Program-made: the position numbers and the translations under genes | Shown: in pieces, positions 1 to 64,000 of the stretch | How positions within the stretch are numbered: position 1 is the stretch's first letter | Layout: each line of letters opens with the position of its first letter | NCBI GenBank assembly: GCA_013141075.1 | Contig: JABFRQ010000001.1 | Span: forward strand, 372,001 to 436,000 | DNA from: Methylotenera sp. | GTDB taxonomy: Bacteria; Pseudomonadota; Gammaproteobacteria; Burkholderiales; Methylophilaceae | Reading direction: 5' to 3' | DNA: 64,000 nt | Notes under the pieces: generated by a model | Database searches by the model: none | Told to the model about the DNA's origin: nothing | The model's input: only the letters and a program-made list of their open reading frames with translations

Positions 1-474
1 TCTGAAGCAGACGAATACACCAAAGAAATTCTACTTTCCCTACATAAAACCTTTATTACCCCGTTTGACCGTCGCGAGATTCGCGAGCTTGCCATGGCGT
101 TAGATGACATTATTGATTACATGGAAGACATTCCTCAAAGCGCCAAAATCTACGGTCGCTCTAGCTTTACGCCTGAAATGGTAGCGTTAGCACAAATTTT
201 ATTACGCGCTTCAGAAAAAGTACGCGATACAGTCAACATGCTGGCAGACATGAAAAATGCCGAGCGTATTTTGCGCAATTGTGAAGAAATTAGCGGCATT
301 GAAGGTGAAGGCGACCACGTAATGCGTGCAGGTATGCAACGTTTGTTTACCGAGGAATCTGATGCACGCACACTTATTCGCTCTAGCAAACTATATGACT
401 TATTTGAAGAAGCCATTGATAGCTGTGAAGACATTGCAGATGTAATTCACGGTGTAGTGCTAGAACGCATTTAA
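1..474 (+). CDS. DUF47 family protein (PhoU-like, Pit accessory), 5' truncated
   Basis: The reading frame is open from the first base, so the true start lies upstream; the first in-frame ATG inside the window is at 94. The visible part is helical and contains FITPFDRREI and a DDIIDYMED segment, both typical of DUF47/TIGR00153 proteins, which are distant relatives of PhoU. Such proteins are commonly paired with PiT phosphate transporters and are thought to modulate them. Here the stop codon is 10 bp before a PiT gene on the same strand, so the two are very likely co-transcribed. Family assignment is confident; the regulatory role is inferred from family and context. Confidence 0.9.
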   Translation, partial: SEADEYTKEILLSLHKTFITPFDRREIRELAMALDDIIDYMEDIPQSAKIYGRSSFTPEMVALAQILLRASEKVRDTVNMLADMKNAERILRNCEEISGIEGEGDHVMRAGMQRLFTEESDARTLIRSSKLYDLFEEAIDSCEDIADVIHGVVLERI

Positions 475-484
475 GGGATTACAC

Positions 485-1480
485 ATGGAACACGCAATCC
501 TCATCATGTCGATACTGGTGGTGGTAGCCCTCATATTTGACTTTATGAATGGCTTTCACGACGCGGCAAACTCCATCGCACTCATGGTTTCTACGCGCCT
601 ACTCACGCCGCAAGCCGCGGTACTTTGGGCGGCATTTTTCAACTTTGTTGCATTTTTAGTGTTTGGTACCGCTGTTGCTAAAATGGTCGGCAAAGGCATT
701 ATAGACCCCGACATTGTCAATAACGCGGTGATTTTTGGTGCGCTATGTGGCGCAATTACTTGGAACATCCTAACGTGGTGGTTAGGTATTCCGTCATCGT
801 CTTCTCATGCGCTAGTTGGCGGGCTGGTAGGCGCGGGCGTCGCAAAGGCGGGCACAGGTGCAATTGTTGCGGCAGGGCTCATTAAAACGTCAGCCGCGAT
901 TATTCTGTCCCCCTTATTTGGCATGCTACTCGCGCTACTGCTCATGATTACGATACTTTGGCTATTTGAAAAATCTGCGCCCTACCCCACAGAAAGTAGA
1001 TTTAATAAAATGCAGTTTGTTTCAGCCTCGCTATTTAGCTTGGGTCATGGTGGCAATGATGCACAAAAAACCATGGGCGTTATCACTGTTTTACTCGTCA
1101 GCAATGGCTATCAAACGGGCTTTGAAGTGCAAACGTGGGTGATTATTTCATGCCACGCCATGATAGCCTTAGGTACGCTATTTGGCGGCTGGCGCATTGT
1201 GCGCACCATGGGCATGGGTATTACGCGCATTCGACCATCAGGCGCTTTTTCTGCACAAACGGCTGGCTCAATTGCTTTATTTTTAGCCACTTATACGGGC
1301 ATTCCAATCTCTACTACCCACACCATCACAGGCGCAATTGTCGGTGTTGGTTTGTCAAGACGCGCTTCTGCAGTGCGCTGGGGCTTAGCCTCACGCCTTG
1401 TTTGGGCTTGGGTGCTGACCATTCCGTGCTCAGGTTTGATTGCCGCTTTGGCTTATCATTTTGGTAAAACATTTATGTAG
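485..1480 (+). CDS. pitA: Inorganic phosphate transporter, PiT family
   Basis: A 331-residue hydrophobic protein with about ten predicted membrane segments. It carries the duplicated PiT signature: FMNGFHDAANSIA near residue 20 and GHGGNDAQKTMG near residue 190, the two Asn/Asp-containing half motifs that line the substrate path. The length fits the short bacterial PiT class rather than the longer E. coli PitA. It should import phosphate (as neutral metal-phosphate) in symport with protons at low affinity. The start ATG follows an AAGGG Shine-Dalgarno. It is the second gene of a DUF47-pit pair and ends at a strong intrinsic terminator. The high-affinity Pst system follows at once, so both uptake routes are side by side. 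Confidence 0.93.
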   Translation: MEHAILIMSILVVVALIFDFMNGFHDAANSIALMVSTRLLTPQAAVLWAAFFNFVAFLVFGTAVAKMVGKGIIDPDIVNNAVIFGALCGAITWNILTWWLGIPSSSSHALVGGLVGAGVAKAGTGAIVAAGLIKTSAAIILSPLFGMLLALLLMITILWLFEKSAPYPTESRFNKMQFVSASLFSLGHGGNDAQKTMGVITVLLVSNGYQTGFEVQTWVIISCHAMIALGTLFGGWRIVRTMGMGITRIRPSGAFSAQTAGSIALFLATYTGIPISTTHTITGAIVGVGLSRRASAVRWGLASRLVWAWVLTIPCSGLIAALAYHFGKTFM

Positions 1481-1517
1481 TTTTAAAAAAAGCTGTAAAA
1501 TGTAGCCAGTAGTTTTT

Positions 1518-1546
1518 AAAAGGGTCTCTTTCGAGACCCTTTTTTT
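1518..1546 (+). terminator. Intrinsic terminator after pitA
   Basis: Arms AGGGTCTC (1521-1528) and GAGACCCT (1533-1540) pair perfectly around a TTTC loop and are followed by seven T. It ends the DUF47-pit transcript and insulates it from pstS. Confidence 0.93.
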
Positions 1547-1565
1547 ATTACAAAAAGCATTCAAT

Positions 1566-1599
1566 TTGTCATCAAACTGTCATATTCAACTTCTAAAAT
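1566..1599 (+). promoter_or_regulatory. Pho box and -10 element of pstS
   Basis: TTGTCAT-CAAA-CTGTCAT at 1566-1583 is two 7-bp direct repeats separated by 4 bp, matching the PhoB consensus CTGTCAT at 13 of 14 repeat positions. A TAAAAT -10 hexamer lies 10 bp further (1594-1599), the usual spacing when PhoB replaces the -35 contact. The leader to the pstS ATG at 1662 is about 55 nt. This predicts PhoB~P activation on phosphate limitation; phoB and phoR themselves are not in the window. Confidence 0.9.
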
Positions 1600-1661
1600 T
1601 CACATCAATTTAAGGCGTTAGAAACATTTTAAATAAGCAGTTTAACTTTGATGGAGATTTT

Positions 1662-2654
1662 ATGAACACAATGCTAACCAAATCAATGACTATCGCAGCT
1701 TTAGTAGCCGCGACATTTTCAAGCACACACGCGCTTGCCGCAGATAAAATCATCAAAATTGATGGTTCTAGCACGGTTTACCCAATTACTGAAGCCATGG
1801 CTGAAGAGTTTCAAAAAATACAAAAAGTAAAAGTGACTGTGGGTGAGTCTGGCACTGGTGGTGGCTTTAAAAAATTCTGCCGCGGTGAAACTGATATTTC
1901 AGATGCTTCACGTCCAATTTCACAAAAAGAAATGGATGCTTGTAAAGAAGCTGGTATTCAATACATTGAATTGCCAATTGCTTTTGATGCGTTAACTGTA
2001 GTTGTCAACTCAAAAAATGACTGGGTAAAAAGCCTAAGCGTTGATGATTTGAAAAAAATGTGGCAACCAAAATCTGGCGTTAAAAATTGGAAGCAAGTTA
2101 ACGCTGCTTACCCTGACAAAGCCTTAGCACTATACGGCCCAGGCACGGCTTCTGGTACGTTTGATTACTTTACTGAAGCGGTTAATGGTAAAGCAAAAGC
2201 GAGCCGTACCGACTACACACCATCAGAAGATGATAACGTATTAGTACAAGGTGTATCAGGTAACGTAGGCGGTTTAGCATATTTTGGTATGGCTTATTAT
2301 GAAGAAAATAAAGATAAATTAAGAGCAATTCCTATTTCAGCTAAAGTTGGCGGCCCTGCAATTTTACCTTCTGCAGAAACAGTGCGTGACGGTAGCTACC
2401 AACCATTAGCGCGCCCGATTTTTATCTATGTAAATGCAACAGCAGCAGCGTTTAAACCTGAAGTGAAAGCGTTTGTAAATTTCTACTTAGAAAATGCGCC
2501 TAAGTTAGTGGCTGAAGTGAAATATGTACCGTTACCAACTGAAGATTATGACGCAGTTAAAGCGCACTTTAAAGCACTCAAACCAGGTACTGGTTTCGGC
2601 GGTAAAAATGAAGTGGGTATTAAAGTTAAAGATTTAATTAACAGAATTAAATAA
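1662..2654 (+). CDS. pstS: Periplasmic phosphate-binding protein PstS
   Basis: A 330-residue periplasmic binding protein. Residues 1-26 form a signal peptide ending ALA-A, with mature protein starting near [10 protein letters not shown]. The phosphate-binding segments GSSTVYPI and [12 protein letters not shown], plus the DISDASRPI stretch, are clear. It captures phosphate for the PstCAB ABC importer. An ATG with a GATGGAGAT leader is the natural start. It is preceded by a near-perfect Pho box and followed by its own terminator, which should let the binding protein be made in excess over the membrane components encoded just downstream. Confidence 0.96.
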
Positions 2655-2665
2655 ATCTAGCACGC

Positions 2666-2698
2666 TAAAAAAGGGGCGGTAAAAACCGCTCCTTTTTT
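2666..2698 (+). terminator. Hairpin with T-tract between pstS and pstC
   Basis: GGGGCGGT and ACCGCTCC pair around a short A-rich loop and are flanked by A and T runs (TTTTTT at 2693-2698). It lies within the pst gene set, so partial read-through is likely needed for pstCAB expression unless a second promoter exists in 2700-2750. Confidence 0.85.
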
Positions 2699-2752
2699 AT
2701 TAAGTAGTTTCATCAAAACGTTTAATATCGTTACAATTATAAAAGTCTCTAT

Positions 2753-3700
2753 ATGAACACTGCCACCATGACGCACAACAACTCACCAGCTTTAACTATT
2801 AGCCCGCGCTTAGCTAAAAATGTACGCAGAAATATTAAAGAACGCGTCATTGAGTTTATCTTAATGTTAGCCGCGCTTTCTGCGGTATTTACCACATTTG
2901 CCATTGTGGCGATTCTTTTGTATGAATCTTTCGGCTTTTTTAAAACGGTTTCGCTAGTTGAATTTCTTACTGCCACTGAATGGACACCACTATTTGAAGA
3001 TGCGCACTACGGCATCATGCCTTTAATAGCTGGCACTCTTACTACATCGGCGGTAGCGCTTGCAGTGGCCGTACCAGTTGGCACGATAGGCGCGATTTAC
3101 CTTTCTGAATTTGCCTCACATAAAACACGTGAAATCACCAAGCCGATTTTAGAGTTATTGGTTGGCGTGCCGACCATTGCTTTTGGTTATTTTGCCTTAC
3201 TTTTTGTAACACCACTATTGCAAAAAATTTACCCTGATTTACCTGGCTTTAATATGCTCAGTGCAGGCCTTGTGATGGGTGTGATGATTATTCCATACAT
3301 TGCCTCAGTGGCTGAAGACGCCATGCGCGCCGTGCCTATGAGTATGCGCGAAGGCTCTTACGCAATGGGTGCAACACGCTTTCAAACGGCTATTCGCGTG
3401 GTGACGCCAGCGGCAACATCAGGCATTGTAGCTGCGTATATTTTGGCAATTTCTCGCGCTGTGGGTGAAACCATGGTGGTAGCCGTTGCAGCAGGACAAC
3501 AGCCTAATTTAACGTTTGACCCTACTGAAGGCGCAGCCACAATTACAGCTTATATTGTGCAAGTGGCAATGGGCGATTTACCGCATGCGAGTATCGGCTA
3601 CCAAAGTATTTTTGCAGCTGGCTTGGTGCTATTTATTATGACTTTATGTTTTAACATTATTGGTCATGTGGTGCGTAAAAAATACAGGGAGCAATACTAA
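2753..3700 (+). CDS. pstC: Phosphate ABC transporter permease PstC
   Basis: A 315-residue permease with six predicted membrane helices after a basic N-terminal stretch. The EAA-loop region reads SMREGSYAMGATRFQTAIRVVTPAA near residue 200, followed by AISRAVGETMVVAVAAG, both typical of PstC. It forms the inner-membrane channel with PstA. The ATG at 2753 has only a weak ribosome-binding site; ATG at 2768 is a possible alternative. Its stop overlaps the pstA start by one base, indicating translational coupling. Confidence 0.95.
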   Translation: MNTATMTHNNSPALTISPRLAKNVRRNIKERVIEFILMLAALSAVFTTFAIVAILLYESFGFFKTVSLVEFLTATEWTPLFEDAHYGIMPLIAGTLTTSAVALAVAVPVGTIGAIYLSEFASHKTREITKPILELLVGVPTIAFGYFALLFVTPLLQKIYPDLPGFNMLSAGLVMGVMIIPYIASVAEDAMRAVPMSMREGSYAMGATRFQTAIRVVTPAATSGIVAAYILAISRAVGETMVVAVAAGQQPNLTFDPTEGAATITAYIVQVAMGDLPHASIGYQSIFAAGLVLFIMTLCFNIIGHVVRKKYREQY

Positions 3701-4659
3701 TGGCAATACAAACTACAACTACGCCACCCAAAGCCTCGGTATTAAAAAACTTAGATAGCGTGCGCGCGATGATTCGCCGCCATAAGCGCAATGATATTGT
3801 GTTTGCCGCTATTGGCTTAATCGCCTTAATGATGGGTTTACTGACTTTACTCACGCTATTTATTGACTTGGTGATGGATGGTTACCCACGTTTTAACTTA
3901 AAGTTTTTTAGCGATTTTCCATCTCGTCGTGCAGGTGAAGCTGGATTACTTTCTGCTTGGGTAGGCTCAGCATTAGTGATGTTGGTGACTTTTTTAACAG
4001 CCGTGCCTATGGGCGTGGGTGCTGGCTTGTACTTAGAAGAATATGCGCCTAAAAACTGGTTTTCTGACCTCATTGAAATCAATGTTTCTAACCTTGCTGG
4101 TGTGCCTTCTATCATTTATGGCTTGCTTGCGCTTGGGCTGTTTGTTTACGGTTTAGATTTAGGCCAAAGCATTCTTACTGCAGGTTTAACGCTAGGTTTA
4201 CTGATTCTGCCAATTATTATTGTTTCTACACGTGAAGCGATTCGCGGCATTCCTGTCGCGATTCGTGAAGCGGCCTACGCGGTAGGCGCAACCAAATGGC
4301 AAGTAGTCAGTGACCATGTGGTGAAGTATTCGCAAGGCGGTATTTTAACGGGTGTGATTATTGGCATGTCGCGCGCGATTGGTGAAACTGCACCGATTAT
4401 TACCATTGGTGCACTCACATTTATTGCATTTTTGCCACCCGCACCCATTTCAGAGGTAGCGCCCTACCTTAATTTTGAATGGTTAAGCGCAAGCTTTACC
4501 GTGCTGCCGATTCAAATGTTTAACTGGTTGTCACGCCCAGATCATGCCTTTCATATCAACGCGGCGGCCACAGGTGCGATTATCATTCTGGTCACATTGT
4601 TGATGAACGGCACAGCGATTTACTTGCGCTATCAGATTCGTAAAAACATTAAATGGTAA
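3700..4659 (+). CDS. pstA: Phosphate ABC transporter permease PstA
   Basis: A 319-residue permease with the PstA landmarks [14 protein letters not shown] near residue 67, [14 protein letters not shown], and an EAA loop [14 protein letters not shown] followed by [15 protein letters not shown]. It is the second channel subunit of the Pst importer. It shares the A of its ATG with the pstC stop codon (TAATG). pstB follows after 52 bp with its own strong ribosome-binding site. Confidence 0.95.
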
Positions 4660-4711
4660 TAAATTAAGCATCCAAAGCAATTTAGAAATCTAGAAAATAA
4701 TTAGGAAACAT

Positions 4712-5494
4712 ATGGTTACTAACACATCAACAGCACTTAAAGCCGAATCAAAAGACCTTAACTTTTTTTATTCAAATGGCCACCAAGCGCTTAAAAGCGT
4801 GAACATGCCACTTTATGAAAACAAAATTACGGCGTTGATTGGCCCTTCAGGTTGCGGTAAATCTACATTTTTACGCTGCTTTAACCGAATGCATGATTTG
4901 TATCCTGGCAATAAGTATGAAGGCCAAATTGTCATGCACCCAGATAACACTAACATTTTAGAGCATGGCGTAGACCCAATTGAAGTACGCATGCGTATTA
5001 GTATGGTGTTTCAAAAACCGAACCCGTTTCCTAAATCTATTTTTGAAAACGTTGCTTATGGTTTGCGCGTGCGTGACGAAAAAAATAAACGCACTATTGC
5101 TGATAAAGTAGAAGAAGCGCTTAAAGGCGCCGCACTTTGGAACGAAGTGAAAGATCGTCTAAATGACTTAGCCTTTAACTTATCTGGCGGCCAACAACAG
5201 CGTTTATGCATTGCCCGCGCATTGGCAACTGACCCTGAAATCATGTTGTTTGATGAGCCGACTTCAGCATTAGACCCAATTGCCACCGCCAATATTGAAG
5301 AGCTGATGAGTGAGCTAAAAAACAAACTCACTATATTGGTTGTTACGCACAACATGCAACAAGCCGCGCGCGTTTCAGACTACACTGCTTATATGTATTT
5401 AGGTGAGTTGATGGAATATGGCGATACAGATACCATTTTCACCCGCCCAACACGCCGCGAAACGGAAGATTACATTACTGGTAAATTTGGTTAA
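4712..5494 (+). CDS. pstB: Phosphate ABC transporter ATP-binding protein PstB
   Basis: A 260-residue ABC ATPase with Walker [10 protein letters not shown] (residues 44-52), Q-loop [13 protein letters not shown], signature LSGGQQQR and Walker [13 protein letters not shown]. The [10 protein letters not shown] segment after Walker A and the [18 protein letters not shown] tail are diagnostic for PstB. It powers phosphate import by PstCA and takes part in PhoR/PhoU signalling. AGGAAACAT precedes the ATG. Length equals the family norm. Confidence 0.97.
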
Positions 5495-5554
5495 TTACGC
5501 ACTTTAAGCTAATTTACAATTGCAATACCTAGAAGACTTTAAGAGGATTTAACC

Positions 5555-6262
5555 ATGCAATCTGAACATATTTTTAAACAATACGATGCTGAATTAGAAG
5601 CTGTGCGCGCTAAAGTACTTGAAATGGGTAGCCTTGTTGAGCAACAAATTGTAGATGCGCTCGAATCATTGGTGACATCAAACCCAAAACTCGCCGAAGC
5701 CGTGATTAAAAAAGATCACCTTGTGAATGCATTAGAAGTGCAAGTAGATGAAGATTGCAGCCACATTATTGCGCGCCGCCAGCCAACTGCGGGTGATTTA
5801 CGCATGATTTTGATGATGATTAAAACCATTACCGACCTTGAGCGTATTGGCGATGAAGCGGCAAAAATTGCGCGCTTTTCACAAAAATCTTTTGAAACTG
5901 ATCGCATGTGGACGCCACGTTTTGCCGAAATTAAAACCATGGCCAACTTAGCGCGTGAAATGTTGCACATGTCGCTAGATGCTTTTGCGCGCTCAGATGC
6001 CACCAAAGTGCTGCCGATTGCGCAAATGGATGAGCAAGTCGATGACCAATACCAAATGACCATTCGCCAGTTAATTACCTTTATGCTGGAAGACCCGCGC
6101 ACGATTTCAATGTCGCTAGAAGTACTGTTTGTTTCTAAAGCGATTGAGCGCATTGGCGACCACGCGAAAAACATTTCAGAATACGTGGTGTACATGGTCA
6201 AAGGTAAAGATGTGCGCCATATTACGATGAAAAAAATGGAACAAGAAGCTGCAAGACCATAA
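5555..6262 (+). CDS. phoU: Phosphate signalling regulator PhoU
   Basis: A 235-residue all-helical protein with two tandem PhoU repeats. The metal-binding type motifs are visible as ITDLERIGDEAAKIA (first repeat) and KAIERIGDHAKNISEYVVYMV (second repeat). PhoU couples Pst transporter state to PhoR, keeping the Pho regulon off when phosphate is sufficient. The ATG follows AAGAGGATTTAACC. It is the last gene of the pst block and faces the convergent glycosyltransferase gene; the gap holds a large hairpin element. Confidence 0.95.
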   Translation: MQSEHIFKQYDAELEAVRAKVLEMGSLVEQQIVDALESLVTSNPKLAEAVIKKDHLVNALEVQVDEDCSHIIARRQPTAGDLRMILMMIKTITDLERIGDEAAKIARFSQKSFETDRMWTPRFAEIKTMANLAREMLHMSLDAFARSDATKVLPIAQMDEQVDDQYQMTIRQLITFMLEDPRTISMSLEVLFVSKAIERIGDHAKNISEYVVYMVKGKDVRHITMKKMEQEAARP

Positions 6263-6310
6263 GTTTCAAAACATTAGTCATTTGAAGTTATTTTTTGTAG
6301 ATTAGCACCA

Positions 6311-6389
6311 CAAAAACCTACGAGAGAAAAACAATGCCCTGCGAGCCGCTATATATAAGGCTCGCAGGGCATTGCTTTTGATGTAGGTT
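6311..6389 (-). terminator. Long hairpin (terminator-type extragenic palindrome, copy 1)
   Basis: Perfect 16-bp arms at 6332-6347 and 6359-6374 (CAATGCCCTGCGAGCC and its complement) enclose an 11-nt AT-rich loop. On the minus strand the stem is followed by TTTTTCTCTCG, so it can terminate the glycosyltransferase transcript. Short outer arms AACCTAC (6315-6321) and GTAGGTT (6383-6389) also pair. A relative with the same tail and changed stem bases lies at 39659-39720. Confidence 0.8.
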
Positions 6390-6424
6390 AAATTAACGCG
6401 GAAATATGCTTTTTTTCTTGGCCA

Positions 6425-7618
6425 TTAAATACTTACTGGCGGTGCAAAACTCTGCGCTGGCGCTTTGCTAATAATGCACTGTGCGTAAAATTTAACCATA
6501 CGCTCGGCTTGCAGTTTTGCTGTCCATTTATCTAAAGCATAGGCTTTTGCTTGCTTACCCAACTCAAAGCTATGCTCAGGATTCATCAATAGTTGGTGTA
6601 CTTTTTCGGCAAATATCAGCGTATTATCAGGCGCAATTAACGCGCCTTTGCCTTCAATTAAAATTGAAGCCGTGCCAAGTTCAGCAATCGCCACCACTGG
6701 CGTGCTTTGAGCCATCGCCTCTAAAATTACCAGCCCTTGCGTTTCACTTTTGGATGCAAACACAAATACATCAGCCGATTCATAACAAGAATTAAGCTCG
6801 GTATTGCGGTCTAAATAACCGATAAATTTAACGTTGTATTCTATGTTGAGCGTTTGGGCGAGTTTATGTAAACTGGCTTCCGCTGGGCCTTCGCCTGTCA
6901 CCACAAGCAAAACATCTGGCTGCTTTTCTATGAGAATTTTTGTCATTTCAAGTAAAAAATCTATGTTTTTTTCAAACGCCACACGGCCTACATAAAGTAG
7001 CATTGGGCGATCTAAAGCAATATCATATTTTTTTCTAAATGCTTGGCCATCTGCCGCTTTAAAACTGCTATTTTGTAACCCTGTAGGAATCACCTCAGAC
7101 GCGACATGAACGCCGTAACCGCGCAGCACATCGAGCATTGGGTTTGAGGGCGCTACAATCGCATCAACCGCATTGCACTGGCGTTTAGAAATCATTCTAG
7201 CTAGGCCGCGCGCAAATGATTTTGGCATCCAAGGTAAGTAATGGTGTAAGTAATCTTCAAAAAACGTATGGTAAGTTTCTATGCACGGAATATTGAGTTT
7301 AGCCGCGAGTTTTAAACCTAAATAATGCGCCACAAATGGCGTGTGTACGTGAATGATGTCATATTTTTCTTGCGCTAAAGCTGGCAACAATTGCATTGCA
7401 GCGCCATATTTTATAAGCTTATCTTCAGGGTCAAAATAAATACTGCGTGCTGCTATGCGCTTAATCCAGTTTTCATCTTCAGTTTGCACTGCATAATCTG
7501 GCGCAATTAAATGCACTGTATGGCCTAAGTTTTGCATTTGCTCCACAAAGGTTCTGATAGAGGTCGACACGCCATTAATGCGCGGAAAATACACGTCAGA
7601 AATAAATAAAATTTTCAT
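6425..7618 (-). CDS. GT4 glycosyltransferase, diacylglycerol glucosyltransferase-like
   Basis: A family-4 retaining glycosyltransferase of about 397 residues. The N-terminal Rossmann domain opens with KILFISDVYFPRINGVSTSI, a pattern I associate with the UGDG-like GT4 subgroup that glycosylates 1,2-diacylglycerol. The C-terminal nucleotide-sugar domain has YVGRVAFEKNID and the E-x7-E motif SETQGLVILEA. I place the start at the ATG at 7618; an upstream in-frame ATG at 7648 would add ten atypical residues and leave almost no leader after the predicted promoter. It is divergent from a phospholipase C-like gene and next to the pst operon, with a Pho-box-like repeat upstream. Proposed role: glycolipid synthesis replacing phospholipid. 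Acceptor specificity is inference. Confidence 0.8.
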   Translation of the reverse strand: MKILFISDVYFPRINGVSTSIRTFVEQMQNLGHTVHLIAPDYAVQTEDENWIKRIAARSIYFDPEDKLIKYGAAMQLLPALAQEKYDIIHVHTPFVAHYLGLKLAAKLNIPCIETYHTFFEDYLHHYLPWMPKSFARGLARMISKRQCNAVDAIVAPSNPMLDVLRGYGVHVASEVIPTGLQNSSFKAADGQAFRKKYDIALDRPMLLYVGRVAFEKNIDFLLEMTKILIEKQPDVLLVVTGEGPAEASLHKLAQTLNIEYNVKFIGYLDRNTELNSCYESADVFVFASKSETQGLVILEAMAQSTPVVAIAELGTASILIEGKGALIAPDNTLIFAEKVHQLLMNPEHSFELGKQAKAYALDKWTAKLQAERMVKFYAQCIISKAPAQSFAPPVSI

Positions 7619-7663
7619 GTGATTTTTATATTGTCCTAATACAATCAAATAGTTAATAACCTT

Positions 7664-7697
7664 ACAATAACGATTTAATATGACATTTTAATGAAAA
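7664..7697 (-). promoter_or_regulatory. Pho-box-like repeat and -10 facing the glycosyltransferase gene
   Basis: Read on the minus strand: TTTTCAT-TAAA-ATGTCAT (7697-7680), 11 of 14 matches to the CTGTCAT direct repeat. Ten bases later comes TATTGT (7669-7664) as a possible -10. The predicted transcript would begin near 7657, giving a roughly 40-nt leader to the ATG at 7618. Confidence 0.6.
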
Positions 7698-7710
7698 TTT
7701 AAGCCCAATA

Positions 7711-7750
7711 TTGTCTCCGAAATATCATACAACTGTAACGATTGTTTCAT
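7711..7750 (+). promoter_or_regulatory. Tandem Pho-box-like repeats upstream of the phospholipase C-like gene
   Basis: Four 7-bp units at exact 11-bp spacing: TTGTCTC (7711), ATATCAT (7722), CTGTAAC (7733), GTTTCAT (7744). They match CTGTCAT at 4, 5, 5 and 5 of 7 positions, and the 11-bp period is the geometry of PhoB arrays. The -10 is not obvious; AT-rich sequence at 7761-7772 runs almost into the ATG at 7774. Confidence 0.6.
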
Positions 7751-7773
7751 AGCTGCATGGGAAATTACATACT

Positions 7774-8625
7774 ATGCAATTATCAAAATTTCTCAAAAAT
7801 TTTTACTGGTGGCTACCATGTTGCCTTTATTCGGCAGATGCCAATGCATGGGGATTAGTCACGCATTTGTATTTTGCACAGTCGTTACTTTGGGCAATGC
7901 CATTGCTAGACCCACGCTTACAACGCGCGATTAAAAACTTTCCTGAATTAGTCATGGCGGGCGCTTGCTTGCCAGACCTGGCGATTGTGAGCCACCGTTA
8001 TCGTCATACGCATTTGTGGGAAAACGCGCACCAACTGATGCTAACCGCAGATACTGATGAAGAAACCGCGATTGCTATTGGTTACATGAGCCATTTATAT
8101 GTAGATGTAATTGCGCATAACCATTTTGTACCAGCACACGAGGCGATGTGGCATAAAAATGAAGTGCTCACGCATATTGCCTCAGAATGGGCGATGGATG
8201 CGCATTTAGCGCCGCTGATGAAAACTTCACCACGACATTTACTTACACAACATCATGTTGTTATTTCAAAGTTTATTTCCATTCAATTTAGATGCCCCGA
8301 ACGCACCACTAGCCTAGCATTAAGGCGCTTAGCCTTTTGGGATGGCGTATTGCGATTTGTGAAATTACCTACCCTAATTTATGGTGTGGTGCGCCTAGCT
8401 GATAAGCGTGTACTGAAGCACTTTGTGTATTACGTAGAAAAAACACAGGTGGCTGTGGCCGATATTGGCGTGGTGCTCAATGGCAGCAAGCCCGTGTTAG
8501 AGCCTGAACTGAAAAACTTAAGTATTACGCAGCTAGATAGTTGGCGTGAACAGTGTGCGAAGCATTTGCAACTTTTCCCATCAAAACCTATTGAATATTT
8601 TGATGAGACTTTGTCGCTAGAGTAA
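7774..8625 (+). CDS. Zinc-dependent phospholipase C-like protein
   Basis: A 283-residue protein with a signal-like N-terminus ending near ADANA, followed by WGLVTHLYFAQS, the Trp/His start typical of mature zinc-dependent phospholipase C/S1-P1 nuclease folds (pfam00882 type). A second metal-ligand block reads GYMSHLYVDVIAHNHFVP near residue 108, the H-x3-D-x3-H pattern, and HxxSEWAMD follows. Such enzymes release diacylglycerol from phospholipid. It is divergent from a diacylglycerol-glycosyltransferase-like gene and convergent with a PAP2 phosphatase, so a lipid-remodelling role fits. Export is uncertain because the signal region is weakly hydrophobic. No ATG lies further upstream in a plausible context. 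Confidence 0.78.
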   Translation: MQLSKFLKNFYWWLPCCLYSADANAWGLVTHLYFAQSLLWAMPLLDPRLQRAIKNFPELVMAGACLPDLAIVSHRYRHTHLWENAHQLMLTADTDEETAIAIGYMSHLYVDVIAHNHFVPAHEAMWHKNEVLTHIASEWAMDAHLAPLMKTSPRHLLTQHHVVISKFISIQFRCPERTTSLALRRLAFWDGVLRFVKLPTLIYGVVRLADKRVLKHFVYYVEKTQVAVADIGVVLNGSKPVLEPELKNLSITQLDSWREQCAKHLQLFPSKPIEYFDETLSLE

Positions 8626-8642
8626 AGTCAATAATTGAAAAA

Positions 8643-9182
8643 TTAAACGATTAAAAAAGATACACTGGCAATCAAGCCACCAATCAAAGCGCCAGCTAAC
8701 ACATCGCTAGGGTAATGCAAGCCTAGCACTACACGTGACAAAGCAATCATTATGGTAAATGGAATGAGTATCATAGCGAGTTGCGGATAATAACTTAGCG
8801 CCACTGTGCTAAGCATCACGGCGTGTAAAGTATGTCCAGAAGGAAAACTAAATTTATCCATCGGCGTGCCTGTTAAGCAAATATCTTGGCGCACTTGATA
8901 AGGGCGTGGGCGCAGCGTTTTACCTTTTAACCACTTATTAAGTAGCGCGCCAATCAAAGCTACTAGCAGCAAATGTAAAACTGGCGAAAATCCTTCAGCT
9001 CCATTCACAATTACGATGGCGATTCCTAAGCCAAACCAAAACATACCGTTGCCTAATCGGCTGATGACACGAAAAAAATTACGTATCAACCTGTATTGGC
9101 TAGTATGGTTTACCGCAACACATAAATTACCATCAAACTGATGCATACGGTTTAAATATAAACGCATTCTATATGACATCAT
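8643..9182 (-). CDS. PAP2-family phosphatase (phosphatidic acid phosphatase-like)
   Basis: A 179-residue membrane protein with all three PAP2 signatures: KWLKGKTLRPRP, then FPSGHTLHAV near residue 112, then SRVVLGLHYPSD near residue 149, whose His is the nucleophile. About five membrane helices are predicted. Family members dephosphorylate phosphatidate, phosphatidylglycerophosphate or undecaprenyl pyrophosphate. Next to a phospholipase C-like and a lipid glycosyltransferase gene, phosphatidate to diacylglycerol is the most natural reaction, but undecaprenyl-pyrophosphate recycling cannot be excluded. A weak Pho-box-like repeat lies upstream at 9249-9266. Confidence 0.87.
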   Translation of the reverse strand: MMSYRMRLYLNRMHQFDGNLCVAVNHTSQYRLIRNFFRVISRLGNGMFWFGLGIAIVIVNGAEGFSPVLHLLLVALIGALLNKWLKGKTLRPRPYQVRQDICLTGTPMDKFSFPSGHTLHAVMLSTVALSYYPQLAMILIPFTIMIALSRVVLGLHYPSDVLAGALIGGLIASVSFLIV

Positions 9183-9248
9183 ATCCCCTTATTTCACTTG
9201 CTCTACTTGAGCATGAAGGCTATGTTGTCATTTAATTATGAACAATTG

Positions 9249-9266
9249 ATGACTGAAATGTGATTG
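9249..9266 (-). promoter_or_regulatory. Weak Pho-box-like repeat upstream of PAP2 gene
   Basis: On the minus strand CAATCAC-ATTT-CAGTCAT matches the Pho repeat at 10 of 14 positions, about 67 bp before the PAP2 ATG. No convincing -10 at the canonical spacing. Listed mainly because the two neighbouring lipid genes have stronger versions. Confidence 0.35.
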
Positions 9267-9297
9267 TTTAAGAAATTAAATATCTACCACTGAAATG

Positions 9298-10656
9298 CTA
9301 ACGAGTGGCTTGCGTTACTACATCAGCAATATCTTCAGCTAACTTTTGCACTAGACCACCATCTTCACCTTCAACCATTACGCGGATTTTAGGCTCAGTG
9401 CCTGATGCTCTAAGAAGCACGCGGCCACGACCAGCAAGGGTTTTTTCTGCCGCTTTTACCGATGCTTGAATTTCAACATGCGACGCTAAATCAATTTTTT
9501 TAGCAGTGACCACGTTAATCAGCACTTGCGGGTATAACACCAGCTCTGCGCCTTGTGCAGTCAGCGTTTTACCGCTTAGTTTGAGTGCGTGCAATACTTG
9601 TAGCGCAGCAATAATTGCATCACCACTGGTGGTTTTGTCTAGCGTTAAAATGTGTCCTGAATTCTCACCGCCTAGTGTCCAGTTTTTTTCATTTAAAAGT
9701 TCTAGCACGTAACGGTCTCCCACTTTAGCGCGCGCGAATGGAATGCCGTGCTTTTGCAAGCCATGCTCTAGCGCTAAATTGCTCATTAAAGTGCCCGCTA
9801 CGCCGCCGTTGAGCTCGCCTTTGGCCTTTAAGCCAACTGCAATAATATACAACAGCTGGTCACCATCAAATAAATTTCCTTGCGCGTCTACCATCATCAC
9901 GCGGTCGCCATCGCCATCAAAAGCTATGCCTAAATCTGCGCTATGCTCAAGCACGGCTTTCTGTAAGGCTTGTGGGTGCGTTGAGCCTACTTGCTCATTA
10001 ATATTTAAGCCATTTGGTTTGTTGCCAATACTTACAATTTCTGCGCCTAATTCATGAAAAACATCAGGTGCAACATGGTATGTGGCGCCATGCGCGCAAT
10101 CTAAAACAATTTTTAAGCCGCGCAAATCCATATTATTAGGGAATGTGCTTTTACAAAATTCTACGTAGCGCCCTGCAGCATCATTGATGCGGCGCGCTTT
10201 GCCTAGCTTGGCTGATTCCATCACCTGCATGGGCTTATCTAGCTCAGCTTCAATGGCATGCTCAATTTCATCTGACAATTTTGCGCCAACACTAGAAAAA
10301 AACTTAATACCGTTATCGTAATAAGGGTTGTGCGAGGCTGAAATCACAATGCCTGCTTGCGCACGTAAAGCGCGCGTGAGGTAAGCCACAGCTGGCGTGG
10401 GCATTGGTCCTGTGAGTAAAATATCAACCCCTGCGGCAGATAAACCTGCTTCTAACGCAGCTTCTAACATATAGCCTGAAATGCGCGTATCTTTACCAAT
10501 TAACACGGCTGGATGCGCGCCTTTAGCAAGGTTAGTATTCACTTGCGTGAGCACTTTACCTGCGGCATACCCTAAGCGCATGACAAAATCTGGCGTGATT
10601 GGATATTCACCCACTTTGCCGCGTATGCCATCTGTTCCAAAGTATTTTTTTGTCAT
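9298..10656 (-). CDS. glmM: Phosphoglucosamine mutase GlmM
   Basis: A 452-residue alpha-D-phosphohexomutase. It starts [22 protein letters not shown], has the phosphoserine loop [17 protein letters not shown] around residues 104-120, the metal loop DGDGDR, the sugar loop GGENSGHI and the phosphate loop [14 protein letters not shown]. It converts glucosamine-6-phosphate to glucosamine-1-phosphate for UDP-GlcNAc, feeding peptidoglycan and LPS. It is the last gene of rlmE-ftsH-folP-glmM, 23 bp after folP, the usual betaproteobacterial order. Confidence 0.97.
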
Positions 10657-10679
10657 TATTTTACCTATTTTTACAGAAA

Positions 10680-11501
10680 TTATTGTATTGCTGCTACCAC
10701 TTTCAACGCATCTACCGTGGCCTTTACATCATGCACACGCAGAATTTTAGCGCCTTTCATGGCGGAAATCACTGAAGCTGCAATGCTTGCATGTAGGCGT
10801 TGGCCTTCATCACCACCCACTATTGCACCTAAAATAGCTTTACGCGATAGGCCAACTAATAAGGGCTGACCAATATCGACCAACATATTCAGATGTTTGA
10901 TTAGCTCTATATTATGCGCGCGTGTTTTACCAAAGCCAAAGCCTGGGTCGAGTAAAATACGATTTTTAACAATTCCGTGCGCTTGCGCCGTATTTAGCCT
11001 GTCAATTAAAAACTGTTTAACTTCAGCAACTACCTCAACATAATTAGGTGCCAATTGCATAGTTTTTGGCGTGCCTTGCATGTGCATTAAACATACGCCC
11101 ACATTGCTATTCGCTACAATTTGTAATGCATTTGGTTCTTGTAGCGCACGAATATCGTTCACAATATCCGCACCTGCGGCTATTGCTTGACGCATCACTT
11201 CTGGCTTATATGTATCAATTGAAATGGGTACAGTGGAATGTTGGCTTAGCGCCTCAATCACGGGAATCACGCGGCTTAACTCTTCATCTAAGCTAACTGG
11301 AGTCGCATTAGGGCGTGTTGATTCACCACCGATGTCTAAAATATCCGCACCTTCTGCAATGAGCAGTAGCGCATGCTCAACAGCTAAATTGGTTGATGCA
11401 AACTTGCCGCCATCTGAAAAAGAATCGGGCGTTACATTGACGATGCCCATTACATGGGGGCGGGTGAGGTTAAGTTGGTATTTGCCGCAAATGAAGTTCA
11501 T
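10680..11501 (-). CDS. folP: Dihydropteroate synthase FolP
   Basis: A 273-residue TIM-barrel enzyme with the two pterin-binding signatures: [15 protein letters not shown] at residues 19-33 and [13 protein letters not shown] around residue 52. Later landmarks include DPGFGFGKT and [10 protein letters not shown]. It joins p-aminobenzoate to hydroxymethyl-dihydropterin diphosphate to make dihydropteroate in folate synthesis and is the sulfonamide target. It lies between ftsH and glmM on the same strand, with an intrinsic terminator between ftsH and it. Confidence 0.97.
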
Positions 11502-11530
11502 AAAGCATTATACTTAAATTTTGAGCGTTA

Positions 11531-11559
11531 AAAAAAGGGCTAGAAATCTAGCCCTTTTT
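11531..11559 (-). terminator. Intrinsic terminator after ftsH
   Basis: GGGCTAG (11537-11543) and CTAGCCC (11548-11554) pair around AAAT and are flanked by A and T runs on both sides, so the hairpin can act in both directions. It should limit read-through from ftsH into folP-glmM. Confidence 0.87.
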
Positions 11560-11572
11560 AAAATATAACTAA

Positions 11573-13474
11573 TTACCCTTTAGCCGTTGGTTGTGGCGCA
11601 GGTGTAGCGCCTAAGCCTGTTGAACCCGTATCTTTTGGTGGATTCGCTTTGCTTTGCGTTGGCTTTGGTGGGCGCACAGCAATGCCCGCCATAATGTCGT
11701 TAATTTGGTCGGCATCAATGGTTTCATACTCCATCAAAGCCTTCATCATCGCCTCTACTTTTTCGCGATTATCTTCTAACAATTTACGCGCAATACCATA
11801 TTGCTCATCTAAAATACGGCGAATTTCTGCATCCACTTTTTGTTGTGTCGCCTCTGATACCGTTTTAGAGCTCATATTGCCAAAAAATGAATCTTGCTCA
11901 TCACCTGCATATACCATAGTGCCAAGAGCATCACTCATGCCGTATTTGGTGACCATAGCACGGGCTAATTTAGTGGCACGCTCAAAGTCGTTTGATGCAC
12001 CCGTAGACATTTGATGCATGAAAATTTCTTCAGCAATTCGACCACCAAACAAAATAGAAATTTCTTCTAACATTTTGTCTTTGTAATTACTAATGCGATC
12101 AAACTCTGGTAACTGCCAAGTTAAGCCCAACGCCCAACCACGCGGCATAATCGTTACCTTATGCACAGGGTCAGCTTTTGGCAATAGTTTTGCAACCACC
12201 GCATGGCCTGATTCATGATACGCAGTATTCATGCGTTCTTCTTCACGCATCACCATAGATTTACGCTCGGGACCCATGTAAATTTTATCTTTTGCATCTT
12301 CAAAATCTTGCATATCTACCGTGCGTTTGTTACGGCGTGCAGCAAAGAGCGCGGCCTCATTCACTAAGTTAGCTAAATCTGCACCGCTAAAACCAGGTGT
12401 GCCACGCGCTAAAATGTCGGCTTTTACATCAACATCAGCAGGTATTTTACGCATGTGCACCATTAAAATTTGCTCGCGGCCTTTAATATCTGGCAATGAA
12501 ACCATGACTTGACGGTCAAAACGGCCTGGGCGAAGCAAGGCTTTATCTAACACGTCTGCACGGTTGGTTGCGGCAATTACAATCACGCCTGAATTGCCCT
12601 CAAAGCCATCCATCTCAACCAATAATTGGTTCAATGTTTGCTCGCGCTCATCGTTGCCACCGCCTGTGCCAGATCCACGGCTACGCCCTACCGCATCAAT
12701 TTCATCAATAAAGATGATGCAAGGTGAGTTTTTCTTAGCATTTTCAAACATATCACGCACGCGAGATGCACCTACGCCAACAAACATTTCCACAAAGTCA
12801 GAGCCTGAAATCGTGAAAAATGGCACTTTTGCCTCACCCGCAATGGCACGTGCTATCAAAGTCTTACCCGTACCTGGTGGGCCTACTAATAACACACCGC
12901 GTGGAATGCGCCCGCCAAGTTTTTGAAACTTGGTTGGGTCACGTAAAAATTCTACAATTTCCACCACTTCTTCTTTAGCTTCATCGCAGCCCGCAACATC
13001 CGCAAAAGTGGTTGTGTTATTACTTTCATCCAACTGGCGGGCTTTGCTTTTACCGAATGAAAATGGCCCACCGCCTTTACCGCCACCTTGCATTTGTTTC
13101 ATAAAAAACACCCATACGCCAATAATTAGCAATACTGGGAATAATGACCAAAACATTTCTTTCAATAATGATGGCCGCTCTTCAGGCTTGACATCTACAC
13201 GCACGTTATATTTAAGCAAATCAGACACTAACCAAAAATCTGTAAGCGGCGCATTTGTGGTGTAACCGCCTTTGCTATCTTGCGTTTTAACGGTTAACGT
13301 ACGTCCATCCATGTAGACGGAATCAACTTTACCAGCTTTCACATCTTGCATAAATTGTGAATAAACCACTTGATTATCAGCAGCGCCTTTAACGCCCGTC
13401 AAATTAAAAATCGAGATGAGTACCATGCCAATCGCCAACCAAATGGCTATTGTCTTAAATGTATTGTTGTTCAA
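11573..13474 (-). CDS. ftsH: ATP-dependent zinc metalloprotease FtsH
   Basis: A 633-residue membrane AAA+ protease. A first membrane helix at residues 8-26 is followed by a small periplasmic domain and a second helix at 108-127. Walker A GPPGTGKT is at 198-205, Walker B IIFIDEID follows, then the SRH ([19 protein letters not shown]) and the zinc site HESGH near residue 420. The Pro/Thr-rich C-terminal tail is usual for the family. It degrades misassembled membrane proteins and regulatory substrates such as LpxC. It follows rlmE by about 97 bp. Confidence 0.98.
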
Positions 13475-13570
13475 AATTCTTTTCCTTTTTCAAAAAAGGT
13501 CACTAAATCTATATTATATAAATCAATATTCTATGCTTAAAACCAGCTGGCTTGTCGCTTTATTAGGCAA

Positions 13571-14188
13571 TTATTTTTTACCTAGGCCCAGCAAATAAAC
13601 CTCATTACTTCTGCCACGAGAGGCTTTTGGCTTACGCGTTACTACTTTATCAAATATGGTACGCATATTTTTTACAATGTCATCAAAACCTTCACCAATA
13701 AATACCTTGACCAAAAAATTACCATTTGGTTTCAGCCAGTCTTTGCTAAACTCTAGCGCCAACTCGGTTAAATATGCCGCGCCTGCTTGGTCTACAATAG
13801 TAATGCCTGTAATATTGGGTGCCATATCTGCAATTACAAGGTCTGCCTGCTTGCCATTTAAACTATTTTCCAATAATTTTAAAATAGCCTCTTCACGAAA
13901 ATCACCTTGAATAAATTCTACGCCTTTTATCGGCTCCATTTCTAATAAATCTAACGCAATAATGCGGCCTTGACCTTTTAAACGCTGCACCGCTACTTGG
14001 CTCCAGCTACCTGGGGTAGCGCCTAAATCAACAATCGTCATGCCAGGTTTAATGAGCTTATCTTTATCGTCAATTTCTGTAAGCTTATAAGCCGCACGCG
14101 CTCGATAACCTTCTTTTTGTGCGCGTTTCACAAATTCATCATTGATATGCTCATGTATCCAAGCTTTGCTGGAAGGTTTTAGCTTCAT
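13571..14188 (-). CDS. rlmE: 23S rRNA 2'-O-ribose U2552 methyltransferase RlmE
   Basis: A 205-residue FtsJ/RrmJ-type methyltransferase. The N-terminal DEFVKRAQKEGYRARAAYKL block, the SAM motif VDLGATPGSWSQVA near residue 54, DLVIADMAPNITG and the catalytic Lys in GNFLVKVFIGEG match RlmE. It methylates U2552 in the A-loop of 23S rRNA during late 50S assembly. It is the first gene of the rlmE-ftsH block and divergent from yhbY, as in many proteobacteria. Confidence 0.96.
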   Translation of the reverse strand: MKLKPSSKAWIHEHINDEFVKRAQKEGYRARAAYKLTEIDDKDKLIKPGMTIVDLGATPGSWSQVAVQRLKGQGRIIALDLLEMEPIKGVEFIQGDFREEAILKLLENSLNGKQADLVIADMAPNITGITIVDQAGAAYLTELALEFSKDWLKPNGNFLVKVFIGEGFDDIVKNMRTIFDKVVTRKPKASRGRSNEVYLLGLGKK

Positions 14189-14241
14189 CTGTTAAACTGC
14201 CCACCTATATAAATCAACAACATATTCAAGAAGATACTACC

Positions 14242-14532
14242 GTGAATTCAAAACAAATTAGCTACTTACGTGGTCTTGCGCACAACTTAAACCCAGTCGT
14301 GATGATTAGCAATAAAGGCTTATCAGAAAGCGTGATGAAAGAAATCCACGTTAATTTAGACGCGCACGAACTGATAAAAATTAAAGTGATGAATGATGAT
14401 AAAGCCTTGCGCACTCAAATGTTAACTGACATTTGCGAGCAGACTGGTGCGGTTGCAGTGCATCACATTGGTAAACAATTAGTGATTTATCGTCAATCGA
14501 CTAAACCAAAAATAGTTGTTCCAGCTAAGTAA
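14242..14532 (+). CDS. yhbY: CRM-domain RNA-binding protein YhbY
   Basis: A 96-residue protein, essentially one CRM domain: KQISYLRGLAHNLNPVVMI at the start, the GLSE turn near residue 28, and the HELIKIKV segment near residue 45. It binds pre-50S ribosomal particles. I use the GTG at 14242, supported by alignment to the family start and an AAGAAG-type ribosome-binding site 10 nt upstream; no ATG fits. It is divergent from rlmE across a 53-bp gap, the classical arrangement. Confidence 0.92.
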   Translation: MNSKQISYLRGLAHNLNPVVMISNKGLSESVMKEIHVNLDAHELIKIKVMNDDKALRTQMLTDICEQTGAVAVHHIGKQLVIYRQSTKPKIVVPAK

Positions 14533-14541
14533 TCACGTTGT

Positions 14542-14627
14542 GTAGGGGGCGATTTTTCACTCAGGATAATGCGCTTTAGCGCATATATTATGTGGGGAAG
14601 CCAAATACAGGCTTAGATCGCTCCTAC
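14542..14627. repeat. REPIN-like extragenic palindrome
   Basis: The outer arms GTAGGGGGCGAT (14542-14553) and ATCGCTCCTAC (14617-14627) are complementary with one bulge and a G-U pair. Inside are two further hairpins: AATGCGC/GCGCAT with a short loop, and AAGCC/GGCTT. On the minus strand it opens GTAGGAGCGATC, resembling the GTAG-headed REP consensus of proteobacteria; two such REPs in inverted order form a REPIN. It lies between the convergent yhbY and DUF4149 genes. Confidence 0.65.
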
Positions 14628-14634
14628 AATACCC

Positions 14635-15078
14635 TTATTTTTTAAGCACCACTACAAAACCCAGCAAGCATTGCAGCACATAAGCGATACTTGCCACACC
14701 GTGCCAATTTTTAAATCTACTCGCAAATACGCTTTGCATGACGTCCGCGGGCATAGCATCGGCTTTTAGCTCCGCTAATATTGGTTGAATGCCAAAATGA
14801 CCAGCCAGCACCAATAATAACATCACCAACACTGCCCAAAAATAGGATTGTTTTAGCGCCGATGTACCATGCTCTAACAAGCGATGTATCAACAAAAAGA
14901 ACGCTGAAAATAAGCCTAAATAAGAAACATAAGTAAAAAACTTACCCGCCAACTGCCCAGCCAATTGGCTATCTGGTAGCGTCTTAAATAACACATAAGC
15001 GGCTACACCCGTAGTCCACAGCGCACCTACCCACAGGGTGACAATAATCAAGCTAAATTTATCTGACCAATTGTTCAT
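14635..15078 (-). CDS. DUF4149 family membrane protein
   Basis: A 147-residue protein with four hydrophobic helices (residues 8-30, 48-66, 78-97, 124-145). The LWVGALWTTGVAAYVLF start and LLIHRLLEHG segment fit DUF4149, a small inner-membrane family of unknown function that sits between greA and yhbY in many betaproteobacteria. It starts 28 bp after the greA stop on the same strand. Function unknown. Confidence 0.82.
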   Translation of the reverse strand: MNNWSDKFSLIIVTLWVGALWTTGVAAYVLFKTLPDSQLAGQLAGKFFTYVSYLGLFSAFFLLIHRLLEHGTSALKQSYFWAVLVMLLLVLAGHFGIQPILAELKADAMPADVMQSVFASRFKNWHGVASIAYVLQCLLGFVVVLKK

Positions 15079-15106
15079 ATTGTTCTCTACTTAATGCCAG
15101 TACTTT

Positions 15107-15589
15107 TTAAATATACTGCACATCCAAAACTTCATATTCTTTAACGCCACCTGGCGCCGTCACTTCTGCAATATCACCTTCTGACTTGCCAATCAAGCCG
15201 CGCGCAATAGGCGAGCTAATTGAAATTTTTCCGTTCTTAATATCGGCCTCATCATCGCCTACAATTTGGTAGGTGATGATTGCTCCACTATCTAAGTCTT
15301 CAATTCTAACCGTTGCGCCAAATACACAGCGTCCATCAGCATGTAGCGTTGTTGGGTCAATAATCGTAGCGTTCGAAAGCTTGGCTTCCACTTCGTTAAT
15401 ACGGCCTTCAATAAAGCTTTGGCGATCTTTTGCCGCTTCGTATTCTGCATTTTCAGACAAATCGCCTTGCGCGCGCGCCTCAGCAATTGCTTGGATAATC
15501 TCTGGACGATCTACGCTACGCAAACGAAGTAATTCCGCTTTAAGTTGCTCTGCGCCTTTAACGGTAACGGGAACTTGAATAACTGCCAT
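15107..15589 (-). CDS. greA: Transcription elongation factor GreA
   Basis: A 160-residue protein with the N-terminal antiparallel coiled coil (residues 1-78) carrying [23 protein letters not shown], whose acidic tip enters the RNA polymerase secondary channel to stimulate cleavage of backtracked RNA. The C-terminal FKBP-like domain includes [20 protein letters not shown]. The length is about two residues above the usual 158. Downstream of carB and upstream of DUF4149, as is common in betaproteobacteria. Confidence 0.97.
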
Positions 15590-15619
15590 ATTGCTAAACC
15601 TTTTAACGTATATCTATCA

Positions 15620-15660
15620 ATCTATAAAAAATAAACCACACCCAAACTGAGTGTGGTTTT
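15620..15660 (-). terminator. Intrinsic terminator after carB
   Basis: AAACCACAC (15633-15641) and GTGTGGTTT (15651-15659) form the stem. On the minus strand it is followed by ATTTTTTAT, so it ends the carAB message before greA. Confidence 0.8.
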
Positions 15661-15681
15661 AAATAATAAAACTAGTGTATT

Positions 15682-18600
15682 TTAATGCAGCTTTTTATGC
15701 AAGTCTTGCAGTGACTCAACCGTTAATTCTTGCATATGCGCCATACCTACACAAGCCGCTTTTGCACCTGCCAATGTTGTGTAATAAGTCACTTTATTTT
15801 GTAGCGCACTACGGCGAATTTCGTATGAATCAGCCACCGCACGTTTGTCTTCAGTCACGTTTACTATAAAGCTAATATCGCCATTTTTAATCATATCAAC
15901 AATGTGTGGGCGGCCTTCAGCCACTTTATTTACTGAAGTGACTTTTAAGCCATTAGCCGTTAGCGCGGTTGCAGTGCCTTTTGTAGCTACTAAATCAAAA
16001 CCTAAGTCATGTAATGCGTGGCCGATTTCAACCACTTTATTGTAGTCTTCTTTACGCACACTAATAAACGCTCTGCCGCCTTCTGGCAGTTTGGTTGAAG
16101 CGCCTAGTTGCGACTTCAAAAACGCTTCAGCAAAGGTTGCGCCTATGCCCATGACTTCACCCGTTGACTTCATCTCAGGGCCTAAAATCGTGTCCACCCC
16201 AGGGAACTTAATAAACGGGAATACCGCCTCTTTCACAGAGTAGAAAGGCGGAATAATCTCACGGGTAACGCCCTGCGCTTTAAGCGAAGTGCCCGCCATA
16301 CAACGCGCGGCCACTTTAGCTAATTGCAAGCCACAAGCTTTAGAAACAAATGGCACGGTGCGCGATGCGCGTGGGTTTACTTCAAGCACAAATACTGTTT
16401 TGCCTTGAATCGCAAATTGCACATTCATTAAGCCCACCACGCCTAAAGCACGCGCCATTTGCTTGGTTTGGTCGCGCAATTCGTCTTGCAATTTGGCTGA
16501 CAAACTATATGGCGGTAATGAGCATGCTGAGTCACCCGAATGCACGCCCGCTTGCTCAACGTGCTCCATAATGCCGCCAATAATCACATCTCCAGTGTTG
16601 TCGCAAAGTGCATCTACATCCACCTCAAGCGCGTCGTTCAAGAATCTATCGAGCAATACTGGCGATTCATTTGATACTTTTACGGCTTCACGCATGTAAC
16701 GCTCAAGCTGGCTTTGTTCTTGCACAATCTCCATTGCACGCCCGCCAAGCACATAGCTTGGACGAACTACCAGCGGATAGCCAATTTCCATCGCTAAGCG
16801 TATCGCTTCTTCTGGTGTTCTAGCGGTGCGGTTAGGCGGCTGTTTTAAGCCTAACTCTTGCAACATTTTTTGAAAACGCTCACGGTCTTCAGCTTTATCA
16901 ATCGCGTCTGGTGTAGTGCCGATAATAGGTACGCCAGCTTTTTCTAAAGCACGCGCTAATTTTAATGGGGTTTGACCACCATACTGCACAATGACGCCGA
17001 CTGGTTTTTCTAAGGCTACAATTTCCAGCACATCTTCAAGCGTCACTGGCTCAAAATACAAGCGGTCTGAGGTGTCGTAATCAGTTGAAACAGTTTCAGG
17101 ATTACAGTTGACCATAATCGTTTCATAGCCATCTTCACGCATAGCAAATGCGGCGTGCACACAGCAATAATCAAACTCAATGCCCTGGCCGATTCTATTA
17201 GGCCCGCCGCCTAAAATCATGATTTTTTTGTTATTGGTTGGTGCGGCTTCGCACTCTTCTTCATACGTGGAATACATATACGCGGTATTGGTCGCAAACT
17301 CTGCGGCACAAGTATCCACGCGCTTGTACACAGGGCGCACTTGCAATGCTTGGCGATAAGCACGCACAGCATGTTGGTCAGTGTCAAGCAATGTTGCTAA
17401 GCGCCTATCTGAAAAGCCACTACGCTTAAGTTTTAATAAAGCCGCTTTGTCTAAATCAGCAATGTGCATGCCTTTTAGTGCTTGTTCACGGTCGATTAGA
17501 TCTTTAATTTGCACCAAAAACCAATGGTCAATTTTAGAAATATCAAATACTTCTTGCACGCTCATGCCCATTCTAAAGGCATCGCCCACGTACCAAATTC
17601 GCTCAGGGCCTGGTACGCCCATTTCTTTGGTAATGGTGTCTAAATCAGTGGTTTTTTCGTCTAAGCCATCTACGCCAACTTCTAAGCCGCGTAAGGCTTT
17701 TTGAAATGACTCTTGAAAAGTGCGGCCAATCGCCATCACTTCGCCTACAGATTTCATTTGCGTGGTTAAACGGCTGTCAGCTTGCGGGAATTTTTCAAAT
17801 GCAAACCGTGGTATTTTTGTCACCACATAATCAATGCTAGGCTCAAATGAGGCTGGCGTTGCACCGCCTGTAATCTCGTTGCGAAGCTCATCTAAAGTAA
17901 AACCAACGGCCAATTTTGCCGCTACTTTTGCAATCGGGAAGCCTGTTGCTTTTGAAGCCAATGCAGATGAACGCGACACGCGTGGATTCATTTCAATCAC
18001 AATCATGCGTCCATCGTCTGGGTTAATGGCAAACTGCACATTTGAACCGCCTGTATCCACACCAATTTCACGCAATACCGCTATGGAAGCGTTACGCATG
18101 ATTTGATATTCTTTATCGGTCAGCGTTTGTGCGGGCGCTACAGTGATACTGTCGCCAGTATGCACACCCATTGGATCTAAGTTTTCAATTGAGCAAATAA
18201 TAATGCAATTGTCCGCAGAGTCGCGCACCACTTCCATTTCAAACTCTTTCCAGCCCAATAGCGATTCTTCAATTAGCAATTCTTTAGTCGGTGAAGCGTC
18301 TAAACCGCGCTCGCAAATCTCTACAAATTCTTCACGGTTATAAGCAATGCCACCGCCGCTACCACCCATGGTGAATGAAGGGCGAATAATCGTGGGATAG
18401 CCAATGCTGGCTTGCACTTGCAAGGCTTCTTCCATACTATGCGCAACGGCAGAGCGCGCAGAACCTAAACCAATCTTGGTCATCGCTTCTTTGAATTTTT
18501 GGCGATCTTCAGCTTTATCAATCGCCTCTTTTGAGGCGCCAATTAACTCAACGTTGTATTTAGCTAACACGCCGTGTTTATCTAAATCTAATGCGCAATT

Positions 18601-18888
18601 CAATGCAGTTTGCCCGCCCATGGTAGGCAACAGCGCATCTGGGCGCTCTTTGGCGATAATTTTCTCAACCACTTGCCAAGTCACAGGCTCAATGTAGGTG
18701 GCATCGGCCATTTCCGGGTCGGTCATAATAGTGGCTGGGTTAGAGTTCACCAAAATTACGCGGTAACCTTCTTCACGCAAGGCTTTACACGCTTGTGCGC
18801 CTGAATAATCAAACTCGCACGCTTGACCAATCACAATTGGGCCTGCGCCGATAATTAAAATACTTTTTATGTCTGTACGCTTAGCCAT
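15682..18888 (-). CDS. carB: Carbamoyl-phosphate synthase large subunit CarB
   Basis: A 1068-residue synthetase made of two homologous ATP-grasp halves, each with a pre-ATP-grasp Rossmann segment ([18 protein letters not shown] near residue 13; [17 protein letters not shown] near residue 560). The oligomerisation domain lies between the halves and an MGS-like allosteric domain occupies the last 130 residues. It makes carbamoyl phosphate from ammonia (from CarA), bicarbonate and two ATP for pyrimidines and arginine. The ATG overlaps the carA stop by one base. Confidence 0.98.
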
Positions 18889-20036
18889 TAGCCAGCCTTT
18901 CTTGTTTGCATCATGCTAATAAAATTGTCAAACAAATAACTCATTTCTGTTGGGCCTGGGCTAGCCTCTGGGTGACCTTGAAAGCTAAATGCAGGGTTAT
19001 CTGTACGCGCTATGCCTTGCAAGCTGCCGTCAAATAATGAAACATGCGTGGTTTTAATATTGGCTGGCAGCGTTGCCGCATCTACCGCAAAGCCGTGGTT
19101 TTGGCTGGTGATATACACACGATGCGAATCTAAATCTTGCACAGGGTGATTTGCACCGTGGTGGCCAAATTTCATTTTGAGCGTTTTCGCGCCCGAAGCC
19201 AAAGCCAACAATTGGTGGCCTAAGCAAATACCAAAAGTCGGCATACCCGTATCCACAATGATTTTAATGGCAGCAATAGCGTAATCACACGGTGCAGGAT
19301 CACCTGGGCCGTTAGATAAAAATACGCCATCAGGCTTATAAGCTAAAGCCTCAGCCGCTGTAGTTTGTGCTGGCAATACAGTCACCTTGCAACCGCGCGA
19401 AACGAGCATGCGTAAAATATTGCGTTTAACGCCGTAATCATAAGCAACTACATGAAACTGTTGGGCTGGCGCTGACGTGTAGCCTTCACCTAAAGCCCAT
19501 TCACCTTCTGTAAATTCGTACGGCTTATCGCAAGTCACGACTTTGGCTAAGTCCATGCCAGACAAACCAGGAAAGCCTGCAATAGCTACCTGTGCTAAAG
19601 AAATTGCTTTAGCTTCATCTGCCTCTCCTGCGATAATTGCACCTGCTTGCGCACCTTTTTCACGCAAAATTCGTGTGAGCTTACGGGTGTCAATGTCAGC
19701 AATCGCAACAATATTATTTGCCACCAAATATTGGGCTAACGATTGTGAGTTTCTAAAATTGCTATGCGTTAACGGTAAATCACGAATAATTAAACCACTG
19801 GCATATACTTGACCAGATTCAACGTCTTCAAGGTTCACGCCATAATTGCCGATATGCGGGTAGGTGAGCGTAACGATTTGTTTGGTGTATGATGGATCTG
19901 TGAGGATTTCTTGGTAGCCAGTCATTGAGGTGTTAAAAACCACCTCACCTACAGTTTGACCTGAAGCGCCGATTGATGTGCCACGAAACACAGTTCCATC
20001 TGCAAGTACTAGTATGGCGGGCAGGTTTTGTGACAC
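18888..20036 (-). CDS. carA: Carbamoyl-phosphate synthase small subunit CarA
   Basis: A 382-residue glutamine amidotransferase. The N-terminal CPSase_sm domain has [15 protein letters not shown]; the class-I GATase domain has [11 protein letters not shown] with the catalytic Cys near residue 270, and the His/Glu pair in [11 protein letters not shown] near residue 355. It hydrolyses glutamine and channels ammonia to CarB. First gene of carAB. Upstream DNA to 20268 is shared with a divergent glutamine-synthetase-like gene and contains a 14-bp hairpin. Confidence 0.98.
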
Positions 20037-20130
20037 GGTAACTCCTTGTTTTTACTGTGTTAAAATAATCTAACCCAGTAACTATAATTTTATAATCAGT
20101 TGTCCATCATGAACGGATGGCAGATACGCA

Positions 20131-20162
20131 AAACGGGAGGAGTATGTTTACTCTTCCCGTTT
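20131..20162. other. Hairpin in the carA / GS-like divergent region
   Basis: AAACGGGAGGAGTA (20131-20144) pairs with TACTCTTCCCGTTT (20149-20162), with one G-U pair, around a 4-nt TGTT loop. On the minus strand the stem is followed by TGCG, not a clear U-tract, and sits about 95 bp before the carA start. It could be a leader structure for carA, a weak terminator or an extragenic repeat; the sequence does not decide. Confidence 0.55.
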
Positions 20163-20268
20163 CAGAATTAACGAATTATATCGAAAAATGACTGGCATTT
20201 CAACGTTACTTTTCAAATAAATTGTGTCAATTTGTAAGGTGTTAAATTAAATTTAATAAAGGTTACTC

Positions 20269-21603
20269 ATGAATAAATCGATTTCAGAACTCATTGCTAC
20301 GCACCACATTCACGAAGTTGAATGCGTAATTTCAGATATGACTGGTATCGCGCGTGGTAAAATTATCCCAAAAGATTTGTTTTTACAAGCGGGCGAAATG
20401 CGCTTACCCAAGAGCGTGCTACTTAACACCGTGAACGGCCAACAACCTGACAATGGCCCATATGTGGGCGACACTGACCCTGACATGATTTGCCAGCCTG
20501 ACATCTCCACTTTTAGAATCGTGCCTTGGGCGGCTGAGCCAGTGGCAGTAGTAATTCACGATTGTTTAGAGTGGGACGGCACGCCTGTGGCACTTTCACC
20601 GCGCGCTGTATTGCGACGTGTAATTGACTTGTACACCAAGCGTGGCTGGCGACCTGTAGTTGCACCAGAAATGGAGTTTTACTTGGTTGCGCGCCAGCAA
20701 AACCCGCATGAGCCACTTCAACCACCCATCGGCCGCACAGGCAAGCCAGAAGCAGGCAGGCAGAGTTATTCAGTAGATGCGGTGAATGATTTTGATCCAT
20801 TTTTTATGGAGCTTTCAAAATTTTGTGACGTGCATCGTTTAGGTGTCGAAACGCTTATTCATGAAGCTGGTGCAGGCCAGATGGAAATTAACTTCACCCA
20901 TGGCGACCCTTTAGAACTGGCTGACCGCGTGTTTTTATTTAAACGCACCGTGCGCGAAACCGCATTGCGACACGGCATTTTTGCCACCTTTATGGCTAAA
21001 CCGATGGAAGCTGAACCTGGTAGCGCCATGCATATTCACCAAAGCGTGATTGATGCAGATGGTCGCAATATATTTAGCAAGCCTGACGGCACGGCCAGCG
21101 CAGAATTCTTTCACTATATTGCTGGCTTGCAAAAATACATTCCGCAAGTCATGCCCTTGTTTGCGCCTTATGTAAACTCGTATCGCCGACTTTCACCGTT
21201 TATGTCTGCGCCCACCAATGTAAGTTGGGGTTACGATAATCGCACCTGTGGCATACGCATCCCGAACTCAGACGCTACTGCCAGACGTGTAGAAAATCGC
21301 GTGCCAGGTGTTGATGTAAACCCATACTTAGCCATTGCCACCACGCTGGCCTGCGGCTACCAAGGTATTGTTGAATCGCTGCAACCAACCGAGGCACTGA
21401 CCACCAGCGCATGGAACATGGCGCATGATTTACCACATCATTTAGAAGATGCAATTGAGCTACTACGCGCCTGCGAGCCTATGCACAAGCTATTAGGCAC
21501 GCAGTTTGTTGATGCATTTTGTGCAGTAAAAGAGTTGGAATATGGTACTTATAATCGGGTAATTAGCTCATGGGAGCGTGAACATTTGTTGCTACTGGTT
21601 TAA
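20269..21603 (+). CDS. Glutamine synthetase family protein (PuuA/GMAS-like)
   Basis: A 444-residue GS-fold ligase. The N-terminal beta-grasp reads VECVISDMTGIARGKIIPKD; the catalytic domain has VAPEMEFYLV (metal Glu), GAGQMEINF, the nucleotide loop SAMHIHQSV, PTNVSWGYDNRTCGIRIP and RVENRVPGVDVNPYLAIA. These favour the gamma-glutamylpolyamine/gamma-glutamylmethylamide synthetase branch over true GlnA: no adenylylation-tyrosine segment is evident, and the length is shorter. In a methylotroph it could act in methylamine metabolism, but no methylglutamate pathway genes are adjacent. AAAGG lies 7 nt before the ATG. Substrate not resolved. Confidence 0.83.
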   Translation: MNKSISELIATHHIHEVECVISDMTGIARGKIIPKDLFLQAGEMRLPKSVLLNTVNGQQPDNGPYVGDTDPDMICQPDISTFRIVPWAAEPVAVVIHDCLEWDGTPVALSPRAVLRRVIDLYTKRGWRPVVAPEMEFYLVARQQNPHEPLQPPIGRTGKPEAGRQSYSVDAVNDFDPFFMELSKFCDVHRLGVETLIHEAGAGQMEINFTHGDPLELADRVFLFKRTVRETALRHGIFATFMAKPMEAEPGSAMHIHQSVIDADGRNIFSKPDGTASAEFFHYIAGLQKYIPQVMPLFAPYVNSYRRLSPFMSAPTNVSWGYDNRTCGIRIPNSDATARRVENRVPGVDVNPYLAIATTLACGYQGIVESLQPTEALTTSAWNMAHDLPHHLEDAIELLRACEPMHKLLGTQFVDAFCAVKELEYGTYNRVISSWEREHLLLLV

Positions 21604-21656
21604 ACTTTAAGGCATTTACGATTTTGCAGAAACATCATACCCTTACAAAATTGGCT

Positions 21657-21678
21657 AGCGCTAAACTAAAATAGCGCT
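21657..21678 (-). terminator. Weak hairpin at the end of the lipid operon
   Basis: AGCGCTA (21657-21663) pairs with TAGCGCT (21672-21678) around an 8-nt loop between convergent genes. Only a short T stretch follows on the minus strand, so terminator strength is doubtful. Confidence 0.45.
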
Positions 21679-21680
21679 TG

Positions 21681-22937
21681 TCAAACAGGGTGTGCTGGTC
21701 GACAGCTTGGCTTGATAAGGAATAGATGTGCATCACCTAAAACACGCTCAATAAAACCACCTTCGCAATAGCACAAATAAAACTCCCACATATTGATAAA
21801 CTCTGTTGAGTAGCCTTGCTGCCTAATTTCATCGATGTTGGTAAAAAAATTCTCGCGCCAAGTTGCTAAGGTGGTGGCGTAATGCGGACCAATATCTTCT
21901 AAATCTAACAGTTTTAAGTCGCTCGATTGAGTCATGCTTGTGAGCATCGCAGTGATAGATGGGATATTAGAGCCAGGAAAAATATAGCGTTGAATAAAAT
22001 CGACACTGTTTTTGGCAGCTTCGAATCTTTGGTCGGTAATGGTAATAGCTTGAATTAACGCCATACCATTTGGCTTAAGCAAACTCGAACATTTAGCAAA
22101 AAAAGTATCGTAAAATTGATGGCCAACCGCTTCAATCATTTCAATTGAAACTAATTTATCATACTGCCCACCTAAGTCTCTGTAGTCATTTAATAAAACG
22201 TTAATTAAGTCTTGCAACCCAGCCGCCTCTACCCGTGTATTCACTTCGTCAAACTGCTGCTTAGAGATGGTGGTGGTGGTGACTTTACAACCATAGTTTT
22301 TTGCCGCATAAATAGCAAACCCGCCCCAACCTGTGCCAATTTCAACCACATGGTCACTGGCTTTTAAGGCTAACTTTTCGCAAATTACATGTAATTTTCT
22401 GGTGGATGCCGCTTCTAAACTAATGTCATTCGGCGTGAAAATTGCGCATGAGTACATCATGCTCGGGTCTAGCCATAGCTTAAAAAAATCGTTGCCCAAA
22501 TCATAATGTGCGGCAATATTTTTGCGGCTACCGTCTTGCGTATTACGATTTAGCCAGTGTAATGCTTTAAATAAAGGTTTAGAAAGCCATTCAAAGCCAC
22601 CTTCTAGCGTGTCCATCACCTGCTGATTTACTGCCATAATGCGAATTACGTTGGTTAAATTATCTGCATTCCAATAACCCAACATATATGCTTCACCCGC
22701 GCCTATGCTTCCTCCAAAGGCAATATCACCATAAAAGTGAGCATCGTTAACGGTAATGGTTGCGGCAAGCGTGTCGTCATAGCCAAACACGTAGCGCCGG
22801 CCATTTTCGATGAGTGTGAGTTTGCCTTGCGTGATTTTGCGCAGCCTTGCCAGCACTTGCTTACGCGCGAAATTTTGCAACCAGGTATTTCGTTTGGTGG
22901 CTTTAAGTGGGCTGGTGAGTGTTTCTTGTGTATGCAT
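21681..22937 (-). CDS. Cyclopropane-fatty-acyl-phospholipid synthase-type methyltransferase
   Basis: A SAM-dependent lipid methyltransferase of about 418 residues. Landmarks are DGSRKNIAAHYDLGNDFFKLWLDPSMMYSCAIF, the SAM motif VVEIGTGWGGFA, VSIEMIEAVGHQFYDTFF and the C-terminal FINMWEFYLCYCEGGF. CFA enzymes add a methylene or methyl to unsaturated acyl chains of membrane phospholipids. I prefer ATG 22937, 11 nt after the DUF1365 stop; ATG 22985 would overlap that gene and add 16 residues. Last gene of a nine-gene operon. Confidence 0.9.
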   Translation of the reverse strand: MHTQETLTSPLKATKRNTWLQNFARKQVLARLRKITQGKLTLIENGRRYVFGYDDTLAATITVNDAHFYGDIAFGGSIGAGEAYMLGYWNADNLTNVIRIMAVNQQVMDTLEGGFEWLSKPLFKALHWLNRNTQDGSRKNIAAHYDLGNDFFKLWLDPSMMYSCAIFTPNDISLEAASTRKLHVICEKLALKASDHVVEIGTGWGGFAIYAAKNYGCKVTTTTISKQQFDEVNTRVEAAGLQDLINVLLNDYRDLGGQYDKLVSIEMIEAVGHQFYDTFFAKCSSLLKPNGMALIQAITITDQRFEAAKNSVDFIQRYIFPGSNIPSITAMLTSMTQSSDLKLLDLEDIGPHYATTLATWRENFFTNIDEIRQQGYSTEFINMWEFYLCYCEGGFIERVLGDAHLFLIKPSCRPAHPV

Positions 22938-22948
22938 AATATTTTGGG

Positions 22949-23725
22949 TTATGGATGTGCGTAAAAGGGAATACGTTTTAACCAAAGTAGTAGGGCATTC
23001 CAGTAAATACCGACCACTACTTTTAGCGTCATAAATGGGTAAGAAAGCAAGACTAGATTAAGCTGATAGGTGCTTATTTCTTGCCTTTGCAAGCTAAGCG
23101 TGGCGTTAAATAATTGTAGATTATTTTTATAGTTTTTCATGTGTACTAACAACTGTTTGCCTTCGAGTTTAAATGCCCAATCGTATTCAATTTCCATGGG
23201 CATAAATGGCGAAACATGAAATTTTTTATCCAGCTTAAATGCATTAATCGTGCCATTTTTAGTGTTTTTAATGAATTTCTCGGCATTAAAATCATGCACA
23301 TAAGCATAATCTTCGCCCCATGGCGTGTTGGTGATGTGCGTCACAATGGCTTGTAATGTTGTGCCATCAGCTTCAAAGCAGTAATAAAAGCTAACGGGGT
23401 TAAAACAGTGTCCAAAATAGCGCATATTAGTGAGCAAACAGATAGCACCGCGTGGATATTGGCCTGTGGCGGCATGAATTAAATTGCTAATTTCAGTTTT
23501 TAACGGTTTAGTCGCATCACCATAATAATCGGCACGTTTAAAACTGGCGACATTGGCTTTTTCGTATGACCAAAAACTGGCTTTATCAAATAAAGTCGGT
23601 AGCTCATCTAAATCTAAATACATCATAAATGCGCGATAGCGAAAGCCGTGCGGTTGTGGTAAAAAACGCTGATGTGCTACAAAACCTGTGTAAATTGCGC
23701 TATTCACGTGCTTGCCATGCCTCAA
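22949..23725 (-). CDS. DUF1365 family protein
   Basis: A protein of about 258 residues with the DUF1365 landmarks [51 protein letters not shown] and a C-terminal hydrophobic stretch. The family occurs next to CFA synthases and the flavin oxidoreductase found here and is implicated in modified fatty acid synthesis, but its reaction is not settled. GTG at 23707, preceded by TGAGGC and overlapping the upstream stop by 8 bp, is a good alternative start to ATG 23725. Confidence 0.87.
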
Positions 23726-24953
23726 AATGTTGCAATGCCGCCAGCGCGCTCACTACGCCATCTTCATGAAAACCATTGCGCCAATAAGCACCTGCAAAGC
23801 CAGTGCGATTTTGCCCACTAATTTCAGCATGGCGGGCTTGCGCCGCCGCACCAGCAATGGTGTACAGCGGATGCGTGTATTTTAGACGTTTGATGACTTT
23901 AGCTGGATTGATAAAATCAGTATGGTTTAGCGTCACAAGAATCGGCTCTGGCGATGTTATATTTTGCAAAATATTCATGTTGTAAGTTACCTGTACTTTA
24001 TTGGGAGGTTTTGTTGTAATGTGGTAATTCCACGCTGCCCAAGCTAACTTACGCTTTGGCAATAAGCTACGATCGTAATGTAAATATACGCTATTTTCTT
24101 GGTAAGGAATTGCACTCAAAACTTCACGTTCCACCGCGCTGGCATCCCCGCCAAGCATGGCAATGGCTTCGTCACTATGGCAAGCAAAAAAAACGTAATC
24201 AAAGCTTAATTCTTCAGAAAATTGTGGTTTAATTTTAACGGTTTTTTTTAATCTACGTACGCTCTCAATTGGCGAGTTTAGTTTAATCTTATGCTTAAAA
24301 GGTGCAGTTAAAGCCTCAACATAACGCGCTGATCCGCCAGTAATGGTGCGCCATTGTGGCCTATCGTTCACTGTTAAAAAGCCGTGATGGTGAAAAAACC
24401 GTACTAGAAACCGTGCGGGAAAATCTAACATCTGCGCTGCATCGGTAGACCAAATAGCAGCGCCCATCGGGATAATATAGTTGTTAATAAATAATGAGTT
24501 ATAGTTATTTTTTATTAAATAGTCACCCAGCTTAATCTCATTTTCGCTAGTTAATAAAGCAACTGATTCTTTGTTAAAGCGCATAATATCTTGAATCATG
24601 CCGTAAAAAGCTGGGCGAAACAGGTTGCGCCGCTGCGCGAATAAGGAATTAATCGTTGTGCCGTTATATTCTAAACCTGAGACTTCATTTCTCACACTAA
24701 AGCTCATATCGCTTGGCTGCCAGGGTACTTTTAGCTTATCTAGCATGGCAATAAAATTAGGGTAAGTGCGATCGTTAAATACGATAAATCCCGTGTCTAT
24801 TGCATAATTTTGTCCAAATAATTCAATATCATGCGTGTGAGTATGCCCGCCAGCGTGGCTTGCGGCTTCAAATACAGTAATGTCGTGTGCTTTATGTAAA
24901 TGGTGCGCAAGTGTGTTGCCGGCTATGCCGCTTCCAATGATGGCGATTTTCAT
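23700..24953 (-). CDS. FAD-dependent NAD(P)-binding oxidoreductase (amine oxidase family, COG2907 type)
   Basis: A 417-residue flavoprotein starting with the dinucleotide-binding motif [17 protein letters not shown], followed by the FAD-contacting [14 protein letters not shown] and [14 protein letters not shown]. The C-terminus contains [16 protein letters not shown], the second flavin-binding block. The family accompanies DUF1365 and CFA genes; in alphaproteobacteria relatives act as fatty-acyl desaturases or oxidases on methylated lipids (from memory). It follows the desaturase gene by 14 bp and overlaps DUF1365. Confidence 0.87.
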
Positions 24954-24967
24954 AACGTTATAGCTTT

Positions 24968-25942
24968 TTAGTATTTTCTTGATTCGCGAATTTCAATTGG
25001 AATTTTGCGCAAGTTCCAAATTAAGCCCAGTGCTGCTAATACGCGTAATCCGTAGTAGGTAAAATCGATTTCCCACCAATAAAATCCTTGTTTTGCCGCG
25101 CCAGGATAATGGTGATGATTGTTGTGCCAGCCTTCGCCCAATGTAAAAATGGCAATAATTAAGTTATTGCGGCTATGGTCGCGCGTAATATAGCGGCGTT
25201 TACCCCAAATATGCGCTAGCGAATTCACGCTAAAAGTGGCGTGGTATAACACTACCGTGGAAATAGCGAAGCCCCAAACCAGCAATTGCCAGCCATCTGT
25301 TTCTAAATACGGTGCATGGTTTGCTAGCAACTCGCCTAGACCAAAAATGCTGAGCGCAAACAGAATGGGCACAATCACATCAAAGCGATCTAAAAAGCGT
25401 AACTCTGGAAATTTAGCTAATTCTTTGACACGCTCAAACTGCGTATGAAAATTGGTCGTGGATAAAAACCAACCAACATGGCTCCACCAAAATCCATGCT
25501 GCACAGGTGAGTGTGCGTCTGTTTCCTTATCTGAATGCGCATGATGATTACGGTGGTGCGCTGCCCACCACAACGGGCCGCGCTGCACCGCGGTTGCACC
25601 TATAATCGCAAATAAAAACTGGCCAAAACGTGAGGTTTGAAAGGCTTTGTGCGAAAAATAACGGTGATAAAAACCGGTGATAGCGAACATTCTAATCACG
25701 TAAAGCACCACAGCAAAAACAAAAGCAAATACGCTAAAATCTACCCAAATAATAGCAAAGCAAGCCAAGTGCATCAGTGCAAAAGGAATGACGCGCCAAT
25801 AATCAATATGATGTTTATATTCGATGCTATATTGTATGCCGCCAGAAGCCGCATGGATATTGGCTTGCAGAGCAGTGCTAGAATGACTTACTGGGACATT
25901 ATTATTGTCGAACCAGCTTAATATTGAGCGGAATAAGTTCAT
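24968..25942 (-). CDS. Membrane fatty acid desaturase (acyl-CoA desaturase type)
   Basis: A 324-residue membrane di-iron desaturase. The three histidine boxes are visible: HRYFSHKAF near residue 94, HHRNHHAHSD near residue 130 and EGWHNNHHHYPGAAKQGF near residue 268. At least four membrane helices flank them. Family members introduce a cis double bond at carbon 9 of saturated acyl chains. Within this operon it can supply the unsaturated substrate for the CFA-type methyltransferases. Three bp downstream of the lipocalin gene. Confidence 0.92.
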   Translation of the reverse strand: MNLFRSILSWFDNNNVPVSHSSTALQANIHAASGGIQYSIEYKHHIDYWRVIPFALMHLACFAIIWVDFSVFAFVFAVVLYVIRMFAITGFYHRYFSHKAFQTSRFGQFLFAIIGATAVQRGPLWWAAHHRNHHAHSDKETDAHSPVQHGFWWSHVGWFLSTTNFHTQFERVKELAKFPELRFLDRFDVIVPILFALSIFGLGELLANHAPYLETDGWQLLVWGFAISTVVLYHATFSVNSLAHIWGKRRYITRDHSRNNLIIAIFTLGEGWHNNHHHYPGAAKQGFYWWEIDFTYYGLRVLAALGLIWNLRKIPIEIRESRKY

Positions 25943-25945
25943 TTT

Positions 25946-26509
25946 TTATTGGCTCGACTTTGCTGGAAGTTTTGACCAGTCTTGCGGCACTTTGCGCAGT
26001 TTGGAAATATCATAACCATAGCCCGCAATTAACTCGGTGAGCATTTTATATTCGGCATCGCTAATTCGTGGTGTGCGCGCCATTAACCACACGTAATCAC
26101 GCGCGTTACGCGCAATAATAGTGTGCTGATATTCAGGATCTAGATAGACGATGCGGTATTCTGCTTTAATCGGCCAAATAAACTGCATTCCCCACAGCGC
26201 ATTGCCTGTATCGGGCTTTACAAAACCTTTAGGCTCGTACTTTTTAAAGGGGCCATCTAGCGCACCTTTGTAAAACGTAAACGTGGTAGCAATGGTGCCA
26301 TCGGCATTAAGCTTATAATTTTCAATCGCGTTGTATGATTGTGTTTCTATCATAGTGGGAATCGCCGCAATAACGTACCAATCACCCATAAATCTCGGCA
26401 AATCTACTTGTTTTACAGTGTCGATATTCTTCATTGTTGTGCTCGTGCAGCCAGATAAAAACCAGCTAAAGATTATTAAAAGTAAAACTGTAATTTTTTT
26501 GCTTATCAT
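25946..26509 (-). CDS. blc: Lipocalin family lipoprotein (Blc-like)
   Basis: A 187-residue protein with a lipoprotein signal ending in the lipobox LSGC (Cys near residue 21). The lipocalin GxW motif appears as FMGDWYVIAAIPT, and the second conserved region as YRIVYLDPEYQHTIIARNARDYVWLMART. Bacterial lipocalins of this class are outer-membrane lipoproteins that bind lysophospholipids or fatty acids. In this operon it may carry the modified acyl lipids. It lies 5 bp after the upstream gene. Confidence 0.9.
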   Translation of the reverse strand: MISKKITVLLLIIFSWFLSGCTSTTMKNIDTVKQVDLPRFMGDWYVIAAIPTMIETQSYNAIENYKLNADGTIATTFTFYKGALDGPFKKYEPKGFVKPDTGNALWGMQFIWPIKAEYRIVYLDPEYQHTIIARNARDYVWLMARTPRISDAEYKMLTELIAGYGYDISKLRKVPQDWSKLPAKSSQ

Positions 26510-26514
26510 ATTGA

Positions 26515-27141
26515 TTATTTCAAGCTATATATAATTTCATAACCTTCTGGCGTGGTAGATTTCAACGCCACCCAATCTGTATTACCTGCGTACCAAAGCT
26601 CAATATTCAGTTTAGTTTTGCCATCAAGAGAGCCATTTAATTTGTAATGTTGGGTTTCGGTTGGCATGCCTTTAACATTGATAGTTTTAATGCCTAAGTC
26701 TTCAAATGTGGTATCTAAATATTCGGCATTTTGTGGGTTTAACAGCTTTTTTTGTAGTAAAATTTTCGGGTTCCAATAGGCAAAAGTCATTACACATTGA
26801 GGCAAAATTTGCTTGGCTTTGCTGTTATTAATTTCAAAGCCAGCCTCTTTTTTTGTGCCTTTTATATTTGTCACCACCTTGTCTTCAATCGTGTTGGCCA
26901 CCAAGCCGCTTAAACAATCCCCTTGCCATTGCTCTTTTGCCGTATGGTCGTAGCTATAAGCGTTAATAAAAAAGACTTTAACGATAAATTGGGCACGACT
27001 TGTCAGAAAATTATTTTGGTCTAATTTAAACGTGTGCAGGCCAATTTTCGATTTATCTAAAAACACGTCAAATGCCCATTCTTTTGCCAATAACGGTGAC
27101 GAAAATAACACTAGCATCAAACATAACGCTTTGTTTATCAT
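26515..27141 (-). CDS. Conserved periplasmic protein, DUF6134/DUF3108-like
   Basis: A 208-residue protein with a signal peptide (residues 1-19, ending LLA-KE). The mature part begins WAFDVFLDKSKIGLHTF, is beta-rich and ends in LWYAGNTDWVALKSTTPEGYEIIYSLK, a pattern I recall from DUF6134/DUF3108 periplasmic proteins of unknown function. It is tightly packed between DUF1295 and lipocalin genes (5 bp on either side), so a role in lipid handling is plausible. Family name is tentative. Confidence 0.7.
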   Translation of the reverse strand: MINKALCLMLVLFSSPLLAKEWAFDVFLDKSKIGLHTFKLDQNNFLTSRAQFIVKVFFINAYSYDHTAKEQWQGDCLSGLVANTIEDKVVTNIKGTKKEAGFEINNSKAKQILPQCVMTFAYWNPKILLQKKLLNPQNAEYLDTTFEDLGIKTINVKGMPTETQHYKLNGSLDGKTKLNIELWYAGNTDWVALKSTTPEGYEIIYSLK

Positions 27142-27146
27142 GATAT

Positions 27147-27938
27147 TTATTCTTTTGGCCAGCCTGGAATAAAAGCATTGGTGCGCCGAATATAATCAGC
27201 ATAAGCAGGACGGCGTTCAATAATGGTTTTTTCTAACAAACTAACACCACTGACTTTTAGCAATAAAAGTGTCATTAAAATTGGTGAAACAATTGCCCAC
27301 CAAGCGCCACCAGCCAAAGCAATGAGGTAAAAACCCCACCATACGCAAGCTTCTCCAAAATAATTGGGGTGACGGCTGTAGCGCCACAAACCTGTGGCAA
27401 GCACTTTACCTTTATTATTTGCAGCTTCTTTAAAGCAGCTTAGTTGGCTATCGGCAACAGTCTCCAAAATTAAGCCAATTGAAACGATTGCAACGCCAAC
27501 ATAATCGAGCATATTGATTGAAGCTTTGCTGGAGACCGCGCCAAATAAGGAGATTGAAATAATCCAAGCTAGCACTGCTTGCAAACCAAAAATAATATAA
27601 ATACTTTTAATAGCAAAGTTTTGCTGGTTATTAGAGCGAATTTCCACATAACGGTGGTCTTCATGCGGACCCCAATTTCGCTTGGTGAGGTAAACAAATA
27701 AGCGCAGCGCCCATATGGTCACAAGCCCTAAAACTAGTATGGCTCTTGGCGAAACAATACCCATGAGCGCAGCGCCTGTGTATGCGGCAAGTGCAAAAAA
27801 CAAACTCCACATGCTGTCAACGTGGGTGACGTTATTGCGCAATAAGCTCAAACCCCAGCCCAGCAAGGCAAACAGGCCAATGCCATACAAAGTAAACAAA
27901 TAATTAGACCAGTTAAACATGTGTCTTAAACCCATCAA
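27147..27938 (-). CDS. DUF1295 family membrane protein (steroid 5-alpha-reductase-like)
   Basis: A protein of about 263 residues with six or seven membrane helices. The diagnostic C-terminal block is GLWRYSRHPNYFGEACVWWGFYL, shared by the isoprenylcysteine methyltransferase/steroid reductase superfamily and typical of DUF1295. Function unknown but repeatedly associated with CFA and DUF1365 genes. ATG at 27920 (MFNWSN), whose ATGTTTAA overlaps the DUF2878 stop by 8 bp, is an equally good or better start than 27938. Confidence 0.85.
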   Translation of the reverse strand: MMGLRHMFNWSNYLFTLYGIGLFALLGWGLSLLRNNVTHVDSMWSLFFALAAYTGAALMGIVSPRAILVLGLVTIWALRLFVYLTKRNWGPHEDHRYVEIRSNNQQNFAIKSIYIIFGLQAVLAWIISISLFGAVSSKASINMLDYVGVAIVSIGLILETVADSQLSCFKEAANNKGKVLATGLWRYSRHPNYFGEACVWWGFYLIALAGGAWWAIVSPILMTLLLLKVSGVSLLEKTIIERRPAYADYIRRTNAFIPGWPKE

Positions 27939-28440
27939 ATTTTTGCGATAAGTAAATCAACAATGGTGTTAAAATCGCCCAGCCTAAGCTAAGCGCAGCA
28001 TAACTTGCAGGCATGCTATTTAAAGCAACTGCACCTAATTTTTCAGCGCCCATATACGCAAGTGGCCCACCAATTGCACCAAACAACACCATCACCCACC
28101 ATTTATTACGCATCCAGCGTAAGTTAACATTTAAAACGGTGGCGAAGCCTGCCCACAAAGCCAATATCCATGCGGGTGCTAGCGCATCGCTCCAGCCATG
28201 TGCTTGGTAGGTAATCAAGTTGCTAGTTACCATAATTTGGTCGAATGCTGCACCAATAACAACAGCAATTAACAGTAAAATAATTTCTGGTTTTGCTTGT
28301 TTGGCCTGATTTAAATGCCAGGTGACGATAACAATCGTCACCATTACGCCTAACCAAGGCATTTGTTTAGCCGCGCCCATCACGCAGGCAAACCAAGATA
28401 GTTGGAATAACACAAAATTAATGATAGTTTTTTTTGACAA
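27913..28440 (-). CDS. DUF2878 family membrane protein
   Basis: A 175-residue protein with five or six hydrophobic helices. INFVLFQLSWFACVMGAA at the start, LAPAWILALWAGFATVLN and GGPLAYMGAEKLGA fit DUF2878, an integral membrane family of unknown function usually encoded beside the CFA/DUF1365/DUF1295 set. It starts 2 nt after the stop of the upstream methyltransferase and overlaps DUF1295, so it is part of the same transcript. Confidence 0.82.
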   Translation of the reverse strand: MSKKTIINFVLFQLSWFACVMGAAKQMPWLGVMVTIVIVTWHLNQAKQAKPEIILLLIAVVIGAAFDQIMVTSNLITYQAHGWSDALAPAWILALWAGFATVLNVNLRWMRNKWWVMVLFGAIGGPLAYMGAEKLGAVALNSMPASYAALSLGWAILTPLLIYLSQKFDGFKTHV

Positions 28441-28442
28441 AA

Positions 28443-29477
28443 TTAGCGCTTTTCAAATAAATAGTGCGTTACCCACCACTCTTGACCATGGTTGTAGCCA
28501 AATAATTCCGCGCAAGCCATATAAAATATGCGCCAGCGATTGCGCCATGTCTCCACATTTTCTACGCCATATGTTTGTGCCAAAATGGGCGTAATCGCAT
28601 CTTTATTGGCATCCATATTTTTCAGCCAAGCATTGGCGGTTTTTTCGTAATGTGTGCCGTCCCAGCGCCAACGCTGCATTAAGCGCAGCTCTTCTTGAAA
28701 ATGTAGCGGCAAATCGTCACTTGGCATCATGCCACCACTAAAAAAGAATTTGCTCATCCAATCATTATCATCAGCTACTTCAAACAAATACGGCGTATTA
28801 CGATGCACAAAAATATGCTTAAAAAATTTGCCCTTGGGCTTAAGCCAATGGGCTACCTTTGTATATAGCGCCTGCCAATTGCGCATGTGCTCAAACATTT
28901 CTACTGATACAACGCGGTCATAAGTCGCAGGCGCCTCAAACGTGTTCATGTCGGCAGTAATAATATTTAGATTGGTAAGTCCACGCAATTTAGCAGCGTT
29001 CATAATATATTCACGCTGTGAATTAGAATTGGAGACGCCAGTAATGGTAGAGTTCGGATACTTTTCTGCCATCCATAAACTAAGTGACCCCCACCCGCAA
29101 CCGAGCTCCAGCACATGTTGGCCATTTTTCAAATCTGCGTGTTCGCAGGTTTGAGTCAGCGCCAACTGCTCTGCATCGTTCAAATTTAAGGTGTTAGGCA
29201 TCCAAAAACAACTGCTGTACTTGCGATTATCGCCTAAGCAATGGTGAAAAAATGCAGCAGGTACTTCGTAATGTTGCTCGTTGGCAAGCGCAGGTAGCTC
29301 TGCAATATTTGCGCCGTGCATGCTACTAACATATGCACTTAGCTTTGTCATGCCAGCCTCACAATTGGCAGATTCAATTTCATGCAGTCTTTTTTTAACT
29401 AATACGCGAATACCTGTGCGTAAAATAATGTCTGGCAACTTGCCTGACTCGGCTAGCTTTATTGCAACGCTTGGCAT
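28443..29477 (-). CDS. Second CFA-synthase-family SAM methyltransferase
   Basis: A 344-residue methyltransferase that opens the nine-gene operon. SAM motif VLELGCGWGSLSLWMAEKYP near residue 122, then YDRVVSVEMFEHMRNWQ and the C-terminal WRIFYMACAELFGYNHGQEWWVTHYLF. The N-terminal part is shorter than in classical CFA synthase and lacks its lipid-binding domain. Distinct from the CFA-type enzyme at the operon's 3' end, so two different methylations are likely. A TATACT -10 candidate lies about 30 bp upstream on the minus strand (near 29506-29511). Confidence 0.87.
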   Translation of the reverse strand: MPSVAIKLAESGKLPDIILRTGIRVLVKKRLHEIESANCEAGMTKLSAYVSSMHGANIAELPALANEQHYEVPAAFFHHCLGDNRKYSSCFWMPNTLNLNDAEQLALTQTCEHADLKNGQHVLELGCGWGSLSLWMAEKYPNSTITGVSNSNSQREYIMNAAKLRGLTNLNIITADMNTFEAPATYDRVVSVEMFEHMRNWQALYTKVAHWLKPKGKFFKHIFVHRNTPYLFEVADDNDWMSKFFFSGGMMPSDDLPLHFQEELRLMQRWRWDGTHYEKTANAWLKNMDANKDAITPILAQTYGVENVETWRNRWRIFYMACAELFGYNHGQEWWVTHYLFEKR

Positions 29478-29986
29478 TTAATCACGCCCTTTCTACAAAA
29501 TTGATTAGTATAGTGAACAATAAAACCTTAATTAAGGTAGCTTACAATCAAATATTACTTGGCTAGGTTTATGAGCTTGCTATGTTACTCGTACTCAAGC
29601 ATCACTTCATTACGCCTCAAGAATTGCAAGTGCAAGGTGAATAGTAAAACGCTAGTTTAGCCATCCACTTTCTTGATGAGATCATGTTTTGGCTCTTCTT
29701 AAGCTTGGCGATTTTTTAAAATACTAGTAAGCAGTTGTGGCCACATACTAGTTTTTTCTTGCTTACTAGACTCAAGCTTTTAGCTTAGGTTCCAATTCGC
29801 CATTAATTTTAGGTCTATTTAGTTTTGGTGCTTGGCGGTAGTGATTATTATTATTTGTATCACGTTAATGCGCCGGCAACGGCTCATGGTGCTGGGAGAG
29901 TAATTCAAAAATTGGACCGCACGGTAATACTGTGAACGAAGCTAGTCAATACCGAACAGGATCTTTAATTTATAATGTTTAAGCAG
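29478..29986. other. Intergenic region without a convincing gene
   Basis: This 509-bp stretch holds the promoter side of the lipid operon (CTTAATTAAG palindrome and a TATACT hexamer on the minus strand) and an inverted repeat CTAGTAAGCA (29724-29733) / TGCTTACTAG (29760-29769) bounded by AAGCTT hexamers. A 20-codon ATG frame at 29582 has no ribosome-binding site. It may include remnants of a decayed gene, but nothing recognisable remains. Confidence 0.6.
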
Positions 29987-30598
29987 TTAGCCTTGTACTT
30001 TAATTAACTTATCATGCCATTTAACCAAAGTAAGTTGTGCCACATTCGCCCCAATCAGCGCAGTGAACATATCCCACTGCGTATCCCACACATCGCCTTG
30101 TGTGCCTAAAAATGCATCTGCCGCGCCACCTGAATACACCGCTGTCCACCATTCTATAAACTCATAAAACACGCTCACGCTTAGGCAAATACAGCAGACA
30201 ATAAAAAATAGCCAGCCACCTTTAACCAAAGGTGATTTTTTAAGCAGAATTTCACGCGCAATAATGGCTGGCACAAAGCCTTGCGCAAAATGTCCAACTC
30301 TATCGTAATAATTACGACTTAGCTCAAAGGTGTCGCGCAGCCAATTAAATAGCGGCACTTCAGCATAAGTGTAATGCCCGCCTACCAATAAAATAAGTGC
30401 GTGTACTAGCATTAGCCCATACGCAAGCTTGGTAAACTCAAGGTTTTTATGGGTGAAGAATAAAATCGGCAGTGCGATTAAAATGGGGAATATCTCTAGC
30501 CACCAAGTAAAGCGGTCGTGGGGTGCAATAAAAGACCACACAAACACCGCGCTAAGGATAGCGAGTAACACCAAAAAATAATTTTTCTCCTGAGTCAT
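29987..30598 (-). CDS. DUF2238 family membrane protein (YjdF-like)
   Basis: A 203-residue protein with about six membrane helices. NYYDRVGHFAQGFVPAIIAREILL, FYEFIEWWTAVYSGGAADAFLGTQGDVWDTQWDM and the final helix match DUF2238 (YjdF type), of unknown function; the conserved acidic and His residues in these blocks suggest a metal or lipid headgroup site. Separated from the lipid operon by 509 bp. It follows the diguanylate cyclase gene by 31 bp on the same strand and is likely co-transcribed. Confidence 0.85.
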   Translation of the reverse strand: MTQEKNYFLVLLAILSAVFVWSFIAPHDRFTWWLEIFPILIALPILFFTHKNLEFTKLAYGLMLVHALILLVGGHYTYAEVPLFNWLRDTFELSRNYYDRVGHFAQGFVPAIIAREILLKKSPLVKGGWLFFIVCCICLSVSVFYEFIEWWTAVYSGGAADAFLGTQGDVWDTQWDMFTALIGANVAQLTLVKWHDKLIKVQG

Positions 30599-30629
30599 AG
30601 TATTATCTTACCGCATTTTTACGTCTTAA

Positions 30630-31871
30630 TTATCCTTCATTGGCTTCCATAAAATCATCCGCATATAGCACGTAAACATTGCGGCCAAGCCGCTTAGCGG
30701 CATACATCGCTTCATCTGCACATTTAAGTAGGCTTGCAGGCGTAGTGCCGTGTTTAGAGTAAATTGCCACGCCTATGCTGCCGCCAATTTTTATCACATA
30801 CTCATCAACATTAAAGGGCTCTGTTAGCGCTTTAATAATTTTTTCAGCAGTTAAAGCAGCCTGTTGCTCATCTACAATTTTTGGCAGCAATATCACAAAT
30901 TCATCGCCACCAATTCTAGAAATTGTATCTTCCATACGCAATAAACTCTTTAAACGCTCTGCTACACTTTTTAGTAGTTTATCGCCAACATTATGGCCAT
31001 GAGTATCGTTCACAGTTTTAAAGTAATCTAAATCAAGAAACATGATTGCGACCATTTGCTTGCTACGCCTAGCAGCTTTAAACGCTTGCGCTGCACGGTC
31101 TTCTAGCAATCTGCGGTTAGGTAAGCCAGTGAGCGCATCAAAATAAGCCAGCTCTGAAAGCTCTGAGGTAGAATCAAACAGCTGCTTAAGTAAATTTTCC
31201 ACATACCTATTTCGCAGAATTAACCCTGATAATATCACTAGAAAAAATGCAGTAATTAGCGCTGGAAATAAGGTTTTGGCAAGTAATCGCTTATTCCAAC
31301 CTGCCGCCGTTACGTCCACATTCAACATCACAAAATATGGTGTATTGGCAGTAATGCTCACGGGCACACGGGCACTCACCCAAGAACCCCAATGGTCTGT
31401 CACAGGGCCTTCTACAATGGGCGTGCGCATTTTCATGACACGTTTTAGCTCATCGCTGGCCTCGGCAAACACTTCAGAAAGTTTAGAAATTTCTGATGGC
31501 GGTTGCGGGCTTGCATCGAGCAAAAATCGCACTTGGTGCTTGTCTTGCTGTTTATCTAAATAAAGTAAATAGATGAAATGGCAATCTGCGTTGACTCTAC
31601 AGGCATTATTTAATTTTGAATTTAAACCCGCTAAATCATCAAGCTTAATTTTAACGGGGTCAGTATTGAGCGTTGCGGCAAAGGGTTGCCAATCGATAGA
31701 TTTTTCAATGGTTTTAGCGTAAGTAATTAAATTATCACGCATTTCATCATCTTGCGCTTGCTTGGCATGTAAGACAAATAATACGCCAGCAGCCAAAGTA
31801 ATTAAGAATAAAATGACGTAAAAAAATCTTGCGCTAGATAAAAATGCTTTTAGGTTAACGAATTTAAGCAT
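30630..31871 (-). CDS. Membrane diguanylate cyclase with periplasmic sensor domain
   Basis: A 413-residue protein. Helix 1 (residues 15-34) and helix 2 (about 200-218) bracket a periplasmic sensor region of CHASE/dCACHE size. The C-terminal GGDEF domain has YFDALTGLPNRRLLEDR, FLDLDYFKTVNDTHGHNVGD and an intact GGDEF active site (SRIGGDEFVIL). RMED lies five residues before GGDEF, the spacing of the inhibitory I-site, so product inhibition is expected. It should make cyclic di-GMP in response to a periplasmic cue. No EAL domain. Confidence 0.93.
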   Translation of the reverse strand: MLKFVNLKAFLSSARFFYVILFLITLAAGVLFVLHAKQAQDDEMRDNLITYAKTIEKSIDWQPFAATLNTDPVKIKLDDLAGLNSKLNNACRVNADCHFIYLLYLDKQQDKHQVRFLLDASPQPPSEISKLSEVFAEASDELKRVMKMRTPIVEGPVTDHWGSWVSARVPVSITANTPYFVMLNVDVTAAGWNKRLLAKTLFPALITAFFLVILSGLILRNRYVENLLKQLFDSTSELSELAYFDALTGLPNRRLLEDRAAQAFKAARRSKQMVAIMFLDLDYFKTVNDTHGHNVGDKLLKSVAERLKSLLRMEDTISRIGGDEFVILLPKIVDEQQAALTAEKIIKALTEPFNVDEYVIKIGGSIGVAIYSKHGTTPASLLKCADEAMYAAKRLGRNVYVLYADDFMEANEG

Positions 31872-31897
31872 GATGATAACATCGAGTAAATAACGTT

Positions 31898-31920
31898 GCA
31901 GTCTACTGGGAATAGACTGC
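31898..31920 (-). terminator. Hairpin downstream of dapB
   Basis: GCAGTCTA (31898-31905) pairs with TAGACTGC (31913-31920) around a 7-nt loop, about 56 bp after the dapB stop. The minus-strand tail AACGTTATTT has only a weak T stretch. Confidence 0.45.
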
Positions 31921-31975
31921 TGGCTGAAGAGGCTTTACAAGTGTTTACATTGCGCATCACTCATGTGCAAACGTG

Positions 31976-32776
31976 CTATTTTAAATTCAACACGTCTTGC
32001 ATATCATAAAGACCAGATTTTTTATCGCTTAAAAATTTGGCGGCACGCAATGCACCAAGTGCAAATGTGGCTCGGCTACTGGCTTTGTGCGTAATTTCTA
32101 CACGCTCACCAATGCCAGCAAACACAACAGTATGGTCACCTACCACATCACCACCACGTAAGGTTGCAAAGCCAATTTTGCCTGCTTCACGTTCACCTGT
32201 GACGCCTTCGCGCGCGTAAATTGCGCAATCTGCCAGCGACTGCCCGATGCCTTTAGCAGCGGCTTCGCCTAAACGCAGCGCAGTACCAGAAGGCGCATCC
32301 ACTTTATAACGATGATGCATTTCCACCACCTCAATATCGTAACCTTCATTCAGCACTTTGGCGGCTTGCTCAACCAAGTTAATGAGCAAAGTTACGCCCA
32401 CACTCATATTGGGCGCAAAAACGATAGCTATGTTTTTAGAAGCCGCTTCAATCGCTAATTTTTGTTCAGCAGAAAAACCTGTCGTACCAATCACCATGCT
32501 CACGTTAGCTTTTTGGCAGATTTCAAGATATTGCATAGTAGCTTCGGGGCGCGTGAAGTCTACCAACACTTGCGCACCTTGTAATGCAGCCGCCATATCA
32601 CTTGTAATTTTTACACCCGAATTTTGACCAAACTGCTCACCTACTTCGCGGCCAATTTGCGTGCTGTCAGTACGGTCTAGTGCGCCATGTAGCTGTAAGT
32701 CGCCATCAGCAAATACGCCTTCAAGCAAAGCATGCCCCATACGACCCGTCACACCTGCAATTACAATTTTAATCAT
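31976..32776 (-). CDS. dapB: 4-hydroxy-tetrahydrodipicolinate reductase DapB
   Basis: A 266-residue Rossmann reductase: IVIAGVTGRMGHALLEG at the start for NAD(P)H binding, DFTRPEATMQYL, GTTGFS, APNMSVGVTLL, and the substrate site EMHHRYKVDAPSGTALRLGE near residue 155. It reduces hydroxy-tetrahydrodipicolinate in the diaminopimelate/lysine pathway. It follows the bamE-like gene on the same strand, a common betaproteobacterial linkage. Confidence 0.97.
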   Translation of the reverse strand: MIKIVIAGVTGRMGHALLEGVFADGDLQLHGALDRTDSTQIGREVGEQFGQNSGVKITSDMAAALQGAQVLVDFTRPEATMQYLEICQKANVSMVIGTTGFSAEQKLAIEAASKNIAIVFAPNMSVGVTLLINLVEQAAKVLNEGYDIEVVEMHHRYKVDAPSGTALRLGEAAAKGIGQSLADCAIYAREGVTGEREAGKIGFATLRGGDVVGDHTVVFAGIGERVEITHKASSRATFALGALRAAKFLSDKKSGLYDMQDVLNLK

Positions 32777-32809
32777 TATTCTTCTATCAATTTCTAAGTT
32801 ATATAAGGC

Positions 32810-33122
32810 CTAAAAGCCAATTTTTTCAATCACACCTTCTAAATGCTCATTGGTATTTTCTGGTGCTAATACTTTTTGCGTCTCAGGTCTTTTTGCATTC
32901 ACAACGGCTGACTCTTTAACGATTAGCCAGCGATTTGATTTTTGGTCAAATTCTAAATTAAGCACTTTGCTTGCTTGATCGCTATATACTTTTGATCTAT
33001 ATTTTTGAAAAATTGTGCGGTTGCAAGATTTCCATTCACTTGCACCTGAAAGTCTTCTAACGACAAACTAATATCACCACTTTTATCAGAAAGCCGTAGC
33101 TTGCGTTGTGCCGCCCACGTTT
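32810..33122 (-). pseudogene. Out-of-frame 3' part of the bamE-like gene (Cds6-like C-terminal domain)
   Basis: After the 8-A run (minus strand; 33115-33122 region) the sequence keeps coding in another frame: KKTWAAQRKLRLSDKSGDI, SLEDFQVQVNGNLATAQF. At a 5-T run (33008-33012, minus sense) it shifts once more to QKYRSKVYSDQASKVLNLEF, WLIVKESAVVNAKRPETQ and a stop at 32810-32812. One A fewer and one T more would restore a single continuous frame, so the two shifts compensate. The restored tail resembles the NTF2-like C-terminal domain seen in Cds6/L,D-transpeptidase-type proteins. Sequencing error at homopolymers and real decay are both possible. Confidence 0.75.
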
Positions 33123-33943
33123 TTTTTGCTCACGTTACCTTCTGGTTTAAATTTATCTGAGTAAAAACCAAGATATTGATTTAAGTTTTTGGTACGCCAC
33201 GCACCCGCCCACTCATTCACAGTTTGCATCACTACTTCATTGGTTTTAGCCGCATTAGCAACTGGGGCAACTTCTGCCTTCATATCATTCGCTGGCGCAG
33301 CTACTTCTACAGGTAAGCTGGCTTTATCTGACACTGCCGGCAACTTAACATCTTGCACCAATACAGATTTTTGCGCATCGTCTACCATAACCTCTTGCTC
33401 AGGCACTGTGACCAATGGTGCCGCTATCACTTGCTCGGTAGCTTTTTCAGCAACTACGGCAGTAGCTGCTGCAGCCGCAACTGCAGGCGCGGCAACTACA
33501 GCTTCAGCTTTGTCGCCTTTCCAAAATTTAAGCTTATCTAGCGTACTTTTTTCTTTTGGCTTTGTGCTTGGGTCAATCACACGTATGCCAGTATTGGCTG
33601 CATCTGCCGCTTGGTCGCCGCTTTTAGGCGCAACATCACCACGCACAGTTTTTAAAAGCTCAGATTCAAAATCTAAAATTACACGACGTTGCTCAGTAAT
33701 TTTTCCATTCTCACGCATTTGGTAGGCGTAATCCCAACGATTACCATGAAAACTATCTTGAATAAGCGGCGTGCCCATAATAAAACGTACTTGCGATTTC
33801 GTCATACCAGGGCGTAATTGCAATAACATTTTTGAGGTGACCACATTGCCTTGCTGCACATCAATTTTATAAGGCTTAACCGTGGGTAAGGCAGTGCCGC
33901 ATGAGGCACATAAAACTGCTAACAAAATGAGTAAATTACGCAT
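33086..33943 (-). CDS. BamE/SmpA-type outer-membrane lipoprotein, frameshifted
   Basis: The open frame has 285 codons. Residues 1-15 are a lipoprotein signal (LLAVLCASCG, Cys 15). A BamE domain follows: VTSKMLLQLRPGMTKSQVRFIMGTPLIQDSFHGNRWDYAYQMRENG, the BAM-complex accessory fold. An Ala/Val-rich linker spans about 130-215, then VNEWAGAWRTKNLNQYLGFYSDKF starts an NTF2-like domain that is cut after about 30 residues by a frameshift. The true product is probably about 377 residues ending at 32810. Divergent from fur, upstream of dapB, as is usual for bamE. The C-terminal extension makes it larger than standard BamE. Confidence 0.82.
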   Translation of the reverse strand: MRNLLILLAVLCASCGTALPTVKPYKIDVQQGNVVTSKMLLQLRPGMTKSQVRFIMGTPLIQDSFHGNRWDYAYQMRENGKITEQRRVILDFESELLKTVRGDVAPKSGDQAADAANTGIRVIDPSTKPKEKSTLDKLKFWKGDKAEAVVAAPAVAAAAATAVVAEKATEQVIAAPLVTVPEQEVMVDDAQKSVLVQDVKLPAVSDKASLPVEVAAPANDMKAEVAPVANAAKTNEVVMQTVNEWAGAWRTKNLNQYLGFYSDKFKPEGNVSKKNVGGTTQATAF

Positions 33944-34051
33944 ATTATGACTTTAATTTGAATTAGCGTTAATATAACACGTACGATGCCAAGTCAAAAC
34001 ACCGCCACCGCTAATATCGACAAACAACACTACTTTTAAGAGTACATTATT

Positions 34052-34477
34052 ATGCAAGATCAAAACGACTTAAAAAATGCGGGCCTAAAAGCTACGCTGC
34101 CTAGATTAAAAGTATTAAGCTTGTTCGAAAATAGCAAAGATCGCCATTTATCGGCTGAAGATATTTACAAAGTGATGATTAACACGGGCGAAGACGTAGG
34201 CTTGGCCACGGTTTACCGCGTACTCACGCAATTTGAGCAAGCTGGTTTATTGATTCGCCACCATTTTGAAGGTGGAAAAGCCGTGTTTGAGCTCAATAGC
34301 GGCGCCCACCACGACCATATTGTGTGCGTAAAATGCGGCCGAGTTGCAGAGTTTTACGATGCTGAAATTGAAAAAAGACAAGAAAAAGCGGCAGAAACAC
34401 TAGGTTTTAAAATGCAAGATCACTCGCTGACCATTTACGGTATTTGCAGCAAACAACCTTGCTCAAGTAAAGATTAA
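34052..34477 (+). CDS. fur: Ferric uptake regulator Fur
   Basis: A 141-residue metalloregulator. The winged helix covers [21 protein letters not shown] through [18 protein letters not shown]; the metal site region has [28 protein letters not shown]. The C-terminal CSKQPCSS holds a second Cys pair. With Fe(II) it represses iron-uptake genes. It is divergent from the bamE-like gene across 108 bp, the common proteobacterial arrangement. A full palindromic Fur box was not recognised in the intergenic DNA. Confidence 0.96.
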
Positions 34478-34533
34478 GCGAACTGAATGCGTTAAATATT
34501 ACATCTCAAGCAATAGTTTGCTTTAAAGCAAGC

Positions 34534-34758
34534 TTACTTTTTGTCTTTCCCTATCTGATTACCAATTACACCGCCAATCGCCGCACCACCCACCGTACCA
34601 AGTCCACTACCGCCTGTGAGCACTGCACCTGCCACACCACCAACACCAGCGCCAATCGCCGTATTTTTATCGCGGGTAGACATGCTACTGCAACTCGCCA
34701 AACTTAACACCATGAACATTGAAGCAACACTCACAGCTAATTTAGATTGTACTTTCAT
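34534..34758 (-). CDS. Glycine-zipper lipoprotein (OsmB-like)
   Basis: A 74-residue lipoprotein: signal with lipobox LASC (Cys 23), then a Gly-rich segment with the repeating GAGVGGVAGAV...GGAAIGGVIGNQIG pattern of glycine-zipper 2TM/YMGG proteins, and a charged GKDKK tail. Such proteins associate with the outer membrane and are often induced by osmotic or envelope stress. Monocistronic by appearance; convergent with fur. Confidence 0.87.
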   Translation of the reverse strand: MKVQSKLAVSVASMFMVLSLASCSSMSTRDKNTAIGAGVGGVAGAVLTGGSGLGTVGGAAIGGVIGNQIGKDKK

Positions 34759-35152
34759 CGTAAATTCTCCCAGTTAAATTGAGACAAAAAACTTATAAAA
34801 TTTAGACTAAATCCTAAACAACAAAGTTCCATTTAAAATATCCTCATCAGATTCAAATATAACTTGCTAAGACCATTCCTTTAAAAATATATGCCCTGCG
34901 AAGCGCATAGATAGTGCCTCTCAGGGCAGTCTGTTTAAGCAGGCAATTACGGATGGGTGAATTTTTAACATATTTTAAAAACATGCACACTCCCTGCAAA
35001 CTAGATTGGCGGGCAGTTTTGAGAATAGCTTTAGGGGCTACAGCCCTAAGTAAATTGCTGTAGGTTTTTTACTCTTAGGTTAAATTATGAACTTATTTTT
35101 TTAAACTACGACCATCATTATCTTATTTCGACAATGAACATCCGCATTAAAA
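34759..35152. other. Intergenic region with degenerate palindromes
   Basis: No gene is apparent in this 394-bp stretch. It contains a degenerate copy of the GCCCTG-stem hairpin (TGCCCTG at 34892-34898, CAGGGCA at 34922-34928) and a second hairpin TTAGGGGCT/AGCCCTAA at 35031-35049, followed by TGTAGG. These look like eroded extragenic palindromes. Confidence 0.6.
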
Positions 35153-35187
35153 ACAAAAAAGCCCAGCGATTGCTCGCTGGGCTTTTT
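35153..35187 (-). terminator. Intrinsic terminator after the SWIB gene
   Basis: GCCCAGCGA (35161-35169) and TCGCTGGGC (35174-35182) pair perfectly around a 4-nt loop, with A/T runs on both sides; the minus-strand tail is TTTTTTGTTTTT. Confidence 0.93.
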
Positions 35188-35212
35188 AAATTACTAATTA
35201 CCTAAACCAAAA

Positions 35213-35539
35213 CTAAGCGATATTCGCGCCAACAATGGCGGCCATTTGCATCATATCAACGGTTTCGCCAACTTTAATGTTGGTTAGGTCTGTTAATTTA
35301 CCTGTTTTGCTCGTTGATTTTGTATTTTTGAAAATTGGGTGCAATTTAGCATCGCAAACAATGTATTTACCTGCGTTCATCGCTGCGCCGTTTACAGTTT
35401 TGGTCTGTAATTTGTTGGCTTTAATGTAATCCCATATTTTTTTTGTGATTTCAGTACGTGGGAGTGAAGCCGCGCCTACTAAGGCTGCTAGTTCACTTTT
35501 CATATTAACTGGAGCGCTTAAACCTTTTGCTTCTGCCAT
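35213..35539 (-). CDS. SWIB/MDM2-domain protein
   Basis: A single SWIB domain of about 108 residues: LAALVGAASLPRTEITKKIWDYIKANKLQ, then KYIVCDAKLHPIF and MMQMAAIVGANI. SWIB/MDM2 domains are best known from eukaryotic chromatin remodelling, yet small stand-alone versions exist in chlamydiae and some proteobacteria, sometimes with histone-H1-like tails (absent here). I use the ATG at 35539, preceded by AAGGATAG; the upstream ATG at 35602 adds 21 uncharacteristic residues. It has its own terminator. Role unknown, possibly DNA topology. Confidence 0.88.
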   Translation of the reverse strand: MAEAKGLSAPVNMKSELAALVGAASLPRTEITKKIWDYIKANKLQTKTVNGAAMNAGKYIVCDAKLHPIFKNTKSTSKTGKLTDLTNIKVGETVDMMQMAAIVGANIA

Positions 35540-35831
35540 TTTACTATCCTTATTTTGTTGTTTAGGGTTTGGTGAAACTTTATTAACACTTAAGTATGGC
35601 ATATATAAACCAATATGACCACGCTGATGTTGACAATCATGAATAATCTAAACTAATCACATTGTTTGTATTTTAGGCCATATTCAGCCTATTTCACCTG
35701 CCCTGCAGACCAGCATCCATGCGGGTCACAGAGCATTGTTATTTACTTATAATCTTTACTCAGCGGCTTAAATGCTGGTCAACTAAGCGATGAGGAAAAT
35801 ATTTATACCAAGAAAATGTCAGTGCAAACCT

Positions 35832-36782
35832 TTATCCCGCTTGGTTTTTAAGCTCATACGCTTCATATGCATTCACAATTTTTTGTACCAATGGGTGGCG
35901 CACTACATCGGCAGCTAAAAAGTGTGTCATGGCGATGCCTTTAATATCTTTTAGCACTTTTTGCGCTTCTACCAAGCCACTTTTTTGATGTTTTTGTAGG
36001 TCAATTTGCGTGACATCGCCCGTAATTACCGCTTTAGTGCCAAAACCGATGCGGGTTAAGAACATTTTCATTTGTTCGGGCGTGGTGTTTTGCGCTTCGT
36101 CTAAAATAATAAAGCTTTGGTTAAGCGTTCTGCCGCGCATATAGGCAAGTGGGGCGACTTCTATAGCGCCGCGTTCAAACATTTTATTCACGGCATCATA
36201 ACCTGCTAAATCGTACAGCGCATCGTATAAAGGGCGTAAATATGGGTCAACTTTTTGGTTTAAATCGCCAGGTAAAAAACCTAACTTTTCACCCGCCTCA
36301 ACCGCTGGGCGCACTAGCACAATTTTTTTAATGCGGTCGCGGCTCATGGCATCTACCGCGCTGGCAACGGCTAAATAAGTTTTGCCTGTTCCAGCTGGGC
36401 CTATGCCAAAGGTAATGTCGTGGTCTTGAATCTGTTGTAAATAAGCAATTTGGCGTGGCGTGCGGCCGTGTAGCTCGGTGCGGCGCGTCATCAATACTGG
36501 CGCGTTTGAACTTGCTACGTCTTCTGGCTTTAATTTATCAATTTCCACTAGCCCAAGTTGAATTTCATCTAAGCCAATTGGATTTTTTGCACGCACGTAA
36601 AAGTTTTCTAAAAGTTGTGCGGCTAAGCGCATATTATGCGGCTCTCCAGCTAGCCGAATATGCGCGCCACGGCGTGCAATACTTACATCTAGCGCACTTT
36701 CTAATTGCTTGATGTTTTCATCTAACGCACCGCACAAATTGGCTAGGCGAGCGTTGTCTTCTGGGCTAAGCGTGATTTCCAT
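35832..36782 (-). CDS. phoH: PhoH family ATPase (YbeZ-like)
   Basis: A 316-residue protein. An N-terminal KH-like region precedes the PhoH domain with Walker A FGIGPAGTGKTYLAV near residue 135, VRPAVEAGEKLGFLPGD and Walker B SFIILDEAQNTTPEQMKMFLTRIGFGTKAVITGD. YbeZ-type PhoH proteins work with the YbeY nuclease in rRNA maturation. It starts 1 nt after the miaB stop, so miaB-phoH are co-transcribed; the usual third gene, ybeY, is not found downstream in this window. Confidence 0.93.
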   Translation of the reverse strand: MEITLSPEDNARLANLCGALDENIKQLESALDVSIARRGAHIRLAGEPHNMRLAAQLLENFYVRAKNPIGLDEIQLGLVEIDKLKPEDVASSNAPVLMTRRTELHGRTPRQIAYLQQIQDHDITFGIGPAGTGKTYLAVASAVDAMSRDRIKKIVLVRPAVEAGEKLGFLPGDLNQKVDPYLRPLYDALYDLAGYDAVNKMFERGAIEVAPLAYMRGRTLNQSFIILDEAQNTTPEQMKMFLTRIGFGTKAVITGDVTQIDLQKHQKSGLVEAQKVLKDIKGIAMTHFLAADVVRHPLVQKIVNAYEAYELKNQAG

Positions 36783-36783
36783 A

Positions 36784-38154
36784 TTAAACTATTTGGCCTA
36801 ATAAACGTCTTGGGTTTGATACATCGGTAATTTTTACGTTTACAAATTGGTGAATTAAGCTGGCGTCACCCGCAATATCTACCACGCGATTATTATCCGT
36901 TTTACCTGCCAGTAAATCGCTGTCTTTCCATGATGCGCCTTCAATTAGCACGCGCTGAGTTGTGCCCAACATAGCTTCACTAATGGCTTTGGCTTGCGCT
37001 TCGTTAATGGTTTGCAACTTTGTGAGGCGCGCCAATTTAACTTCTTGCGGCGTGTCGTCCGTCATAAATGCGGCTGGCGTACCTGGGCGCGGGCTGTATA
37101 AAAAGCTGAAGCTGGCGTCAAAGCCTACATCTGTCATCAATTTTACGGTGGCTTCAAAGTCACTTTCTGTTTCCCCTGGAAAGCCGATAATAAAGTCTGA
37201 AGTAAACGTTAAGTTAGGGCTGGCCGCGCGTAATTTGCGTATGGTAGATTTGTATTGCAAGGCCGTGTAATTGCGCTTCATGGCCATTAAAATGCGGTCT
37301 GAGCCTGCTTGTACGGGCAAGTGCAACTGCACGGCTAATTTTGGCACATTGGCAAAGCAAGCAATTAAACGCTCTGTCATTTCATTGGGGTGGCTGGTGG
37401 TAAAACGAATGCGCTCAATTTGTGGAATTTCGGCAATAGTTTCAATCAGCATGGCTAAATCGGCCTCTACACCGTCATATTCGGTGCGATACGCATTCAC
37501 ATTTTGCCCAAGCAAAGTCAGCTCTTTTACGCCTTGTTCAGCCAATTGTACGGCTTCAGTCAAAACATCTGCAAATGGGCGCGAAACTTCTTCGCCGCGC
37601 GTATAAGGCACTACGCAAAAGCTGCAATATTTGCTGCAGCCTTCCATAATGCTTAAAAACGCACTCGCGCCTTCAACGCGTGGTGGTGGTAAATGGTCAA
37701 ACTTTTCAATTTCTGGGAATGAAATATCCACTTGCGATTTGCCGCTGGTTTGGCTGCTTTTAATCATGTCAGGCAAGCGGTGTAAGGTTTGCGGGCCAAA
37801 AACTACATCAACATACGGCGCACGCTTGATGATGTTATCGCCCTCTTGGCTCGCCACACAGCCGCCTACACCAATAATTAAATTGGGATTTTTTGCTTTG
37901 AGCGGAATAAATCTGCCTAAATGGCTAAACACTTTATCCTCAGCTTTTTCGCGCACTGAGCAGGTGTTGAGCAAAATCACATCGGCTTCATCCACATTTT
38001 CAGTTTGCGTCATACCATCGCTAGCAGCCAGCATATCCGCCATGCGCGATGAATCATACTCATTCATTTGGCAGCCAAAAGTTTTAATAAATACTTTTTT
38101 TGGCGCATCAGAATGTGTAGTAAGTGCTGTTGGTTTTTTGTCAGTTGAATTCAA
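36784..38154 (-). CDS. miaB: tRNA-2-methylthio-N6-dimethylallyladenosine synthase MiaB
   Basis: A 456-residue radical-SAM methylthiotransferase. The N-terminal UPF0004 domain has [14 protein letters not shown] and [15 protein letters not shown] with cysteines for the auxiliary 4Fe-4S cluster. The radical SAM motif [17 protein letters not shown] is near residue 172. A C-terminal TRAM domain ends the protein. It methylthiolates i6A37 of tRNAs reading UNN codons. First gene of miaB-phoH. Divergent from cysG. Confidence 0.96.
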
Positions 38155-38246
38155 AGTTATGCTGCAATTGAGTAAAGTATAATTTTAGCGCATTTGGCAT
38201 GCGCAAGGTAAAATAGGCGAATACTTAAATAGCAGGTTAAATACGC

Positions 38247-39641
38247 ATGCAAGCACTTCCCATTTTTATGAATATCACGCACCGCCTGTGCATTGTCATC
38301 GGCGGTGGCGAGGTAGCTGCACGTAAAGTAAGCATGCTACTTAAAGCCAATGCGGCGATTACGCTTTATGCACCTGAAATTTGTACGCAATTGCACGCCT
38401 TAGCCAATGATAAAAAAATTACTTATATAGAAGCAGATTTTGCAGAAAATCAGCTCACAGGTGCATGCTTGGTCATTGCAGCAACTGACGATGAAGCGGT
38501 AAATGTCGCCGTTTCAAGCGCAGCAAAAGCGCGAAACATTCCTGTAAATGTTGTAGATTCGCCTGCTTTATGCACGTTTACCATGGCGTCTATTGTAGAG
38601 CGCGCGCCGATTGTGATTGCCATTTCAAGCGAAGGCACAGCGCCAGTGTTGGCACGCTACATTCGCACAAAAATTGAAACCATGTTGCCTGCTGGCTACG
38701 GCAGAATTGCGGGCATAGCGGGTGAATTTAGAGAAAAAGTAAAAGAAAAATTTGCCACCACGCAAGAGCGTCGCATATTTTGGGAGGGCGTATTGCAAAG
38801 CCCAATTGTTGAGCGCATTTTGGCAGGGCAAGAAGCCGAAGCACGAAAATCTTTAAATGCATTATTGGCCAATAAAGTAGAAAAGCCGCACAGCGGAGAA
38901 GTTTATTTAGTTGGTGGCGGCCCTGGCGACCCAGATTTACTCACATTTAGAGCCTTGCGGCTTATGCAGCAATGCGATGTGTGCGTGTACGATAAACTCG
39001 TTAGCCCAGAAGTTATGGAGCTAGTACGGCGCGATGCTGAGCTAATTTATGTAGGTAAATCACGCGACCAGCACACACTTCCGCAAGAAGAAATTAACGA
39101 ATTGCTCGCAAGATTAGCGCTAGAAGGCAAGCGCGTACTGCGCCTAAAAGGCGGCGACCCGTTTATTTTTGGGCGCGGCGGCGAAGAAATTGAAACTTTA
39201 ATGCAGCGTGGCGTGCCTTTTCAAGTGGTGCCTGGCATTACTGCGGCCAATGGCGTTTCTAGCTATGCGGGCATTCCGCTCACGCACCGTGATTACGCGC
39301 AAGCTTGCTTATTTATTACAGGGCATTTAAAAGAAGGTTCAATTGATTTAGATTGGGTCGCAATGTCGCGCCCACGCCAAACCGTGGTGATTTATATGGG
39401 CTTGGTGGGTTTAGAGAAAATTTGTGAGCAACTCATTGCGCATGGCGTATCGCCCAATATGCCCGCCGCCGTTGTTCAGCAAGGCACCACACAACACCAG
39501 CGCGTAGTCACCGCCACCATCAAAGACCTTGCCGCTAAAGTGAGAGATGCGCAAATTAAAGCGCCATGTTTGACAATTATTGGCGAGGTAGTGCAACTGC
39601 GTGAAAAGCTCAATTGGTTTGAGCCAAACAAGGCTAATTAA
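38247..39641 (+). CDS. cysG: Siroheme synthase CysG (trifunctional)
   Basis: A 464-residue fusion. Residues 1-150 are the precorrin-2 dehydrogenase/sirohydrochlorin ferrochelatase (LCIVIGGGEVAARKVSMLL, then NVVDSPALCTFTMASIVERAPIVIAISSEGTAPVLAR). From about 220 on comes the uroporphyrinogen-III C-methyltransferase (VYLVGGGPGDPDLLTFRALRLM, LKGGDPFIFGRGGEE, TGHLKEGS). It makes siroheme for sulfite/nitrite reductases and draws on the tetrapyrrole pool also used for the cytochromes encoded further on. Length matches full-length CysG. Confidence 0.96.
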   Translation: MQALPIFMNITHRLCIVIGGGEVAARKVSMLLKANAAITLYAPEICTQLHALANDKKITYIEADFAENQLTGACLVIAATDDEAVNVAVSSAAKARNIPVNVVDSPALCTFTMASIVERAPIVIAISSEGTAPVLARYIRTKIETMLPAGYGRIAGIAGEFREKVKEKFATTQERRIFWEGVLQSPIVERILAGQEAEARKSLNALLANKVEKPHSGEVYLVGGGPGDPDLLTFRALRLMQQCDVCVYDKLVSPEVMELVRRDAELIYVGKSRDQHTLPQEEINELLARLALEGKRVLRLKGGDPFIFGRGGEEIETLMQRGVPFQVVPGITAANGVSSYAGIPLTHRDYAQACLFITGHLKEGSIDLDWVAMSRPRQTVVIYMGLVGLEKICEQLIAHGVSPNMPAAVVQQGTTQHQRVVTATIKDLAAKVRDAQIKAPCLTIIGEVVQLREKLNWFEPNKAN

Positions 39642-39658
39642 GCCCACACTCTTCGGCA

Positions 39659-39720
39659 CTGCCCTGTGAGCCGCTCTGGCACAGGCTCACAGGGCAGAAT
39701 TTTTCTCTCGTACGTTTTTA
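39659..39720 (+). terminator. Long hairpin (terminator-type extragenic palindrome, copy 2)
   Basis: CTGCCCTGTGAGCC (39659-39672) pairs with GGCTCACAGGGCAG (39684-39697) around an 11-nt loop, then AATTTTTCTCTCGTACG. It should end cysG. The tail and stem resemble copy 1 (6311-6389, minus strand): both arms change a C-G pair to T-A relative to each other, a compensatory difference. Confidence 0.85.
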
Positions 39721-39776
39721 TGGGTTTTAAATGCGTAATTTATGGCAGATTTTGGCCGAATTAAATGCTACAAAAA

Positions 39777-41090
39777 TTAGTTTTTAATCGGAATACTCAA
39801 GCGCGCTTCCAAGCCACCTTCAGGGCGATTGATTAGCTCTAATTTGCCATGGTGAAGCTTTGCAATGCGGTCTGCAATCGCCAAGCCCAAGCCACTGCCG
39901 CCTGCATTACTGCGTGCAGTATCTAGCCGTTCAAATGGGCGCAGTAATTTTTCCACATGCGTTTCGGGAATACCAGGGCCGTTATCAAATACACTAATTA
40001 CAATATAATCTGCGGTAATTCGGCTGGCTACACGCACATGGCCGCGGCCGTAAGCATAGGCATTTCCAACCAAATTATCTAGCAAACGTTGCATGGCAAG
40101 TGGCTTAATTGGCACCACGTAAGTGGGCGCTAACTGCACGACTAAATCACGCCCAGCGCGGAGTTGTCTGTCGTGCATGGCTTGTAGCAACTCGTTAATA
40201 TCGACCATTTGCGTGGGTTCGCCTTCAACGCCTTTTACAAAATCTAAAAATTGGTGAATGATATTATTCATGTCTGAAATATCTTCAACCATGCCACTTT
40301 TATAATGTGCACAGCTATCATCAGGCAGCATTTCTACCGCTAATCGTAACCTTGCTAACGGCGTACGAATATCGTGTGAAACGCCAGCCAAAATAAGCGT
40401 GCGTTCTGCATCTAGTTCGGCCAATGAATCTGCCATTTTATTAAAAGTATTATTCACTTCACGTAGCTCGGCAAAGCTGCCTTCTGGCAATTTTTCAGGA
40501 TGCTCTCCGTGGCGTAACCTATCTGCGGCATTCATCAACAAACGCAGTGGCCTGTTAATACGCGCCGCAATAAAGTAACCGCCAGCCAATGACAATGCCA
40601 GTACCAGTGCGCCCCAGCCTAGCCATTGCCATGGAAAGGTGCGCTCTACATGTGCACGCGGAATGACCACCCAATAATCATCCAAGCCGATATTAAAGCT
40701 CACCCAAAGCCCTTCAATACCATAATGATTGATAGTGATAATGGTTTCCACACCAAGCCGTTCACGAATTTTTTCTGCCACCATATTGATAAATGGGTCG
40801 GCGGGAAGCGGCTTAATTTCTTCCATAAAGTCTGCGTAATAAACTCTTACGCCTTCTTTACCTGTGATTTCTGAAAGCAAAGCTTGGCGTAGATTATCTT
40901 GCGAGGCAATAAGCGCTGCGCGCGTGTAATTGACCACCGTAACCGCTTGTAGTGCCGTGGCTTGGGCGCGCGGTTCACGCTCAAAATATTCAAAAATTTG
41001 TAGTGAGGCAATCTGCCCAATAGCGAGCAATACTGCAATAAGCAGCATCACTCGGGCGAGCAGCGTTTCAGGTAGTAAACGAACTTTCAA
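39777..41090 (-). CDS. envZ: EnvZ-type sensor histidine kinase
   Basis: A 437-residue two-component kinase. Two membrane helices (about 12-32 and 152-172) flank a periplasmic domain. HAMP follows (AARINRPLRLLMNAADRLRHGE), then the HisKA box AGVSHDIRTPLARLRLAVEML with the phospho-acceptor His near residue 240, and HATPase_c with N-box LLDNLVGNAYAYG, G1 VFDNGPGIP and G2 GGSGLGLAI. Downstream partner of ompR with a 31-bp gap. The signal is probably osmolarity or envelope state, by homology only. Confidence 0.92.
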   Translation of the reverse strand: MKVRLLPETLLARVMLLIAVLLAIGQIASLQIFEYFEREPRAQATALQAVTVVNYTRAALIASQDNLRQALLSEITGKEGVRVYYADFMEEIKPLPADPFINMVAEKIRERLGVETIITINHYGIEGLWVSFNIGLDDYWVVIPRAHVERTFPWQWLGWGALVLALSLAGGYFIAARINRPLRLLMNAADRLRHGEHPEKLPEGSFAELREVNNTFNKMADSLAELDAERTLILAGVSHDIRTPLARLRLAVEMLPDDSCAHYKSGMVEDISDMNNIIHQFLDFVKGVEGEPTQMVDINELLQAMHDRQLRAGRDLVVQLAPTYVVPIKPLAMQRLLDNLVGNAYAYGRGHVRVASRITADYIVISVFDNGPGIPETHVEKLLRPFERLDTARSNAGGSGLGLAIADRIAKLHHGKLELINRPEGGLEARLSIPIKN

Positions 41091-41121
41091 GATGTATTAG
41101 TGCAATTTGTGGTGCAATTGC

Positions 41122-41847
41122 TTAATTATCTACTTCGCCATCAGGAATAAATACATAGCCAAAACCCCACATCGTTTGCAAATAACGCGGGTGCGCGACA
41201 TCTGGCTCAATTAACTTACGTAAACGTGAGACTTGTACGTCTATGCTGCGGTCAAAAACATCAAGCTCGCGCCCACGTGCAAGCTGCATAAGCCTATCGC
41301 GCGATAGCGGTTGGCGCGGATGATCAACAAAAACTTTAAGCAAAGCAAATTCACCACTTGTGATGGCTATCGGCGCGCCATCACGTGAAAGTGAACGGGT
41401 AGAAGCGTTAAACACAAACTCGCCTATGGTTACGGTATCAGCACTGACTGCTGGCGCACCTGGCTGCAAACGCTCATGCCTGCGCATCACAGCGTTAATA
41501 CGCGCGAGTAATTCACGCGGGTTAAATGGTTTAGGCAAATAATCATCGGCACCCATTTCAAGCCCGATAATTCTATCGACTTCATCGCCACGCGCAGTGA
41601 GCATGACAATTGGCAACATGGTGCCAGAGCCGCGAATTCTGCGGCAAATAGATAAGCCATCTTCGCCTGGTAACATTAAATCTAACACTAATAAATCAAT
41701 GGACTCGGTAGCAAGCATAGCGTCCATTTCTTTAGCGTCAGAGGCCACTTTGACAGTGAAACCTTGCTCGGTAAGGTAGCGTTGTAGCAATTCGCGTAAA
41801 CGTACGTCGTCATCAACGACTAATATTTTTTTGTTTTGATCTGTCAT
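41122..41847 (-). CDS. ompR: OmpR-type response regulator
   Basis: A 241-residue regulator: receiver domain with KKILVVDDDVRLRELLQRYL, phospho-acceptor Asp in LLVLDLMLPGEDG near residue 56, TARGDEVDRIIGLEMGADDYLPKPFNPREL, then a winged-helix Trans_reg_C domain with QPLSRDRLMQLARGRELDVFDRSIDVQVSRLRKLIE and YLQTMWGFGYVF. The match to the OmpR subgroup is strong. It regulates outer-membrane and other genes with EnvZ. Divergent from an EF-hand gene across 228 bp. Confidence 0.95.
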   Translation of the reverse strand: MTDQNKKILVVDDDVRLRELLQRYLTEQGFTVKVASDAKEMDAMLATESIDLLVLDLMLPGEDGLSICRRIRGSGTMLPIVMLTARGDEVDRIIGLEMGADDYLPKPFNPRELLARINAVMRRHERLQPGAPAVSADTVTIGEFVFNASTRSLSRDGAPIAITSGEFALLKVFVDHPRQPLSRDRLMQLARGRELDVFDRSIDVQVSRLRKLIEPDVAHPRYLQTMWGFGYVFIPDGEVDN

Positions 41848-42075
41848 TTTATAACCTCAAAAATAAGCGTAAAGTGTAAGCTAATTTAGGCTAATCTCAA
41901 ACGCTTACTATTAAACTTAATGGATTTTTGTTTGTCTGTATATCAAATATGCACAATATTAGGAATTGACAGTTACAATTTCTTACAATATTGTTAGCGA
42001 ATGAAACAAACAGTTTACAATCGTGCTTCAAGATGATGCGTCTGAATTTGCTCGTTAATTTTATAAGTTAAGGCA

Positions 42076-42669
42076 TTGGCTAAATTTAATTTCACTCCTA
42101 TTTCAGTTGCAAAACACACCTGCATAGCATTGTGTGTGGGCTTAGGCTTTTCTTTAAATGCCAGCGCTGGTGGCAGACAAAGCTTAGCAAGCACCAATAC
42201 CACCACCAAGCCAACCGCTGAAGATGAAGTGTCAAATGAAGGTTTTCAGCAAACACTTAATCTCAATTTCAGCCCTGAAAACAGAGAGAAATTACGCCGC
42301 GCACTTGAAGACTACGCCCATTCTGTTGACCAAGATCATAACCAAATAGAAGAACACCGTCGCGCTATGAGAGAAAGCATGGAAGCGCGATTTTTAGATG
42401 CCGATAATGACGGCGATGGTACTATTGACCGCCAAGAAGCGACAGAAAAACTCCCTCAAGTGGCTAGACAATTTAATCAAATTGACACCAACCAAGATAG
42501 CGTAATTTCACTTGAAGAGCTAGAAGATGCACAATTACGCTTACAAGCACGCAGAAAAGCCGCAGAAGCCGCTCTTGAAGCGCAAAAGCTTCAAGCTGCC
42601 GCCGCAGCTGTAGCTGGCGAACCTAAAGCCAAACAAACAGCAAGCAACGCCAAAAAACGCGCACTTTAG
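42076..42669 (+). CDS. EF-hand domain exported protein
   Basis: A 197-residue protein with a signal peptide (hydrophobic CIALCVGLGFSL, cleavage near NASA). Two canonical 12-residue EF-hand loops: DADNDGDGTIDRQE and DTNQDSVISLEE. A charged helical Ala-rich tail ends the protein. Likely a periplasmic calcium-binding protein. The start is the TTG at 42076, because an in-frame stop at 42064 leaves no ATG that preserves the signal peptide. Its function is unknown. Confidence 0.82.
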   Translation: MAKFNFTPISVAKHTCIALCVGLGFSLNASAGGRQSLASTNTTTKPTAEDEVSNEGFQQTLNLNFSPENREKLRRALEDYAHSVDQDHNQIEEHRRAMRESMEARFLDADNDGDGTIDRQEATEKLPQVARQFNQIDTNQDSVISLEELEDAQLRLQARRKAAEAALEAQKLQAAAAAVAGEPKAKQTASNAKKRAL

Positions 42670-42762
42670 CTTGCTGCCACCTTACTTAAGTTTGACAAAG
42701 CATTAAACTAACACTGCTAGTTAGCTTGTACTTATCTAAAATTATGCGCATAGTATTTTCCC

Positions 42763-43896
42763 ATGCACTTAGTTTTTGAAATTTCCGATAATATTCAGCA
42801 AATAAATGCCAACGACTGGAATGCGTTAGCTGGCGACATGCCGCTACTTAGCCACGCATTTTTAAGTGCGCTAGAAACTTCAAAGTCTGTAGGCCATGAT
42901 ACTGGCTGGCAACCAAGCCCGCTACTCGTGCGTGCTAATGGCCAATTAGTGGGCGCAATGCCGCTGTATATAAAAAGCCATTCTTACGGCGAATACGTAT
43001 TTGATTGGACTTGGGCTGATGCTTATGCGCGCAATGGCCTCAATTATTATCCTAAGCTCTTATCTGCCATTCCATTTACGCCAATTACTAGCCCAAGATT
43101 ACTCATCAGCGATACAAAAATTCAGGCTTTGATGATAGATGCGCTGACAGAAACAATGCTGCAACATCAGCTATCATCGGCCCACGTGCTTTTCCCTGAT
43201 GAATTTTCAGCGGCTGCATTTAAACAAGCTGGCTGGTTACAGCGCACTGGCGTGCAATTTAGATGGGAAAATAGAAATTATGCGACTTTTCAAGATTTTC
43301 TAATTTCTTTAAGCCATGATAAGCGTAAAAAAGTTCGCCAAGAACGCAACAAAGTAGCCGCATCAGGCATCACTTGCAAGCACATTAAAGGCGCTGATAT
43401 TACAGAAGCGCAATGGGATTTTTTCTACGCCTGCTATTGCAATACTTACTATGAGCATCGCTCAACGCCTTATTTAACGCGTGAATTTTTTAATGAAATT
43501 GGCAAATCTATGCCGCAGAATATTGTGCTGATGGTGGCCGAAATGGGAAATCAGCCTGTTGCAAGCGCGCTTAATATATATAACAACTCAACACTTTATG
43601 GTCGTTATTGGGGTGCCATGCAATTTGTATCTGGCTTGCATTTTGAGCTTTGCTATTATCAAGCGCAGATATTTTGCATTGCTGAGAAAATTCACTATTT
43701 TGAAGGTGGTGCACAAGGTGAGCACAAGCTTGCACGCGGTTTTGAGCCGCGGCCGACTTACTCGTATCATAAAATTGCAAATGCAGATTTTGCATCCGCT
43801 ATTGCTGACTTTGTTGCAAAAGAAGCTAAAAATATTGCAGTTTATACAAGCGAGCTAGAAGAAAGAACGCCATTTAAACATACGCCCATAGATTAG
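42763..43896 (+). CDS. COG3146-type GNAT/FemAB-like acyltransferase
   Basis: A 377-residue soluble protein: NDWNALAGDMPLLSHAFLSALE at the start, ADAYARNGLNYYPKLLSAIPFTP, SHDKRKKVRQERNKVAASGI and HYFEGGAQGEHKLARGFEPRPTYS near the C-terminus. These match the COG3146 'peptidogalycan biosynthesis'/GNAT family, with FemAB-like double acyltransferase folds. The substrate is unknown. ATG at 42763; convergent with a second EF-hand gene through a strong bidirectional terminator. Confidence 0.88.
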   Translation: MHLVFEISDNIQQINANDWNALAGDMPLLSHAFLSALETSKSVGHDTGWQPSPLLVRANGQLVGAMPLYIKSHSYGEYVFDWTWADAYARNGLNYYPKLLSAIPFTPITSPRLLISDTKIQALMIDALTETMLQHQLSSAHVLFPDEFSAAAFKQAGWLQRTGVQFRWENRNYATFQDFLISLSHDKRKKVRQERNKVAASGITCKHIKGADITEAQWDFFYACYCNTYYEHRSTPYLTREFFNEIGKSMPQNIVLMVAEMGNQPVASALNIYNNSTLYGRYWGAMQFVSGLHFELCYYQAQIFCIAEKIHYFEGGAQGEHKLARGFEPRPTYSYHKIANADFASAIADFVAKEAKNIAVYTSELEERTPFKHTPID

Positions 43897-43917
43897 CGGC
43901 TAAGTACTACTTCGCAT

Positions 43918-43960
43918 AAATAAGGCCATTTCCACATTCGTAGAAATGGCCTTATTTAAT
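43918..43960. terminator. Bidirectional terminator
   Basis: A perfect 15-bp stem (AAATAAGGCCATTTC, 43918-43932, and complement 43943-43957) with a 10-nt loop lies between convergent genes. The AT-rich stem base provides U-tracts both ways. Confidence 0.85.
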
Positions 43961-43973
43961 AAACAGAAACGTA

Positions 43974-44306
43974 TTATTTAGGTGCGGTTTCTCCATGCAT
44001 TTCATGTTTTTTATGGTGTTTCATTTTGCAATCTTTACCCATCTTATCTTTCATGGCTTGCCGTTCTGCTTGTTCAATTTTTCCATCATTATTGGCATCC
44101 ATTTTGGTAAACATGCCATCCGCCATTTTTTGATGCGCTGCCATAAATTCATCTCGGCTCACCGCGCCATCTTTGTTGGCATCTGCCGCTTGCATACCAT
44201 GTTTATGCTCGCAAACTTTACCATCTGCGCCCTCATGCTCGGCATAAGCTAATTGAGATAAGCCTAACGCTAGTGCGATCATCGTTACAATCTGTGTAAT
44301 TTTCAT
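43974..44306 (-). CDS. Small EF-hand periplasmic protein
   Basis: A 110-residue protein: signal peptide (residues 1-22, ending AYA-EHEG), then two EF-hand loops DANKDGAVSRDE and DANNDGKIEQAE, and a Lys/His/Met-rich tail (KDCKMKHHKKHEMHGE) that could bind transition metals. Probably periplasmic calcium or metal binding; function unknown. Convergent with the COG3146 gene. Confidence 0.87.
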   Translation of the reverse strand: MKITQIVTMIALALGLSQLAYAEHEGADGKVCEHKHGMQAADANKDGAVSRDEFMAAHQKMADGMFTKMDANNDGKIEQAERQAMKDKMGKDCKMKHHKKHEMHGETAPK

Positions 44307-44380
44307 TGGAATTCCTTAATAACAAAAAAGTATTGCATGTGTGTTAACGTCATTAGGCTGCGTAAGTTGACACCTTACCT

Positions 44381-45706
44381 TTACTGTACAACTTCGTTAA
44401 TCTCAACATCTACACCCTCGCCCGCCGTTTTAACTTTAGCAGACTTACCTTGTAAATCACCCGCTTGCGCGGTGGCATCGCCTGATTTTGAAATGCGCGC
44501 GACAATGATAGCTTCGCCAGCTTGTGAAAGCGTGTGTGTTGGCATCATAGCGCTGCTATCATCTAAGTGATAAGTGTATGGCAAGTCTTTGGCTGTAGTG
44601 CGCGCAATAGCAAGTGGCATAGGTGAGCCTTGTGTAGGCCGAGCAAATACAAATACGGTGGCTGATGGATCTAGCTTACTTGCTAGTGCTGGTGCAATGC
44701 GTACAGTACCGCTAATGCCAGCTGTTGCAGCTGACGCAACTTTTTGCTCAATCATCGGTGTTTTTTCTGCAGTCGCAGCAGAAGGTTTTTCACCTGAAAC
44801 TGCATAGGTTTCAGTCAGCGCTGCCCTTACCTCTGGCAACATTTCAGAATCTGCGGGCAAGACTTTTTGCACGCTTTCCCACATAGCAATCGCTTGTTTG
44901 TAATCTTTACGGTCAAACGCGATTGTTGCCGCTAACATTAACGCTTTAGGATTTTGCGGGTCTAGTTTTAGCGCTTTATTCACCAATTCTTCTGGCATAC
45001 CTGCCAGTTTATGGCCGTTTACAACAGCTAAAGCATCTGCATAATCTGCGTACAATTGCGCATCATTTGTAACCAGTTTAGCCGCTTTTTCATAGGCTGG
45101 GACAGCCTCTGCGTGACGTCTAAGTTCAACGTAAGATCTCGCCAATAACGCCCAGCCATTGCCATCTCCTGGGTTTTTCTCCAACTTATCTTTCAATGAT
45201 CCCAATAGCGGCTCAATGTCCCCACCCATTGCATGATCATCAGCGGGCTGTGCTGCGGCATTAGCGCTAGGCGCATCTGAACCCATCATTGCTACTGAGC
45301 CCATAGTTGAAGGTGCGCTTGAAGCTAAGGGTGAAATCGCTGGTATTGTCACAGAAGCGGGGCTACCAATTTGGTAATAAATAACCACCGAAGCTAAAGG
45401 CAACAACACCAATAAAGCAGCGGCTAAACGGCGATCTGGCAAATTATTTGAGGCCAATATATTTGTAGCGCCTACTTCATCAAGCATTCGGCGTTCCAAC
45501 TCATTTTTGGCAACTTCATATTGTGCTTCATCTAGGATGCCATTGCGTTTATCTTGTTCGATTTCTTCAAACTGTTGGCGGAAAATCTCGCGTTTTTCAA
45601 CATTACCATCAGTTTTTGCAACCGCATTGGGTCGTAATATTGCAGGGAAAATCAATCCCAATGTCGCCAACGTTAGTACAAACGCAATTATCCAAAATAT
45701 CAACAT
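44381..45706 (-). CDS. ccmI: Cytochrome c maturation protein CcmI
   Basis: A 441-residue protein: an N-terminal membrane helix (1-22) and second helix (about 92-110) separated by a cytoplasmic loop with a leucine-zipper-like helix (EKREIFRQQFEEIEQDKRNGILDEAQYEVAKNELERRML), then TPR repeats (WALLARSYVELRRHAEAVPAYEKA..., DKALKLDPQNPKALML). CcmI delivers apocytochrome to CcmFH. A C-terminal beta-rich extension follows. Last gene of the ccm operon; it shares one base with ccmH. Confidence 0.93.
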   Translation of the reverse strand: MLIFWIIAFVLTLATLGLIFPAILRPNAVAKTDGNVEKREIFRQQFEEIEQDKRNGILDEAQYEVAKNELERRMLDEVGATNILASNNLPDRRLAAALLVLLPLASVVIYYQIGSPASVTIPAISPLASSAPSTMGSVAMMGSDAPSANAAAQPADDHAMGGDIEPLLGSLKDKLEKNPGDGNGWALLARSYVELRRHAEAVPAYEKAAKLVTNDAQLYADYADALAVVNGHKLAGMPEELVNKALKLDPQNPKALMLAATIAFDRKDYKQAIAMWESVQKVLPADSEMLPEVRAALTETYAVSGEKPSAATAEKTPMIEQKVASAATAGISGTVRIAPALASKLDPSATVFVFARPTQGSPMPLAIARTTAKDLPYTYHLDDSSAMMPTHTLSQAGEAIIVARISKSGDATAQAGDLQGKSAKVKTAGEGVDVEINEVVQ

Positions 45707-46179
45707 TATGATTCCTTATTTAACAACTCATTAACTTTACGCGCTTCTTCTTCACTCAGCGGCGCTTCGGCATTCATTTTTTGGCGTCCACGAAGTTTAA
45801 GAAACAATCCAAATCCACCAGCCAATAACAATGCAAACGGCCCTACCCACAATAAAACAGTGCTGGCTTTAAGCGGCGGGCGATAACGCACAAAATCGCC
45901 ATAACGTTCTACTAAGTAATCAATAATTGCTTGGTCCGTCATGCCTTTTGCGGCCATTTCACGAATCTCTTGCTTTAAATCCTCTGCTAGTTCGGCATGA
46001 GAATCCGCTAAGGTTTGGTTTTGGCAAACTAAACAGCGTAGCTCCGTAGATAAGCGCTGCACTTGTGCTTCAACAGCAGCGTTGTCTTGCATTGGGCGTG
46101 CCTCTTGTGCCGCCCAAGTGCTTGCTGTGTACGTCAAACAGAAAACAACTAATAACTTTACAAATTGATTTAGTTTCAT
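45706..46179 (-). CDS. ccmH: Cytochrome c maturation protein CcmH
   Basis: A 157-residue protein with a signal-anchor, the redox motif LRCLVCQNQTLADSHAELA (LRCxxCQ) near residue 47 and a C-terminal membrane helix around residue 107. It reduces the CXXCH thiols of apocytochromes for heme ligation. It overlaps ccmG by 4 bp and abuts ccmI, so all are translated from one message. Confidence 0.95.
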   Translation of the reverse strand: MKLNQFVKLLVVFCLTYTASTWAAQEARPMQDNAAVEAQVQRLSTELRCLVCQNQTLADSHAELAEDLKQEIREMAAKGMTDQAIIDYLVERYGDFVRYRPPLKASTVLLWVGPFALLLAGGFGLFLKLRGRQKMNAEAPLSEEEARKVNELLNKES

Positions 46180-46703
46180 TGTGTTTGCAACTTTTTAACT
46201 AATGGAATAATTTTGTCTCGCAATGCTTCAATGGTAATCGGCCCAATCTGTTTATAGGCAATCACGCCTTTTTTATCTATCAGATAAGTTTCTGGCACCC
46301 CGTACACGCCATAATCAATGCCTACACGGCCATCTGCATCTACCGCATTAGCGACATACGGATTACCCGCCTCAACAAGCCATTGTTGCGCTTCTGGATT
46401 GGTATCTTTGTAGTCTAAGCCAATAATAGGCACAAAACCGCTTTTAGATAATTCAACTAAAAGCGGATGCTCATCTTTACAAGCTGGACACCAAGATGCC
46501 CACGTATTAAGCAACCAAACTTTGCCTAGCATTTCTTTTGGTGAAATTGTTTTTGTAGGGTCATCTAAGCGCGGCAAGCTAAATTGCGGCGCAGGTTTCC
46601 CTACTAAAGGCGAAGGTACTTCACGCGGGTCAAGATATAACCCTCTAAAAAGAAAACCAGCAACCACTAAAAATAGGGCTAAAGGGATTAAAGCACGCTT
46701 CAT
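46176..46703 (-). CDS. ccmG: Thiol:disulfide interchange protein CcmG (DsbE)
   Basis: A 175-residue thioredoxin-fold protein anchored by an N-terminal helix (residues 4-22). Active site WASWCPACKDEHPLL near residue 70, and the cis-Pro loop VYGVPETYLIDKKGVI. It keeps apocytochrome heme-binding cysteines reduced in the periplasm. Overlaps ccmF by 4 bp and ccmH by 4 bp. Confidence 0.96.
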   Translation of the reverse strand: MKRALIPLALFLVVAGFLFRGLYLDPREVPSPLVGKPAPQFSLPRLDDPTKTISPKEMLGKVWLLNTWASWCPACKDEHPLLVELSKSGFVPIIGLDYKDTNPEAQQWLVEAGNPYVANAVDADGRVGIDYGVYGVPETYLIDKKGVIAYKQIGPITIEALRDKIIPLVKKLQTQ

Positions 46704-48676
46704 GCAAGCACTTCCTTCTCACTCATTTCAGCCAGATTTTTAGCGCGTTTTTTGATGCGATAGCGCCTATCAGATAAAGCTAACATGCCACCAAATGCCA
46801 TCATTAGACAACCGAACCATATCCACTCTACCATTGGCTTATGGTAAATACGTACACTCCATGCACCGTCAACTAGCGGCTCACCAAGCGAGGCATATAA
46901 ATCATGAATAAGCGCAGGACTAATGCCAGCCTCAGTCATCGGCATATTGGTCACAGTGTAGAGCCTTTTCTCAGATGCTAGCACAGTGCGTTCAACACCG
47001 TTTTTACTCACGCGAATCTCGCCACGGCTGGCAGTATAGTTTGGCCCTTGAATTTCTTTTACGCCGTTAAAGGTGAAATCATAGCCTGCTAAATGTGCCA
47101 CATCGCCTGGCGCCATACGCACAGCAATTTCAGACTCAAAGCCTTTTACAATAGTCACCCCAAGTGTAAATATCGCAATACCTAAATGCGCAATCACCAT
47201 GCCCCACCAAGCGCGCGGAATAGCCTTAACACGTGTGAATAATGGCTGATCCTGCCCACGTAAACGTAAATACACCATATTCACTGTAGTGGCGATAATC
47301 CAAAAAGCTAAGAACAAGCCTAAGCCTATCATTGGCGTTAAATTACCTAGTAATAATGGCAAAATAATGGCAGTGGCAAGGCTCACACCAAATGCCCAAC
47401 GTAAACGCATGGCCAATTCTGGCAATGATGCATTCTTCCATCTTACGATTGGGCCGATGCCCATCAAAAATAGTGCTGGTGTCATCAAAGGCGCAAACAC
47501 CGTATCAAAATATGGAGGCCCAACTGAAATTTTGCCGTAACCTAACGCATCTATAAATAATGGGTAAAGCGTTCCTAGTAGCACAGAGATTGCTGCTACC
47601 GCTAGCAATACATTATTGGCCAGCAAGAAACTTTCACGCGAAACCACGTCAAACTTGCCGCCTCGCCCCACTGTAGGTGCGCGCCACGCAAATAGCAGTA
47701 ACGAACCACCAATTACAATCACTAAAAACGCGAGAATAAATACGCCACGACGTGGATCGGTTGCAAAAGCATGCACTGAAGTCAACACGCCTGAACGTAC
47801 CAAAAACGTACCGAGCAAGCTCAATGAGAATGCGCAAATAGCCAGCAAAACTGTCCAAGCTTTAAAGCTGCCGCGCTTTTCAGTCACGGCTAACGAGTGA
47901 ATTAGCGCCGTGCCTACTAGCCACGGCATAAATGAGGCATTTTCTACCGCATCCCAAAACCACCAACCGCCCCAGCCTAATTCGTAATAAGCCCAATTAC
48001 TGCCAGCCATAATGCCAATAGTTAGAAAAACCCACGCGGCTGTTGTCCAAGGGCGTGACCAGCGCGCCCAAGCGGCATCCAAGTGACCACCAAGCAATGC
48101 CGCAATCGCAAATGAAAACGCCACAGAGAAGCCAACATAGCCCATATAAAGCATAGGCGGATGAAATATCATGCCAGGGTCTTGCAATAAAGGGTTTAAA
48201 TCGCGGCCGTCCATTGCCGCTGGAATTAAACGTTCAAAAGGATTTGAAACCATCAACATAAACAACAAAAAGCCTACACTAATTAAGCCCATGACGCCCA
48301 GAATACGCGCGCGCATGTCATCTGGCAGGTGCTTTGAAAACATACTTACGGCAACTGTCCACACACTCAATATTAACGCCCACAATAATAACGAACCTTC
48401 ATGCCCGCCCCAAACCGCTGCAATTCTAAATTGTATTGGTAACTTGGAGTTTGAGTTGGCCGCCACGTATGTCACCGAATAATCCATGGTGGCAAAGGCA
48501 TACCCTAAGCAAAGAAAAGAAAAACCTATCAACAAAAATTGCGTACGTGCTAGTGGTCTGGCTAAGCCCATCCACACCGCGTTGCCGCGCGCGGCACCTA
48601 TAATGGGGAGAAAACCTAGCGACAGCGCTACAAGTAAGGCGAGTATGAGAGAAAAATGACCAATTTCAGGAATCAC
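46700..48676 (-). CDS. ccmF: Cytochrome c heme lyase subunit CcmF
   Basis: A 658-residue protein with about 15 membrane helices. The WWD domain reads ELGWGGWWFWDAVENASFMPWL near residue 225; conserved His residues for heme b binding flank it. CcmF transfers heme from holo-CcmE to apocytochrome with CcmH and CcmI. Length is the family norm. It starts about 79 bp after ccmE, the only sizeable gap in the ccm operon. Confidence 0.96.
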   Translation of the reverse strand: MIPEIGHFSLILALLVALSLGFLPIIGAARGNAVWMGLARPLARTQFLLIGFSFLCLGYAFATMDYSVTYVAANSNSKLPIQFRIAAVWGGHEGSLLLWALILSVWTVAVSMFSKHLPDDMRARILGVMGLISVGFLLFMLMVSNPFERLIPAAMDGRDLNPLLQDPGMIFHPPMLYMGYVGFSVAFSFAIAALLGGHLDAAWARWSRPWTTAAWVFLTIGIMAGSNWAYYELGWGGWWFWDAVENASFMPWLVGTALIHSLAVTEKRGSFKAWTVLLAICAFSLSLLGTFLVRSGVLTSVHAFATDPRRGVFILAFLVIVIGGSLLLFAWRAPTVGRGGKFDVVSRESFLLANNVLLAVAAISVLLGTLYPLFIDALGYGKISVGPPYFDTVFAPLMTPALFLMGIGPIVRWKNASLPELAMRLRWAFGVSLATAIILPLLLGNLTPMIGLGLFLAFWIIATTVNMVYLRLRGQDQPLFTRVKAIPRAWWGMVIAHLGIAIFTLGVTIVKGFESEIAVRMAPGDVAHLAGYDFTFNGVKEIQGPNYTASRGEIRVSKNGVERTVLASEKRLYTVTNMPMTEAGISPALIHDLYASLGEPLVDGAWSVRIYHKPMVEWIWFGCLMMAFGGMLALSDRRYRIKKRAKNLAEMSEKEVLA

Positions 48677-48755
48677 GTTAATTTCCTTTTAATATTTATT
48701 CTGAGTTATTTATTTGAGGTTTAAGTTACTAGTTTTTAGCTAACTTAACGTCTAA

Positions 48756-49217
48756 TTATGTTGTAGGCATTACCAAAGTTTTGCCCTGCTCTTTTGCTCG
48801 CTTTAGTGCTTCTGCTGCTTCTGGCGGCATGTAGTTTTCATCATGCTTGGCAAGCACTTCACTGGCCATAAATATGCCATCGGCGCCCACTTTACCTTGT
48901 GCAACTACGCCTTTGCCTTCTTTAAATAAATCTGGCAACACACCTTTATAAATCACGGGTACAGTTTTGGCGGTATCAGTAATAACAAAATGCACAGTTA
49001 ATCCATCATCTTGGCGCTTTAAGCTATTTTCTAAGACTAACCCACCAATACGAAAGCCAGTGTCTTTTGGCACTTCACCTTTTTCAACCTGAGTTGGGGT
49101 GTAAAAAAACACCATATTACTTTGAAAAGCATTCAAAATAAGCATAGCCGCTAAGCCAATTAAAGCCAAGCCTATGCCTATCAATACAAATCGTTTATGT
49201 CGCGCTTTAAGTGCCAT
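48756..49217 (-). CDS. ccmE: Periplasmic heme chaperone CcmE
   Basis: A 153-residue OB-fold protein with an N-terminal membrane anchor ([21 protein letters not shown]). The heme-attachment His lies in [14 protein letters not shown] near residue 127, the conserved HxxxY motif. It receives heme from CcmABCD and delivers it to CcmF. Follows ccmD by 18 bp. Confidence 0.95.
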
Positions 49218-49235
49218 AATAGTTTCTTTATAAAG

Positions 49236-49400
49236 TTATTCTTGTGCCAATAATTTAGATAACCGCAATGCGGCCGCATTACGTTTGCGTAGTGCTATGA
49301 CTTCCCACACCACACAAAGTGCCGTAAGCCCAAAAGAAAACCACACATAAAATGCGTAGCCGCCCATATTGAAAAATGCTGCCCAACTAGCCCATTGCAT
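49236..49400 (-). CDS. ccmD: Heme exporter protein CcmD (54 residues)
   Basis: A short frame between ccmC and ccmE that is easily missed. It reads MQWASWAAFFNMGGYAFYVWFSFG, then a membrane helix LTALCVVWEVIAL and a basic tail RKRNAAALRLSKLLAQE, the standard CcmD plan (FxMGGYAxYVW). The ATG shares its A with the ccmC stop (TAATG). CcmD stabilises the CcmABC-CcmE complex during release of holo-CcmE. Confidence 0.93.
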   Translation of the reverse strand: MQWASWAAFFNMGGYAFYVWFSFGLTALCVVWEVIALRKRNAAALRLSKLLAQE

Positions 49401-50155
49401 TATGCTTTACCTCGTGATGCTGATTTTAGTGACAATTCTTTAACCCAGTCTGCACTTCGTTCGCGCTCAAGCATAATGCAACGTACGCGCATTAACGCAA
49501 CTGCAATGGTGTACATCCAAAAAGCCAAGGCCATAATCAGCATGCCTAATAACATCGTCGCCGCCATTTTTGGCGCTGCGCCCATGTTAATACTTGAACC
49601 TTGATGTAAGGTACTCCACCACTTTACTGAGAAATAAATTATCGGCACATTCACAGCGCCAACTAATGCTAATAAAGCGCCTGCGCGGTCTGCTTTGCGC
49701 GGGTCATCAATAGAAGCTTGTAAGGCAATAAACCCTAAATACAAAAATAATAAAATCAATTCAGACGTCAAACGTGCATCCCAAACCCACCAAGTGCCCC
49801 ACATGGGCTTACCCCATAGCGAGCCTGTGACTAGCGCAATTAAAGTAAATACTGCACCCGTTGGCGCCAATGCTTGCGCCATCATGGCAGACAATCTTGC
49901 GTTCAGGGCTAAGCCAATACCAGCCCAGCAAGCCATCACAATGTAAATCACCATAGACATCCAAGCGGCAGGTACGTGTACAAAAATAATGCGATAAGCT
50001 TCACCCTGTTGAAAATCAGTAGGTGCAATAGCGAAACTTATATAAAGCCCTGCAATAGCCAAAATAGCAGCTAGCCAAGCAAACCATGGAATCATTTTTC
50101 CTGCTAATGGGTAAAATGTTTGTGGGGAAGAATATTTAAACCAATTGATGTTCAT
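49400..50155 (-). CDS. ccmC: Heme exporter/ligation protein CcmC
   Basis: A 251-residue membrane protein with six helices and the WWD motif MWGTWWVWDARLTSELILLFLY near residue 121, flanked by the conserved periplasmic His residues (FVHVPAAWMSM and LHQGSS). It attaches heme to CcmE. 18 bp after ccmB. Confidence 0.96.
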   Translation of the reverse strand: MNINWFKYSSPQTFYPLAGKMIPWFAWLAAILAIAGLYISFAIAPTDFQQGEAYRIIFVHVPAAWMSMVIYIVMACWAGIGLALNARLSAMMAQALAPTGAVFTLIALVTGSLWGKPMWGTWWVWDARLTSELILLFLYLGFIALQASIDDPRKADRAGALLALVGAVNVPIIYFSVKWWSTLHQGSSINMGAAPKMAATMLLGMLIMALAFWMYTIAVALMRVRCIMLERERSADWVKELSLKSASRGKA

Positions 50156-50173
50156 AAGCCAACACTCATAAAG

Positions 50174-50839
50174 TTACTCTACAGAAATTCGTAATGCCGC
50201 AGCAGTGGCTAAAGGCGCCAATACCAAAGCTAAAAGCGAACATGCCGCCAACAATGAAAGATGTGCTTGCGCACTCATACCATGCTGACTTGCCGCGACT
50301 GCACCTGCGCCAAAAATTAGCACAGGTATATACAAAGGTAATACCAACAGTGCGACCAATAATCCACTGCCACGTACGCCTAAAGTAAGCGCTGCGCCAA
50401 TTGCGCCGATTAAACTTAATGCAGGCGTGCCAAGCAATAAAGAGAAAACTAATACCAATAATGCATTATTCGGCAACGCATACTGCAAACCAATTAACGG
50501 TGCTAGCAATACAACTGGCAAGCCGCACACCAGCCAATGCGCCAGCGTTTTAGCCGTCACTAATAACGCCAAGGATTGCGGTGCTAACAACATTTGCTCT
50601 AAGCTACCATCAGCAAAATCTGCTGCAAATAGCCGTGTAAGTGAAATCATCCCTGCCAACAATGCCGCCACCCATAATACGCCAGGCGCAATACTACTTA
50701 ACACTGCTGGCTCTGGACCTATACCTAATGGAAAAAGGCTAGAAACAATCAAAAAGAAAAACAGTGTTGTTGCAACATCTGAACGCCTGCGAAACGCGAG
50801 CAAAAGGTCACGCTTTAACACCGTCAACCAAGCATTCAT
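50174..50839 (-). CDS. ccmB: Heme exporter permease CcmB
   Basis: A 221-residue ABC permease with six helices: LKRDLLLAFRRRSDVATTLFFFLIVSSLFPLGIGPE at the start and FADGSLEQMLL near residue 75 match CcmB. With CcmA it forms the transporter that releases holo-CcmE. Overlaps ccmA by 4 bp. Confidence 0.95.
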   Translation of the reverse strand: MNAWLTVLKRDLLLAFRRRSDVATTLFFFLIVSSLFPLGIGPEPAVLSSIAPGVLWVAALLAGMISLTRLFAADFADGSLEQMLLAPQSLALLVTAKTLAHWLVCGLPVVLLAPLIGLQYALPNNALLVLVFSLLLGTPALSLIGAIGAALTLGVRGSGLLVALLVLPLYIPVLIFGAGAVAASQHGMSAQAHLSLLAACSLLALVLAPLATAAALRISVE

Positions 50840-51453
50840 GCGCTAAGCCTTAATGTTTGGGTAGTTTGTGCGTGAATAAGCACATCTTGGTGCGTAGTGA
50901 TAATTGTCATTCCACCGTTTGTCATGTGTTCGCCTAATCTTGCCGCCAACACATCAACAGACGCTACATCTAACGCGGCAAACGGTTCATCTAATATCCA
51001 CAACTTAGCTTTGGTGAGCCACAAAACAGCCAGCGCGACACGTCTTTTTTGCCCTTGTGAAAGCACTCGCACTGGTAAATTAGCACAACGCGCAATGCCA
51101 ATTTTAGTAAGTGAGGCTAAAGCCTCTGCATCATTGACATGATTACCCGCTAAACGTGCGCCAATTTGCAAATTTTCTAGCGCGGTCAGGTCATCTTTAA
51201 GACCATTTAAATGCCCGATATAACTCAAATTAGACAAGTAATTTTCAGAATCTTGCTTAATTTTTTTACCTAACCAAAAAACAGTACCTTCTTCTGGCGT
51301 CAACAAGCCGCACAACATACGTAACAAACTACTTTTACCACTACCATTCTCACCTAACACATATAACAAACCGCCTGCGTTTAACTCAAACCCTACATTT
51401 TTAAACAGCAAGCGGTCTCCGCGCAAGCAAGCCAAACCTTGCGCTGATAGCAT
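50836..51453 (-). CDS. ccmA: Heme exporter ATP-binding protein CcmA
   Basis: A 205-residue ABC ATPase with Walker A GENGSGKSSLLR near residue 35, signature LSQGQKRRVALA and Walker B LWILDEPFAALD. The short single-domain form is typical of CcmA. It starts only 3 bp after the stop of the upstream TPR/beta-barrel gene, so the ccm operon seems to be headed by that gene. Confidence 0.95.
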   Translation of the reverse strand: MLSAQGLACLRGDRLLFKNVGFELNAGGLLYVLGENGSGKSSLLRMLCGLLTPEEGTVFWLGKKIKQDSENYLSNLSYIGHLNGLKDDLTALENLQIGARLAGNHVNDAEALASLTKIGIARCANLPVRVLSQGQKRRVALAVLWLTKAKLWILDEPFAALDVASVDVLAARLGEHMTNGGMTIITTHQDVLIHAQTTQTLRLSA

Positions 51454-51456
51454 AGC

Positions 51457-53637
51457 TTAGATGTCCAGACGGTAGCCAACAAAACTGAAGTCACGGAAAG
51501 TACGGGAATGCCCATTGACCTGATCATTGATATTAGTCACTTCTACACCAATTTCAGCTTCAATAGTCGCTTTATCACGTAGGCGATAACTAGCACGCAT
51601 AGTAGGTGCCACAATGTATTGCAATGTTGAAGGGTCAATATCCACACGTAATAGCTTAATTGAACTATCTAAGCGCCATTTGTCACGCGGTACCATTACA
51701 TTACTTAAAATCAAAGATTGAAATTTGCTGGTTGGTGCATCAGTATAACTAAAGCTAATCACCGATGTGTCACCTTTAAATATCGTGTCAGAACCTACCG
51801 CCTGTGCGTGATATGTCCAGCTATTACCGCTAGCAAGTGAGGCATTTAAAATAGTGACTGAATTTGGGTCAAATATTCCACCCGCATCTTCTACAGCTTT
51901 TTTAGCTCTATTAAAAGCCGCTACGCCTGCAGCGGCTGTACCTGAAGTACGACTCACTTGTACATCACCACCTAGCTGCCAGCGCGGCGTTACTTGGCGG
52001 GTAGCGCCTAACAATATCAAGTCGGAGTCAGACGTAAGTGCAAGTGCATCATTACGCAACTCAGGTACAGTTGCACCCGCCATTAAAGCCTGATGAATCG
52101 TGCCACCACCGAATACTTGCAGGCTATTGATCATGCTCAATATTGGTGATTTACGATGATCTATCAACATATTGTAGTTAGTACCACCCTCTGTCAGCCA
52201 ATTACCTTGAACCATCGCAATGTTCACTTTATTAAACATGGTGTCGTAATCAAGTAATGAATAAACCGATTTTCCATCTTTAAAATAACGTAATTCAGTA
52301 CCAACTGCTTCACGGTCTTTTACCTCACCAACGCTTTGGTTAATGTAGTAGACATTAGTACTCCACTGGTCATTAAGCGTAGCATCTAGATTGATGCCGT
52401 AAAAATGACGGCGGTAATCAACTCTGTACTCGTCTAACGCACCTAGTACAAAATTAAGTTTATATTTTGGCGTAAAACCATAGCGGAACAAAGCACCATC
52501 AAAGCGGCCTAAAACACCACCTGAGTTACCATTTTGCCGACCTAAACGCGCCATGTAATCAACTTCTTTATTATTGATTTCAACGTATGCTGCTTTTAAT
52601 CTATTTCTATTTTGGTGAGTAGTTCCAGGCAAAAAATCCATAGTTTGAACATCATTCAACACAATTTTATTGTCCCACTCATTTTGGCGGAAACGTGCAG
52701 TTAAGTTGATGGCACTGACCAATTGAGATTGATCATGTGTATGGCTATTGTTTGCAGGTATAGGGTCGTAATTATGGCTATGCGCATCATAATAATATTG
52801 ATCCCAGCTACCATACACTGTATTTTCGTGAATTTCTCTAGTAGGTTTTTTAACTTTAACAGCGCCTACTACTCCAGCCTTAGCTGTGCGATCAATAGCT
52901 GCTATACGCCCACGTACACGCGCAGCTCCATCACCTTGCGGGTAAAGTTTAAGGTAGGTTTCATACTCTGCTTTTGCTTTTGCTGACTCACCCAGATTTT
53001 CTCTTGCATTACCAATGAGTTCTTGCGCTTCTTGAGATGACGTATTTGCTGGCAAACCTAACACCGTATTAAACAACTCTACAGCTTCAGCGGCTTTCGC
53101 AAGTCTACCCTGAGCAACAAGTTTCGCCGCGTAATCATTATCAGTCATACTCGCTGGTTTTGCTGGCACTTCCCCAACAGCGCCTTTTGGCAAAGGCTCA
53201 ACAGCAATTGGCGTTACAGATGCTGTAGCTTTGCCACTTGGCACGTGAATCACAATGCCTCGGCCACTGCTATCTGGCGTAATGGTAAATTTGATTGGCT
53301 TTTTGAACCGCACGCCAATGCTATTAGTTTTTTGGTCTGGGTAATTGACCGTAAAACTAGGCACGGTATCTGTGCTAGGAGAATTTAAAAACTCACGCTG
53401 AGTACTACGTGAGGATAGCTGAGGAAACTCCAAGAAAATTTGAACACGGCTAGTTTCTTTATTGTTAGGAAAGTGCCTGATATAACGTACTTGCGTTAAA
53501 AATTCAATATGAATTTCAGACTCAGTTTGTGTTTGAATCACATCAACTTTATCAAGTAACTTTTCCGCATAAGCCAATGATGGCACAAGCGAGCAAAGCA
53601 TTATTATGACGAGGCTAAATTTTTTAGATAGTTTCAT
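51457..53637 (-). CDS. TPR-containing outer-membrane beta-barrel protein
   Basis: About 726 residues. A signal peptide ends SLAYA-EKLL. Residues 25-130 form an AMIN-like beta domain; 155-245 are TPR-like helices (KLVAQGRLAKAAEAVELFNTVLG, ARENLGESAKAKAEYETYLKLYPQ). From about 270 to the end, alternating amphipathic beta strands (LNLTARF-type, YVEINNKEVDYMARLGRQNG, LGGDVQVSRTSG) suggest a porin-like barrel ending FVGYRLDI. I prefer ATG 53637 (GGAATAT just upstream) to 53649. It lies between the giant multiheme cytochrome and ccmA and has no assigned function; an outer-membrane partner for the cytochrome is an attractive guess. Confidence 0.75.
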   Translation of the reverse strand: MKLSKKFSLVIIMLCSLVPSLAYAEKLLDKVDVIQTQTESEIHIEFLTQVRYIRHFPNNKETSRVQIFLEFPQLSSRSTQREFLNSPSTDTVPSFTVNYPDQKTNSIGVRFKKPIKFTITPDSSGRGIVIHVPSGKATASVTPIAVEPLPKGAVGEVPAKPASMTDNDYAAKLVAQGRLAKAAEAVELFNTVLGLPANTSSQEAQELIGNARENLGESAKAKAEYETYLKLYPQGDGAARVRGRIAAIDRTAKAGVVGAVKVKKPTREIHENTVYGSWDQYYYDAHSHNYDPIPANNSHTHDQSQLVSAINLTARFRQNEWDNKIVLNDVQTMDFLPGTTHQNRNRLKAAYVEINNKEVDYMARLGRQNGNSGGVLGRFDGALFRYGFTPKYKLNFVLGALDEYRVDYRRHFYGINLDATLNDQWSTNVYYINQSVGEVKDREAVGTELRYFKDGKSVYSLLDYDTMFNKVNIAMVQGNWLTEGGTNYNMLIDHRKSPILSMINSLQVFGGGTIHQALMAGATVPELRNDALALTSDSDLILLGATRQVTPRWQLGGDVQVSRTSGTAAAGVAAFNRAKKAVEDAGGIFDPNSVTILNASLASGNSWTYHAQAVGSDTIFKGDTSVISFSYTDAPTSKFQSLILSNVMVPRDKWRLDSSIKLLRVDIDPSTLQYIVAPTMRASYRLRDKATIEAEIGVEVTNINDQVNGHSRTFRDFSFVGYRLDI

Positions 53638-53732
53638 ATATTCCAGCATTCCTATGATGTTAATTTTACATAGGCAGATAGTAGTAATTTAATTGATAAA
53701 AGTCAAATGACAGCATTTGATACACAACTCTC

Positions 53733-53767
53733 TAATGCCCCTCATGAACACTCAACGAGGGGCATTA
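53733..53767 (-). terminator. Hairpin after the multiheme gene
   Basis: TAATGCCCCTC (53733-53743) pairs with GAGGGGCATTA (53757-53767), loop 13 nt. No strong U-tract follows on the minus strand, so it may be a partial terminator or an RNA-stability element. Confidence 0.55.
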
Positions 53768-53774
53768 AATTATG

Positions 53775-54665
53775 TTATTTATCAAAAGTTCTTGTGTTAT
53801 GACATTGACTACAGTCAGCAGCAGTTGTCGGGTGATCACCTTCTTTACCTTCTGCAAACTTGCCGTTATGACAAGTTGCACAGCCAGAAACAATGCCCGT
53901 GTGGTTCATCCTAGCATTACCAAAGCTGGTAGTGTTATGACAGTTCTCACAGTTGGCAGTGTTTGTGCCAATGTGGCTGGTCGGCTTGTCTTTAGTGTGG
54001 CAACTTGCACAACCGCTGGTAATGCCTGTGTGGTTCATCTTAGCATTACCAAAGCTGGTGGTGTTATGGCAGCTTTCGCAATTTGTAGCACGTGTGCCTG
54101 TGTGATTTGTCGGTTTGTCTTTGGTGTGACAAGACACGCAACCATTGATGATACCTGTATGGTTCATCTTCGCACCGCTAAAGCTGGTGGTGTTATGGCA
54201 GTTCTCACAGTTAATGGCACGTGACCCTGTGTGATTGGTTGGCTTGTCTTTAGTGTGACAATTGGTACAACCATTCACAATGCCTGTGTGGTTCATCTTC
54301 GCACCGCTAAAGCTGGTGGTGTTATGGCATGTTTCACAGTTAGTGGCACGTGTACCCGTGTGATTGGTTGGCTTGTCTTTAGTGTGACAATTGGTACAAC
54401 CATTCACAATACCTGTGTGGTTCATCTTCGCACCGCTAAAGCTGGTGGTGTTATGGCATGTTTCACAGTTAGTGGCACGTGTACCCGTGTGATTGGTTGG
54501 CTTGTCTTTAGTGTGACAATTGGTACAACCATTCACAATGCCTGTGTGGTTCATCTTCGCACCGCTAAAGCTGGTGGTGTTATGGCATGTTTCACAGTTA
54601 GTGGCACGTGTACCCGTGTGGCTAGTTGGCTTGTCTTTAGTGTGACAATTGGTACAACCATTCAA
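53775..54665 (-). CDS. Giant multiheme cytochrome c, C-terminal part (out of frame with its N-terminal part)
   Basis: 296 codons opened by a TTG at 54665 that is only where the frame happens to begin, not a likely start. It holds 14 CXXCH: six full 43-residue units (CTNCH...CETCH, later variants CVSCH/CESCH and CASCH/CENCH) and a divergent terminal pair CATCH and CSQCH ending CHNTRTFDK. The repeats become more diverged towards the C-terminus. It continues the protein of 54725-56638; a 2-nt deletion near 54664 and a 1-nt insertion near 54747 separate them. Confidence 0.88.
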   Translation of the reverse strand: MNGCTNCHTKDKPTSHTGTRATNCETCHNTTSFSGAKMNHTGIVNGCTNCHTKDKPTNHTGTRATNCETCHNTTSFSGAKMNHTGIVNGCTNCHTKDKPTNHTGTRATNCETCHNTTSFSGAKMNHTGIVNGCTNCHTKDKPTNHTGSRAINCENCHNTTSFSGAKMNHTGIINGCVSCHTKDKPTNHTGTRATNCESCHNTTSFGNAKMNHTGITSGCASCHTKDKPTSHIGTNTANCENCHNTTSFGNARMNHTGIVSGCATCHNGKFAEGKEGDHPTTAADCSQCHNTRTFDK

Positions 54666-55970
54666 TGCCTGTGTGGTTCATCTTCGCACCGCTAAAGCTG
54701 GTGGTGTTATGGCATGTTTCACAGTTAGTGGCACGTGTACCCGTGTGGATTGGTTGGCTTGTCTTTAGTGTGACAATTGGTACAACCATTCACAATGCCT
54801 GTGTGGTTCATCTTCGCACCGCTAAAGCTGGTGGTGGTATGGCATGTTTCACAGTTAGTGGCACGTGTACCCGTGTGATTGGTTGGCTTGTCTTTAGTGT
54901 GACAATTGGTACAACCATTCACAATGCCTGTATGGTTCATCTTCGCACCGCTAAAGCTGGTGGTGTTATGGCATGTTTCACAGTTAGTGGCACGTGTACC
55001 CGTGTGATTGGTTGGCTTGTCTTTAGTGTGACAATTGGTACAACCATTCACAATGCCTGTGTGGTTCATCTTCGCACCTTTGAAGCTGGTGGTGGTATGG
55101 CATGTTTCACAGTTAGTGGCACGTGTACCCGTGTGATTGGTTGGCTTGTCTTTAGTGTGACAATTGGTACAACCATTCACAATGCCTGTGTGGTTCATCT
55201 TCGCACCTTTGAAGCTGGTGGTGTTATGGCATGTTTCACAGTTAGTGGCTCGTGTACCCGTGTGATTGGTTGGCTTGTCTTTAGTGTGGCAATTGGTACA
55301 ACCATTCACAATGCCTGTGTGGTTCATCTTCGCACCTTTGAAGCTGGTGGTGGTATGACAGTTCTCACAGTTAGTGGCTCGTGTACCCGTGTGGCTAGTT
55401 GGCTTGTCTTTAGTGTGGCAATTGGTACAACCATTCACAATGCCTGTGTGGTTCATCTTCGCACCTTTGAAGCTGGTGGTGGTATGACAGTTCTCACAGT
55501 TAGTGGCACGTGTACCCGTGTGATTGGTCGGCTTGTCTTTAGTGTGACAATTGGTACAACCATTCACAATGCCTGTGTGGTTCATCTTCGCACCTTTGAA
55601 GCTGGTGGTGGTATGGCATGTTTCACAGTTAGTGGCTCGTGACCCTGTGTGATTGGTCGGCTTGTCTTTAGTGTGACAATTGGTACAACCATTCACAATG
55701 CCTGTGTGGTTCATCTTCGCACCTTTGAAGCTGGTGGTGGTATGGCATGTTTCACAGTTAGTGGCTCGTGACCCTGTGTGATTGGTCGGCTTGTCTTTAG
55801 TGTGACAATTGGTACAACCATTCACAATGCCTGTGTGGTTCATCTTCGCACCTTTGAAGCTGGTGGTGTTATGGCATGTTTCACAGTTAGTGGCTCGTGA
55901 CCCTGTGTGATTGGTCGGCTTGTTTTTGGTATGGCATGTCGTACAACCATTCACAATGCCTGTATGGTTC
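53907..55970 (-). repeat. Sixteen tandem 129-bp units encoding two hemes each
   Basis: Successive copies of the conserved GTTCAT (plus strand; codons for MNH) occur at 53907, 54036, 54165, 54294, 54423, 54552, 54679, 54809, 54938, 55067, 55196, 55325, 55454, 55583, 55712, 55841 and 55970. Spacing is 129 bp everywhere except 127 and 130 around 54679. Each unit encodes 43 residues with two CXXCH, each preceded by an NHTG histidine. Units in the 5' part of the gene are nearly identical, suggesting recent expansion or gene conversion. Confidence 0.96.
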
Positions 55971-56638
55971 ATTTTTACAGGCTTCCAGCCAGTGGTTTTA
56001 TGGCAGGTATCGCATGATTGGCTAGTGGTAATGTGACCAGAGTTCATACCCGTAGCATCTACACCGTGACAAGACTTACAAGTACCCGCAACAACCTTAC
56101 TATGGTCATGACCTGAAGCAGGCAACCAAGCGCTAGTTTTTTTATGACAAGTATCACAAGCAGCCGCTGTAGTAGGATGTCTAGCAGGCTTGCCAGCAAC
56201 ACTAATATTATTGTGGCAAACAGAACAAGTACCATCTGTACCATCATGCTTAAAGTTTACAGATTTCCAACTAGACGATTTATGACAACTGTCACAACTT
56301 TTATTGGTTGGTATATGTTTTGTTTCTTTGGCAGATGCTGAAGCACGACCACTTTGCACATGGCAACTAGCACACGCTTTTGGCGTGCCCTTGAAAATGC
56401 CATTTGTATGGCAGCTTTCACAGTTTGCTTTGGCGTGAGCCTCGGTAAGTAAAAATCCAGTTTTACTGTGATCAAAATTAACACGGCGTTTACCGCCTTG
56501 GGCGGCTGAAGCCTCGCTAACGCCTAGAGAAAAACTTACCAATAATATCGCCATAAATAGGCTCGCCCAACGCAGCATTGCCGATACTCGGTCTGGTTGC
56601 GTAGAAACTGCTAAGCTTTTAACTGTCATTAGTGTCAT
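54725..56638 (-). CDS. Giant multiheme cytochrome c, N-terminal part
   Basis: 637 codons. Signal peptide with cleavage near SEASA-AQGG. Seven irregularly spaced CXXCH follow (CESCH, CASCH, CDSCH, CSVCH, CDTCH, CKSCH, CDTCH), then nine full 43-residue units (NHTG...C-T-N-C-H, NHTG...C-E-T-C-H) and the first half of a tenth, 26 CXXCH in all. A 1-nt insertion near 54747 then turns NHTG into PHGYTCH and a stop. Repaired with the downstream part, the protein would have 41 CXXCH in about 950 residues. The NHTG histidines are good distal ligands for bis-His hemes. Probably periplasmic or cell-surface electron transfer. ATG follows GGGAGA. Upstream lies the 21-bp palindrome shared with the 63-kb promoter. 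Confidence 0.9.
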   Translation of the reverse strand: MTLMTVKSLAVSTQPDRVSAMLRWASLFMAILLVSFSLGVSEASAAQGGKRRVNFDHSKTGFLLTEAHAKANCESCHTNGIFKGTPKACASCHVQSGRASASAKETKHIPTNKSCDSCHKSSSWKSVNFKHDGTDGTCSVCHNNISVAGKPARHPTTAAACDTCHKKTSAWLPASGHDHSKVVAGTCKSCHGVDATGMNSGHITTSQSCDTCHKTTGWKPVKMNHTGIVNGCTTCHTKNKPTNHTGSRATNCETCHNTTSFKGAKMNHTGIVNGCTNCHTKDKPTNHTGSRATNCETCHTTTSFKGAKMNHTGIVNGCTNCHTKDKPTNHTGSRATNCETCHTTTSFKGAKMNHTGIVNGCTNCHTKDKPTNHTGTRATNCENCHTTTSFKGAKMNHTGIVNGCTNCHTKDKPTSHTGTRATNCENCHTTTSFKGAKMNHTGIVNGCTNCHTKDKPTNHTGTRATNCETCHNTTSFKGAKMNHTGIVNGCTNCHTKDKPTNHTGTRATNCETCHTTTSFKGAKMNHTGIVNGCTNCHTKDKPTNHTGTRATNCETCHNTTSFSGAKMNHTGIVNGCTNCHTKDKPTNHTGTRATNCETCHTTTSFSGAKMNHTGIVNGCTNCHTKDKPTNPHGYTCH

Positions 56639-56819
56639 TTAAATCTCCCGAGGCCTTTATTGGCCAATATTTCATCAACATATGCTATTTATATATCAAT
56701 ACTCTATATCTAATTTTAATTTTGGCACTTACTAAAACTTAAATCGCCTTAACTATTTAAAATATTTGATGCAATTATAAAACGCAGTTATGAAAGTTTT
56801 ATTTCACAATCGCGATATT

Positions 56820-56840
56820 ACGTGTGATATTTTCACACGT
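56820..56840. promoter_or_regulatory. 21-bp palindromic operator, site 1
   Basis: ACGTGTGA-TATTT-TCACACGT: perfect 8-bp arms with a 5-bp centre, between the divergent giant-cytochrome and DUF6502 genes. 19 of 21 bases match the site at 63172. A weaker relative, GTGTAAAAAATTCCCAC, lies at 56851-56867. Confidence 0.75.
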
Positions 56841-56885
56841 CAACCTTTTTGTGTAAAAAATTCCCACATATTTTAATTTATTTTT

Positions 56886-56900
56886 TGTATAATACTTAAA
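56886..56900 (+). promoter_or_regulatory. Extended -10 promoter of the DUF6502 gene (leaderless)
   Basis: TGTATAAT-type extended -10: TATAAT at 56888-56893 with TG just before. Transcription would begin about 7 nt later, on or next to the ATG at 56900, and no Shine-Dalgarno is present, so the mRNA is probably leaderless. Confidence 0.65.
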
Positions 56901-57790
56901 TGATTGAAAGCGCTGAAACTAATTCTGAAAATCCTGTTAAGCAGAGAATGCTAACAGCATTGCAACGTGTGCTAAAACCGCTAGTCAGGTTGGCGCTTGC
57001 ACAAGGCATAAACTACCAAATGTTGCTTGAAACATTAAAAATTGTTTTTGTGCAGGTGGCAGAAGAAGATTTTAAATTAGCACAACGTGAACAAACTGAT
57101 AGCAGAATTAGCTTGCTTACGGGTTTGCACCGTAAAGATGTACACCGCTTACGTGATCAACCTGATAACGCTCTAAACCAACCTTCACTCGTCACTTTAG
57201 GTAGCCAATTAGTTGGCCTATGGATAAGCGATGCCGACTTTATTGATGTCAACGGCAAACCAAAGCCGCTTTCAAGGCTAGCTAGCATTGGTGGTAACAT
57301 ATCTTTTGAGCGCTTAGTTGCTAGAGTGAGCAAAGATATCCGCGCTAGATCTGTACTTGATGAGTGGTTAAGAATTGGCGTTGTACATATTGATAAAAAT
57401 GATTGTGTTTGCCTTAATACTGAGGCTTTTGTGCCAAATGTTGGCTTTGAAGAGAAGCTGTTCTTTTTTCAACAAAATATGCATGATCACGCTGCCGCTA
57501 CTGCGCATAATTTAATGAATTTAACGCCGCCTATGTTAGAACGTTGTGTGTATTATGATGGACTAACACTAGTAGCCATCAATGAGTTAAAAGCAATTGC
57601 TGAACATGAAGGTATGGTCGCCTTAAAAGCCGTTAATGCCCGTGCAATTGAGTTGCAAGCTGAATGTAAAAATACCATAGATGCTAATGAGCGCTTTACT
57701 TATGCGCTGTATTTTTACCATGTGAAAGAAAATTTAGGATCTAAACTCACACATGAATACTATCGAAGAAAAACTATTCGAATTGATTAA
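56900..57790 (+). CDS. DUF6502 family protein, putative DNA-binding regulator
   Basis: A 296-residue soluble protein I place in DUF6502. Near residue 70 the segment TDSRISLLTGLHRKDVHRLRD has the shape of a helix-turn-helix (SRIA-x-LTG-x-x-RK-x-V-x-RL), preceded by helices LVRLALAQGINYQMLLETLKIVFVQVAEEDF. The rest is helical with no catalytic motif recognised. It is transcribed away from the giant cytochrome, over a palindromic operator, and its stop is directly followed by the DUF5666 ATG. A regulator of the cytochrome genes is a reasonable guess, not shown. Confidence 0.75.
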   Translation: MIESAETNSENPVKQRMLTALQRVLKPLVRLALAQGINYQMLLETLKIVFVQVAEEDFKLAQREQTDSRISLLTGLHRKDVHRLRDQPDNALNQPSLVTLGSQLVGLWISDADFIDVNGKPKPLSRLASIGGNISFERLVARVSKDIRARSVLDEWLRIGVVHIDKNDCVCLNTEAFVPNVGFEEKLFFFQQNMHDHAAATAHNLMNLTPPMLERCVYYDGLTLVAINELKAIAEHEGMVALKAVNARAIELQAECKNTIDANERFTYALYFYHVKENLGSKLTHEYYRRKTIRID

Positions 57791-59188
57791 ATGAATACTT
57801 TGATGCGTGCTTACTTAGCAATACTATTCACCAGCTTATCGTTAACAGCCATTGCAAACCCTTGTGACGATGGCGGCATAGGTGGCACTGGTATTGCATT
57901 AAGTCGTGGCATTGGCGGTACAGGCATTATCGCAGAATCTTCTGGCGGCTTAGGCGGTACTGGTATCAGCGGCAATGACATAGCTAGTACGGATGCAGGT
58001 ATCGGCGGCACGGGCATTAGCAACGTGCAAAAGGGCATAGGCGGCACGGGCATGCAAGCGCAAGCTGGCATTGGTGGCACAGGTATTGTGGGTGTCATTA
58101 CTGGTTTTGGCAGCATTTGCGTTAATGGGCTAGAAATACATTACTACAATGACACGCCTGTAGATTTAAATGGTATGCAAATTAGCAGCCAATCACTGGC
58201 TATTGGCCAAGTAGTTGCTGTTAGAGCCACTGGCAATGAGCAATCATTAGTGGCTGATGAGATTCATGCTTACCATCAAATTACTGGACCAGTGACTGCG
58301 GTAGATATTGCTGGCAACAGCATGAAAGTAATGGGTCAAACGGTAGCAGCAAGTGCAACGCAGCTAAAAGGCATACAAATTGGTCAGTGGGTTGAGGTAA
58401 GTGGTTTACGCAATGCCGATGGCGGCGTGGTAGCAAGCCGTATTGACCAAACAAGCCAACAAAAAAATGTACGCATGGTCGGCAACTTAACGCGCCGTGG
58501 CAACGCCGTGTACTTAGGTGGCACTAAAATTGAAGGTTTGCCAAAAGCGGTAGGAAATATGGATACCGACACGCATTTAACTGGGGCTTGGAATGGCAAA
58601 GCAATCTACGTTAAAGACATGACCATAGGGCCAGTGAGCGACCTATTGCAAAAGGTTGAAACTTTCCACTTACAAGGCTTGGCAAGCGACGTTACCAATG
58701 GTCGCCTAAAACTTGCAGGGCAGCCAGTAACGGTAACAGGCGCAACTAAAATCATTGGTAATGATGCCAAACACTTGCAAGGAAAAGCCGTCGTCATTCG
58801 CGGACAGGTGAAAGAAGGCAAACCTACCGCGCAGTCAATTGAGTTAAGACACTTTAAAACTGAGCGTAAAAATCAGCATGAATCACGCTTGGAATCAGTG
58901 CACAGCAAACATTCACACGACGTTGAAGAAAAAGCAGTAGCCAAAGAACATCATAGCCATGAATCAACAAAAATTGAATCGCCAGATAAACTGATTGAAG
59001 TTGAAAAGTCTAAAAAAATCGATAAGGCTGATAAAGCTGAGCGAGTAGAAAAACATGAAAGAATTGAGAAAGTTGAAACAGTAGAGAAGATTGAGAGGGT
59101 TGAGCTACCCGAAAGAATAGATAAAGTTGAGCTGCCCGAAAGATTTGAAAAAGTAGAACGACCTGAAGAAATAGAAAGGCATGATTAG
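57791..59188 (+). CDS. DUF5666 domain protein with GIGGTG repeats
   Basis: A 465-residue exported protein. After a signal peptide (cleavage near AIA-NPC) come six G(I/L)GGTG(I/M) motifs in residues 25-105. Then several DUF5666-type OB-like beta units (VVAVRATGNEQSLVADEIHAY, GPVTAVDIAGNSMKVMGQTV, IQIGQWVEVSGLRNADGGVVASRID). The last 100 residues are charged Glu/Lys/His repeats (EKVETVEKIERVELPERIDKV) likely to form an extended helix or bind the cell surface. It starts immediately after the DUF6502 stop, so the two are translationally coupled. Function unknown. Confidence 0.83.
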   Translation: MNTLMRAYLAILFTSLSLTAIANPCDDGGIGGTGIALSRGIGGTGIIAESSGGLGGTGISGNDIASTDAGIGGTGISNVQKGIGGTGMQAQAGIGGTGIVGVITGFGSICVNGLEIHYYNDTPVDLNGMQISSQSLAIGQVVAVRATGNEQSLVADEIHAYHQITGPVTAVDIAGNSMKVMGQTVAASATQLKGIQIGQWVEVSGLRNADGGVVASRIDQTSQQKNVRMVGNLTRRGNAVYLGGTKIEGLPKAVGNMDTDTHLTGAWNGKAIYVKDMTIGPVSDLLQKVETFHLQGLASDVTNGRLKLAGQPVTVTGATKIIGNDAKHLQGKAVVIRGQVKEGKPTAQSIELRHFKTERKNQHESRLESVHSKHSHDVEEKAVAKEHHSHESTKIESPDKLIEVEKSKKIDKADKAERVEKHERIEKVETVEKIERVELPERIDKVELPERFEKVERPEEIERHD

Positions 59189-59242
59189 TTTAATTACAAC
59201 AAATAGCTTTGAGCCTTTCAGCTATGCACGCTAAAATAAACA

Positions 59243-60031
59243 ATGAATAATAAAATAAACTCAAAAATCGCAGGTATTTTTCTAAGCACTCTAGCGCTAC
59301 AATCCAATGTAGCACTCGCTGAAGGCGCCTTTAGCCTAACCAGTGGTGTGGATTACAGCTCTGGTAAATACGGCCAAACACAATCCACAAACATCACGTA
59401 CGTCCCTTTCATTGCAAAATATGAAACAGATGACACCACATTAAAACTCACCGTGCCTTGGGTTAAAATTACTGGGCCTGGCGATGTGGTAGGCGGCAGC
59501 ACGCCCGTGGTGCTAGGCAGCTCTAATCGCCCCACCACTACGCAATCTGGCCTTGGCGACATTGTTTTTGGGGCAACACAAACGGTTGCTAGATTTGGCG
59601 AAACTAATCCACTTACATTAGATTTAACTGGCAAAATTAAATTTTCTACCGCATCTGCTTCAAAAAGTTTGGGCACAGGTAAAAATGATTACACTGTTGA
59701 GGCCGATGCTTACAAACCGCTTAATAAAGCGGTTACATTATTTGGTGGTGTTGGCTACAAGCTATTGGGCGACCCAACTGGAATTAACTTGAATAATGTT
59801 TGGTTTGGTTCGGCAGGCTTATCCTATCGAATCAACCCCGCAACTAGCGCTGGTTTTATGGCCGACATTCGCCAAGCGACAATGAGCACCTCTCAACCAC
59901 TGCGTGAAACAACTATTTTTATCAGCCACAAATTTAATGCGCACTATAAGTTACAAAGCTACCTTACCCATGGTTACTCTAATGCAAGTACAGATTGGGG
60001 CGGCGGCATAATGCTGGGCTGGATGTATTAA
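59243..60031 (+). CDS. Predicted outer-membrane beta-barrel protein
   Basis: A 262-residue protein with a signal peptide (cleavage near VALA-EGAF). The mature part has alternating amphipathic strands (FSLTSGVDYSSGKYG, YVPFIAKYETDDTTLKLTVPWVKITG, GLGDIVFGATQTVARF) and ends GIMLGWMY with an aromatic C-terminal residue, as in transporter-like outer-membrane barrels. 54 bp after the DUF5666 gene, then a strong terminator: third gene of the DUF6502-DUF5666-barrel set. No specific substrate can be named. Confidence 0.75.
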   Translation: MNNKINSKIAGIFLSTLALQSNVALAEGAFSLTSGVDYSSGKYGQTQSTNITYVPFIAKYETDDTTLKLTVPWVKITGPGDVVGGSTPVVLGSSNRPTTTQSGLGDIVFGATQTVARFGETNPLTLDLTGKIKFSTASASKSLGTGKNDYTVEADAYKPLNKAVTLFGGVGYKLLGDPTGINLNNVWFGSAGLSYRINPATSAGFMADIRQATMSTSQPLRETTIFISHKFNAHYKLQSYLTHGYSNASTDWGGGIMLGWMY

Positions 60032-60075
60032 ATCACCAGTTTTGGTTTAGATTAACCTCAATACAAAAAAATCAA

Positions 60076-60114
60076 AAAAAGCCTGATTACTCGTCTGAGT
60101 AATCAGGCTTTTTT
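60076..60114 (+). terminator. Intrinsic terminator after the barrel gene
   Basis: A perfect 12-bp stem (GCCTGATTACTC at 60081-60092, complement 60097-60108), GTCT loop and T6, with A-run before. It ends the DUF6502-DUF5666-barrel transcript. Confidence 0.95.
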
Positions 60115-60164
60115 AACCCAACCGTGCATTTAAAAGCTAGGCCATTCCCAAAAATATCGTGGTT

Positions 60165-60221
60165 ATTGCCAGCGTAGCGCGGCAATCTAACATTTACAGA
60201 TTGCTACGCTACGCTCGCAAT
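60165..60221. repeat. 24-bp imperfect inverted repeat (dispersed-repeat type)
   Basis: Left arm 60165-60188 and right arm 60198-60221 are complementary at 21 of 24 positions (arms begin ATTGCCAGCGTAGCG), loop 9 nt. Similar ATTGCGAGC...GCAATCT units recur in many proteobacterial genomes as mobile palindromes. It lies between convergent transcripts. Confidence 0.7.
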
Positions 60222-60245
60222 GACGGTTTAGCTATACATATAAAG

Positions 60246-62243
60246 TTACCTAGAAAACCCAGCACCCATTTTCAGCTCAGACCATTTATTAGAAACATGG
60301 CAACGCTCACACTGACGTCCAAAGCTACCATCATGCACATCGTCGGACGAATGACACTCACCACAAGTGACTGAAGTAACGAGCTTTTTACCTTTAGATG
60401 GCGTTTTGTGGCACTCATAACAACCTATGCCTTTATGGCCGCCATCTAACTTAAACTTCGTTTTTTTGTCGTGGTCGAAGTCCCATACTTTCCAATCACG
60501 TGCGTTGTGACAAGTTTCACACGCTGGGCCTAACTTAAGCTTGTGTACATCGTCTTTAATATGGCAACTATAGCAATCTGACTTCGCGTTTTTATATTCT
60601 GGCGTCAGGTGGCATTTTTTACACTCCACCTTAAAATGCTTGCCGAGTAATGGGAATTTCGATTTATTGTGATCAAACTTCGCATCATTCCAAGATTTAG
60701 CATTATGACAATCTTCACACTTATCACCTTCTTGGCCTTTGTGTTTATCATCTTTTTTGTGACAGCTAATACAGGTGCTTTTCACCTTATCTTTATACAA
60801 ATTACCCTTGTGGCAGTCGTCACACTTAGTCGTTCTATGCTTATCGAGCAGCCTATATTTGGTATCGCGGTCATGATCAAAAATCATGGTTTTCCAAGTT
60901 TTTTCAACGTGACAGCTTTCGCATTTCAGGTCATAACGACCTTTATGCCCTTTAGCATCGTCATCTTTCTTATGGCAAGAATAACAATCCGTTTTAAGAT
61001 TCTGCCCGTAAAGTTTACCTTTATGGCAATCAACACATTTTGTAGTGACATGCTTATCGCGTAGCTTATATTTTGTGTCGCGGTCATGGTCAAACTTAGT
61101 GGCGTTTTTCCAATCTTTGGCCGTATGACAGCTTTCGCATTTAGCACCAAAGTTCCCCTTGTGGCCTTTGGCATCGTCATCTTTCTTATGACACTCACTA
61201 CACTCTATAGGCAGTTTATCTGTCAAGTTGACCTTATGACATGCCTTGCAATTAGTATCTTGGTGCTTATCTAGCAGTGGGAACTTAGTTTTATCATGAT
61301 CAAAACCAGGTGTTGTGGACCAATTCTTTTCAATGTGACATTTCTCACAGCGATCACCCAAAGTTCCCTCGTGCTTATCATCTTTTTTATGGCAAGAAAT
61401 ACAGCTTGTCGGTAGTTTTAAAGAGGCCGCAGATGGCTTATGGCAACCTTCGCACTTCACTGCGGCGTGCTTACCACGTAGCGGATATTTGGTATCTCTA
61501 CCATGGTCAAACGTATCAGCTTTCCAATCTTTCGCGGTGTGACAGTCTTCACATTTCTTGCCTAAAATACCTTTATGCTTGTCATCTTTTTTATGGCAAG
61601 AGAAGCAATCTTTTGGCGCTTCTTTATATTTTTTAGATTTATGGCATTCATCACACTTCACGTCTGCATGCTTGCCTTCAAGCGCAAAATCTGATTTATT
61701 ATGATCAAATCTCTCTCTGGTTTCTTTCCAGTTTTTCTCATTGTGGCAACTTTCACAATCAACGCCCAATGTACCCTCGTGTTTATCGTCTTTTTTATGG
61801 CAAGCGTTACATGCGCTAGGTGCATCACGATACTTAGCTTTGGGTTTATGGCAGTCTTTGCACTCGGTTTTTGCCTCGCCATGCGCCCCTTTTAACTCAA
61901 AATCAGTTTGCGCATGTTTAAAGGTTTTTTCATTGATAGGCGCAATATTAGCAGTGCGGCCTTTGTGGTCGGTGTGGCATTCAGCGCAATTACGTGATTC
62001 TTTAATTTTTCCGTGATAGCCTTTCTTTTGCATCACATCTTTATTTACGTCTTTATGGCAATCTTTACACAGCTGATTTTGACCTTCTTTATCAAACTTT
62101 TTATGGCACTTTTCGCAAGTATCTTCATATTTTAAATGGCCCTGAATGACCTTGCCAGGCATCATCACTGACTCAAGTGTGTCTGCCCCTGCAGTCAATG
62201 ACAGAAAAAAAGATAAAATAAAGATACTGAGTAAACGTAACAT
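60246..62243 (-). CDS. Periplasmic cytochrome c3-family multiheme protein with 27 CXXCH
   Basis: 665 residues, signal peptide ending SLTAGA-DT, then 27 CXXCH motifs. A unit of about 71 residues recurs with three motifs: a C-x-x-CHK pair, CHKKDD and CEDCHTAKDW-type, separated by FDHDRDTKYxLxDKH. The FDH and DKH histidines are likely distal heme ligands. Lys-rich overall, unlike the Thr/Asn-rich giant cytochrome. Highly charged, soluble, probably a periplasmic electron wire or reservoir. It follows the cytochrome b-like gene by 15 bp, so the two form one operon with the palindromic operator upstream. Confidence 0.9.
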   Translation of the reverse strand: MLRLLSIFILSFFLSLTAGADTLESVMMPGKVIQGHLKYEDTCEKCHKKFDKEGQNQLCKDCHKDVNKDVMQKKGYHGKIKESRNCAECHTDHKGRTANIAPINEKTFKHAQTDFELKGAHGEAKTECKDCHKPKAKYRDAPSACNACHKKDDKHEGTLGVDCESCHNEKNWKETRERFDHNKSDFALEGKHADVKCDECHKSKKYKEAPKDCFSCHKKDDKHKGILGKKCEDCHTAKDWKADTFDHGRDTKYPLRGKHAAVKCEGCHKPSAASLKLPTSCISCHKKDDKHEGTLGDRCEKCHIEKNWSTTPGFDHDKTKFPLLDKHQDTNCKACHKVNLTDKLPIECSECHKKDDDAKGHKGNFGAKCESCHTAKDWKNATKFDHDRDTKYKLRDKHVTTKCVDCHKGKLYGQNLKTDCYSCHKKDDDAKGHKGRYDLKCESCHVEKTWKTMIFDHDRDTKYRLLDKHRTTKCDDCHKGNLYKDKVKSTCISCHKKDDKHKGQEGDKCEDCHNAKSWNDAKFDHNKSKFPLLGKHFKVECKKCHLTPEYKNAKSDCYSCHIKDDVHKLKLGPACETCHNARDWKVWDFDHDKKTKFKLDGGHKGIGCYECHKTPSKGKKLVTSVTCGECHSSDDVHDGSFGRQCERCHVSNKWSELKMGAGFSR

Positions 62244-62258
62244 TTAGTAATAACCTTA

Positions 62259-63083
62259 TTAGTACATGTGTACCCAAATAACGTGGAATATAGCAGTAGC
62301 AACCATCATGTACATAAATGGTAAATGCAAAACGTGCCAAGCTGAAAAGATTTGTTCAAACTTTTTAAACTGCGCCACCGTTTGTATCTGTTTTAAATAT
62401 TGGCTCACCAATGTAGAAGCCTCTTTTGCCACATCGTTCATACGTTCTGGGGCTAGTTTTTTGTAAATATACCGTTTGCATTGCCATGCAAGCATCATGC
62501 GGCGTACGTCAAAAGAAAGAAAAAACCAAATTCCAGCAAAGAAGCCTCGCTTTTTTTCTAAGGCTAGATACTCAAAATACTCTAGTTTCTTTTCAACTTT
62601 TGGAAAGAAATGTAACTTAGACTTTACCTCACCCGTGCTACCAGCTAATTCTTCACGCGCCTCTTTCAGGTTAGATCGGCTACCATACAAGCCTTTATGG
62701 ATGCGGGTATAAACAAACTTACCAATCAAACCGCTGCCCGCCACCAATAACATGCAGTAAAACGCTACAGTTGCATTTAATGAACCCAAACGAAATGTAG
62801 TGTGAAATAAAACCAATGTTGGCCCAAGCACTCCAAGTATCATATGAATGCGGAACCAATATTTAAGTTTACCTAAGCCTTGCATAAACTTAACATGTTT
62901 ACGAAATGAATAAAGTAGCAATGTCAGCATCATTATGCCGCCAGCCAAGCCTAGGTTATATCCTAGGCCAATGCCAGGCTTATAATACTGACCATTTGCT
63001 ACTTTCCAGCCCAACCACACTACTGCTACCAATAGCGTTAGCATGACTAAGCGGTTTACCAATTTTGCAATATTACTTAACAA
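62259..63083 (-). CDS. Membrane cytochrome b-type protein
   Basis: About 275 residues from the TTG at 63083, which has AAGGGA six nt upstream; an upstream ATG at 63203 lies outside the predicted transcript. About five membrane helices. Helix pairs carry histidines suited to heme b: WFRIHMILGVLGPTLVLFHTTF and AWHVLHLPFMYMMVATAIFHVIWVHMY. A cytoplasmic loop KEAREELAGSTGEVKSKLHFF lies between. It resembles membrane subunits encoded beside multiheme cytochromes and NAD(P)-linked oxidoreductases. Proposed to carry electrons across the inner membrane to the 27-heme protein. Confidence 0.75.
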   Translation of the reverse strand: MLSNIAKLVNRLVMLTLLVAVVWLGWKVANGQYYKPGIGLGYNLGLAGGIMMLTLLLYSFRKHVKFMQGLGKLKYWFRIHMILGVLGPTLVLFHTTFRLGSLNATVAFYCMLLVAGSGLIGKFVYTRIHKGLYGSRSNLKEAREELAGSTGEVKSKLHFFPKVEKKLEYFEYLALEKKRGFFAGIWFFLSFDVRRMMLAWQCKRYIYKKLAPERMNDVAKEASTLVSQYLKQIQTVAQFKKFEQIFSAWHVLHLPFMYMMVATAIFHVIWVHMY

Positions 63084-63171
63084 TGTAATTCCCTTTTCAT
63101 TTATTACTTTAATGTATTGTATTACTAGAAGTTTAGGGATAACTACCCAAAAAATATTACGAATAAATTTG

Positions 63172-63192
63172 ACGTGTGAAATTTTCACACAT
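63172..63192. promoter_or_regulatory. 21-bp palindromic operator, site 2
   Basis: ACGTGTGA-AATTT-TCACACAT, the near-identical twin of the site at 56820. On the minus strand a TATAAT (63198-63193) immediately precedes it, so the start of the cytochrome b/27-heme transcript falls inside the palindrome, the geometry of repression. Confidence 0.75.
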
Positions 63193-63303
63193 ATTATAAC
63201 CAATAATCATCATTAGTTGTATATTGTGTAATACTCTATAGCAATACACTAGTGAAATACAACAGCAAAACATAGTAAATCTCTTCTTAAAATAGTACCA
63301 ATT

Positions 63304-64000
63304 ATGCAAACCACAACTTTACTTATCTATTTAGCCCCGTTTCTTATCATTCTTACGCTATATATCTTGCGGCAGAAGCGTAAAAATCGTCGTGGGCATG
63401 AGCGCCTGAATGAGGCAAAAGAAGCTGGCTTAACGGAACCCGCATCAATACACCCTGCTATTGATTTAAGTCGCTGCTGTGGCTCTGGCGCTTGCGTAAA
63501 AGCCTGCCCAGAAAAAGCCCTAAGCATTGTAAATGGTAAAGCCATGCTTACCGACCCTACGCACTGCATTGGCCATGGTGCTTGCTTAACAGCTTGCCCT
63601 GTGGATGCCATTCAGCTGGTATTTGGTACTGAAAAACGCGGCATGGATATTCCATTAGTTAACCCTAACTTTGAAACCAATGTAGATAATATATTTATTG
63701 CTGGTGAGCTTGGTGGTATGGGCTTAATTCGCAAGGCGGCAGAGCAAGGTAAGCAGGCCATTGATTCAATTTTATCAAAGAAAAATACGGGTAATGACCT
63801 AGACGTCATGATTATTGGCGCAGGCCCAGCGGGGCTTTCTGCCACACTAGCCGCTAAAGAACAAAAACTTAAGTACATTACTATTGAGCAAGAATCATCA
63901 CTTGGCGGTGCTATTTTCAAGTATCCACGTAATAAAGTAGCCATGACACAACCAGTCACGTTACCTATTATTGGCCGAGTAGAAATGTTCGACATCAGTA
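63304..64000 (+). CDS. Fe-S and NAD(P)/FAD-binding oxidoreductase, 3' truncated by the window
   Basis: 232 codons visible, open at the window end. An N-terminal membrane helix (TLLIYLAPFLIILTLYIL) precedes two ferredoxin-like motifs near residues 60 and 90: CGSGACVKACPEKA and CIGHGACLTACPVDAI. Both have Ser or His where the second Cys of CxxCxxCxxxCP is expected. Then FGTEKRGMDIP, IFIAGELGGMGLIRKAAEQG and a second dinucleotide motif VMIIGAGPAGLSATLAAKEQ of the thioredoxin-reductase type. It likely passes electrons from NAD(P)H through flavin and Fe-S to the neighbouring membrane cytochrome b. Divergent from that gene over the palindromic operator. Confidence 0.87.
   Translation, partial: MQTTTLLIYLAPFLIILTLYILRQKRKNRRGHERLNEAKEAGLTEPASIHPAIDLSRCCGSGACVKACPEKALSIVNGKAMLTDPTHCIGHGACLTACPVDAIQLVFGTEKRGMDIPLVNPNFETNVDNIFIAGELGGMGLIRKAAEQGKQAIDSILSKKNTGNDLDVMIIGAGPAGLSATLAAKEQKLKYITIEQESSLGGAIFKYPRNKVAMTQPVTLPIIGRVEMFDIS

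Follow-up and report, generated by a model that had tools for sequence, protein, structure and literature searches.

A tandem-repeat multiheme cytochrome as the probable extracellular member of a PCC3 porin-cytochrome conduit in Methylotenera

In a stretch of 64,000 nucleotides from a Methylotenera genome, hereafter the window, a tandem array of two-heme units probably (about 0.8) belongs to a multiheme cytochrome that serves this methylotroph as the extracellular member of a PCC3 porin-cytochrome conduit, the surface location being predicted. The neighbouring genes identify the array cytochrome as PCC3: they encode a second cytochrome with 27 hemes, an inner-membrane protein (IMP) bearing the characteristic motifs and a conserved candidate for an outer-membrane protein. 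PCC3 has already been described, and the array cytochrome is a large but not a record member: among the published extracellular cytochromes the median is 34 hemes, and some reach 63 and 85, the latter being the maximum (PMC5566968). The earlier note had placed the protein among the heme-richest that one could expect, in a lineage without a record of them; the first statement is weakened by these published numbers. As to the second, the array occurs in 14 of 52 genomes of the genus and reports in the literature date from 2017, when He et al. listed Methylotenera versatilis 301 among the PCC3 carriers (PMC5566968), and from 2019, when putative PCC genes in Methylotenera were reported (PMC6344600, in the accessible part of that paper). 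What is added here is a partner constant at 27 hemes, complete arrays of 34, 34 and 40 motifs, homogenisation of units within genomes, a unit of 43 residues and a link to cytochrome c maturation (Ccm).

Results

Repeat structure and heme motifs of the array cytochrome

Using TRF, 16.2 copies of a period of 129 with 93% matches were found at 53890..55972 on the minus strand. When the count was anchored on the unit start, the array comprised 16 units, followed by a divergent terminal unit with two hemes (53778-53906, minus strand) inside the second of two reading frames, ORF B. The unit measures 129 bp, exactly so in 14 of the 16, and encodes 43 residues, not 47, with two CXXCH (21.5 residues per heme) and two other histidines. 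The array of 16 two-heme 43-residue units proposed in the earlier note was thus recovered by TRF and unit listing alike, and its 41 motifs were recovered at the DNA level, where 7 CXXCH codon motifs lie before the array, 32 within and 2 after it; the two reading frames, however, hold 40 (26 + 14). The N-terminal part (55970..56638, minus strand) consists of a leader, judged by eye to be a signal peptide, and 7 CXXCH with motif spacings of 16, 26, 23, 23, 26 and 22, and its first five hemes share 74-76% protein identity with the counterparts in two relatives, G012 and G027.

ORF A (54725..56638, minus strand, 637 aa, 26 CXXCH) matched the Pfam families Cytochrome_C7, Paired_CXXCH_1 and Cytochrom_c3_2. 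Shuffled ORF A contained 0.39 CXXCH on average and at most 3 (1000 shuffles) compared to the 26 observed, which rules out a chance origin of the motifs. Cysteines amount to about two per heme in ORF A, ORF B and the 27-heme partner, and histidines outside CXXCH to about one per heme (29/26 in ORF A, 13/14 in ORF B). Since each two-CXXCH unit has two spare histidines, bis-His ligation is possible for each heme, and the array cytochrome is most likely a bis-histidine heme wire with predicted ligation and heme spacing. Four units were folded as one fragment, using an alignment with further window units and a locus from a genome-collection scan (L022); the mean pLDDT was 42.9, and no usable heme distances were obtained for the linear heme chain predicted in the earlier note. 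Relative to the curated cut-offs, ORF A scored 64.4 of 192.2 bits for TIGR03508 and 57.2 of 209.3 bits for TIGR03507, with lower scores for ORF B. As both ORFs are far below these cut-offs, an identity as MtrA/DmsE-family or OmcA/MtrC-family decaheme cytochrome was rejected.

Frame break within the array

ORF B (53775..54665, minus strand, 296 aa, 14 CXXCH) carries the array on in a different frame, starts within a repeat and is without a leader. A stretch where units 10 and 11 meet (54666..54724, minus strand) separates it from ORF A; in place of 129 bp, these two units have 130 and 127 bp, a net shift that is not restored; because of their odd lengths, the 41st motif falls between ORF A and ORF B. 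One protein of about 950 residues, as read earlier from both frames, is therefore not encoded by any single ORF, and the sixteen-unit 41-heme cytochrome of that reading is a frame-broken gene as assembled, in an array where assemblies fail. Ten of the 14 carriers have a contig end (nine) or an N gap (G071) inside the array, which makes both unit number and frame break insecure. Draft-genome unit counts of such repeat genes should thus be regarded as unreliable.

It is rather unlikely that the frame break is real, which would leave this strain with an array cytochrome that is either a pseudogene or cut short at 26 hemes. In its favour, the assembly runs unbroken through the array within a 542-kb contig, the shift caused by two units is left uncorrected, and the region is not generally ridden with indels: from about 44.4 kb to the window end, the array gene is the sole one split compared to the G012 and G027 orthologues, and 39 of 41 sufficiently covered reference ORFs in the last ~20 kb are unsplit, both split ones being the array gene, so general indel noise near the locus was ruled out. 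On the other hand, the break sits amid near-identical units, where read placement is hardest and where the assemblies of relatives stop. Moreover, both gene ends, the porin candidate, the partner cytochrome and the IMP keep open frames, as do the arrays of the three carriers that were assembled through. A break common to relatives was ruled out, the interruption in G071 being an N gap. The organism itself probably has an intact frame.

Unit similarity and unit number

Units were compared by a MAFFT alignment of 88 mixed 129/141-bp units and by a codon-wise redo on 87, for which one window unit was dropped because of a stop; window unit 10 was outside both sets owing to its odd spacing. The first comparison covered 15 window units: no difference separates units 2 and 3, the values within units 2-14 are 0.89-1.0, unit 1 is at 0.85-0.93 to units 2-14, and units 15 and 16 reach only 0.70-0.79 to the remaining units. 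The near-identity described earlier thus applies to units 2-14 but is uneven. Within genomes, array units are homogenised. The unit had also been seen as an old duplication with NHTG...CxxCH twice; the H-X6/7-CXXCH element indeed recurs, but the second NHTG is mostly replaced in relatives, where the second half-unit, read by eye, mostly has NHV, NHI, THI or SHI. Complete arrays in relatives have 34, 34 and 40 motifs. G012 and G027 share 90% DNA identity over the N-terminal five-heme segment and yet have 34 and 40 motifs, respectively, in agreement with the proposal that unit number can change.

Partner genes of the cluster

The four components of PCC3 all have counterparts here, the porin by homology and weak signals alone. 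They form one cluster (51457-63203) and are all on the minus strand; the two cytochrome genes are separated by three genes on the plus strand. The 730-aa outer-membrane (porin) candidate (51457..53649, minus strand) was recognised by a leader seen by eye, by homology and by beta-like periodicity, and consists of an N-terminal beta-like part, a short TPR and 465 C-terminal residues with beta-like periodicity. For residues 266-730, a strand-count heuristic gave no excess (21 compared to 18.4 in shuffles, sd 2.5). A periodicity test, run after the strand count had failed, gave a z of 3.7, where the 27-heme cytochrome itself reaches 2.2, and we treat both tests as weak. No barrel family was found in Pfam or NCBIfam and no barrel match in the PDB, the PDB profile matches below E 1 being almost all TPR-type proteins.

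The second multiheme cytochrome, presumably periplasmic (60246..62243, minus strand, 665 aa), has 27 CXXCH and 27 other histidines; published PCC3 periplasmic cytochromes have a median of 21 hemes (PMC5566968). All nine complete copies in the genus, counted at the protein level, and a cut copy in G014 also have 27 motifs. This cytochrome and the rest of the conduit were absent from the earlier note.

The IMP of PCC3 is defined by about 300 aa, five TM segments, SGXXG on TM4 and WX3HX13H on TM3 and TM5 (PMC5566968). In the protein encoded at 62259..63203 (minus strand), simple hydropathy gave five hydrophobic segments besides an N-terminal extension that probably reflects a wrong start, and the motifs are at W116-H120-H134, S157-G158-G161 and W289-H293-H307. 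Across an alignment of 14 sequences, the four histidines, S157, both glycines and W289 are invariant and W116 is nearly so. A model of the IMP (mean pLDDT 63.4) had no Foldseek match in the PDB at E <= 0.001, and the best hits of a PDB profile search were coiled coils (E 0.042). A divergent 4Fe-4S / FAD-NAD(P) oxidoreductase follows on the plus strand (63304..64000) and is cut by the window end; it has ~430-500 aa in relatives. Of the 13 further loci where the IMP has a match, 12 have the oxidoreductase beside it, and it was not found in L023.

The plus-strand genes between the cytochromes encode a DUF6502 protein (56900..57790), a DUF5666 protein with IGGTG repeats (57791..59188) and a 262-aa protein (59243..60031) that is possibly a small outer-membrane protein, with a signal peptide seen by eye, a weak DUF3187 match below cut-off and a strand-like count of 16 compared to 10.8 in shuffles.

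System I genes and occurrence across genomes

System I ccm genes (ccmA, then ccmB, ccmC, ccmE and ccmF) occupy 46700..51453 on the minus strand, with ccmA abutting the porin candidate gene. Pfam matched CcmF and an ABC subunit; ccmA, ccmB, ccmC and ccmE are presumed from gene order and sequence features. Scored by CcmF and CcmA, System I was present in 14/14 array carriers, all of which have CcmF, compared to 19/38 other genomes of the genus. Should this link survive phylogenetic correction, it would point to a need for System I in making chains of so many hemes.

The porin candidate was found in exactly the 14 carriers of the array. Within the genus, close homologues of the IMP (E < 1e-130) were confined to 12 of these carriers; the two without one, G008 and G033, are drafts of about 450 contigs. 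Because weak IMP-like matches occur in 43/52 genomes, the co-occurrence of the IMP depends on the stricter threshold. A genome of another family (G059) has the IMP, a 27-heme cytochrome, a 17-heme array cytochrome and a porin candidate in a row. A scan of a genome collection yielded 4 loci out of 18 candidate stretches, among which L022 was the sole close one (50% identity).

Discussion

Counted against the PCC3 reading are the split gene, so that this copy could be a pseudogene, the unproved status of the porin and the three plus-strand genes that separate the cytochrome genes in this genus. Furthermore, PCC3 is present in many freshwater bacteria with a putative function; in S. lithotrophicus ES-1, Fe(II) gave lower levels of both PCC3 clusters than thiosulfate did, and in a proteome table the extracellular PCC3 cytochrome is 0 in all eight columns while porin and IMP of the same cluster were detected.

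In a PCC3 conduit, electrons would pass from the quinol pool or the Fe-S/flavin protein to the five-helix IMP, a probable di-heme b protein, and on through the 27-heme periplasmic cytochrome, the porin and the array cytochrome to an extracellular partner. With bis-His hemes, the chain would be low-spin and would transfer electrons, not serve in catalysis. Unit duplication and homogenisation would alter the length of the outer segment, with the periplasmic one held at 27 hemes in the genus, as expected if a fixed gap dictates the length of the periplasmic segment but not that of the outer one. The fixed 27-heme part together with differing unit numbers among close relatives offers a natural length series for relating chain length to electron transfer.

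For a low-oxygen methylotroph, we slightly favour export of electrons to humics, Fe(III) or other cells over uptake. An inward conduit, with Fe(II) or a partner cell as the electron source, is only somewhat less probable: PCC3 was discovered through iron oxidisers, many Gallionellaceae carry it (26 complete clusters in the accessible part of PMC10734462; 'widely distributed' in a later paper) and M. versatilis 301 is also listed with a Cyc2-like gene (PMC5566968). Against uptake, few of the 2017 iron oxidisers and many bacteria not known for metal redox have PCC3 (PMC5566968), the ES-1 clusters are lower on Fe(II), and the donor of a methylotroph would be reduced carbon. We consider it improbable that the array is more an electron store (capacitor) or a heme/iron store than a wire. 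Its many equivalent hemes would suit storage, and a capacitor was also considered for Gallionellaceae (accessible part of PMC10734462), but a fixed 27-heme partner, a porin candidate and an IMP in the same cluster suggest a through-path, and storage and wire are not mutually exclusive. Quite unlikely, too, is a length-variable and perhaps frame-switching array joined to a fixed 27-heme periplasmic segment, in a conduit that spreads with its own System I operon into System II lineages. If true, recombination of near-identical units would give populations surface heme chains of differing reach, frame breaks would serve as off-states, and the conduit would carry its own heme-attachment operon into lineages otherwise using System II.

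Comparison with known systems

The OmcS, OmcE and OmcZ cytochromes of Geobacter form long extracellular c-type heme chains as polymers of small subunits. A free nanowire of this kind, outside any conduit, would agree with the very low residue-to-heme ratio and the regular unit of the array, and both would be long heme chains outside the cell. We nevertheless consider it very unlikely here, as the porin candidate accompanies the array in 14/14 genomes, the array owes its length to tandem units of a single chain and not to polymerisation, and no Geobacter filament cytochrome is among the four PDB matches of ORF A at E <= 0.01 in a sequence-only search (two small tetraheme-type cytochromes, 6r2q_A and an MtrC). 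With MtrCAB and MtoAB, the cluster shares the idea of a porin and multiheme cytochromes across the outer membrane; unlike these systems, ORF A matches the decaheme-family models far below cut-offs.

With the PCC3 clusters of PMC5566968, the cluster shares a porin candidate, repeat-rich many-heme cytochromes of extracellular and periplasmic type with a low residue-to-heme ratio and a five-segment, motif-bearing IMP. It differs from them in its three intervening plus-strand genes, its 43-residue unit with 21.5 residues per heme, the ccm genes directly behind the porin gene and the frame broken in the assembly. For the PCC3 of Gallionellaceae, the accessible part of PMC10734462 gives a periplasmic member of 21, 24 or 27 hemes and a variable extracellular one (10-35), modelled with AlphaFold2 as long and mostly linear; compared to these, the array described here is longer at the DNA level (41) and its core units are near-identical in DNA.

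Array and reading frames

The window contains one strong tandem array (TRF; period 129, 16.2 copies, 93% matches) at 53890-55972, which comprises 16 units on the minus strand followed by a diverged terminal bis-heme unit. At the DNA level, the heme map gave 41 CXXCH motifs, 7 ahead of the array, 32 within it and 2 behind it. The earlier note had described a 41-heme cytochrome built from sixteen 129-bp units; the 16 units and the 41 motifs were recovered, but as assembled the gene consists of two minus-strand ORFs, ORF A (54725-56638, 637 aa) with 26 motifs, compared to a mean of 0.39 in shuffled sequence, and ORF B (53775-54665, 296 aa) with 14 motifs, one further motif being located between them. 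The gene is divided because, unlike the other 14 units of 129 bp, the neighbouring units 10 and 11 measure 130 and 127 bp. As assembled, a leader was recognized by eye in ORF A only. The array is real with its count corrected, and the frame is broken in this assembly.

The window lies within a contig of 542,553 bases in a genome assembly of 11 contigs and 90.39% completeness. In order to assess gene splitting, we used orthologues from two genomes of the genus, G012 and G027, as references, which cover the window from about 44.4 kb to its end; 39 of the 41 reference ORFs with enough cover were unsplit, and both split ones were the array gene. Among the 14 of 52 same-genus genomes carrying the array gene, the frame is uninterrupted in three (G012, G023 and G027), the contig ends in the array in nine (G008, G009, G014, G024, G030, G031, G032, G033 and G070), G071 has an N gap inside it, and the window's own genome has a contiguous, frame-broken array. 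Since the arrays of most carriers are cut or gapped and the break falls amid near-identical units, a consensus error is the likelier cause, and a real break of the gene is less likely.

Evolution of the repeat units

Heme spacings in the relatives mostly alternate between about 24 and 23 residues, corresponding to a 47-residue unit; in the window array they alternate between 20 and 23, corresponding to a 43-residue unit with 21.5 residues per heme, and the N-terminal part is free of this 20/23 alternation. In codon-aligned DNA, 14 of the window's units had a mean identity of 0.88 to each other versus 0.43-0.52 when compared with units from eight other sets, and the N-terminal five-heme segment was 0.72-0.75 identical to G012/G027. 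For 67 of 87 units, the nearest unit came from the same genome (mean 10.6, maximum 23, with shuffled labels). G012 and G027 share an identity of 0.90 in the N-terminal segment, yet their assembled arrays are six hemes apart with 34 and 40 motifs, in line with the earlier suggestion that unit number can change. Because most units are nearest to another of their own genome, and these two genomes differ in heme number, the alignments support an expansion and homogenization of the units after the lineages separated, with the relatives' counts depending on their assemblies. The process would be unequal recombination or slippage. Multiheme cytochromes of Geobacter have been reported to change fast via gene duplication and loss (PMC12977616); the part of that article considered here does not treat within-gene unit number. 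By eye, the array protein's C-terminal tail (53778-53906) is nearer to G024 and to G059, a genome of another family, than to G012/G027, which by measurement are closest at the N-terminus; from these differing affinities, a mosaic protein is possible.

Neighbouring genes and co-occurrence

On the same (minus) strand as the array, we found an outer-membrane (porin) candidate of 730 aa at 51457-53649, a second cytochrome, 665 aa long and bearing 27 CXXCH motifs, at 60246-62243 (the partner) and a membrane protein of 314 aa at 62259-63203 (IMP). The latter carries WX3HX13H twice, at positions 116 and 289, and SGXXG at position 157. Across 14 aligned homologues, W289, the serine, both glycines and the four histidines were invariant and W116 nearly so. 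The porin candidate had no match to a barrel family or barrel structure in family and PDB searches and gave mixed results in beta-periodicity tests, and its label is the weakest link of the assignment to the porin-cytochrome conduit PCC3. The array ORFs matched general multiheme Pfam families (Cytochrome_C7, Paired_CXXCH_1, Cytochrom_c3_2 and others) and scored far under the cut-offs of the NCBIfam MtrA/DmsE and MtrC/OmcA models. A further multiheme match, with a frame of about 215 residues and 35% identity, is present elsewhere in the window's own genome (G000:C2:142011-142547).

Array and porin candidate occur in the identical 14 of 52 genus genomes; a close IMP homologue (E < 1e-130) was detected in 12 of the 14 carriers and in no non-carrier, and IMP matches including weaker ones in 43 of the 52. 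A System I ccm set abuts the porin gene (46700-53649 for the two together), porin and ccmA being adjacent in 11 of 14 carriers and on separate contigs in G008, G009 and G014. CcmF was present in 14/14 carriers versus 19/38 non-carriers (p = 0.0007 over all 52, overstated because the genomes are mutually related). Where ResB (System II) was present (28 genomes), the figures were 7/7 versus 4/21 (Fisher p = 0.00028, overstated by kinship); where it was absent (24 genomes), there was no contrast (7/7 versus 15/17).

Next to the IMP gene lies a divergent 4Fe-4S/FAD oxidoreductase (63304-64000). Of the 13 other loci that have an IMP match, 12 show it at this position (for example L027:4648-5955, L032:2950-4461, L033:5553-6848 and L024:14634-16013), whereas it was not found there in L023; the pairing also occurs in further families and in a Terriglobia MAG. 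The oxidoreductase may supply electrons to the conduit at its inner end or withdraw them there. Between both cytochrome genes are three plus-strand genes (56900-60031) encoding a DUF6502 protein, a DUF5666 protein with IGGTG repeats and a 262-aa possible outer-membrane protein. This stretch is present in all eight genus loci spanning it (window, L027, L028, L031, L034, L036, L042 and L045), lacking between the cytochrome genes in G059 and, in L022, located beyond the Fe-S/FAD gene.

Proposed electron path and comparison with known conduits

Cysteines number about two per heme in the array ORFs and the partner, and histidines beyond CXXCH about one per motif (29/26 in ORF A, 13/14 in ORF B, 27/27 in the partner); bis-histidine ligation would therefore fit both proteins. 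Electrons could pass, in one or the other direction, through the IMP, the 27-heme partner, the porin candidate and the array cytochrome, whose cellular location, heme ligation and heme spacing are deduced; structure prediction of an array fragment gave a failed model (pLDDT 42.9). Relative to thiosulfate, both PCC3 clusters of Sideroxydans lithotrophicus ES-1 were reported to be lower on Fe(II) (PMC8788666). In the part of one published proteome table considered here, the extracellular PCC3 cytochrome has 0 in 8/8 columns, with porin and IMP of the same cluster detected (PMC12016527), and PCC3 gene expression above the mean was reported for Sideroxydans CL21 (PMC12442390).

Both IMP motifs belong to the features published for the PCC3 inner-membrane protein. 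By gene content, the cluster of array, partner, IMP and porin candidate corresponds to the PCC3 set that He et al. (2017, PMC5566968) described. The same source gives median heme numbers of 34 (extracellular) and 21 (periplasmic) with examples of 63 and 85, describes the cytochromes as repeat-rich with 22-39 residues per heme, and names Methylotenera versatilis 301 among the carriers; its PCC3 section, as consulted, does not mention the 4Fe-4S/FAD oxidoreductase. It was the only publication we found that names both PCC3 and Methylotenera. Putative PCC genes, not called PCC3, were reported in Methylotenera of a humic lake in 2019, with the proposal that methyl oxidation could couple to Fe(III) or humics (PMC6344600). 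The earlier note's reading of the protein as a striking novel cytochrome from a lineage where it would be unexpected could thus not be upheld, the set having been published and a carrier listed in 2017.

The partner has 27 motifs at the protein level in 9/9 complete genus copies (window, G009, G012, G023, G024, G027, G030, G031 and G032), also in the cut copy of G014 and in the DNA map of G070; the copies of G008 and G033 are partial and G071 lies outside this count. In other families the number is 27 (G059) or 24 (G060). Complete arrays have 34 (G012), 34 (G023) or 40 (G027) motifs, and that of G030 at least 39 up to the contig end. With the partner constant at 27 in the genus and complete arrays at 34-40, one segment of the conduit is therefore fixed and the other variable. 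This contrast is not new, as Gallionellaceae were reported in 2023 to have 21, 24 or 27 hemes in the periplasmic and 10-35 in the extracellular cytochrome (PMC10734462). The array cytochrome is a further member of the PCC3 type, to which it adds useful comparative detail.
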